DNA from: Oscillospiraceae bacterium
GTDB taxonomy: Bacteria > Bacillota > Clostridia > Oscillospirales > Acutalibacteraceae
Direction: 5' to 3'
Length of the DNA: 32,339 bases
Assembly (NCBI GenBank): GCA_015066045.1
Contig: SVPD01000026.1
Location: 1-32,339, forward strand
A program made the position numbers and the translations under genes. This document shows positions 1 through 32,339 of the stretch, piece by piece; positions within the stretch are counted from its first letter, which is position 1, and each line of letters opens with the position of its first letter. A model generated the notes under the pieces. The model saw nothing but the letters and a program-made list of their open reading frames with translations. It had not been told where the DNA came from and made no database searches.

Positions 1-293
1 AGACCGTCCATCCCCTGTGTGGCCACTATTCCCGCTACCACAGTAGCAAAAGCTGCCGTAGGTCCTGCTATCTGGATACGGCTGCCGCCGAGAAAGGATA
101 CGGTAAAGCCCGCAAAAATGGCCGTGTATACACCGTTAGCCGGCTCCACACCTGAGGCAAGAGCAAGAGCTATGGAAAGCGGTAATGCGATTACGGCTAC
201 AATAACACCTGCGATAACATCCTTTACAAGCTGCTCTTTGGAATAATTTTTCATCACCGAAAAAAGCTTCGGCTTAAGGTAAAAGCTTTTCAT
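1..293 (-). CDS. SulP-family anion permease, N-terminal part (cut by window edge)
   Basis: The visible 97 residues begin MKSFYLKPKLFSVMKNYS, followed by hydrophobic segments with IALPLSIALALASGVEP and GGSRIQIAGPTAAF. These match the first transmembrane helices of SulP/SLC26 sulfate-bicarbonate-dicarboxylate permeases, whose conserved segment after helix 2-3 contains G-x-x-x-x-I-x-G-P-T-A-A. The family has 10-14 membrane helices, often followed by a cytoplasmic STAS domain; those parts lie outside the window, so substrate cannot be judged. The ATG at 293 follows an AGAGGGGAC ribosome binding site, and a promoter lies at 337-365. Family assignment is firm; the transported anion is unknown. Confidence 0.85.
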   Translation of the reverse strand, partial: MKSFYLKPKLFSVMKNYSKEQLVKDVIAGVIVAVIALPLSIALALASGVEPANGVYTAIFAGFTVSFLGGSRIQIAGPTAAFATVVAGIVATQGMDG

Positions 294-336
294 TTACGTC
301 CCCTCTTTTATAACTAAAGGATTTTTTAACAAGAGA

Positions 337-365
337 ATATTAACACAGAGCCTCAGGCTTTTCAA
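337..365 (-). promoter_or_regulatory. Promoter for the SulP permease
   Basis: On the minus strand TTGAAA (365-360) and TAATAT (342-337) are separated by exactly 17 nt, a good vegetative sigma-A match. It would give a leader of roughly 35-40 nt before the start codon at 293. Confidence 0.55.
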
Positions 366-449
366 GGAGATTTTCAAAGTTTGGAAATTTTCATCATTTA
401 AGGTTTTCTGCAGGAAATTTTTTGGTGAAAATTAAGATAAAAGGCACAG

Positions 450-477
450 AAAATGACGGGCACTGAGTGTACCCGTC
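450..477 (-). terminator. Possible terminator after tspO
   Basis: Just downstream of the tspO stop the minus strand has GACGGG...CCCGTC arms with an additional inner CACT/AGTG pairing, then ATTTT. The hairpin is clear but the U-tract is short, so termination efficiency is uncertain. Confidence 0.4.
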
Positions 478-488
478 TGTCTTGTATA

Positions 489-965
489 CTAATTGATTAA
501 AGCAGTGGCCAGATTAAGATAAGAGGCAAAGGCTACCCATATAACATAGGGCACGTTCAGCCATCCCGCCTGAGCTTTAATGCGAAAAAACATTACCGTC
601 ATAGCACAGACAGAAATCAGAAGCAGTACAATGTCGGCAAAGCCCACCCACAGAAGCTCAAAGCGGAAGAAAAGAATGCTCCACAGAAAATTAAACACAC
701 CGAGCTGAAGCCAGTAAACCGTCAGTGCATTTTTCTTTACATCCTTCGGTTCATCGGCTCTGCTGATAAGATAGGCACTGTAGCCCATCAGCGCGAAAAG
801 CACCGTCCACACCACGGGAAAAAGCCACTGAGGCGGCAATAAGGGCGGCTTTTCATATTTCAGAAAGAAATCGGAAAAATTACCCGCTATAAGTGCCGAG
901 AGAGCTCCGATACCCTCGGCAGTAAAAATGTAAAAAAGTATACCGTACAGCTTCTCTTTTTTCAA
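489..965 (-). CDS. tspO: TspO/MBR family tryptophan-rich sensory protein
   Basis: This 158-residue protein is predicted to be an integral membrane protein with five helices. It has family hallmarks: EKPPLLPPQWLFPVVWTVLF after helix 1 (Pro-rich loop then W-x-x-V-W), Q/N-x-x-W in LGVFNFLWSILFF, and W-L-N-x-P-Y-x-x-W near the end. TspO proteins bind porphyrins and other hydrophobic ligands and are linked to stress signalling or tetrapyrrole handling; the exact role in Firmicutes is unsettled. The start is TTG (965-963), preceded by AAAGGGG at suitable spacing; no upstream ATG fits and the next in-frame Met lies inside a conserved helix. It lies 123 nt downstream of the dehydrogenase in the same orientation and may be co-transcribed with it. 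Confidence 0.9.
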   Translation of the reverse strand: MKKEKLYGILFYIFTAEGIGALSALIAGNFSDFFLKYEKPPLLPPQWLFPVVWTVLFALMGYSAYLISRADEPKDVKKNALTVYWLQLGVFNFLWSILFFRFELLWVGFADIVLLLISVCAMTVMFFRIKAQAGWLNVPYVIWVAFASYLNLATALIN

Positions 966-1088
966 AAAAATACACCCCTTTTGTATTATTTTATGAAGAA
1001 GAAAAAGTTCTTATTCATAAAAAACAAAAGGGATGGACCGCATCTGTGCCTCACAAAGCAGAAATATATCCGTATTCTGCCCGAAGAC

Positions 1089-1880
1089 TTATTTCAGTAT
1101 CATACCGATAACCTCTACCTGTACCTTTGGCGGAAGAGCATCCAGAAGACGGAGAAGAGGATTACGGTTTATGTTATAGATATATTTCGGTGATTTCGAC
1201 TCGAGGGCAGAGAGGACCTTTTCGGCTATTCTTTCAGGCTCTACGTGCTTAGACTCCACACTGTCCACTATCTTTTTAAACCTTTTGGCCATAGATGTGT
1301 AAAGCTCTGTTCTGTCCACAAATTTGTCTATAGCAGTGGTCGAGATATTGAGAAGACCTGTCTTGACCGCACCGGGACGGATGATGCTGACGGGAATGCC
1401 GAGAAGATTAGTCTCCATTCTCAGAGAGTAGGCATATTTTTCAAGTGTTGTTTTGGTTATGCCGTAAAGGCCGTTAAAGGGAAGAGGATCGAGAGGTGCC
1501 AGCTCACTGGAGGTAATGACTATCCTGCTGCCCTTATGCATTAAGGGGAAAAATATCTTATTTATACGGTAAACACCGAAAACATTTATGTCAAAAATCC
1601 TGATAAAGCGCTCCTCATCCATTTCGATGAGAGAGTCCATATCATAAATACCCGCAGTATGTACTATAGCATCGAGAGAATCGGTTTCTTCCTTTAATTT
1701 TTCGTAAACAGCCTTTACCGATCCGGTGTCGGTAACATCGCACTGCCAGAATTTTTCTGCCTTTACCGTGTCATCCTCACGGTAATCCATACCGTAAACC
1801 CTGTAGCCCTTTTCGGTAAGAAGAGAGCATATAGCCTTACCCATACCGCCTGAGGCACCTGTAACGAGAACCTTTTTCAT
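1089..1880 (-). CDS. Short-chain dehydrogenase/reductase (SDR family)
   Basis: The 263-residue protein is a classical SDR. The dinucleotide-binding TGASGGMG lies at residues 7-14. An HTAG (74-77) stands in for the usual NNAG. The catalytic serine is at 124/125 (VITSSE) and the Y-x-x-x-K pair is Y139/K143 (YGITK). Length and motif spacing are normal for SDRs acting on small alcohols, ketones or lipid-like substrates. The C-terminal substrate region is not diagnostic, so the substrate is unknown. The ATG follows AAAGGAGAAAAG. It has its own strong promoter (1916-1944) downstream of the metK terminator, so it is transcribed separately from metK. Confidence 0.88.
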   Translation of the reverse strand: MKKVLVTGASGGMGKAICSLLTEKGYRVYGMDYREDDTVKAEKFWQCDVTDTGSVKAVYEKLKEETDSLDAIVHTAGIYDMDSLIEMDEERFIRIFDINVFGVYRINKIFFPLMHKGSRIVITSSELAPLDPLPFNGLYGITKTTLEKYAYSLRMETNLLGIPVSIIRPGAVKTGLLNISTTAIDKFVDRTELYTSMAKRFKKIVDSVESKHVEPERIAEKVLSALESKSPKYIYNINRNPLLRLLDALPPKVQVEVIGMILK

Positions 1881-1915
1881 TTATCTTTTCTCCTTTTCAG
1901 ATTTTTCTTTAGAAC

Positions 1916-1944
1916 ATTTTAACTCAAAGCTGAGTCTTTGTCAA
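1916..1944 (-). promoter_or_regulatory. Promoter for the SDR gene, with a dyad in the spacer
   Basis: On the minus strand a perfect TTGACA (1944-1939) and TAAAAT (1921-1916) are separated by 17 nt. The spacer holds an inverted repeat ACTCA-AGCT/AAGC-TGAGT, which could be an operator; no regulator is recognised nearby. Confidence 0.7.
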
Positions 1945-1946
1945 TT

Positions 1947-1976
1947 AAAAACGGGACTGCTTGTCCGCAATCCCGT
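1947..1976 (-). terminator. Intrinsic terminator of metK
   Basis: Downstream of the metK stop codon the minus strand forms ACGGGA-TGC...GCA-TCCCGT followed by TTTTT. Its T-run abuts the -35 box of the next gene. Confidence 0.7.
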
Positions 1977-1987
1977 AAAATTCATTT

Positions 1988-3172
1988 TCAGATGTTTGCC
2001 AGAGCCTTGATTTCAGCGACCTTGTCTGTCTTTTCCCACTGAACGTCAAGGTCTTCTCTGCCCACGTGACCGTAAGCGGCGAGCTGACGGTAGATGGGAG
2101 CACGAAGCTTGAGAGTGTCGATGATAGCGGCAGGACGAAGGTCGAATACCTTGTCGATGATGGCGCTGATTTCCTCGTCACTGATTTTACCTGTGCCGAA
2201 GGTATCCACCATTACCGAAACGGGCTTAGCCACACCGATAGCGTAGGCGAGCTGCACCTCACATTTGGAGGCAAGACCTGCAGCTACGATATTCTTTGCC
2301 ACATAGCGTGCTGCATAGGCTGCACTTCTGTCCACCTTGGTGGGATCCTTACCTGAGAAGGCACCGCCTCCGTGACGGGAATAGCCGCCGTAGGTGTCAA
2401 CGATAATCTTTCTGCCGGTAAGACCGCTGTCACCCTGAGGACCGCCTGTTACGAAGCGGCCTGTGGGGTTGACATAAATCTTAGTATCCTCACGCATAAG
2501 AGATGCGGGAATGATAGGCTTTATTACGTGCTCGGTGATGTCCTCTCTGATCTGTGCGAGCTCCACGTCTGCACTGTGGTGAGAGGAAACAACCACTGCA
2601 GTAACTGCTACGGGCTTTCCGTCCTCATATTCCACGGTTACCTGACTTTTACCGTCAGCACGGAGATAGTCAAGTGTGCCGTTTTCTCTTACCTCGGTAA
2701 GTCTCTTTGCCAGCTTATGGGCCAGAGAGATGGGCAGAGGCATAAGCTCCTCTGTTTCGTCGCAGGCAAAGCCAAACATCATACCCTGGTCACCTGCACC
2801 GTGGATATTATATTCGTCCTCTTCGCCGCTCTTTCTTTCGAGAGACTTATCTACACCCAGAGCGATGTCGGGAGACTGCTCATCGAGTGCTACAAGCACT
2901 GCACAGGCATTACCGTCGAAGCCCTTGTCACCGCTGTCATAACCGATGTCACAGATAACCTTTCTGGCTATTTTGGCTACATCGGGCTTATAGGAGGAGC
3001 TGATTTCGCCCATAACGAGAACCTGACCTGTGGTAACGGTGGTCTCGCAGGCTACTCTCGCCATAGGATCGTGAGCGTAAATATCATCTAAAACTGCGTC
3101 TGAAATCTGGTCACAGATTTTGTCGGGATGTCCCTGTGTTACGGACTCGGATGTAAAAAGATGTTTTGCCAT
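1988..3172 (-). CDS. metK: S-adenosylmethionine synthetase
   Basis: MetK makes S-adenosylmethionine from methionine and ATP in the cytoplasm, usually as a homotetramer. The 394 residues match the normal bacterial length. Diagnostic motifs are all present: [19 protein letters not shown] at the N terminus (methionine/ATP site), [11 protein letters not shown] in the middle, and the phosphate-binding [19 protein letters not shown]. The ATG at 3172 follows AGAAAGAAGGAAT. The gene is preceded by a SAM-I riboswitch with its own terminator, so the product represses its own synthesis at transcription. No anomaly was seen in the coding region. Confidence 0.98.
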
Positions 3173-3230
3173 TATAAATTCCTTCTTTCTTTTAAAATCT
3201 CTATAAATTACTGTAATTTCCTTAACAGGC

Positions 3231-3253
3231 TTTCACGGAAATACGCCGTGAAA
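3231..3253 (-). other. Second hairpin immediately after the SAM-riboswitch terminator
   Basis: TTTCACGG and CCGTGAAA form a perfect 8-bp inverted repeat whose first arm shares part of the terminator's T-tract. It would form only in read-through transcripts in the metK leader. It could stabilise the leader or compete with the end of the terminator; function unknown. Confidence 0.4.
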
Positions 3254-3283
3254 AAAGCGGTCAGTTTCGCATTAACCGACCGC
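3251..3283 (-). terminator. Riboswitch-controlled terminator ahead of metK
   Basis: On the minus strand GCGGTCGGTT, a short loop and AACTGACCGC form a 10-bp stem (one G-U pair) followed by TTTTTT. Placed directly after the SAM-I aptamer, it is the expression platform: it forms when SAM is bound. Confidence 0.85.
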
Positions 3284-3290
3284 AGACTAA

Positions 3291-3388
3291 ACCTTATCTT
3301 CCGGTCATACCGCAGGATTTAGCACCTTGCATAAAGCAGGTTGCCGAGCTTCGACGGGCCTGTTCCCTCTGCTACTCTTAATAAGGAA
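3291..3388 (-). promoter_or_regulatory. SAM-I (S-box) riboswitch aptamer
   Basis: On the minus strand the leader has the S-box signature in order: CCTTAT (P1 5' arm) with AAGAG, then GAGGGAACAGGCCC, GAAGCTCGGCAACC, AAGGTGCTAAATCC, and finally AGATAAGG, which closes P1. All the conserved core blocks are present and correctly spaced. It senses S-adenosylmethionine and acts on metK through the following terminator. This supports the metK assignment independently. Confidence 0.95.
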
Positions 3389-3407
3389 ATATTTAATTTA
3401 CTCTCGT

Positions 3408-3436
3408 AGTATACCAACTAAAGGTTATCTTGTCAA
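3408..3436 (-). promoter_or_regulatory. Promoter for the SAM riboswitch-metK transcript
   Basis: TTGACA (3436-3431) and TATACT (3413-3408) on the minus strand are spaced by 17 nt, a near-consensus vegetative promoter placed about 20 nt before the aptamer. Confidence 0.75.
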
Positions 3437-3456
3437 GATATGTGGAAAAAGTTTTT

Positions 3457-4044
3457 TTATTTCACATACTTTTTAAGTCTTTCCACCACGGTTTTAATCA
3501 GAGGATAGCTGATTACGGAGAGCATTACACCCTTTATGCCGTTTACTGCCGTAGCACCCCATACTGCCGTCCATATGCCGGCCTCGTCGAGGGTGATGCC
3601 TAAAAAGTGCTTAAAGAACAGAGGTGCAATGAGATAGTTAGCAAAGAAGCCGACCACCAGAATGGAGACGGTGCCTGCCACACAGGCAAGCAGAAGCCCT
3701 TTCAGACCTTCGCTTTTTTTCATTCTGCGGTAAACGGTGCAGAAGGGCACCACATAGGCGCAGCCTACGAGGAAGTTCATCAGATTTCCGTAGCCCATCT
3801 GTGTACCTATGCCCTTTACGATAAGCTCGATAAGATTTTTAATCAGCTCCACCGCCACGGCGCTTACGGGACCGAAAAGCACACCCGACACCATAGCGGG
3901 CACATCACTGAAATCGAGCTTCAGATGGCTGAGAGAGGGTATGACGGGAAACTCCAAAAGGAAAAGCACGAAGCTCACCGCCGAGAGCATACCTATTATG
4001 CAGAGCATATAAACGGATTTCACGGATTTTTTGTTTTCTTTCAT
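3457..4044 (-). CDS. ribU: ECF transporter S component, RibU-like (riboflavin uptake)
   Basis: A 195-residue integral membrane protein with about six hydrophobic segments. It has features of ECF-type S components: an early helix with small residues (GMLSAVSFVLFLLEF), the loop SHLKLDFSDVPAMVSGVLFGP that recalls RibU proteins, and KNLIELIVKGIGTQMGYGN. S components bind one vitamin and dock with a shared EcfA1A2T energising module encoded elsewhere. The FMN riboswitch directly upstream points strongly to riboflavin as substrate. I chose the ATG at 4044 because AAAGGGTG lies just before it; the longer frame would start on a GTG that is itself part of that ribosome binding site. Confidence 0.88.
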   Translation of the reverse strand: MKENKKSVKSVYMLCIIGMLSAVSFVLFLLEFPVIPSLSHLKLDFSDVPAMVSGVLFGPVSAVAVELIKNLIELIVKGIGTQMGYGNLMNFLVGCAYVVPFCTVYRRMKKSEGLKGLLLACVAGTVSILVVGFFANYLIAPLFFKHFLGITLDEAGIWTAVWGATAVNGIKGVMLSVISYPLIKTVVERLKKYVK

Positions 4045-4084
4045 AAAAATCACCCTTTAAAGAGATATTATAAAACTCTCCAAG

Positions 4085-4115
4085 AAAAAAACGCCTACGG
4101 TAAAATACCGCAGGC
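4085..4115 (-). terminator. FMN-riboswitch-controlled terminator
   Basis: On the minus strand CGCCTGCGGTA and TACCGTAGGCG form an 11-bp stem with a three-base loop, followed by seven T. It sits between the FMN aptamer and the ribU start and is the likely off-switch. Confidence 0.85.
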
Positions 4116-4135
4116 GAAAAACACAGAAAATATGT

Positions 4136-4270
4136 TTTCTTCTTCCGTCCGGACTGTAACCGTCGGCTTCGGAATCACACCGAATCTGCACGAAGTTTTA
4201 CTTCGGCTCGTGGGCTAAGGTCAGAGACCTATTACCACCGGTGAGGAATCACACCTCGCCCTGAAGATAT
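4136..4270 (-). promoter_or_regulatory. FMN riboswitch (RFN element)
   Basis: The minus strand carries the RFN core: ATCTTCAGGGCGAGGTGTG, ACCGGTGGTAATAGG, TAGCCCACGAGC, ATTCGGTGTGATTCCGAAG, CCGACGGTTACAGTCCGGA and the closing AAGAAGA. The order and conserved blocks match the family. It binds FMN and, through the following terminator, shuts off the vitamin transporter gene when flavin is plentiful. Confidence 0.95.
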
Positions 4271-4281
4271 TTTATGGTTAT

Positions 4282-4310
4282 ATAGTAGCACTGTTGAATT
4301 GGTTTGTCAA
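4282..4310 (-). promoter_or_regulatory. Promoter for the FMN riboswitch-ribU transcript
   Basis: TTGACA (4310-4305) and TACTAT (4287-4282) on the minus strand are separated by 17 nt, about 12 nt ahead of the aptamer. Confidence 0.7.
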
Positions 4311-4333
4311 GAAAAACAGTAACGTAAGACAGA

Positions 4334-4789
4334 TTATTTTATAATGAGAGCATTTTCAAAAACCTGCTTACAGCCGTAAACGCTTACCTCCACAGTGTAA
4401 GCTCCCGGCTCCGGTGCTTCTACTTCCGGTTCAAAATAAGATGCATTACCAACGCTGAATTTCTCTCCGCTTTTAATCAGTATCGGCTGAGACTCCTCAT
4501 CCAAACCTATACCGCCATAGTATGAAATGTACTTTTTCTCTCCATTTTCTATTTTATAAAAATCAGTCTTGGCGTGATACAGACTTTTACCCTCAAAAGG
4601 TCTGCCGACATTTTCGCAAAAGCAAGCAACAATAATAGCCTCCCCTTTAGGTAACTCAATACTTTCTCCTGCAGAAATTTCAGTACCGTTGATTTCTACA
4701 GTGTAGTCGATTTCGATGGGCTTATCACCGTAGATTAATCCTACGAAGAATAAAATGATTGATAACAATAAGGCTTGAATTCTGTACAT
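4334..4789 (-). CDS. Small secreted or membrane-anchored protein of unknown function
   Basis: 151 residues. The first 20 (MYRIQALLLSIILFFVGLIY) form a signal peptide or single N-terminal membrane anchor; the rest is hydrophilic and looks like a beta-sandwich, with alternating strands such as IEIDYTVEINGTEIS and GAYTVEVSVYGCKQVFENALI. Two Cys in AIIVACFCENVG and one in VYGCKQ could form a disulphide if exported. I recognise no family. The ATG follows GAGGAGATTTT and a consensus promoter lies at 4841-4869. The next gene downstream has its own promoter, so this is probably monocistronic. Confidence 0.7.
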   Translation of the reverse strand: MYRIQALLLSIILFFVGLIYGDKPIEIDYTVEINGTEISAGESIELPKGEAIIVACFCENVGRPFEGKSLYHAKTDFYKIENGEKKYISYYGGIGLDEESQPILIKSGEKFSVGNASYFEPEVEAPEPGAYTVEVSVYGCKQVFENALIIK

Positions 4790-4840
4790 AAAATCTCCTC
4801 CTGTCAGAAATACATATTTTTTACTTGTGCTTACATTTTA

Positions 4841-4869
4841 AATATAGTACATCTAAGTACAAATGTCAA
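4841..4869 (-). promoter_or_regulatory. Promoter of the small secreted protein, with a dyad
   Basis: TTGACA (4869-4864) and TATATT (4846-4841) on the minus strand are separated by 17 nt. The spacer carries GTAC...GTAC arms around six bases, a possible operator overlapping the promoter. Confidence 0.7.
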
Positions 4870-4943
4870 CATGAATGCAGAAAGATAATCATTCCTCTAT
4901 AACAACATTTTAAAAAAGCTGTTTTCCCTGATTTTAATGCCAC
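4866..4943 (-). CDS. Doubtful 25-residue ORF
   Basis: A GTG codon preceded by GAAAGGATG at about 8 nt opens a 25-codon frame (MALKSGKTAF...) rich in Cys and hydrophobic residues. Its stop codon lies in the -35 box of the downstream promoter. There is no homology I can recognise and no clear promoter. It may be chance or a decayed remnant. Confidence 0.15.
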   Translation of the reverse strand: MALKSGKTAFLKCCYRGMIIFLHSC

Positions 4944-5072
4944 ATCGGTATCATCCTTTCTTCAAAAATTACTGCTATATTATTAAAGTCTTAAAAGACA
5001 AATTTTGTTACAATAAATACCAAACATTTAATGCTATTCATATATATAGTTATCAAACTTTCAAAAAGTAAC

Positions 5073-5110
5073 AAAAAAATATCGCAGTTTTTTATCTCTG
5101 CGATATTTTT
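5073..5110 (-). terminator. Terminator of manA
   Basis: AAAAATATCGCAG and CTGCGATATTTTT form a perfect 13-base pairing flanked by A and T runs, so it can work on both strands. It follows the manA stop by 16 nt. Confidence 0.8.
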
Positions 5111-5126
5111 AAAATTAATTTTCAAT

Positions 5127-6086
5127 TCACACTCTCGTCTCAAGCACCGTAACGGCACCTAAAATCTCTACCTCGCCGAGACCTGCGGGGATAAAGACGC
5201 TTTCGCCCTTATAAAGAGTCACGCAGCTTTCACCGTGCATAATAACACCGTTACCCTCTAATGCCACCAGAGAAACGAATGAGCTTTCGTCGGCGGTAAG
5301 TGTGGCCTTTTCCTCGATATCAAGTCTCTTTACGGTGAAAAGGTCACAGGAGCAGAGCAGAGTCTCACTGTAGCCGTCCTTTTTCTCGGTTTCGCCCTGA
5401 GGCTTGCCGTCGGCAGGAATAGCGACAGTGCTTGTGACATCGATAGCCTTTTCGATGTGAAGCTCACGGGGCTTACCGTTCTGGAGTCTGCCGTAGTCAT
5501 AAACACGGTAGGTGGTATTTGAGTTCTGCTGAACCTCGGCTAAAAGGATGCCCTTACAGATAGCATGGAGTGTACCTGCCTCGATGAAGAAAATGTCTCC
5601 CTTTTTAACCTTTACTCTGTTTACATATTCGAGGAGAGTGTTTTCCTCGATGCTTTTTCTGAATTCCTCGCTCGTTACATCCTTTTTAAAGCCGAAGATA
5701 ATCTCTGCATCATCGTCACAGTCTACGATGTACCAGGCCTCAGTTTTGCCGTATTCACCCTCCACACGCTGAGCGTATTCGTCGTCGGGATGCACCTGAA
5801 CGGAAAGATTATCCTTGGCATCGATAAGCTTTATAAGAATAGGGAAATCGGAAAATCTCTCACAGTTTTTACCGAGCCAGCCCTTGCCCTCATTACCGAG
5901 AACATCGGACAGAGCTCTGCCCTTAAAGTCACCGTTTTCGACGATGCTCTCCCCTGCCTCGTGACAGGAAAGCACCCACGCCTCAGCCTGTCTGTCAGCG
6001 AAGGAAACGATGTCATATTCTCTCGAAAGTCTCGTGCCGCCCCAGATGTAATCCTTTACGGCGGGTGTAAGCTTTAAAATTTTCAT
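5127..6086 (-). CDS. manA: Mannose-6-phosphate isomerase, class I
   Basis: Zinc-dependent cupin enzyme interconverting mannose 6-phosphate and fructose 6-phosphate. The 319 residues fit the short Bacillus-type ManA. Zn-site motifs are visible: QVHP at 97-100 (Q97, H99), E116 in KTEAWYI, and H174 in EAGTLHAI; R194 in TTYRVYDYGR follows as in the family. The start is the ATG at 6086, preceded by CAGGAGAGTG; the open frame extends further upstream but that part holds the promoter. Neighbours do not form a mannose pathway. Downstream is a strong terminator, so it is probably transcribed alone. Confidence 0.95.
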   Translation of the reverse strand: MKILKLTPAVKDYIWGGTRLSREYDIVSFADRQAEAWVLSCHEAGESIVENGDFKGRALSDVLGNEGKGWLGKNCERFSDFPILIKLIDAKDNLSVQVHPDDEYAQRVEGEYGKTEAWYIVDCDDDAEIIFGFKKDVTSEEFRKSIEENTLLEYVNRVKVKKGDIFFIEAGTLHAICKGILLAEVQQNSNTTYRVYDYGRLQNGKPRELHIEKAIDVTSTVAIPADGKPQGETEKKDGYSETLLCSCDLFTVKRLDIEEKATLTADESSFVSLVALEGNGVIMHGESCVTLYKGESVFIPAGLGEVEILGAVTVLETRV

Positions 6087-6114
6087 ATTATCACTCTCCT
6101 GAATCATATTATAT

Positions 6115-6143
6115 ATTATATACTGTATTTTTATCAAGTGCAA
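6115..6143 (-). promoter_or_regulatory. Promoter of manA
   Basis: TTGCAC (6143-6138) and a perfect TATAAT (6120-6115) on the minus strand, 17 nt apart, with a leader of about 25 nt. Confidence 0.65.
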
Positions 6144-6155
6144 GGAGGTTTTTCA

Positions 6156-6425
6156 ATGGGCAGTCAGACGACCTTTATAATCATCTGCCTTATCATATCA
6201 GCGGTTATTACGGTGGTTGTTTTCGTAAAATCCCGACACTTTTTCCGCTGCCTTTTTCTTTCCTCGCTTTCCGGAATAGGCTCTCTTTTCACCGTCAATA
6301 TCCTCAGTCAGATGACGGGAGTAGCCTTGGGCATAAACGGAATAACGCTCTCTGTCAGTGCTCTGGGCGGTATTCCCTCGGTCATAGCCATGCTGGCAGC
6401 AAGATATTTTATGTTAGCCCGCTAA
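6156..6425 (+). CDS. bofA: BofA-like (pro-sigmaK processing inhibitor family) membrane protein
   Basis: 89 residues with three hydrophobic segments. The C-terminal pattern VALGINGITLSVSALGGIPSVIAML matches the conserved part of BofA-type proteins (N-x-x-T-x-x-x-x-x-x-x-G-x-P-x-x). In Bacillus, BofA sits in the outer forespore membrane and inhibits the SpoIVFB protease that activates sigma-K. Many Clostridia keep a BofA-like gene of less certain role. The start is the ATG at 6156 behind a full AAGGAGG, not the GTG further upstream. Its last 12 bases overlap the 3' end of the convergent amidase gene. No sigma-A promoter is obvious, consistent with a sporulation sigma factor, though I could not identify the site. 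Confidence 0.7.
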   Translation: MGSQTTFIIICLIISAVITVVVFVKSRHFFRCLFLSSLSGIGSLFTVNILSQMTGVALGINGITLSVSALGGIPSVIAMLAARYFMLAR

Positions 6426-9212
6426 GGTCTTTTCTATACCGTTTGCTATAGCCTGTCCGAAAAGCTGATGGGTGGAGGACTCTATAAGCTTGTAGCATTC
6501 GGCATCGTTAGTCACATAGCCCGTTTCGATAAGAACGGAGGGGCAGTCCTCTAATCTTGTCACTGCGAAGGGATAATACATAGCTCCGTCGGAAAGATCA
6601 TCATAAAGCTCCTGCTGACCGTAATAAAGGTTATTTTTAAACACCTTTATCATTTCACCGTAAATGTTATTTGCCAGAGGCTGTGAGAAGCCCTTATAAT
6701 AATAAACGGCGGTGCCTATGGCGTTTTTATTTTCCGAGGCATTTGAATGGACGCTGACGAAAAGGTCAGGCTCGAGACTCTGTGCCATATTCCGTCTTTC
6801 ATCCAGAGAAAGAGTTTCGTTGCCCGGTCGGGTAAGATAGACCGTGGCACCCTTGGCACGCAGAGCATCCCTCACGGCATAGGCTACGGCGATATTGATG
6901 TCGCTTTCACGCACCTGATCACCGATACCGAGAGCACCCGGATCCTCACCGCCGTGACCGGGATCGAGAAGAATTACCGCTCCCTGCAGAGACTGAGGTC
7001 TGTTATGAACCTTTATTATCATATAGCCCTCGGAGTCGTATTCTACAGATGTACCGTAGTATTTACCGGATGAAAGAGGCATATAAAGAGTAGTTCTGTT
7101 TTCATTCTGCGAAACGCTCCACGTAGCAGACGAAACCGTATTGCTGCCCTTGACATCCACATTACCCGTAACGGTTGCCGTATGGTAAAAATCTATCTGG
7201 ATATAATTTGCATTAAAAGAGCTTATATTATATTTCGTTCCGTGTCCCGAATAATAATTCTGAGGTGTGTGCGAAATGGCATAGGGTACCCTCCAGTCGG
7301 TTTTCAGCTTTATGACAAGAGTGCCGTTTTCCGCTGAGCAGGACACTACGGACAGACTGTTATTGGACATAGCCGCATTTACCAGCTGAACGTGGTCACA
7401 TTTCACCTTTCTGCCCGACGCCAGCTCATAGAAATAAACGGTCTCATTTTCGTCACTGTTAAAAGCACTGCTTTTCGCCGTCACATAGTCCATAGTTCCC
7501 TGAACGAGAGCGGAATAAGAGGGAACATAGGTATCGTCGTTATAAACGAGAGGTCTCGTGTCTGCATAAGGCTCCGTAACCACACACATCACATTACCCG
7601 TTACCGTCTCATATACAGGGTTATAGTGAACAGTGGTGGGAGGTGTGTAAGGCTTGGTGGCAGAAGGAACGGTGTATTCGTACTTATCACCGATAAGCTC
7701 CTGAACATAATTTCCGAGCTGAACGGCAGTGGTGTTTTCCTCCTGCTCTGCAGGCAAGGTCGGCACAGTAGTCATTTCTTCGCCGCAGTAAATCATAGCA
7801 CCCTTTTGCTGAACGGTTCTTTCCCCTACTGAGCCTATAACGGAAATCATACCGAGAGATTCCACCTGCTCACGGGTTTCGGGCATTTTGATTTTAGCAG
7901 TAAATGCCGCATAGCCTGCGGTGACACCCTCCTCGCATTTGGCCTCATATTCCTTCGTGCCGAGCTTTACGGTAATGTCGGCACCGCTATAGGCGATAAC
8001 GGTAACGGTTATTTTCTCTCCCGGCTGAACGGTAAGACTTTCACCGGGCATTACCGTACGGATAATTTCTCCGTCAAAGCTCATTTCAATCCTGTATTTC
8101 ACTGTCTGTCCGCACTGGCTGACAGTGAACTCATTTTCACCCTCTGAAAGATAGAAGGTGATTTTTTTGCTGCCCTTTTCGCCCAGCTCCGTTTCCTTTC
8201 CGTTTATGTAGCAGGGATAAAGGCTAGAGCCGCATATTTCGATTTCCGTGCTGAAAAGATTTGTCTGCAAAACAGAGCCGTCATAGCCTGTAATGCTGAG
8301 GCTTCTGAAGGCGATGTCGGGAACGATACCCTTCGTCAGATATTCGCTTACGGCAGAAAAGGCTCCACCTACATCCTCAGTGACAGCCTTCAAAGAAGAA
8401 TACGCTACCGCAGACAGGCTTTCACAGCCTCTGAGCCCATAGGTGGCGGTAAGCGGAAAGGCCGCCGACTTTTTCTTTACGTTTACATCTACCGTGCAGT
8501 AAAGTCTGCCGTCGGTAAGAGTTAGGGTTTTATCCCACAGAGAAAGAGCAGTAAGGTCCGATTTCTCATCGATAAAGGTACACACACCGTCCACTATCTT
8601 TTTATTGAGCTTCGAAATGTCGGAATCAAAGGGAAGATAGACGAGAATTTTTATGTCCTTGTCGTATTTTCTTATGTATCTTACTGCCTTGGAAAGGAGC
8701 ATATTAAACTTTTCGGGGCTCATTTTTTTGTCGTTGCGGAGAATAATACCGTCGAAGACCGAAACCGCCTCAGCGAAAACCTTTTCGTCGAAATCCGTAT
8801 GCATTTCGAGATAAGCCTTTTTTTCCTGCTCCTTTAAAAGTGAGACAAGATTACTGATTTTCGAAAGATTCTCAGACAGGGAAAGCTCCTCATTGACTGA
8901 CGAAAAATATTCACTGCGGATAAAAACGGTGTCGAAAAGAGAATTTTTCAGTGCTTTGACAGTCTTGGCCAGACTTTTACTGTCCTTTTCGAAATCGGTG
9001 TCCGTATTCTCCGTAAGCCAGACCGCTTTTTCCTTTTCGGGAAACTTAAGGTAGCCCTGACTTATGAGATATTCGTCCACTCCGTCCTGTATGTCCGTAC
9101 CGATAAAAACATCCTCGACGAAATTTTTATTTGAAAGATGCACCATCACTGCGCAGATAATTATGGAAAGACTGACGCAAATGGCAGAAATAATAAGCTT
9201 TGTCTTTTTCAT
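6414..9212 (-). CDS. Large membrane-anchored N-acetylmuramoyl-L-alanine amidase (Amidase_3)
   Basis: 932 residues. An N-terminal hydrophobic stretch (4-25) serves as anchor or uncleaved signal. Residues about 60-300 resemble a degenerate glycosidase-type barrel (LFDTVFIRSEYF, FDGIILRND, IKILVYLPFDSD). Residues about 310-480 look like beta-rich domains, followed by a Thr/Pro-rich linker (480-560) and a further beta-rich part. The C-terminal 195 residues are a zinc amidase that cleaves the MurNAc-L-Ala bond: H753 (LLDPGHGG), E769 (RESDIN), H822 (SVHSNA) and catalytic E896 (VLIETGYVTN). It follows the GHL10-type lipoprotein by 51 nt and is probably in its operon. It may serve cell separation or sporulation-related wall remodelling; which one is unknown. 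Confidence 0.9.
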   Translation of the reverse strand: MKKTKLIISAICVSLSIIICAVMVHLSNKNFVEDVFIGTDIQDGVDEYLISQGYLKFPEKEKAVWLTENTDTDFEKDSKSLAKTVKALKNSLFDTVFIRSEYFSSVNEELSLSENLSKISNLVSLLKEQEKKAYLEMHTDFDEKVFAEAVSVFDGIILRNDKKMSPEKFNMLLSKAVRYIRKYDKDIKILVYLPFDSDISKLNKKIVDGVCTFIDEKSDLTALSLWDKTLTLTDGRLYCTVDVNVKKKSAAFPLTATYGLRGCESLSAVAYSSLKAVTEDVGGAFSAVSEYLTKGIVPDIAFRSLSITGYDGSVLQTNLFSTEIEICGSSLYPCYINGKETELGEKGSKKITFYLSEGENEFTVSQCGQTVKYRIEMSFDGEIIRTVMPGESLTVQPGEKITVTVIAYSGADITVKLGTKEYEAKCEEGVTAGYAAFTAKIKMPETREQVESLGMISVIGSVGERTVQQKGAMIYCGEEMTTVPTLPAEQEENTTAVQLGNYVQELIGDKYEYTVPSATKPYTPPTTVHYNPVYETVTGNVMCVVTEPYADTRPLVYNDDTYVPSYSALVQGTMDYVTAKSSAFNSDENETVYFYELASGRKVKCDHVQLVNAAMSNNSLSVVSCSAENGTLVIKLKTDWRVPYAISHTPQNYYSGHGTKYNISSFNANYIQIDFYHTATVTGNVDVKGSNTVSSATWSVSQNENRTTLYMPLSSGKYYGTSVEYDSEGYMIIKVHNRPQSLQGAVILLDPGHGGEDPGALGIGDQVRESDINIAVAYAVRDALRAKGATVYLTRPGNETLSLDERRNMAQSLEPDLFVSVHSNASENKNAIGTAVYYYKGFSQPLANNIYGEMIKVFKNNLYYGQQELYDDLSDGAMYYPFAVTRLEDCPSVLIETGYVTNDAECYKLIESSTHQLFGQAIANGIEKTLAG

Positions 9213-9263
9213 CTGTTACCGTCCGTAAAAATATTTAACTTATTTATTATAGCACATAAGAAG

Positions 9264-10568
9264 TCAATATGCCATAGTTTTAAGATTATTTAACTCTTCG
9301 GCAAAGCTTTTTTCATTAAAATCGATGTAGCTTCCGCTATAAAGAGCGTAGCCGTAGCATTTTTTCTCCTTTACGGTCTGCACCTGACGGGCAATAATGT
9401 CACTGCTTTTCAGCCATTCATCCTTTCCCGAAAGAGCATATGCATCCTCCTGTCCCGCCTTATAAAGAGCCAGACCTGCCACAAGCCTTACGTTACCCTC
9501 CCTGCACAGTGCCATCCAGTCCTCAAGACAACGGATAAAGGGAAGCTTACCGTGCTCAAAGCCGAAATATATCTGAGGAATGATCATATCGCAGTAGCCC
9601 TCCTCACGGCACCAGAGATAGACATCGGCATAGCTCTCATTATAGCATTTACCTATGTCGCCTGCAGGACTTACGGAAAAGATTTTATCCTGACCGTAGG
9701 CTTTTACGACGGAGTAAAGAGAGGAAAGCAGAGTGCTCACATTCGCTCTTCTCCAGTCGTCGAGCTCCATAGCTCCGCCCTGAGCGGTGTAGGCACTGTA
9801 CTGACCGGCATCGAAATCGCCGCAGTCCTCGAAATAGAAATAATCATCGATATGTATTCCCTTTATATCGTATTTTTCCAAAAGCTCTTTGGCACCGTCC
9901 GTAATGAGCTTTCTTACCTTTTCGGAGGAGGGATTGAAGTAGATTCCCTTTTCCGTTACGGCTACATCCTCACTCGTTCCCTCTTTATACATAAGACGGG
10001 CGGGATTTTTTTCCGAAAGAGCACCGATATCGCTTCCGTGACTCACCCTGTAGGGATTAATCCAGGCGTGAACGGACAGATTTTTTATTTTAGCTCTTTC
10101 CACTACGGTACCGAACACATCAAAGGGCATTTCCGCCCCCTGCTCAGAGGCCGCATAGGCACTGGTCGGAAACAGGTCTGAGGGATAAAGGGCATCGGCA
10201 AAGGGCCTTGCCTGAACGAAAACATCGGTAATACCCACCTGCTTCATATTATCAAATATGCCGTCAATATAAGCTATGTAGCTTTCCTCGGTGCTTCTGC
10301 CGCTGACGAGTGAAAGCTCGATGTAGCTAAGCCACGAGGCAGAAAAAAGGGAGGTTTCCTGCCGGTTTTCCGTCTGCGGTGAGGAGGTGCTTTCCGAGGG
10401 AGAGGAAACGAAGTTTTCCGCCCTCAGCTTTTCCGTGGTCTCCGTCTGTACGGTGGTCTTTTCTGTCTGCAGCACCGTTTCGCTGACATAGGGACTCAGG
10501 TTATCCCCTTTACCGCAGGAGCAGAAGATAAGGATAAAAACAAGTGCCGTGAACATAATTCTTTTCAT
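9264..10568 (-). CDS. GHL10/DUF187-type glycosidase-like lipoprotein
   Basis: 434 residues. The N terminus has a lipoprotein signal (FILIFCSC, probable lipidated Cys18) followed by a Ser/Thr/Glu-rich linker to about residue 70. The rest matches glycosyl-hydrolase-like GHL10 (YngK family) proteins: FVQARPFADALYPSDLFP, SVHAWINPYRV, KYDIKGIHIDDYFYF, FSVSPAGDIGK and DMIIPQIYFGFEH. The family has a TIM-barrel fold; members are thought to act on peptidoglycan or other surface glycans, but their chemistry is poorly defined. ATG 10568 follows AAGAGGAAGTG; the longer upstream frame overlaps the divergent promoter. Its pairing with an amidase supports a cell-wall role. Confidence 0.87.
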   Translation of the reverse strand: MKRIMFTALVFILIFCSCGKGDNLSPYVSETVLQTEKTTVQTETTEKLRAENFVSSPSESTSSPQTENRQETSLFSASWLSYIELSLVSGRSTEESYIAYIDGIFDNMKQVGITDVFVQARPFADALYPSDLFPTSAYAASEQGAEMPFDVFGTVVERAKIKNLSVHAWINPYRVSHGSDIGALSEKNPARLMYKEGTSEDVAVTEKGIYFNPSSEKVRKLITDGAKELLEKYDIKGIHIDDYFYFEDCGDFDAGQYSAYTAQGGAMELDDWRRANVSTLLSSLYSVVKAYGQDKIFSVSPAGDIGKCYNESYADVYLWCREEGYCDMIIPQIYFGFEHGKLPFIRCLEDWMALCREGNVRLVAGLALYKAGQEDAYALSGKDEWLKSSDIIARQVQTVKEKKCYGYALYSGSYIDFNEKSFAEELNNLKTMAY

Positions 10569-10583
10569 ATAATACACTTCCTC

Positions 10584-10612
10584 TTGACATAAGACTGAAA
10601 ACAAATTAAAAT
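10584..10612 (+). promoter_or_regulatory. Promoter of the zinc-ribbon/DUF1294 pair
   Basis: TTGACA (10584-10589) and TAAAAT (10607-10612) are separated by 17 nt, giving a leader of about 25 nt. Confidence 0.7.
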
Positions 10613-10642
10613 AGAATAGTATTCCGATTAAGGAGGATAACT

Positions 10643-10930
10643 ATGGCTATCAAAAATTACAATAAGATTTCTACACTGGACGGCGGAAGCACAAATAATG
10701 TAACCTGCCCCGTCTGTAAAGAGACCGTTTCTATGAGACTCTTTACTACAAAGGATACCACACTTGTAGCAAAAATCAAGGGCGAAGATAAAAATATTTA
10801 TATTTCCGTATGCCCGAACTGTGCTTCTGTTTTTTCCGTAAACACCAACTATCTGAAGGAGAAGGAGAGAGGCACCTATGTTCTGCTTACGGAAAGCGAC
10901 CTTACTCTCGTGAGAGATAACAATGGATAA
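10643..10930 (+). CDS. Small zinc-ribbon protein of unknown function
   Basis: 95 residues, cytoplasmic. Two C-x-x-C pairs, C22/C25 (TCPVC) and C57/C60 (VCPNC), should form a single four-Cys zinc ribbon. The C-terminal tail is charged (NYLKEKERGTYVLLTESDL). Such ribbons occur in many small regulatory or RNA/protein-binding factors; the sequence does not tell which. ATG follows AAGGAGGATAAC. The stop overlaps the start of the next gene by eight bases, indicating translational coupling. Confidence 0.75.
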   Translation: MAIKNYNKISTLDGGSTNNVTCPVCKETVSMRLFTTKDTTLVAKIKGEDKNIYISVCPNCASVFSVNTNYLKEKERGTYVLLTESDLTLVRDNNG

Positions 10931-11210
10931 GCTATACTCGGCAGCACTGATTTATCTCGGTGCCATATCTCTCGTTACCTTCTCCGTAACTGCACTGGAT
11001 AAAATCTTCGCTAAAAGAAATATGCGCCGTGTTCCCGAGGCTACTCTGCTCACTCTCGCTCTTTTCGGCGGTGCCGTAAGCGAATACATCACCATGAGAC
11101 TCATAAGGCATAAAACTCTTCATAAAAGGTTTATGGTAGGTCTTCCCGTGATTATAGCTCTGCAGGCAGCAGCTGCAGGTGCCGCAGCATATTTTACGTT
11201 TTTCAGGTAA
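10923..11210 (+). CDS. DUF1294 family small membrane protein
   Basis: 95 residues with three hydrophobic helices. The pattern TALDKIFAKRNMRRVPEATLLTLALFGGAVSEYITMRLIRHKTLHKRFMVGLP is that of DUF1294 proteins (D-K-x-x-A-x-x-x-x-x-R-x-P-E, G-G-x-x-x, R-H-K-T-x-x-x-x-F). Function unknown for the family; in other bacteria it is sometimes fused to a cold-shock domain. It begins inside the last codons of the zinc-ribbon gene, and the transcript ends at the hairpin at 11249-11297. Confidence 0.85.
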   Translation: MDKLYSAALIYLGAISLVTFSVTALDKIFAKRNMRRVPEATLLTLALFGGAVSEYITMRLIRHKTLHKRFMVGLPVIIALQAAAAGAAAYFTFFR

Positions 11211-11248
11211 GACCTTCATACGGCACAGATAAAGACTGTTATAAATAT

Positions 11249-11297
11249 AAAACAGATGTATTTCAGTTGAAAGCAACCTTAATGCATCTGTTTTTTT
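11249..11297 (+). terminator. Terminator between DUF1294 gene and sipL (convergent)
   Basis: A 13-base stem with one G-U pair followed by seven T on the plus strand; the A-rich left flank means it can also act on the minus strand for sipL. Confidence 0.75.
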
Positions 11298-11317
11298 CTT
11301 TTGCCTTTTAGTCTGCG
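11249..11317 (+). repeat. Recurrent hairpin element, copy 1
   Basis: The core hairpin AAACAGATGTATT / AATGCATCTGTTT, with an inner GTTG/CAAC pairing, is followed by a T-run and then TTTTGCCTTTTAGTCTGCG. A second copy lies at 31050-31119 with matching outer stem, loop position and the same trailing sequence. The tail lies beyond the part needed for termination, so the similarity is not explained by terminator function alone. Confidence 0.65.
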
Positions 11318-11338
11318 GTCAATGCACCGTCTTTATTT

Positions 11339-12868
11339 TCATACACAGGATATCATAAGCATGGTTTCCCTTTCGGTTTTTTCGCCCTTTATGGCGTTTT
11401 CACTTTTTATAAGAGCCTCTGAGGTATTATAATGCTTGGCGATATCCCATATTTTTTCACCGGCATCGGCATAATAAATGCACAGTGCGGGATATTTCTG
11501 CTCCTTTTCCTTTCCGTCTGAGTGTATATCATATAAAAATCTCTTTTCGTTACATACCGAGGCATAGCATCCGAGCAGAACCGTGCCCTTTATCTTCACC
11601 TTTCCCGCACCCGACACGGACCATTCGAGAGAGTTGACGGTAATGTCGCAGTCGCAGCTTACCTTATCTCCCTTTTGCTTAAGAGGAATGCCCACCTTAG
11701 CCGAAAGATTCTTTTCCGTGTAGCAGAAATTATTACTTCTGTCGGTATAAATTCCGTGAAGAAGAAAATCGCACTCGCCCTCGGCCTTGTCTCCTCTTCC
11801 CGTCATTCTGCATTCACCGCCGCTGCACCACATATCCTTGATTTCATTTATGTCACTGTCTGAAAAATCCACCGTTTCCTCAAAGGGTATTTCCTTTTCT
11901 CCGTTAAAGGCACAGGAATAAAGCTCTGCCGTTTTATAGTCCCCCGTAACCTCAAGCTTAGTGGAATAGCAGTCCTTTATAAGCTCGATTTCCTTATCCT
12001 GTCTGCATCTGACTGCGGCACTGACACGTGCGGCCATTTCCAGCAGACGGCATCTGCCCGTCGAGTCGTTTTTAGCAGAAACGGTAAACTGAGACGGACT
12101 AAGAGAAAGCTCAATGTCGCTTTTATCCGTTATACCGCCTATACCTAAAATCTGGCTTACGGGCATAGAGTGACAGATTTTCGTGATGTTATTTTTTTCA
12201 CTGTCTGTATAAAGTATCTCGCAGCAAAGCTCACCCTTTATAAGCAGCTTATCTGCCACGGCCTTTTTCGATTCCAGCTTCACTCTGCAGTCGCTTCTGA
12301 GGATTTTTCCGATGTCCTCCCTTTCCTTTCCGAGAGCCACGGTCTCACTCAGATCAAAGGTCTTTTCGCTCTGACAGATGAGGTCGGAGACGGTAATTTT
12401 CTCCTTTTTGCACTCCATATCCGGTGAGTCAATGCTGCAGGGAAGCTCCTTTTTATTTTCGCGGTAAACATAAACCGAAACACCTATGCTTCCGCTGACG
12501 CTGATTCTCCGCTGACTGAGAGCACGGCAGTTAATATAATCGGTTTTCGTTACCGCCTTTATCATGGGATTTTCGGGCATACCGTTCACACGTGTGCTGC
12601 AGGAAAGAGCGTCCGTATGCTCGAAGCAATCAATTTTTTCGTTTTCCCCCACATAAATAAGCCGTGTTACCACCGTACCCGACAGATGCACATTCTCACC
12701 GGCCACGGACACATTTGAAACACCTGCCGTCACGGTGCATTTGAGTATCTTTTTTATGTCCGAGCAGTAGTCGGGCAGATTAATCTCGAGGCTTACCGCC
12801 TGCTCACATTTACTCCGTGTAAAAAGCTCACAGAAGGAATAGGTATCTTTTTTTATTTCCATAGGCAT
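11339..12868 (-). CDS. sipL: SipL-like spore coat morphogenesis protein (DUF3794/SPOCS plus LysM)
   Basis: 509 residues, close to clostridial SipL in length and layout. There are at least two SPOCS/DUF3794-type repeats: about 28-115 (INLPDYCSDIKKILKCTV) and 170-260 (LGKEREDIGKILRSDCRV). Residues about 375-450 hold a further beta-rich segment. The C-terminal part (about 460-507) is a LysM-like domain with YYADAGEKIWDIAKHYNTS. In Clostridioides, SipL binds the coat protein SpoIVA through its LysM domain and is needed to attach the coat to the forespore, and it is made in the mother cell. ATG follows CAGGAGATG; a second Met two codons later is an alternative. It supports the view that the host sporulates. 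Confidence 0.85.
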   Translation of the reverse strand: MPMEIKKDTYSFCELFTRSKCEQAVSLEINLPDYCSDIKKILKCTVTAGVSNVSVAGENVHLSGTVVTRLIYVGENEKIDCFEHTDALSCSTRVNGMPENPMIKAVTKTDYINCRALSQRRISVSGSIGVSVYVYRENKKELPCSIDSPDMECKKEKITVSDLICQSEKTFDLSETVALGKEREDIGKILRSDCRVKLESKKAVADKLLIKGELCCEILYTDSEKNNITKICHSMPVSQILGIGGITDKSDIELSLSPSQFTVSAKNDSTGRCRLLEMAARVSAAVRCRQDKEIELIKDCYSTKLEVTGDYKTAELYSCAFNGEKEIPFEETVDFSDSDINEIKDMWCSGGECRMTGRGDKAEGECDFLLHGIYTDRSNNFCYTEKNLSAKVGIPLKQKGDKVSCDCDITVNSLEWSVSGAGKVKIKGTVLLGCYASVCNEKRFLYDIHSDGKEKEQKYPALCIYYADAGEKIWDIAKHYNTSEALIKSENAIKGEKTERETMLMISCV

Positions 12869-12944
12869 AAATCACATCTCCTGACATTTGTTTCTGTAAG
12901 AAGTATATTCGTCGTGGGTGGAATTTATGATAGAAAAAGCTTTG

Positions 12945-12973
12945 TTGACAAGATATACGGTGAATGGTATTAT
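12945..12973 (+). promoter_or_regulatory. Promoter of the small membrane-protein pair
   Basis: TTGACA (12945-12950) and TATTAT (12968-12973), 17 nt apart, about 23 nt before the start codon at 12996. Confidence 0.65.
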
Positions 12974-12995
12974 TGAACTGTAAGAAGGTGAAAGT

Positions 12996-13538
12996 ATGAT
13001 AAAAAAGATTGATGGTGAAATAATTATTTCAAAGAAGCTTACTTTTCTGCTTACCGGCGCTATGTCTGTTTTTCTTTTTGCCTCAGGATCTACTCTGTTT
13101 TTTTCTGACCTGTCCTTAGAGGAAGCGACTGAGCCTGCGGATATTTTCGGAAACATCTTTATGCTACTCTGGTTAGGTGTAATGGGTTATTTTATCCTGT
13201 TTTCCTTCAATGAATTTTTCAAAAAGACTGCGATAAGCAAAGAAGGCGTCCTCTGCAAAAGCTTTTTCGGCACTAAAGAATATATGTGGTCCGAAATCAA
13301 AGATTTCGGTATAAGCTACAGTGGGCAGACCAGAGGCGAGGGAAACACCTATTACCTGTATTTCTCGACTGATATTTTAAAACAGAACAGAAAAGGAAAG
13401 AAAAAAATGAACAGGTCTGTCATTAAAGTTATTTTTACCTCTGACGATTCCGATGCTTTCATTAACGAAGTGATTCCCTTCTGCCGTGAAAGCACAAATG
13501 TAGTCCCCTTTTTGCCGTCAGGTAAATTTTCACTGTAA
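12996..13538 (+). CDS. Membrane protein with a possible bacterial PH-like domain
   Basis: 180 residues. Two membrane helices (about 16-37 and 50-72) form a hairpin, followed by a soluble part with TAISKEGVLCKSFFGTKEYMWSEIKDFGI. This pattern (strand-turn-strand, then W-x-x-I) is typical of small bacterial PH-like (YdbT/YcxB-type) domains. A Lys-rich insertion (NRKGKKKMNRS) lies near 133-143. Specific function unknown. ATG follows AAGAAGGTGAAAG. It is followed by a second membrane protein 18 nt downstream. Confidence 0.65.
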   Translation: MIKKIDGEIIISKKLTFLLTGAMSVFLFASGSTLFFSDLSLEEATEPADIFGNIFMLLWLGVMGYFILFSFNEFFKKTAISKEGVLCKSFFGTKEYMWSEIKDFGISYSGQTRGEGNTYYLYFSTDILKQNRKGKKKMNRSVIKVIFTSDDSDAFINEVIPFCRESTNVVPFLPSGKFSL

Positions 13539-13556
13539 AGAAAGGAGCATACAGAT

Positions 13557-13925
13557 ATGAAAAAAGCACTCCGCAATTTATCAGTAATGGCCTGCATATT
13601 ATGTTCCTTCTGCCTTGTTATGTTTGCCGCACCCGGTGTGGTGGGATTTGATGATTCATTGGGCTTTGCGATTATTTGTTTCAGCATTATATTACCCTTT
13701 GTATCTTCTTTACTATGGACAGTTTTCTCTCTCAAAAACAAAGAGAGCCTCAGTAAGCTGAAAGCAACTGCCTTAACTTTTCTGATAATACATACTTTAT
13801 TTTTACTCAATATATTTCTCGATTTCTTACCCTTTGGTGAAGCAGGGATATGGATGCAAATGATTATCGGGATAGTAGCAAATACAATGTTTATTTCTAA
13901 AACAAAAGATAAAACAAATAACTGA
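13557..13925 (+). CDS. Small four-helix membrane protein, unknown function
   Basis: 122 residues with four hydrophobic segments (about 8-26, 34-55, 68-88 and 96-112) and a Lys-rich cytoplasmic tail. I recognise no family. ATG follows AAAGGAGCA. It is the second gene of a two-gene transcript and ends in the strong bidirectional terminator, which begins at its stop codon. Confidence 0.65.
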   Translation: MKKALRNLSVMACILCSFCLVMFAAPGVVGFDDSLGFAIICFSIILPFVSSLLWTVFSLKNKESLSKLKATALTFLIIHTLFLLNIFLDFLPFGEAGIWMQMIIGIVANTMFISKTKDKTNN

Positions 13926-13975
13926 ATAAAGAAAGAACAAGCAGTTCACCAAAAACTGCCTGTTCTTTCTTTATT
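13925..13975. terminator. Bidirectional terminator between convergent genes
   Basis: About 22 bases of nearly perfect complementarity (AATAAAGAAAGAACA-GCAGTT against AACTGC-TGTTCTTTCTTTATT). Both stop codons of the converging genes fall in or next to its base. Confidence 0.85.
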
Positions 13976-15551
13976 CCGCTGTGACGGTCTCGCTCTGACC
14001 TATCCACATATTTTCGAATTTCTGACCTGAAATGCTTTCGAGTGCCGCCTTTTCCTCGGCAGTAACCTCGACAAAACCGTTTTCTTTCTTTTCCTTGATT
14101 TTTGCCTTGATGAAATCGAGCTTATCCTTAGTGAGATTATATCTCATAATGGAAAGGAAGGAAAGGAAAAGGAAGGCCATAGGAATGAGGGTAAAGCAGA
14201 TAGCCACACCGTTTACCGCTCTTTCGGTCTGCATAGCCGCATCCAGCTGGGTATCGTAGCCGAACCAGCGGAGAATATTACCTACACCGAAGCCTGCGAA
14301 GCCGCTTACGAACTTTTTCGTAAAGGTGGAGAAGGTGGAGATAACGCCCTCTCTTCTCTGTCCCGTAATAAGCTCATCCACGTCGGTGACATCGGGGAAG
14401 ATGTTATTCTGCACGCTCGCCATACCCGCAAGTCCGAGACCGTACATAAACTCAACGATGAACATTACAACCATATTACCGCTGTTTCTGGCAAGCCAGG
14501 CAAGGCCGAGAGCGGAAACTGCCACGGGCATAAAGACCTTGGCGGGAAGCTGCTTGTTTTTCTTGATAGAAAGCATATATGCAGGGAAGAAGCCGAGAGC
14601 CTCACCGATACCCTGAAGCATAATAATCATATTGTAGTCATTTTCCTGATGGTAAACCGTCTCGAGGAAATAGTACATACACTGAGAAACGAAGGATGAG
14701 CCGAGAAGCATAATGAAGCCGAAAAGGAAATACTGGCGGAAAACTCTGTTTCTGACCACATCCCTGTACTGACCGAAAAATTCGTGAAGGTCGAGCTTTT
14801 CGTTTACCTGCTCTGCAGAGCTTTCCTCACGGGTGCCCTTATAGGTAAAGATAAGCGGCAGGCTCGTCCAGAGACACAGAATGACGGACATAAGAGTAAA
14901 TCTGCCTCTGTGCTCAGGGCCGAAGGACGGAGTGACGAAAAGACCGTTTACACCGCCTAAAACGAAGGCAGCGACGAAGAAGGACGAATAGGAAGCCACG
15001 GCGTCCATAATAGTTTTGACACCGTTAAACTGGGTTCGCAGATGATAGGTCGGTGCTATACCCGGCAGCATAGCCGTGTGAGGCACCATAATCATAGTGC
15101 TGACTGTCTTATAAAACATATAGGCGAAGATGTAATAAATCATAACCTTATTACTCTGAGGTCCCTCCGCAGCGGAAAGGCCGAAGGAGTTCCACATAAG
15201 CAGGAAGGCTATCATAGCGGGAAGAACACCGAATTTCAGATAGGGGCGGTGTCTGCCGTCTTTATGCTTCGTTCTGTCGGTGATGATACCCATAACAGGA
15301 TCGGTGATAGCATCACAGATGCACGAGCAGAGAAGCACCGTGGCGTACTGGTCAGCCTGAAGTCCCTCTACCTTGGTAAGGAAGGGAAGCAGGAAATTAC
15401 CCATTACATAGGGGCCGCCGCCCGAAAAGAAAATAGCTGAATTATAAGCTACCATCGGCTTAAGCTTTGTTCCCGGCTCTACGCCGATAAGCTTTTTAAC
15501 CTTGCCGATGAAGGTGTTCTGACCGGTAAGGGGTGTTTTTTCTTCGTTCAT
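13971..15551 (-). CDS. GPH-family (glycoside-pentoside-hexuronide:cation) symporter
   Basis: 526 residues with about 12 membrane helices. The diagnostic loop CDAITDPVMGIITDRTKHKD with GRHRPYL follows helix 2, matching MelB/GPH transporters (D-x-x-T-D-P-x-x-G-x-x-x-D-R-T). A long hydrophilic C-terminal tail (about 485-526) is rich in Lys and Glu. GPH carriers import sugars or glycosides with Na+ or H+; the substrate cannot be read from sequence. The start codon lies 1 nt past the stop of the preceding gene, with its GAGGAGGAAAAG ribosome binding site inside that gene, so the two are translationally coupled. No glycosidase adjoins it, which is unusual for a dedicated sugar locus. Confidence 0.9.
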   Translation of the reverse strand: MNEEKTPLTGQNTFIGKVKKLIGVEPGTKLKPMVAYNSAIFFSGGGPYVMGNFLLPFLTKVEGLQADQYATVLLCSCICDAITDPVMGIITDRTKHKDGRHRPYLKFGVLPAMIAFLLMWNSFGLSAAEGPQSNKVMIYYIFAYMFYKTVSTMIMVPHTAMLPGIAPTYHLRTQFNGVKTIMDAVASYSSFFVAAFVLGGVNGLFVTPSFGPEHRGRFTLMSVILCLWTSLPLIFTYKGTREESSAEQVNEKLDLHEFFGQYRDVVRNRVFRQYFLFGFIMLLGSSFVSQCMYYFLETVYHQENDYNMIIMLQGIGEALGFFPAYMLSIKKNKQLPAKVFMPVAVSALGLAWLARNSGNMVVMFIVEFMYGLGLAGMASVQNNIFPDVTDVDELITGQRREGVISTFSTFTKKFVSGFAGFGVGNILRWFGYDTQLDAAMQTERAVNGVAICFTLIPMAFLFLSFLSIMRYNLTKDKLDFIKAKIKEKKENGFVEVTAEEKAALESISGQKFENMWIGQSETVTAE

Positions 15552-15552
15552 T

Positions 15553-16098
15553 TTACTTTTCCTCCTCTATTAAGTAGCCGCATATAAAGTCTGATTTGTG
15601 GGGTAAAAGCTCCGCTCTGGACGGATAGATGTAGGGGTAATCACGGTTATTATAGCGGTTATAAATCTTTATCCTGTAGCCTTCCTTCTGCACCGCCACG
15701 GTGTGAAGCCCTTTGAAGGGCTTATGCGGACACCAGAAGGAAAGAACCGCTACCCTCACACTGTCAAGACTGTCGAAAAAATCGTCATATCTCAAGGTCA
15801 TTCTGTACCTTATCCCTCTTCTTTTATAAAAAGAGCCCAGAAGATAAGGATTAGAGCCTAAAAGTCCCGAAAGAGCCTGACAGTAGGGATACATTTCGAG
15901 GCACACATCCTTAAGCGAGGATTTTTCCCCTCTTAAAACCATACTGTTATGCAGTGCTATCATCTCACATCCGTTATAGGACATAGGGAAAAAGCCGTAT
16001 TTCATCTTAGCCACCTCTCCGCAGCCCTGTCCGTTTATAACCTCATCATCGGGCAAGGGAACAGTAAGGTTATGCCTGTAATTATATTTTTGAAGCAT
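15553..16098 (-). CDS. Putative C39-like (papain-fold) cysteine peptidase
   Basis: 181 residues without a signal peptide. The pattern MSYNGCEMIALHNSMVLRGE (C44) fits the Cys-helix of C39-like peptidases (N-G-C-E-x-x-A-x-x-N). LHTVAVQKEG (H132) and IKIYNRYNN (N147 or N150) fit the His and Asn/Asp positions. Such small intracellular members are widespread in Firmicutes and their substrates are unknown. I place the start at ATG 16098, because the GGTGGGGGAG just before it is the ribosome binding site; the frame extends six codons upstream across it. It is the first gene of an operon with the GPH transporter. Confidence 0.6.
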   Translation of the reverse strand: MLQKYNYRHNLTVPLPDDEVINGQGCGEVAKMKYGFFPMSYNGCEMIALHNSMVLRGEKSSLKDVCLEMYPYCQALSGLLGSNPYLLGSFYKRRGIRYRMTLRYDDFFDSLDSVRVAVLSFWCPHKPFKGLHTVAVQKEGYRIKIYNRYNNRDYPYIYPSRAELLPHKSDFICGYLIEEEK

Positions 16099-16123
16099 TA
16101 CTCCCCCACCTTTCATTTCTGCT

Positions 16124-16152
16124 ATTGTAACACATATTTAACACATTTACAA
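16124..16152 (-). promoter_or_regulatory. Promoter of the peptidase-GPH transporter operon
   Basis: TTGTAA (16152-16147) and TACAAT (16129-16124) on the minus strand, 17 nt apart; the region contains a direct repeat TGTGTTAAATATGTGTTA. Confidence 0.6.
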
Positions 16153-16165
16153 TAATCAAAAGGAT

Positions 16166-16203
16166 TAAAAAACACCGTCGGAGCTTAAAATCTCCGACGG
16201 TGT
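16166..16203 (-). terminator. Terminator of the giant secreted-protein operon
   Basis: ACACCGTCGGAG and CTCCGACGGTGT form a perfect 12-bp stem, followed on the minus strand by TTTTTT, 14 nt after the stop of the PLD/phosphoesterase gene. Confidence 0.9.
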
Positions 16204-16216
16204 CTGCATTTAAGTC

Positions 16217-19200
16217 TTATTTAACCTTTACGCTCTTTACGGCACTCCATGCACCGTAAACCTTCTTTCCGCTGACAGAGGTATAAGCTCTTATTTTAAA
16301 GTAATAGGTTTTACCCTTTTTGAGCTCTTTTACCAAGGTAAATTTAGAGGTGCCCGTATTCACTGTAAGCTTTTTACTGCTTTTGAACTTTTCAGAGGCG
16401 GAATACTGCACCTGATAGCCCGAGGCTCCCTGTACGGGCTGCCAGTAAAGAGAAGCTCTGGAGGGACCTGCCGCTGCATTGGTGAATTTCACCTTGGCGG
16501 GTGCGGTGGAGGTGCTGACAGTGACGGAGGAGGTGGCATAGACTCTCTTTTTGCTTATGGTCTTGTATGCCGTTACCCTTACCTTATAGGCCGTTACCTT
16601 TGAAAGCTTTTTAAAGGTGACCTTGGTCTGCTTGGTAAGGTCCTTTTTGATAACCTTGCCCTTGGAATTGATAAGCTCTACCTTATAGCCGCTGGCTCCG
16701 GTTACCTTCTTCCAGCTCGCCTTAAGAGAGGTAACGGACGGGGTAACGGTGAGCTTTTTGGTTTTGGACGGAACGATGGTAAAGTTTTTTTTCTTGGTTC
16801 CGCTGTACTTACCCTTAAAGGTGACCTTGACGGTATATTTACCTGTCTTTTTTCTGCCCTCAGAATAGGCAACGGTATAATCCGTACCCTTTTTAAGCTT
16901 ATTACCCTTACTGTCAGTTACAGTCACTGAGGGAGTCTTCTTCTTTCCGTTATAGGTGTACTTGGTTTTGGAAAGCTTTACTGTTTTCGGTGAATAAACC
17001 TTTTCGGTTTTGCTTTCACCGCAGGAGGTACACACGTATTTGACCGAACCGTTTTTATCTGATGTGGCCTTGGTGCTGCTGACGGTGTCATAGGTATGCT
17101 TATGCTCATCCAGACTGATGGTAAACTGACTGAGCGGCGAGCCGTAGCAGTCCTTGGCTACAGAATAGTAGCGTACGGTAAGAGTGTCTCCGTCATCGGA
17201 GAAATAGAGCATAGCCACCATAGCCGTAGAACCGTTATTAAGGTCCACATACTGGGGATCGATAAGCATCTGGGTTACGGTGTTGCCGTTTTCGCCCTTA
17301 TCCTGACGGTAAACTATATGCTGCCAGGGATCGTGTCCGGAAAGCACCATAAGCACATTTTCGTGCTTTGAGAAGCACTTTTTCCACATATCGTCACCGT
17401 TCTGTGCATCGGTATAGCCTGTGTAATAGGTGGGAGGATAGCAGTCACCGTCATCGATAGTGGTGCCGTCACGGTACATATATGCGTGAGTTATCACGAT
17501 AACCTTATGGTCGGGATGCTTCTCGATTACCTTGTTTGCCCAGTTGAGCACAGCCTCACTCGGAGCGAAATCGAGAGTCATAATGAGATAGTCCGTACCC
17601 TGAACATTGAAATAACGGTAGGAATTGGTAAGGTCGCCCTTTACCTTTCCGCCCTCGGGGGTGTCCCCTTCTTTGGTCAGATAGACCGTTTTACCGTTCT
17701 GTGTGGTTTTGACAAGTCCGGGCTGACTTTTATCGGTGAGAGAAACCGTTCCCGATTTCATCATTCCGTCTACGGTCTTTTCATAAAAGCCGTTATGAAG
17801 ATTTCTGTTATAGTCATCCCAGTCGTCGTGATTTCCTCGGGTGAGAGCATAGGGGATTTTTCCGTTAAGCTTACTGATGTAGCCCGTAGCTCTCGACCAC
17901 TCGGTATCGGTACTGTCATCGGTAATGTCGCCTAAGCCGATAACATAGGAAATTTTCTGACTGTCCTTATTTTTGAGAAGCCAGTCATAGACAGCCTCCA
18001 TAGCCTCGGGATCCTTTTCGCACATAGTCTGTGTGTCACCGATTACTGCGAAGGAATATTCGTAATCCGTAACTGCCTTTACTTCCTTTTTGCTGAGCCA
18101 GAAATCCATATATTCCAGATCGTTTCCTTTGGTTGAAAGGTCAGCCCTCACACATTTTCCGCACTGTGTAAGGTCATAGGCTGCGAGCAGGTTTTTATCT
18201 GTATAGCTTATTCCGTCCTTGAAATCATTTGAGATTTCCTTAGCGGAGCGTACGTCTGACCACACGGCCACAGAGTACATTATGCCTCTGAAATAGGTGG
18301 CGTTACCGTTTCTGTGGTCACCGCCGATAACTGCATTGTGCTTTTCCTTAAAGGCTTTGATGGTGGAGGTTTTAAGCGTCTGTGCCAGCTTACCGTCCAC
18401 ATAGCAGTGCATTTTTTTGTTTGCCGTGTCGATGACAAAGGAAAGATGCACCTTTTCACCTGTGGCTACATTTACGTTTTTGAAAACATAAACATCCTGC
18501 TTGGAATAGTCTGCCTTGGCACGGATGGCCACACGGGGATTACCCGACTTATTGAGTGAAAATACCAGTGCGGGATCAAACATACCGTCACTGCCGAGAA
18601 GAGTAGTGGTGCCCGTAAGCAGGTCTGCCTCCACGGAGAAGGTAGCCTCAAAGGTAAGAGGCATGCTTTCGTATTTTTTGCTCAGTATGTACTGCTCATC
18701 CGTGCTGCATCTGAGACCGTCCGTATTATGGCAGTCTATGCATTTCACCACGGTGACTGTTACCGTATAAGAGTTTTTACCGTCGGTAACGGTTATTTTA
18801 GCCTTGCCTGTCTTATGAGCGGTAACCTTACCGTTTTTATCTACAGTGGCCACGCTTTCCTTAGCTGAGGACCATTTCAGACTGCTTTTTCCCGAGTAAA
18901 CCGCCTTCAGCTTATAGGTATCCCCTACCTCCAGAGCGATGTTCGGTGTTTCCACCATAAGCTCCTTATCAAGCATACCGTAGGAATACTTTTCACCCAT
19001 AATCTTATAAAAATTACCGCCGCTTGCATCGGTTTCGTTAATAACGAGCATAGAGTTTGTACGGTAGTTGAAGGCTATCATATAGAAGTTACAGGAGGTC
19101 AGAAGTGACACTCTGTGACGCTTGCCGTTCTCTACATAATTAAACATAAGGTCCTTTGAGTGAATACCCGAGCCGTCCTTGATGCTTCTGTAGCCGATTT

Positions 19201-20644
19201 CGCTGCCGAGAGAAAGTCTCTGTATTTCATCGGTATTGAAATCATCCACACGCAGAGAGATTTTATTTCTCGGATCGGGATTTTCGCAGAAGGCCTGCTC
19301 AAACATATCAGACATTCTCTCGCCTAAAAGGCAGTCACCGTAACCGAATTCGTTCCAGATAACCTCCACATAATCTGTGGATTTAGCGAGCTTTTCGGAG
19401 TATTTACAGATGGGGTTCGCATCGGTGTCCCATGCATCGGAGCCGCCGCCGAAGGGAGTAAAGTAAAGCTCGAAAACAGGATCGTTCTTTCCGCCGAGAT
19501 AAACAATCTGCTCATCCTTCGGTATCTGATTTTCCTTGCCGCTTTTAATGAGAGCTATCTGTTCATTGTTAGCCTCGTTCATATACTTACGAAGCTCAAA
19601 CATCTGCTCCTTACCGCTGTATTTTTTCATCAGCTGCATATAGTTATAGGTCACACGGTAAAGCTCACTGTGGTCGGAGATGATAACACCTGACTGTGAG
19701 CTGTTGTTACCGTTGGCACCGATGTAGTTATTCTCGTCCAGATTTGCACTGCCGAAGAAAACTGCATTTTTATGCTCCGTACCGTCGGTGGCAAGATAAT
19801 GAGAAGCGGTGGCACTCTTTACGTGCTGCATATCGCTGGTTTTATCCGTTACGTTCCAGCCTACCTTGACATAGTTAAGGTATTCGGAAACCTTCTTTCC
19901 GGGAGCGTACTTTTCATAGCAGTCACCCTCCATAGCCTGTGTGAAATAGGTGTAATGGCTGAGGTTTGACCTGCTTTTAAGCTTTTTGGTGGAGGGATTA
20001 TACTGACTTACACCGTAGGAATTAAGCTGGTTAATCATAGTAACCTCGATACCCATTCTGGCCGCCTCGGTAAGCATATAGGAGATACGCACGAAGCCGT
20101 GCTCGTCATAGTTGGTACCGTAAAGAGAACGCATATAGCCGTAGTATTTACTGGTGGGGATAACGCACACGGAGGCCGTTACCGAGGTTCTGTAGGAGGA
20201 GAAGGTAAGCTTCACATCCTCGGTGGGATGCTTACGCTTATACTGAATGCACTGATAAATCAGAAGTCCCATACCGTTATTAGGATCGCAGAGAGACTCG
20301 TTATGCACTCTGTAAAAGGCCTCAGCCGTTACCTTTTTGCCGTTTATATTGGCATAGGTGGTGGAGCCTAAGCCCTGAAAGTTTTCGGGGTTATTGGCTA
20401 CGGGCATTTTATCGTAATAGGGAGTGATTGAATGCTTGTTGTTCTGTTTGATGTTCTTTTCTATTTCGGGAAGAATGACATCGAAAAAGGGCTTCTCCTG
20501 ATCTATGGGATCTACATAGTGATCCTTGACAAAGGCATTGGTTTCACTGGGAAACGCCGACGCACCGAAGGAGACCGTGGCACAGAGGCTGAGCAGTATC
20601 CCTGTCAAAAGCAGAGCGCCGATTAAAGAAATTATTTTTTTCAT
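16217..20644 (-). CDS. Secreted multidomain protein: PLD-like, Big2, LamG-like, calcineurin-like phosphoesterase and FN3
   Basis: 1475 residues. A signal peptide covers 1-27. Residues about 110-560 are a two-lobed phospholipase-D-like domain: H274-V-K276 with GSAN at 298-301, and H495-S-K497-D498 with TSCN at 516-519. Then come Big2 (563-632), a LamG/concanavalin-like domain (663-812), and a metallophosphoesterase (862-1175) with D870-x-Q872, GD906, GNHD937-940, H1053 and GH1104...H1109. A CxxC motif (C1205/C1208), a beta domain (1221-1290) and two FN3 domains (about 1290-1475) follow. No sortase, SLH or other anchor is evident; the C terminus is very Lys-rich. It begins 18 nt after the giant beta-helix gene with GAGGTGATAT as ribosome binding site. 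Substrates could be phospholipids, nucleic acids or teichoic acids; not decidable here. Confidence 0.85.
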   Translation of the reverse strand: MKKIISLIGALLLTGILLSLCATVSFGASAFPSETNAFVKDHYVDPIDQEKPFFDVILPEIEKNIKQNNKHSITPYYDKMPVANNPENFQGLGSTTYANINGKKVTAEAFYRVHNESLCDPNNGMGLLIYQCIQYKRKHPTEDVKLTFSSYRTSVTASVCVIPTSKYYGYMRSLYGTNYDEHGFVRISYMLTEAARMGIEVTMINQLNSYGVSQYNPSTKKLKSRSNLSHYTYFTQAMEGDCYEKYAPGKKVSEYLNYVKVGWNVTDKTSDMQHVKSATASHYLATDGTEHKNAVFFGSANLDENNYIGANGNNSSQSGVIISDHSELYRVTYNYMQLMKKYSGKEQMFELRKYMNEANNEQIALIKSGKENQIPKDEQIVYLGGKNDPVFELYFTPFGGGSDAWDTDANPICKYSEKLAKSTDYVEVIWNEFGYGDCLLGERMSDMFEQAFCENPDPRNKISLRVDDFNTDEIQRLSLGSEIGYRSIKDGSGIHSKDLMFNYVENGKRHRVSLLTSCNFYMIAFNYRTNSMLVINETDASGGNFYKIMGEKYSYGMLDKELMVETPNIALEVGDTYKLKAVYSGKSSLKWSSAKESVATVDKNGKVTAHKTGKAKITVTDGKNSYTVTVTVVKCIDCHNTDGLRCSTDEQYILSKKYESMPLTFEATFSVEADLLTGTTTLLGSDGMFDPALVFSLNKSGNPRVAIRAKADYSKQDVYVFKNVNVATGEKVHLSFVIDTANKKMHCYVDGKLAQTLKTSTIKAFKEKHNAVIGGDHRNGNATYFRGIMYSVAVWSDVRSAKEISNDFKDGISYTDKNLLAAYDLTQCGKCVRADLSTKGNDLEYMDFWLSKKEVKAVTDYEYSFAVIGDTQTMCEKDPEAMEAVYDWLLKNKDSQKISYVIGLGDITDDSTDTEWSRATGYISKLNGKIPYALTRGNHDDWDDYNRNLHNGFYEKTVDGMMKSGTVSLTDKSQPGLVKTTQNGKTVYLTKEGDTPEGGKVKGDLTNSYRYFNVQGTDYLIMTLDFAPSEAVLNWANKVIEKHPDHKVIVITHAYMYRDGTTIDDGDCYPPTYYTGYTDAQNGDDMWKKCFSKHENVLMVLSGHDPWQHIVYRQDKGENGNTVTQMLIDPQYVDLNNGSTAMVAMLYFSDDGDTLTVRYYSVAKDCYGSPLSQFTISLDEHKHTYDTVSSTKATSDKNGSVKYVCTSCGESKTEKVYSPKTVKLSKTKYTYNGKKKTPSVTVTDSKGNKLKKGTDYTVAYSEGRKKTGKYTVKVTFKGKYSGTKKKNFTIVPSKTKKLTVTPSVTSLKASWKKVTGASGYKVELINSKGKVIKKDLTKQTKVTFKKLSKVTAYKVRVTAYKTISKKRVYATSSVTVSTSTAPAKVKFTNAAAGPSRASLYWQPVQGASGYQVQYSASEKFKSSKKLTVNTGTSKFTLVKELKKGKTYYFKIRAYTSVSGKKVYGAWSAVKSVKVK

Positions 20645-20662
20645 AATATCACCTCTCTGTTG

Positions 20663-23600
20663 TTACGGTAAGGTTACCATATTGAAGGTAATGCTTGTTC
20701 TGTTACCGCCGATGAGTGCTGTGGTGTACCAGGGAGCATCTTCGCCGTATGTGGTGTAAATACGGGGTGGATTGCCGTAGTTACTGTTATACAGGTAGAT
20801 GAAGTAGCTGTCCTTACCGCCGTTACCTGCGTTACCGCTTGCGTTCACATCACCGGTAATGTAAACTCTCGAATAGTTCGAGGTCACATAAATAGCGCCT
20901 CCGTTTGCCTTGGCCTTATTACCCGTGGCAGTGATGCCGTCAAATTTAGCGCAGCTGCTTGAACGGATTTCTACGGCTCCGCCCGTGGATTTGACTGATT
21001 CATTTCCCGTAAACGTGCAGTCGGTGAATACGATGTCAACCTTTTCGGGGCCTTCGGCAACAGTACAGTTGCCGTTTCTGATTTCTACGGCTCCTGCACC
21101 TTCGGTGGTAACAGTGTTTCCTTCAAAGCTGCAGTCATAGGCATTGATAATCAGCTTCGGGCTTGCTTCATCCGTGGAAATCGCACCGCCCTTTTTATAT
21201 GCCACATTATTTTTAAAGGTCGTACCGCTTACCGTAAGGCCGGTAGCGTTGGTTCCCTCATCGGAGGAATCGGCTACTACGATAGCACCGCCTACATCTC
21301 CTGTAGCACTGTTGCTGAGGAAAACGGTGTTTTCGGTTTCCATAACCGCTCCTGTGTCAAGATATACTGCACCGCCCGTGGGAGCACTGTTGCCCTCGAG
21401 CACGGTATTATCAGAAATCATAATCTTGCCCTTTTTATCCGAGAAGACGGCACCGCCCTTTTCCGTAGCAGTATTATTCTTTATGGTGCCCGATGTGACG
21501 GTTACCGTGCCTTTATCTGTGGACACATTGATGGCACCGCCCTTTTTGGCTGTGTTTGATTCGAGGGTGGTATTATCGATAACAAGCTTTCCGGATGAAC
21601 GGAAATCGATAGCACCGCCTAAATTTTTGGCCGTATTACCGCTCAGAACAGAGTCGGAAAGATTTACGTTAGAGCTGCTGCTGGAGTAAATCACACCGCC
21701 GTTATTATTTTTGTTTCCTGTGGCTGTAAGTGATGTAATGTCAAGTGTAGCCGTATTCGTGATGTAAATTACACCGCTGCCGTCAGCCTGAGCTATGTTA
21801 TTTGTAACGCTTACTCCGTCGAGGGTATAGGTGCCGTTGCCGCGGAAATCGAGAGCCGCACCTGTAGTTCCCTTATTGTTATTTATAACAGAATCGTCCT
21901 TTACGGTAACCTGTGCATTGGATGCGGTAATCGCACCGCCGTAATAGCCGGAGGTGTTTTCCTCGAGAGTTACACCTGAAAGCTCAAGGGTGTTATCGTT
22001 CGCATAAATAGCACCGCCGCCCTCGCCGGCTGCCGAGCTTGTTGCTCTGTTCTTTTTAATCACTGTGTCGGTAAGATATACCTCGCAGCTCGTTCTGAGG
22101 CTTATCGCACCGCCTGCTAAAGCAGTGTTGCCCTCGAAGAGTCCGTCTGTAGCGTTGACCACACCGGGAATATTAACCTTGTTTTCGCCTTCGCCACTGG
22201 TTTTATAGGTTACATAGATGGCACCGCCGTGATTTTCGGCAATATTTCCGATAAATTCATTTTCTCCGGTGAGGGTGACTGTACCAGCAGAGGTAGTCAG
22301 AGCACCGCCGTTACCGTTTTTACCGTTCGCATCCTTAGCTGCTTTATTTTCGCTGAATGTAACACCGCTCAAAGTGAGCTGACCGCCGTTATTATAGGCA
22401 GCACCGCCGATGATAGAGCTATTCTTTTCAAATACAGAGTCTGAAACGGTTACGGTGGCTGAGCTGAGATTAAGAGCACCGCCGTATACCGCACTGTTTT
22501 CCGCAAACAGAGAATTCTTTATTTCGCCTACGGTTCCCGTGCTCGTGAGAATAGCAGCACCGCTTTCTGCCGTGTTTCCTTTAGCCGTAATGCCTGTCAC
22601 GGTAAGTGTACCGCCTATCTGGTAAACGGAGCCGTTTGTACCCGTATTATTTTCGACGGTAATGTTTTCGAGAGTGGCTGAGGAGCCGTCTCTGAAGTAA
22701 AGGGCACCGCCCGTGATACCGCTATTGTTTCTGATAATGCTCTGTCCGTCGATTTTTACTGTGGATTTAACAGAATGAAGAGCACCGCCGTAATAATCTG
22801 TCTTGTTTTCAGCGAGAGTAACACCGCTTAAGGTAGCCGTACTGTTTTTAAGGAAGACTGCACCGCCGCCGATATTACTGTTTACCTCTCCTGAAATCTG
22901 AACAAAATCAGACTCATTTCCGCTAATCTGAGCTCCGCTGACCGTAAGCTTGGAGTTAGCCAAAGCGTAAATCACACCGCCTGAGCCGGCACTGTTTCCG
23001 GTATAGCTGCCGCCGCTGATGCTCACCGTAGCACCCGCCGCATCGAGTACACCGCCGAAGTCAGATGCAGTATTTAAAGTGGCTGTAACATTATTCAGTG
23101 TAGCCTTACCGTAACCTACATAGACAGCACCGCCGCCTTCAGCGTTACCGTCATTGCTTTCGTCGGTATAGCCCTCTACGGAGTTTTCAGTGAAGACAGT
23201 ACCGTCGAAGGTAGCCTCGCAGCCTGAACGGATGCTTACCGCACCGCCGCCGAGAGCCGTATTTTTACTGAATGTGCCGCCTGTAGCAATGAAATTACCG
23301 TTTGCATTTTCGGTCATTCCCTCGTCCTTGGTATAAACCACATAAACCGCACCGCCGTGATTTACGGCACTGTTGCCTGTAAATTCACAGGCTTCGTCTG
23401 CAGTGACAGATGCACCTACGACATCTGCCGCACCGCCGTTTAAGCCGGCAGTGTTATTACGGAATTTTACGTTACTGAGAGTGACCTCGGACTGATTGAA
23501 GTATGCCGCACCGCCGTTTGAAGCGGCACTGTTATTTTCCAGTGTAATATTTCTGATGTCTGCCGTACCCTTGTAGGTATTGACTACACCGCCGTTTGTG

Positions 23601-26600
23601 GCACTGTTTGTATTAATGGTACTGTTTTCGAGCTTGAAAACGCCCTCCTTGGAATAAGCCACACCACCGTTTTTGGCGGTATTTCCCGTAAGGACACTGT
23701 TCTTTATGCTTGCGGTAGCCTTTTCGAAGAAGACTACACCGCCGTTTGTGGCGTCATTTCCTGTGATTGTAGAGTCAGTAACATTAATTTTTGCCTTTGC
23801 GTTACTGCCGTAAATCACACCGCCCTGATATGCCTTGTTTCCCGTAGCGGTAACATCGGTCAGATTAAGAGTACCGTAATTGATGTATACCACACCGTTA
23901 CCCTTGGCCGTATTATCCTTTATTTCGATACCCGTAAGGTCTGCGGTGACGGTGCCTTTGAAGTAAAGAGCCGCACCCGTGGAGCCTTCGGAATTTTTAA
24001 CTACGGTTTCCTCATTCATAGTAACCTGTGCATCAGAGGCCAGAACCGCACCGCCGTAATAGCCTGTCTTGTTTCCGTCGAAGGTACATCCGCTCACGGT
24101 AAGTGTACCGCCTCTGTGATGAACTGCCGCACCGCCGATATTACTGTCGTAAGCCTCGGGGTCCTGAACATAAAGAGACTCGTTTCTGCTCATAACTGCA
24201 TCGGTGATGGTTACATCAGACTTACTCATAGAGTAAATCACACCGCCCGAGTTTGTCTTGTTTTCAGAGAAGCTGCCGCCGTTAATGCTTACCTCGGCAC
24301 TTACTGCATCGATAACACCGCCGAAATCGGAGGCAGTATTTCCGGTAGCGGTTACGCCGTCAAGAGTAAGCTTACCGTAGCCTACATAAACTGCACCGCC
24401 GCCGTCACCGTCACCGTCATTTTCGTCAGCATAGCCCTCTGCGGAGTTTCCGGTGAGCATAACTCCGTTCAGCTTAGCCTCACATCCCGTACGGATGCTT
24501 ACTGCACCGCCTGCCATAGCACTGTTTCCGCTGAAGGTGGTTCCGTCAGCTTCGAGCAATGCATTTAACGTAACAGTTTCGGTACTGTTATCTTCGGGAT
24601 TGGTAACAGTATTTTTGATATAGGTGAGATAAACTGCACCTGCATGGTTTTCAGCCGAATTCTGAAGGAAATAGGTGCTTTCATCAGCATAAAGATTTGC
24701 CGCTGACAGATATACTGCACCGCCGTGTCCGTTTGAGCCTCCCGAGGTTTTAACGGCACTGTTCTGTGTGAAAGAGGTTCCCTTTACGTTGATAGTGCCC
24801 TGCTTGGTATAAACGGCTCCGCCAAGGTTTGCCGTGTTACCCTTCTGCTCACCGCCGTTTATATTGACAGTAGCATCGGCTACATACATCGTACCGCCGC
24901 TTTTGGCACTGTTCCCGTTAAGTGAGCAGGCCTCAATATTTACCTGTGTAGCTGCACCGCTGACATAAAGGATACCGCCGTTTGCGGCACTGTTACCCTC
25001 AGCAGTGACATTTATCATATCGAGAGTACTTGAATTGACATAAACATTACCGTTCGAGGAGGAGGTATTGTCGGTAAGCTCAACATCCTTAAGCGTTACC
25101 GTACTGTTATAACGGAACTGCAGAGCCGCACCTGTGGCACCCGAGGAATTTTTAACCACTGTGTTACCGCCGACGGACACTGTAGTTTTCGCTGCAGCGA
25201 TAGTACCGCCGTAATAGTTTGATTTGTTTCCGTCAAACACTGTACCGTCTACGGTAAGAGTGCCCTTTGAAATATTTATGGCACCGCCGCCGAGATCACT
25301 GTTATAGTCGGAGTTTACATAAGAAGACTCGTTACCCGTAAACTCAGAGCCCTTGACAGTGAGCACAGAGCTGCTGATAGCGTTTATGGCACCGCCCGAG
25401 GCTGCAGTATTATTTTTAAGAGTGACACCGCTGACGTCTACAGAGGAGCCCACGGAATTTACCGCTCCGCCGTGACCTGCACTGGTGTTATCGGAAAGAA
25501 GAGTGTCAGTGAGGCTGAGTGTACCGAAGCCTACATAAACCGCACCGCCGCCAAAGCCGTCGATTTCCGTACCTGAGGCACTGTTGCCACTGAGCTTACC
25601 GCCTGTAATATTTGCCTTACAGGCTGAACGGATGCTTACTGCACCGCCTGCCACCGCACTGTTATTTTCAAACTTAACGTCTGTAGCGTTAAGCACTGAG
25701 CCGTGCTTGACATTATCGACGGTCTTATATGTCATATAGATGGCGCCGCCGTGATTTACTGCACTGTTTGAAACAAATTCGCAGGTAGAGTCAAATGTAA
25801 CGGGAGAAGCACCGAGATAAACGGCACCTGCATGGTTGGCAGCACTGTTATTTCTGAAATCAACGTTATCGAAGCTTATGTCTGCCTCGTACATATAAAG
25901 CGCACCGCCGTTACCGTTGCCGCCGTTAGCACTCAGACGTGTACTGTTTGACTCGAAGGAAACATTTTTCATATCTACGGCCGCATTTGAGGATGCATAC
26001 ATAGCACCGCCCGTGGCTGCAGAGTTTCCCGTAAACTTACAGTCGTCCATATCCACCGTGGAGCTACTGTGAACGGCCAGAGCACCTGCATTATTATCGG
26101 AGCTGTTTCCGCTGAAGGTACAGTCGCTGATTACAGCGTCGCTTTTTCTGGTTATGTAGATAGCTCCGCCGTTACCGCCTGAGCCCTCATAAATTACGGC
26201 CTTATTGCCTTCGAAGGTACAGTCTGAGATGTCTCCTCTGGTACCCATATCCGTTTCTGCCACAGAATCGGATGCGCTGAGAATCAGAGCACCGCCGAGA
26301 TTTGCAGTATTGTTTATAAACTTACAGTTTCTGAGAGTCAGCTCACGGCGTTCAAACTCAGCCTTGGTATAATGATGATAAATAGCACCGCCGCTATATA
26401 CGCAGGAATTGGAATCGAAAACCGTATCAGAAACAGTAAGAGGACCTGCAGTATAGATAACACCGCCGCTGGTGCTACTGCTGTTATTTACAAACTCAGT
26501 GTTTCCGTAAATAATGATGGGGCTGCTGGTGTTTGAGTAAAGAGCACCGCCGGCTCTGTGTGAATGGTTGTTTTTGAAGAGCATGGTTTTGCCGTCGCCC

Positions 26601-28924
26601 TCACTTCCGATAAACAGGTCTGCGTTCGAAGAAGAGGAGGAAGCGACACCTGCACCGTAATAATGGCTGATGTTTCCGATAATGCTGCCGGATACAAGAT
26701 ATGCTACACGGTCGTTATAGAAGGCACCGCCTCTGAGACCTTCACTGTTCGAAACAGTACCGCCGTACATATTGAAATTACCGCGGTTATAAATCGCACC
26801 GCCGCAGCCGTTGAGCTCGAGCATGGTTTCCGTGCCGTCAGCATTTTTCTGAACGGTATGCTCAGTAGCTACAAGGTTATTATCGATGAGACCGCCGTAC
26901 ATATTTACCGTACCGTTTATATTAAGAATAGCCGCACCGCCTGCACGGTCAGTGGAGCCCGTGCTTATGTAATCGGTGAACTTAAATACTCTTTCATTAC
27001 CGATTTTTTTGTTATTGATAATCTTTATACCGTCATAAAGGTTAAGTGCTGCACTTTCACAGACAAACACCGCACTGCCCTTTACGGTGGTTTTAAGCTC
27101 GTTTCTGTTACCGTCTACGGTAAGAGTACCCTTGCCGCCGCCCAGAGTGAGCGCTGCTTTACGGTGAAGAGAGGTGGCACTTACACCGTCTTTATCGGTG
27201 CCGACCACGAAAATGTCACCTGCATAATCTGCGGCACGCCTGATTGAATAATTGCTGTCAGAATAAATTTTGGTTTTATAGGAAATGAAGATAGGCTCGC
27301 TTACCACGATATCGGCAGTGATACAGATTTTATCCACGCCCGCATTCGCACGCTTGACCAGCTGCTGCAGTGAGCCCGTGCCTACCAGCTTCCACTGAAC
27401 ATAAACTGTTATGTTTTTCTTTACCGTTCCCTTGCTTGCAAAGGTGTTACCCTTTGAATCGGTGAACTTTTCGAAGGCATAGCCGTCTTTGACGGGCTTT
27501 TCGAGATTATAGCTTCCGTCTGCAGGTACACCGACCTTATAGCTTCCCGAGCCTGTGTTTACGGTGATGTAATAAACCGCCTTGAGCTTCGGGATGGAGC
27601 GGTCCTTGTAATAGCTGCATTTGCTGCAGGTTCTTCTCTCGATACCCTCAGTCTGTACGGTAGCCTTTCTGTAAACCTTCCACGAGCCGAGCTTGTGTCC
27701 CGAGGAAAGAGTAACGGTCTTACTGGTAACCTTGTTTCCGTATTCATCCTTGATTACGCAGTAAACCTGTCTGCCGTCTGACTTATTATTCATTTCGGTA
27801 GTGTAGGTGCTGCCCTTGACGGTTTTTACCTTTGAGAAGGAGGATTTATTTTTATCCTTATAGTACCATACATAGGTAAGTCCGTCACCCTTGGCACTAA
27901 CCTTTACCTTGGCTTTTTCACCCTTATGCACGGTGACCGAGGAGGGCTGCTTTGTAATCTTCGCTACCACACCCATACGAAGAGTAACGGTAGCCGATTT
28001 CACCTCGTTACCGTATTTATCCTTTACGATGCAGTAAACCTTGCGTCCGTCGAACTTGCTGCTCATAGTGACAGAATAGCTGCTTTTTTTGAATGCGGTG
28101 GCACGTGTGTAGCTGCTCGCACTTTTATTCTTATAGTACCAGCTGTATGTAAGTCCTTCACCCTTTGCCTTAATGCTTACCTCAGCGGTTTTACCCTTTT
28201 CCGCACCTGTGGAGACAGGCTGCTTGGTTATTTTCAGTATTTTACCCATAAAGAGAGTAACCGTGTCGGTCTGTACCTTTTTACCGTATTTGTCCTTTAT
28301 TACACAGTAAACCTGACGGCCTCTCACCGTACTGTTCATCGTCACGGAATAGGTAGAAGTTTTGATGTCAGACTTGGTGAATTTGGTTGCATTTTTATTT
28401 TTGAAATACCAGGTGTATTTAAGACCGTCACCTTTGGCGGTAACCTTCACCTTGGCTGCTTTGCCGCCGGCTGCAGCTACGGAGGCAGGCTGCTTGGTTA
28501 TTTTCAGCGGTGTGCTCATGGTAAGAGTAGCCACCTCTGACTTAACCTTTTTGCCGTACTTATCCTTTACCACGCAGTAAACTTTACGTCCGTTCACCTT
28601 GCTTTTCATGGTAACGGAGTAGGTAGCTGACTTTACATCCTTGGCAAGAGTGTACTTTTTGTCACCCTTGTTTTTATAATACCAGCTATAGGTAAGTCCG
28701 TCACCCTTTGCCGTTACCTTCACCTTGGCCTTCTTTCCCTTGTTTACGGCCACGGAGGAGGGCTGCTTCGTTATTTTCAAAGCAGTCTTTTTGGCAGCAT
28801 AAGCGACCTTGGCGCTTTCTACGGTCAGGGTGTCCTCCTCAGCTGAGGCAGCAAATCCCGCACAGAAGGCACACTGAAGCACCATTATAAGTGCCGCTAA
28901 GGTGAGCAAAAATTTTCTGTTCAT
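20663..28924 (-). CDS. Giant secreted right-handed beta-helix protein with N-terminal Ig-like repeats
   Basis: 2753 residues. A signal peptide (about 1-25, MNRKFLLTLAALIMVLQCAF) leads into four Lys-rich Ig-like repeats of about 90 residues each (about 49-408, each with ITKQP, a W-Y-x-K-x-K core and VYC-(V/I)-(V/I)-K). A CxxC motif (C433/C436) and an InlB/Flg_new-type repeat (about 451-513) follow. The remaining 2200+ residues are a parallel beta-helix with dozens of coils of the type N-(S/T)-A-x-x-G-G-A-(I/V), recalling chlamydial Pmp and other adhesin repeats. These coils are organised in four super-repeats. No LPxTG, SLH or membrane anchor ends the protein. The ATG at 28924 follows AAAGGAGAGATAAC; an upstream in-frame ATG falls in the promoter. 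It is probably an adhesin or surface scaffold; ligand unknown. Confidence 0.88.
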   Translation of the reverse strand: MNRKFLLTLAALIMVLQCAFCAGFAASAEEDTLTVESAKVAYAAKKTALKITKQPSSVAVNKGKKAKVKVTAKGDGLTYSWYYKNKGDKKYTLAKDVKSATYSVTMKSKVNGRKVYCVVKDKYGKKVKSEVATLTMSTPLKITKQPASVAAAGGKAAKVKVTAKGDGLKYTWYFKNKNATKFTKSDIKTSTYSVTMNSTVRGRQVYCVIKDKYGKKVQTDTVTLFMGKILKITKQPVSTGAEKGKTAEVSIKAKGEGLTYSWYYKNKSASSYTRATAFKKSSYSVTMSSKFDGRKVYCIVKDKYGNEVKSATVTLRMGVVAKITKQPSSVTVHKGEKAKVKVSAKGDGLTYVWYYKDKNKSSFSKVKTVKGSTYTTEMNNKSDGRQVYCVIKDEYGNKVTSKTVTLSSGHKLGSWKVYRKATVQTEGIERRTCSKCSYYKDRSIPKLKAVYYITVNTGSGSYKVGVPADGSYNLEKPVKDGYAFEKFTDSKGNTFASKGTVKKNITVYVQWKLVGTGSLQQLVKRANAGVDKICITADIVVSEPIFISYKTKIYSDSNYSIRRAADYAGDIFVVGTDKDGVSATSLHRKAALTLGGGKGTLTVDGNRNELKTTVKGSAVFVCESAALNLYDGIKIINNKKIGNERVFKFTDYISTGSTDRAGGAAILNINGTVNMYGGLIDNNLVATEHTVQKNADGTETMLELNGCGGAIYNRGNFNMYGGTVSNSEGLRGGAFYNDRVAYLVSGSIIGNISHYYGAGVASSSSSNADLFIGSEGDGKTMLFKNNHSHRAGGALYSNTSSPIIIYGNTEFVNNSSSTSGGVIYTAGPLTVSDTVFDSNSCVYSGGAIYHHYTKAEFERRELTLRNCKFINNTANLGGALILSASDSVAETDMGTRGDISDCTFEGNKAVIYEGSGGNGGAIYITRKSDAVISDCTFSGNSSDNNAGALAVHSSSTVDMDDCKFTGNSAATGGAMYASSNAAVDMKNVSFESNSTRLSANGGNGNGGALYMYEADISFDNVDFRNNSAANHAGAVYLGASPVTFDSTCEFVSNSAVNHGGAIYMTYKTVDNVKHGSVLNATDVKFENNSAVAGGAVSIRSACKANITGGKLSGNSASGTEIDGFGGGAVYVGFGTLSLTDTLLSDNTSAGHGGAVNSVGSSVDVSGVTLKNNTAASGGAINAISSSVLTVKGSEFTGNESSYVNSDYNSDLGGGAINISKGTLTVDGTVFDGNKSNYYGGTIAAAKTTVSVGGNTVVKNSSGATGAALQFRYNSTVTLKDVELTDNTSSSNGNVYVNSSTLDMINVTAEGNSAANGGILYVSGAATQVNIEACSLNGNSAKSGGTMYVADATVNINGGEQKGNTANLGGAVYTKQGTINVKGTSFTQNSAVKTSGGSNGHGGAVYLSAANLYADESTYFLQNSAENHAGAVYLTYIKNTVTNPEDNSTETVTLNALLEADGTTFSGNSAMAGGAVSIRTGCEAKLNGVMLTGNSAEGYADENDGDGDGGGAVYVGYGKLTLDGVTATGNTASDFGGVIDAVSAEVSINGGSFSENKTNSGGVIYSMSKSDVTITDAVMSRNESLYVQDPEAYDSNIGGAAVHHRGGTLTVSGCTFDGNKTGYYGGAVLASDAQVTMNEETVVKNSEGSTGAALYFKGTVTADLTGIEIKDNTAKGNGVVYINYGTLNLTDVTATGNKAYQGGVIYGSNAKAKINVTDSTITGNDATNGGVVFFEKATASIKNSVLTGNTAKNGGVAYSKEGVFKLENSTINTNSATNGGVVNTYKGTADIRNITLENNSAASNGGAAYFNQSEVTLSNVKFRNNTAGLNGGAADVVGASVTADEACEFTGNSAVNHGGAVYVVYTKDEGMTENANGNFIATGGTFSKNTALGGGAVSIRSGCEATFDGTVFTENSVEGYTDESNDGNAEGGGAVYVGYGKATLNNVTATLNTASDFGGVLDAAGATVSISGGSYTGNSAGSGGVIYALANSKLTVSGAQISGNESDFVQISGEVNSNIGGGAVFLKNSTATLSGVTLAENKTDYYGGALHSVKSTVKIDGQSIIRNNSGITGGALYFRDGSSATLENITVENNTGTNGSVYQIGGTLTVTGITAKGNTAESGAAILTSTGTVGEIKNSLFAENSAVYGGALNLSSATVTVSDSVFEKNSSIIGGAAYNNGGQLTLSGVTFSENKAAKDANGKNGNGGALTTSAGTVTLTGENEFIGNIAENHGGAIYVTYKTSGEGENKVNIPGVVNATDGLFEGNTALAGGAISLRTSCEVYLTDTVIKKNRATSSAAGEGGGAIYANDNTLELSGVTLEENTSGYYGGAITASNAQVTVKDDSVINNNKGTTGAALDFRGNGTYTLDGVSVTNNIAQADGSGVIYITNTATLDITSLTATGNKNNNGGVIYSSSSSNVNLSDSVLSGNTAKNLGGAIDFRSSGKLVIDNTTLESNTAKKGGAINVSTDKGTVTVTSGTIKNNTATEKGGAVFSDKKGKIMISDNTVLEGNSAPTGGAVYLDTGAVMETENTVFLSNSATGDVGGAIVVADSSDEGTNATGLTVSGTTFKNNVAYKKGGAISTDEASPKLIINAYDCSFEGNTVTTEGAGAVEIRNGNCTVAEGPEKVDIVFTDCTFTGNESVKSTGGAVEIRSSSCAKFDGITATGNKAKANGGAIYVTSNYSRVYITGDVNASGNAGNGGKDSYFIYLYNSNYGNPPRIYTTYGEDAPWYTTALIGGNRTSITFNMVTLP
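21600..25900 (-). repeat. Four tandem super-repeats in the beta-helix gene
   Basis: The same ordered landmarks recur: (F)xxNSAxNHGGA(I/V)Y followed by a Tyr-Thr/Lys stretch (DNA near 25730-25790, 24613-24680, 23326-23392, 22198-22262), GGA(V/I)SIR or SLR with Cys (near 25640, 24500, 23240, 22100), GGGA(V/I)Y, and (V/I)xNxxGxTG(A/G)AL (near 25140, 23985, 22720, 21870). Spacing is about 1.1-1.3 kb. The last copy lacks a block of about 90 residues between the GGGAIY and TGAAL landmarks. Boundaries are approximate. Confidence 0.75.
27701..28780 (-). repeat. Four Ig-like repeats, about 270 bp each
   Basis: Protein residues about 49-139, 140-229, 230-320 and 321-408 are four similar modules, each starting at (L/A)KITKQP and ending after VTL or ATL. 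The DNA of the four copies is recognisably similar, so unequal crossing over could change their number. Confidence 0.8.
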
Positions 28925-29000
28925 AGTTATCTCTCCTTTTAAAGAGTTTTTTTGAATTCCGGCATTTATTAAAACAAACGCACAGTCTGATCCGATTTTC

Positions 29001-29029
29001 ATTATACTATATTATGTCGGCGAATTCAA
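29001..29029 (-). promoter_or_regulatory. Promoter of the giant secreted-protein operon
   Basis: TTGAAT (29029-29024) and a perfect TATAAT (29006-29001) on the minus strand, 17 nt apart; it gives a leader of about 70 nt before the ATG at 28924. No comparable sigma-A promoter is clear for the divergent hydrolase gene. Confidence 0.65.
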
Positions 29030-29201
29030 GTAGATTGATTACGTGTTAACATTTTATATCAGTTTTGTTCTTAGTTAAATCTTGTCTTTTTTGTGTTTTT
29101 GCGGTTAATTTTGTTTTTTAGAGGCTTATTTTTCCATTACGGCAATAACTTTTATTTGTTGTGTGTTAACATAATATTTACAAAAAACGGAGGTGTTTAT
29201 T

Positions 29202-30911
29202 ATGAAAAAGTTTCTGGCGATTCTCCTTTCACTTATTATGATTCTTTCCGTTTCCGCACCTGCCTTCGCAGCAGCCGGAGTGGAAAACATCCCCACCATT
29301 ATGCTCAGAGGCGACGGCACACAGATTTATGTCACCGATGAAAACGGAAACGAGATAAATGTCTGGGGCGACTCACTGACAAGCATCAACAAAGACGAAA
29401 TAGCAGAGTCAGTAGCAAATGTTCTGCTGCCCTTCCTCACCGAAGGACTTCTCTTCGACGAATGGGACAACTACTATCAGGCATTCTACGATGAGGTTTC
29501 CCCCATTTTCGAAAACCTCAGACTGGACGAAAACGGTAATCCCCGCTACGGCTCAGGCATAGGCAAGGATGACCTTAAAGACATAGCATACACCCGCAGC
29601 CATAACAGAGTAAACGGCAACGGAAGCTACGGCATACATAGCTATACCTACTGGTACGACTGGAGACTTTCTCCCTTAGAGGTTATAGACGAGCTTCATC
29701 AGTACATCCTCGACGTAATGGCCGTTACCAAGAAAAACAAGGTAAACATCGTAGGCAGCTGCCTTGGCGGCTCTTATGTTCTGGCTTACTTAGAGAAATA
29801 CGGTCAGAACGGACACATCAAAAATGTCTTTTTCAATGTTACCGTAGGTAACGGTACCGTGCTTCTCACCGATGCCTTCTGCGGCGATATTGAAATCAAC
29901 GATAAGGCCATACAGAGATTTGCCTATCAGAATGTAGACCTCGAAAGCAATAGCTTCGCAGGCTTTTTCGAGTCCACCGAGCTTATAAACGAGCTTATCT
30001 TCGCCTCCTACGACCTTCTCTCGCAGGTAGGTGTTATCGACCAGTTAGGTCTCGCCTTTGACGAGCTTTATCAGAAAATTTATGAAGGTCTGGTCCCCCG
30101 TCTGGCCATAGCCATTTATGCCACCATGCCCGGCTACTGGTCAACCGTGGAAACAGACAGATACGAAGAGGCAATAAAGTTTGTTTTCGGCGAAAAGGGT
30201 GACGAGCTTTACGACGAATACGAAGGCCTCATAGCCAAGCTTGATGATTATTATAATACCGTAAGCATAAACAAAGAGAAAATCATCAGCGACTGTCAGG
30301 CTAAGGGTATCCATTTCGGTGCTATGGTAAAATACGGCGTACAGATGTATCCCTTCGTAGAAAGTCAGGACCAGCTTTCCGACGAGCTGGTGGATGTGAA
30401 GAATGCCTCCTTCGGTGCCACCGTGGCAAAGGATGTTTTCAGCAAATTCAGCGATGATTACATAAATGAAGCCAAGAAAAACGGCACAGATAAATACATT
30501 TCTCCCGACAGACAGATCGACACTTCGACCAGCATCTTCAAAGACACTCTCTGGGTGCAGAAAAACGTAAACCACGACCGTTTTCTTATGGATGACCAGG
30601 TTATCGCCGAATTCTGCCGCCACACAAACTACAACATCAATTCAGATCCCGCTTATCCTCAGTTTATGATTTATATTCCCGGCACAATGGAGCCCGACTT
30701 AGAGGACGGCGGATACCTCTACGACACAGGTGATATAGTTCCCATGACAGAGGAAAACTGTGAGCTTACCCTCTGGGATGAAATGCCCGAGGATGCCAAA
30801 CAGGAGGAGCCTACTCTTTTATCAAGACTTATGGCTCTGTTCAGGTTCCTTACGGCTATGTTCAAATATCTCATAGGCATAATCGACGAAAAGCCTGTAC
30901 TCGCACAATAA
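29202..30911 (+). CDS. Secreted LCAT/lipase-like alpha/beta hydrolase with a Cys nucleophile elbow
   Basis: 569 residues with a clear signal peptide (1-24, ending SAPAFAAA). YDWRLSP (152-158) followed about 30 residues later by VNIVGSCLGGSYVLAYL matches the start of the lecithin:cholesterol-acyltransferase/lipase fold. The nucleophile elbow reads G185-S-C187-L-G189-G, so Cys takes the place of the usual Ser in G-x-S-x-G. A Cys in this position is known in PHA synthases and dienelactone hydrolases. H458 (NVNHDRFLMDDQVI) is the likely catalytic His. The C terminus carries a hydrophobic/amphipathic segment (about 538-560) that may bind membranes. ATG 29202 follows GGAGGTG. It is divergent from the beta-helix/PLD operon. 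Acyl substrate unknown; it could be an acyltransferase rather than a hydrolase. Confidence 0.75.
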   Translation: MKKFLAILLSLIMILSVSAPAFAAAGVENIPTIMLRGDGTQIYVTDENGNEINVWGDSLTSINKDEIAESVANVLLPFLTEGLLFDEWDNYYQAFYDEVSPIFENLRLDENGNPRYGSGIGKDDLKDIAYTRSHNRVNGNGSYGIHSYTYWYDWRLSPLEVIDELHQYILDVMAVTKKNKVNIVGSCLGGSYVLAYLEKYGQNGHIKNVFFNVTVGNGTVLLTDAFCGDIEINDKAIQRFAYQNVDLESNSFAGFFESTELINELIFASYDLLSQVGVIDQLGLAFDELYQKIYEGLVPRLAIAIYATMPGYWSTVETDRYEEAIKFVFGEKGDELYDEYEGLIAKLDDYYNTVSINKEKIISDCQAKGIHFGAMVKYGVQMYPFVESQDQLSDELVDVKNASFGATVAKDVFSKFSDDYINEAKKNGTDKYISPDRQIDTSTSIFKDTLWVQKNVNHDRFLMDDQVIAEFCRHTNYNINSDPAYPQFMIYIPGTMEPDLEDGGYLYDTGDIVPMTEENCELTLWDEMPEDAKQEEPTLLSRLMALFRFLTAMFKYLIGIIDEKPVLAQ

Positions 30912-31049
30912 AATGGGGCTGTTGCAGTAAGATGCAGAAGGCGTTTTCTTCGCTCCGAAGATGTATGATTATACCTCGAGAGGGCGAAAAAACGTCTAAA
31001 AAAGCAAATATTTATTATATGCAACACCATATTATTCCGTAAAACAATT

Positions 31050-31119
31050 AAAACAGATGTGTTTTATAAGTCAGAAGCGACTTAAACACATCTGTTTTTG
31101 TTTTGCTTTTTGGTCTGCG
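31050..31119 (+). repeat. Recurrent hairpin element, copy 2
   Basis: AAACAGATGTGTTT / AAACACATCTGTTT is a perfect 14-bp stem with an inner TAAGTC/GACTTA stem, a T-run, then TTTTGCTTTTTGGTCTGCG. It matches the copy at 11249-11317, including the tail; an A-U pair in copy 1 is replaced by a G-C pair here. It can terminate the hydrolase transcript. Confidence 0.65.
31051..31099 (+). terminator. Terminator after the secreted hydrolase gene
   Basis: A long two-part hairpin (14 + 6 bp) followed by TTTTTGTTTT; it lies between convergent genes and may serve both. Confidence 0.75.
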
Positions 31120-31154
31120 CTTACTGCGGCAGCCCCTTGGTCTATGCTTACTTT

Positions 31155-31853
31155 TTACGCCTCTCTTTTTGCCGTCATCTTTTTTACCACTATGCTCATT
31201 ATTACCACGAAAACAGGTATCGGCACGATGTAAAGCAGACTGTAGGGATTTGAAAGGTCACCCTTGTTAGCCAAAAACGAAAAAAGAACATTAAAGGGCA
31301 GCATTCCGAGATTAGAGGCGAGGAAAAATTTAAAGAAATTTACGTTCATCGCACCGTAAATGACACTCATAAGGTCGGAGGGAACCACACCGGCTGCCTT
31401 GACCACATAAACCACCATAAATTCATTTTTGCCTGCGAAATCATCTAACTTTTTTATCTTCGGGAAGCGGAGCTTAAGCGTGTCAAGTAAGCCCTTGCCC
31501 GTAAAACGGCCGAAATAATAGGGAAGAATCACACTGAGAGCCACACCGATGAAATTTACGGCAATGGCGGTCCATACGTTTTCGAAAAGGATGCCCGACA
31601 CGGCGAAAATAACCGCAGGCGGGAAAACGAGTGCAAAGGATTTTATTACCGTAAAGGCAATAATTATCAGTGCGACGGTCAGCGTACCGCCCTTTATATA
31701 AGAAGAAATCTCTGCAGCATTTTCGACACTGATGTCGAATTTGTTCATCAGAATAAGCATGGCAGCCACCATACCGAGCATAAAGACGAGTGCCGCTATC
31801 TGTAAAATTTTTATCAGCCTGTCATAATTTTTAGTTTTTTCTGCAGTGTTCAT
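31155..31853 (-). CDS. TVP38/TMEM64 (VTT/DedA superfamily) membrane protein
   Basis: 232 residues with about six membrane segments. The core IKSFALVFPPAVIFAVSGILFENVWTAIAVNFIGVALSVILPYYFGRFTGKG matches the VTT domain (F/P-rich re-entrant loop, then G-x-x-x-x-x-x-Y-x-x-G-R), and AAGVVPSDLMSVIYGAMNVNFFKFFLASNLGMLPF is the second characteristic region. The DedA/VTT superfamily includes lipid scramblases and flippases; the specific role here is inferred only. The start is ATG 31853 behind GAGAGGAGAAAAG; the open frame extends 13 codons upstream. A consensus promoter lies at 31883-31911. Confidence 0.88.
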   Translation of the reverse strand: MNTAEKTKNYDRLIKILQIAALVFMLGMVAAMLILMNKFDISVENAAEISSYIKGGTLTVALIIIAFTVIKSFALVFPPAVIFAVSGILFENVWTAIAVNFIGVALSVILPYYFGRFTGKGLLDTLKLRFPKIKKLDDFAGKNEFMVVYVVKAAGVVPSDLMSVIYGAMNVNFFKFFLASNLGMLPFNVLFSFLANKGDLSNPYSLLYIVPIPVFVVIMSIVVKKMTAKREA

Positions 31854-31882
31854 TTCTTTTCTCCTCTCTTTTATATATCCAC

Positions 31883-31911
31883 ATTTTAGCAAAAAAGAAA
31901 TCCCCTGTCAA
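31883..31911 (-). promoter_or_regulatory. Promoter of the TVP38/TMEM64 gene
   Basis: TTGACA (31911-31906) and TAAAAT (31888-31883) on the minus strand, 17 nt apart. It is back to back with the promoter at 31936-31964; the two -35 boxes are 24 nt apart. Confidence 0.75.
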
Positions 31912-31935
31912 TAACACCTGTATACACTTAAGTCA

Positions 31936-31964
31936 TTGACAGTATTAATTCTGTATGATAAAAT
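31936..31964 (+). promoter_or_regulatory. Promoter of the small His-rich protein gene
   Basis: TTGACA (31936-31941) and TAAAAT (31959-31964), 17 nt apart, about 30 nt ahead of the start codon. Confidence 0.75.
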
Positions 31965-31993
31965 AAAGAAAAGTAAACAAAGGAGCTTTAAAT

Positions 31994-32185
31994 ATGAAAA
32001 AGATTTTTATTCCCGTAGCGATAGTAGTTCTCATTCTTGCTGTCATAGCCGTTATTCTCAGCAAAACCTCTCCCACTCAGCAGAACTATCACGTCCACGA
32101 GGACGGCGAAACTCACTACTACGAAGAGGTAGAGACCACCTACCATGTTCACGATGACGGTGAAACCTATTACGACGAGCATTAA
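31994..32185 (+). CDS. 63-residue membrane-anchored His/acid-rich protein
   Basis: Residues 1-23 form a membrane anchor or signal (IFIPVAIVVLILAVIAVIL). The remainder holds two copies of a short motif: YHVHEDGETHYYEE and YHVHDDGETYYDEH, separated by a short VETT link. Each copy has several His and acidic residues that could chelate metal outside the membrane. I recognise no family. ATG follows AAAGGAGCTTT at good spacing, with a perfect-spacing promoter, so it is a real gene despite its size. It is divergent from the TVP38/TMEM64 gene and may be co-regulated with it. Confidence 0.75.
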   Translation: MKKIFIPVAIVVLILAVIAVILSKTSPTQQNYHVHEDGETHYYEEVETTYHVHDDGETYYDEH

Positions 32186-32267
32186 AAAAACGGGGCTGCG
32201 GACATTCGCCGACGAGTGGAAAGGAAGCATTTCTTTTAAATGTGAAATAACATCACAATAATGCGTT

Positions 32268-32306
32268 AAAAATCACCGATATGCGTCAGCATTATCGGTG
32301 ATTTTT
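32268..32306 (+). terminator. Terminator downstream of the His-rich protein
   Basis: AAAAATCACCGATA and TATCGGTGATTTTT pair over 14 bases with an additional TGC/GCA pairing in the loop; it can act on both strands. Confidence 0.75.
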
Positions 32307-32339
32307 GCCTTTTCTTGCAAAGCTATTTCGCATTTTAAA

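Follow-up and report, generated by a model that had tools for sequence, protein, structure and literature searches.

A giant beta-helix and an enzyme-like partner

We analyzed a stretch of 32,339 nucleotides from an Oscillospiraceae bacterium (the window) and found that two of its genes belong to a pair that recurs in some gut Clostridia. Gene B encodes a giant right-handed beta-helix, gene A encodes a multidomain protein with an enzyme-like N-terminal domain, and it is near certain that this domain is coupled with the beta-helix. We favor, as the probable reading, that the two products work as one unit, in which a surface beta-helix scaffold presents a PLD-like phosphodiesterase to extracellular phosphodiesters. 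The pair offers a two-part surface system that can be tested, and the enzyme-like family at its center lies beyond the reach of the Pfam and NCBIfam models. An earlier note on this DNA had joined a third, divergent gene (gene C) to the pair. The three open reading frames all exist, with their translations, and the 277 bp given for the gap between the divergent genes is right because the starts lie at 28924 and 29202. The N-termini of the gene A, gene B and gene C proteins each look like a signal peptide by eye, so that all three are probably exported, as the note had it, and a surface location is presumed for the products of genes A and B. The features are collected in Table 1.

Table 1. Features of the window and the basis on which each was assigned
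Feature	Positions	Strand	Basis
Gene A, exported multidomain enzyme-like protein, 1475 aa	16217..20644	-	ORF; Pfam; 18 bp downstream of gene B
Putative PLD/Tdp1-like domain, gene A residues 31-565	18950..20554	-	HxK...N motifs; sub-threshold PLDc_2 in relatives
Big_2 Ig-like domain of gene A	18749..18946	-	Pfam
Laminin_G_3 (Laminin-G-like) domain of gene A	18230..18601	-	Pfam
Calcineurin-like metallophosphoesterase domain of gene A, accessory	17327..18055	-	Pfam; motifs
fn3 domain of gene A, C-terminal	16271..16504	-	Pfam
Gene B, exported Pmp-type right-handed beta-helix with N-terminal Ig-like repeats and CxxC module	20663..28924	-	Pfam matches; signal peptide by eye
N-terminal cap segment of the beta-helix, common to 16/16 partners	26633..27385	-	Cap-family alignment, 16 rows
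Gene C, exported alpha/beta-hydrolase-like protein, Cys elbow C190 (numbered from GTG 29193), outside the A-B unit	29202..30911	+	ORF; family profile
Stretch that carries gene C plus a gene with a VTT domain	29062..31953		Missing in G014, whose locus is collinear apart from this
Edge of the A-B block	16171..16216		DNA homology stops at 16171 in comparison with G011 and G017

Coupling of the two genes across genomes

Homologs of the N-terminal domain of gene A were found by sampling of draft genomes, which gave 16 among the matches listed and is no full census. All 16 were coupled to one giant beta-helix family. In ten loci the enzyme gene lies directly downstream of the helix gene, with a gap of -4 to 23 nt as counted from first start codons, and in the other six the enzyme part is fused to the C-terminal side of the helix; the order, helix first and enzyme second, is constant in 16/16. 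The natural fusions show that helix and enzyme belong together. Among 394 genomes of the order, the enzyme part and the cap family (at E 1e-10) were found in an identical set of 7, to which the cap search added a single match, weak and partial, in G441 (8e-11); the cap model had been built from the very loci it afterwards recovered. The helix and enzyme trees hold the same groups, with a Mantel r of 0.83 and a p of 1e-4 that is the floor of 9,999 permutations. Where a fused protein carries several caps, the tree was made with the one closest to the enzyme; for G1006 and G887 the cap alignment contains the second cap. The enzyme match of G973 was scored across one TGA, and its 565-aa enzyme ORF stops where the domain ends. 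In the reading that we favor, genes B and A move and evolve together as one functional unit.

The distribution of the pair is patchy, and the gene A domain was present in at least 4 of 34 genomes of the genus among the matches listed. DNA homology with two congeners that have no A-B pair at that site (G011 and G017) ends at the left edge of the block. The pair has presumably spread horizontally; no relatives on viral contigs, plasmids or phages were found as carriers. By title or abstract start, we found no paper on the pairing of a beta-helix with a PLD-like domain, though one may exist.

The beta-helix of gene B

The earlier note had called the gene B product a giant beta-helix, and the Pfam matches bear this out: Chlam_PMP scored 117.8 bits (cut-off 20.6) and Beta_helix 92.8 bits (cut-off 25.9). 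With the 19-position Chlam_PMP model, no further matches besides gene B were found in this genome. Gene B encodes 2779 aa from its first ATG, where the ORF opens (29002), or 2753 aa from ATG 28924, a start that has an RBS-like AAGGAG. Like the Chlamydia Pmp proteins and other Pmp-repeat adhesins, its product has above-cut-off Pmp repeats in an exported-looking giant beta-helix; unlike them, it lacks a matched autotransporter barrel (none C-terminally among Pfam domains at E up to 0.1), is coupled to an enzyme-like domain and has an N-terminal cap family of its own. The sole PDB sequence match of the cap/helix profile was Rhombotarget A (PDB 9cdu, NCBIfam TIGR04212), at E 7e-5 over GG-repeat rungs, but this match is confined to the repeats, and gene B scores 22.8 with the NCBIfam model against a cut-off of 295. 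The helix would have about 80 turns and be some 40 nm long.

The domains of gene A

Gene A is preceded by AGAGAGG. The earlier note had read its product as a PLD-like domain joined to a metallophosphoesterase. The second part holds, since Metallophos scored 47 bits (cut-off 21.5), and the domain carries GDTQ, GD, RGNHD and GHDPWQH, which we take to be metal-ligand-type motifs. The first part rests on motifs and on sub-threshold PLDc_2 matches in relatives, with no PLD match in Pfam for the window's own protein. A metallophosphoesterase is on the enzyme chain in 6/16 homologs and is a separate nearby gene in one more (G973), and it is an optional add-on to the A-B unit. Because the enzyme genes of G291, G338 and G982 have neither LamG nor metallophosphoesterase, these two domains are not part of the core. 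The DNA of the fn3 end of gene A resembles several other sites in the same genome.

The N-terminal domain itself matches no named family in Pfam or NCBIfam. It has two HxK...N motifs (H274, K276, N301 and H495, K497, N519), whose six residues are invariant in 16/16 homologs; identity among the 16 domains goes down to 38%, and two invariant HxK pairs arose by chance in 7 of 200,000 random deals. The position of the HKD aspartate, five residues after the motif lysine (HxKxxxxD), is Ser in all 16 at the first motif, and Ser in 13, Asn in two and Thr in one at the second. By sequence, the two motifs are a PLD/Tdp1-like signature minus the HKD aspartate.

With the phospholipase D superfamily (HKD, Pfam PLDc_2) the domain shares the two HxK motifs and, at the first motif of the family, a downstream Asn in an S-x-N-type context. 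One relative, G291, also matches PLDc_2 over the first HxK, at 19.6 bits against a gathering cut-off of 27 (1 of 10 sequences scanned). Two of 12 members matched PLDc_2, with 5.6e-4 as the best E; the other ten had no PLD match up to E 10, and no member shown reached the gathering cut-off. The family is unlike HKD enzymes in its Ser for Asp at motif 1, in scoring below the Pfam cut-off, in having a giant beta-helix as fusion or gene partner and in a profile match that is not significant: against two ordinary PLD proteins from relatives the probabilities were 0.7 and 1.9%, and against five unrelated controls 0.1-0.6%. The pieces aligned were the HxK region in one of these proteins and a stretch from G-x-x-R-I-S to G-I-x-V in the other. 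No internal duplication of the domain was detected above shuffles; the score between its halves was 18.7, the shuffle mean was 14.9, and 2 of 40 shuffles scored higher. A single-sequence structure model (pLDDT 33, pTM 0.30) was too poor for use, and PDB profile searches up to E 10 gave no sequence relatives of the domain and no Tdp1 chain.

Each half of the gene A domain has His, Lys and Asn but lacks the HKD aspartate, a pattern it shares with Tdp1-type HKN phosphodiesterases. Tdp1 has catalytic HKN motifs according to the abstract of PMC12280126; the definition of the HKN motif used here comes from abstracts and general background. Gene A differs from Tdp1 in being an export-type bacterial protein with no Tdp1 sequence match, and its PLD-like fold, catalysis and substrate are presumed.

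Proposed function of the pair and alternatives

In the mechanism that we propose, the helix most likely serves at the cell surface as a scaffold that adheres or holds substrate, with the enzyme encoded by the next gene or carried C-terminally on the helix chain itself. The two HxK...N half-sites would most likely act through a phospho-histidine, the route taken by PLD and Tdp1, and the enzyme would most likely cleave or transfer extracellular phosphodiesters; candidates are phospholipid head groups, polymers of the teichoic-acid type and nucleic acid. Carbohydrate binding would come from LamG domains, and the metallophosphoesterase, in one clade, would strip released phosphate. If active, the domain would add an extracellular HxK...N branch to the PLD-like enzymes and would assign a function to one class of giant beta-helix proteins. 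A bolder form, which we regard as rather speculative and improbable, is a hitherto undescribed surface machine that has spread through gut Clostridia as a cassette. In it a capped giant beta-helix fiber would be obligately paired with PLD-like phosphodiesterases or phosphotransferases that form a new HxK...N branch; the enzyme would work processively along a fiber-held polymer, or its transfer chemistry would anchor the fiber covalently, independently of sortase, to surface phospholipid or teichoic acid.

The missing HKD aspartate could also mean that the PLD-like fold of the domain is catalytically dead and serves to bind ligands with phosphate, which would make the pair purely adhesive. The sibling domains (Big_2, LamG and Ig-like) are of binding types, and one study (PMC2978679) describes PLD4 as having HKD motifs yet no PLD activity. 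However, six residues that stay invariant in all 16 homologs at such low identity are unexpected in a dead site, and the catalytic motifs of Tdp1, by the abstract cited above, are themselves HKN; we consider a dead fold unlikely. Scavenging of phosphorus or nucleic acid seems to us similarly doubtful. There the PLD-like domain would cut DNA, RNA or glycerophosphodiesters outside the cell, and phosphate would then be removed by the metallophosphoesterase, which fits the sharing of one chain in six homologs, the nearby gene of G973 and the presumed metal-ligand-type motifs of the window protein. But the enzyme protein lacks a metallophosphoesterase in 9/16, BLAST found no further relative of the window's phosphoesterase in those locus stretches, no third gene recurs widely among the A-B neighbors (in a comparison made without family annotation), and the giant helix is left unexplained.

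Gene C

Gene C, whose best start is ATG 29202 and whose end is 30911, had been described as LCAT/lipase-like with a Cys elbow. The lipase likeness and the elbow stand: in the elbow region the family profile finds LipA-type lipases and PhaZ7, and the elbow residue is Cys, not Ser, in 42/42 near relatives. The LCAT assignment fell below the Pfam cut-off (14.1 bits vs 21), with LCAT matches at E up to 0.01 in 8 of 24 family members, and Abhydrolase_1 was also weak (18.4 bits vs 25.8). D397 and H461 are invariant in the 24 rows of the family alignment and are the probable Asp and His partners of the predicted nucleophile elbow in a putative triad.

A lipid-acting system of all three genes, as the earlier note proposed, would draw on the physical adjacency in the window, on the exported alpha/beta-hydrolase-like nature of gene C and on a 39% paralog of gene C in G015 that lies about 24 kb from gene B on the same contig, C6 (among the matches listed). 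The note had set neighborhood comparison as the test, and this comparison refuted gene C as a conserved part of the unit: A-B coupling held in 16/16, whereas gene C adjoins the pair in 1/16 loci, is separable in relatives and shows no conserved three-gene co-occurrence. With tblastn at E up to 1e-3, the surroundings of the remaining 15 loci showed no relatives of gene C, in stretches that ran from 755 bp (G014, at a contig end) to about 13 kb beyond gene B. The collinear locus of G014 lacks the gene C segment between gene B and the next shared gene, and in G015 the closest gene C homolog among the matches listed (62-63%) is on another contig, C23. Gene C is one of about 14 paralogs in this genome and has relatives in 34/34 genomes of the genus among the matches listed, against the at least 4/34 given above for the gene A domain. 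We therefore regard a three-gene system as highly improbable; gene C comes from a large paralogous family and is a bystander, outside the A-B unit, and its case illustrates that adjacency in a single genome can mislead.

The CxxC module

CxxC motifs had been located correctly at C433/C436 in gene B (from ATG 28924; C459/C462 in the long ORF) and at C1205/C1208 in gene A, which has further CxxC at 635 and 828. As a functional link between the two operon proteins, CxxC was rejected, since the module recurs in other large ORFs. The strict pattern of the gene B module matched six ORF entries, gene A not among them: gene B and its G014 ortholog, the fused G055 protein twice, and ORFs in L074 and L007. 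A looser pattern, which also catches the gene A CxxC, matched 31 ORF entries with overlapping loci counted apart; they include L074, two neighbors in L127 and ORFs in L002, L003, L006, L007 and L008, the last five being a biased set from this genome that was picked for DNA similarity to gene A.

Coupling of the enzyme domain to a giant beta-helix

The window is an entire contig of a 2.24-Mb draft genome (G000). An ORF listing showed that the three exported genes claimed for 16217..30911 in the earlier note are all present, and its CxxC coordinates for genes A and B proved correct when the motif positions were rechecked. Features of the window are collected in the table.

Positions, strands and content of features in the window (gene content from translation and domain scan)
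Feature	Position	Strand	Content
SAM riboswitch	3291-3387	minus	exceeds Rfam cut-off; upstream of S-adenosylmethionine synthetase gene
FMN riboswitch	4133-4272	minus	exceeds Rfam cut-off
Small ORF pair	10643-11210	plus	two overlapping 95-aa ORFs, adjacent
Gene A	16217..20644	minus	18 bp downstream of gene B; N-terminal domain unnamed in Pfam, then Big_2, LamG, metallophosphoesterase, fn3
Gene B	20663..28924	minus	Ig-like repeats, CxxC module, very long Pmp-type beta-helix
Gene C	29202..30911	plus	divergent from gene B; weak alpha/beta-hydrolase match
Small gene	31994-32185	plus	protein with repeated HxHxDGExxYY-type motifs

The N-terminal domain of gene A (residues 31-565, here the enzyme domain) was found, among the matches listed from 147 relatives, in G000, G011, G014, G015 and G055; the remaining listed matches fell in the query's Big_2, LamG or metallophosphoesterase domains. 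A search of 394 genomes of the order found the domain in 7 genomes (8 copies including the window, 7 of them new), and a search of 246 genomes from the family of G448 found it in 9 (10 copies, 4 new), giving 16 copies in total. Only the window's own genome matched in samples of the class (391 genomes) and phylum (209), and no relative was found in viral contigs, plasmids or phages.

Reading of the neighbourhoods showed a giant beta-helix coupled to the enzyme domain in all 16 copies. Ten loci are split, the helix gene immediately preceding the enzyme gene in the same orientation (window, G014, G015, G448 twice, G465, G291, G338, G973, G982), and six encode a single chain, helix first (G011, G055, G401, G290, G1006, G887). 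All 16 helices have a homologous N-terminal cap. Searching the order genomes with the cap returned the same 7 genomes as the enzyme domain plus a weak partial match in G441 (8e-11); under independence this overlap has a probability of 3.6e-15, or 2.9e-14 with G441, both overstated by shared ancestry and by derivation of the cap model from these same loci. Gene B is the sole Chlam_PMP match in the window's genome. The trees of cap and enzyme domain recover the same three groups, namely fused (support 100 and 92), short (100 and 99) and all others; a Mantel test between the two gave r 0.83 (p 1e-4). Taken together, these data strongly support A-B as a two-part unit, undescribed as far as our searches show.

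Both types occur in the window's genus, split in G000, G014 and G015 and fused in G011, and the pair G401 and G465 belong to one genus yet fall in different tree groups; this points to horizontal spread. With the congeners G011 and G017 the window shares about 84% DNA identity as far as position 16171, which lies 46 bp from gene A; there the similarity ends, and A-B is absent from that site in both. G014 is collinear with the window across A-B and the flank to its left. When neighbours were compared all against all, with large ORFs and window-G014 pairs excluded, only two pairs recurred beyond A and B: G291-G011 (45%) and G011-G973 (30%).

Likeness of the enzyme domain to PLD and Tdp1

The 16 enzyme domains share 51 invariant positions out of 480, including H274, K276, N301, H495, K497 and N519. 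When the invariant letters were dealt at random, two invariant HxK pairs arose in 7 of 200,000 trials; when the invariant columns were drawn at random, they arose in 22 of 200,000. At the position of the HKD aspartate of PLD enzymes, the first motif has Ser instead in 16/16, and the second has Ser (13), Asn (2) or Thr (1). Tdp1 is reported to have catalytic HKN motifs (PMC12280126), and PLD4, reported to lack PLD activity despite its HKD motifs (PMC2978679), shows that such motifs do not ensure it.

Pfam PLDc_2 matched 2 of 12 members (best E 5.6e-4). In a scan of 10 sequences the sole match was that of G291, which spans the first HxK (residues 159-292) and scores 19.6 bits, under the cut-off of 27. 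Since comparing profiles gave no significant match to two ordinary PLD proteins, no internal repeat was detectable in the domain, a PDB search with it returned no relative and its single-sequence structure model was unusable (pLDDT 33), we describe the domain as PLD/Tdp1-like in motif only, its membership being unproven. PLDc_2 matched in only 1 of 19 genomes searched in the window's genus (G000-G018), suggesting that ordinary PLD-type proteins, such as cardiolipin synthases, are mostly absent from it.

Variable add-on domains and a possible mechanism

A LamG-metallophosphoesterase tail lies in the same chain as the enzyme domain in 6 of 16 copies, assigned by Pfam (window, G448 twice, G465) or by full-length similarity and motifs (G014, G015). 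G973 encodes it separately, in a nearby gene. LamG follows the enzyme domain in all six fused proteins, and that of G401 (locus L100, 5947-17472) ends in a GDSL-type hydrolase domain. In G291, G338 and G982 the domain scan found none of these domains in the enzyme gene. Because the add-ons vary among the 16 loci, the core is helix plus PLD-like domain. Stand-alone LamG-metallophosphoesterase genes were also seen (L124 4829-7723; L014; L015), so the tail behaves as a movable module.

GG-type motifs in gene B have a median spacing of about 27 residues, which would give the helix some 80 turns; at the beta-helix rise of 0.48 nm per turn, its length would be about 40 nm. Of the 10 split helix genes, 5 have a simple lipobox-like pattern, which gene B lacks; it would fit surface tethering of some helix proteins. 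The coupling itself is shown and the mechanism inferred: with a long binding surface joined to LamG modules and a phosphodiesterase-like site, the unit may hold a polymer or target surface while it cleaves or transfers phosphodiesters.

Gene C and its family

A three-gene extracellular system had been suggested in the earlier note, which named conserved co-occurrence of the genes as a check. The A-B half stands, coupled in 16/16; conserved co-occurrence of all three does not, since tblastn found no gene-C relative in the stretches around the other 15 A-B loci. Homology between G014 and the window breaks off at 29061 and picks up again at 31954-32188, in a small gene, so G014 lacks the intervening 2.9 kb, which carry gene C and a VTT-domain gene. 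Gene C is thus a neighbour, and its family a separate finding without relation to A-B.

Scoring about nine candidates per genome, we found family matches in at least 48 of 147 genomes, including 34/34 of the window's genus. Close homologues occur in three named Clostridia MAGs, two of which carry goat and yak cecum in their titles. The window's genome has about 14 family genes, exported-looking paralogues (L138-L151), counting once a match lying in two stretches and excluding two signal-peptide-only matches; tandem members occur elsewhere (L084-L086). At the elbow, 42/42 near relatives among the loci retrieved have Cys, and five paralogues of the window's genome that are more distant have Ser. 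D397 and H461 are invariant in the family alignment (24 rows); in the region of the elbow, a profile of the family matches LipA-type lipases and PhaZ7. These alignments suggest an apparent Ser/Cys nucleophile switch within one expanded family.

Among the small ORFs, the first 95-aa ORF is 88% conserved in G014 and 94% in G011, and the G014 counterpart of the small gene at the right end adjoins RNase P RNA (L069 1-243).
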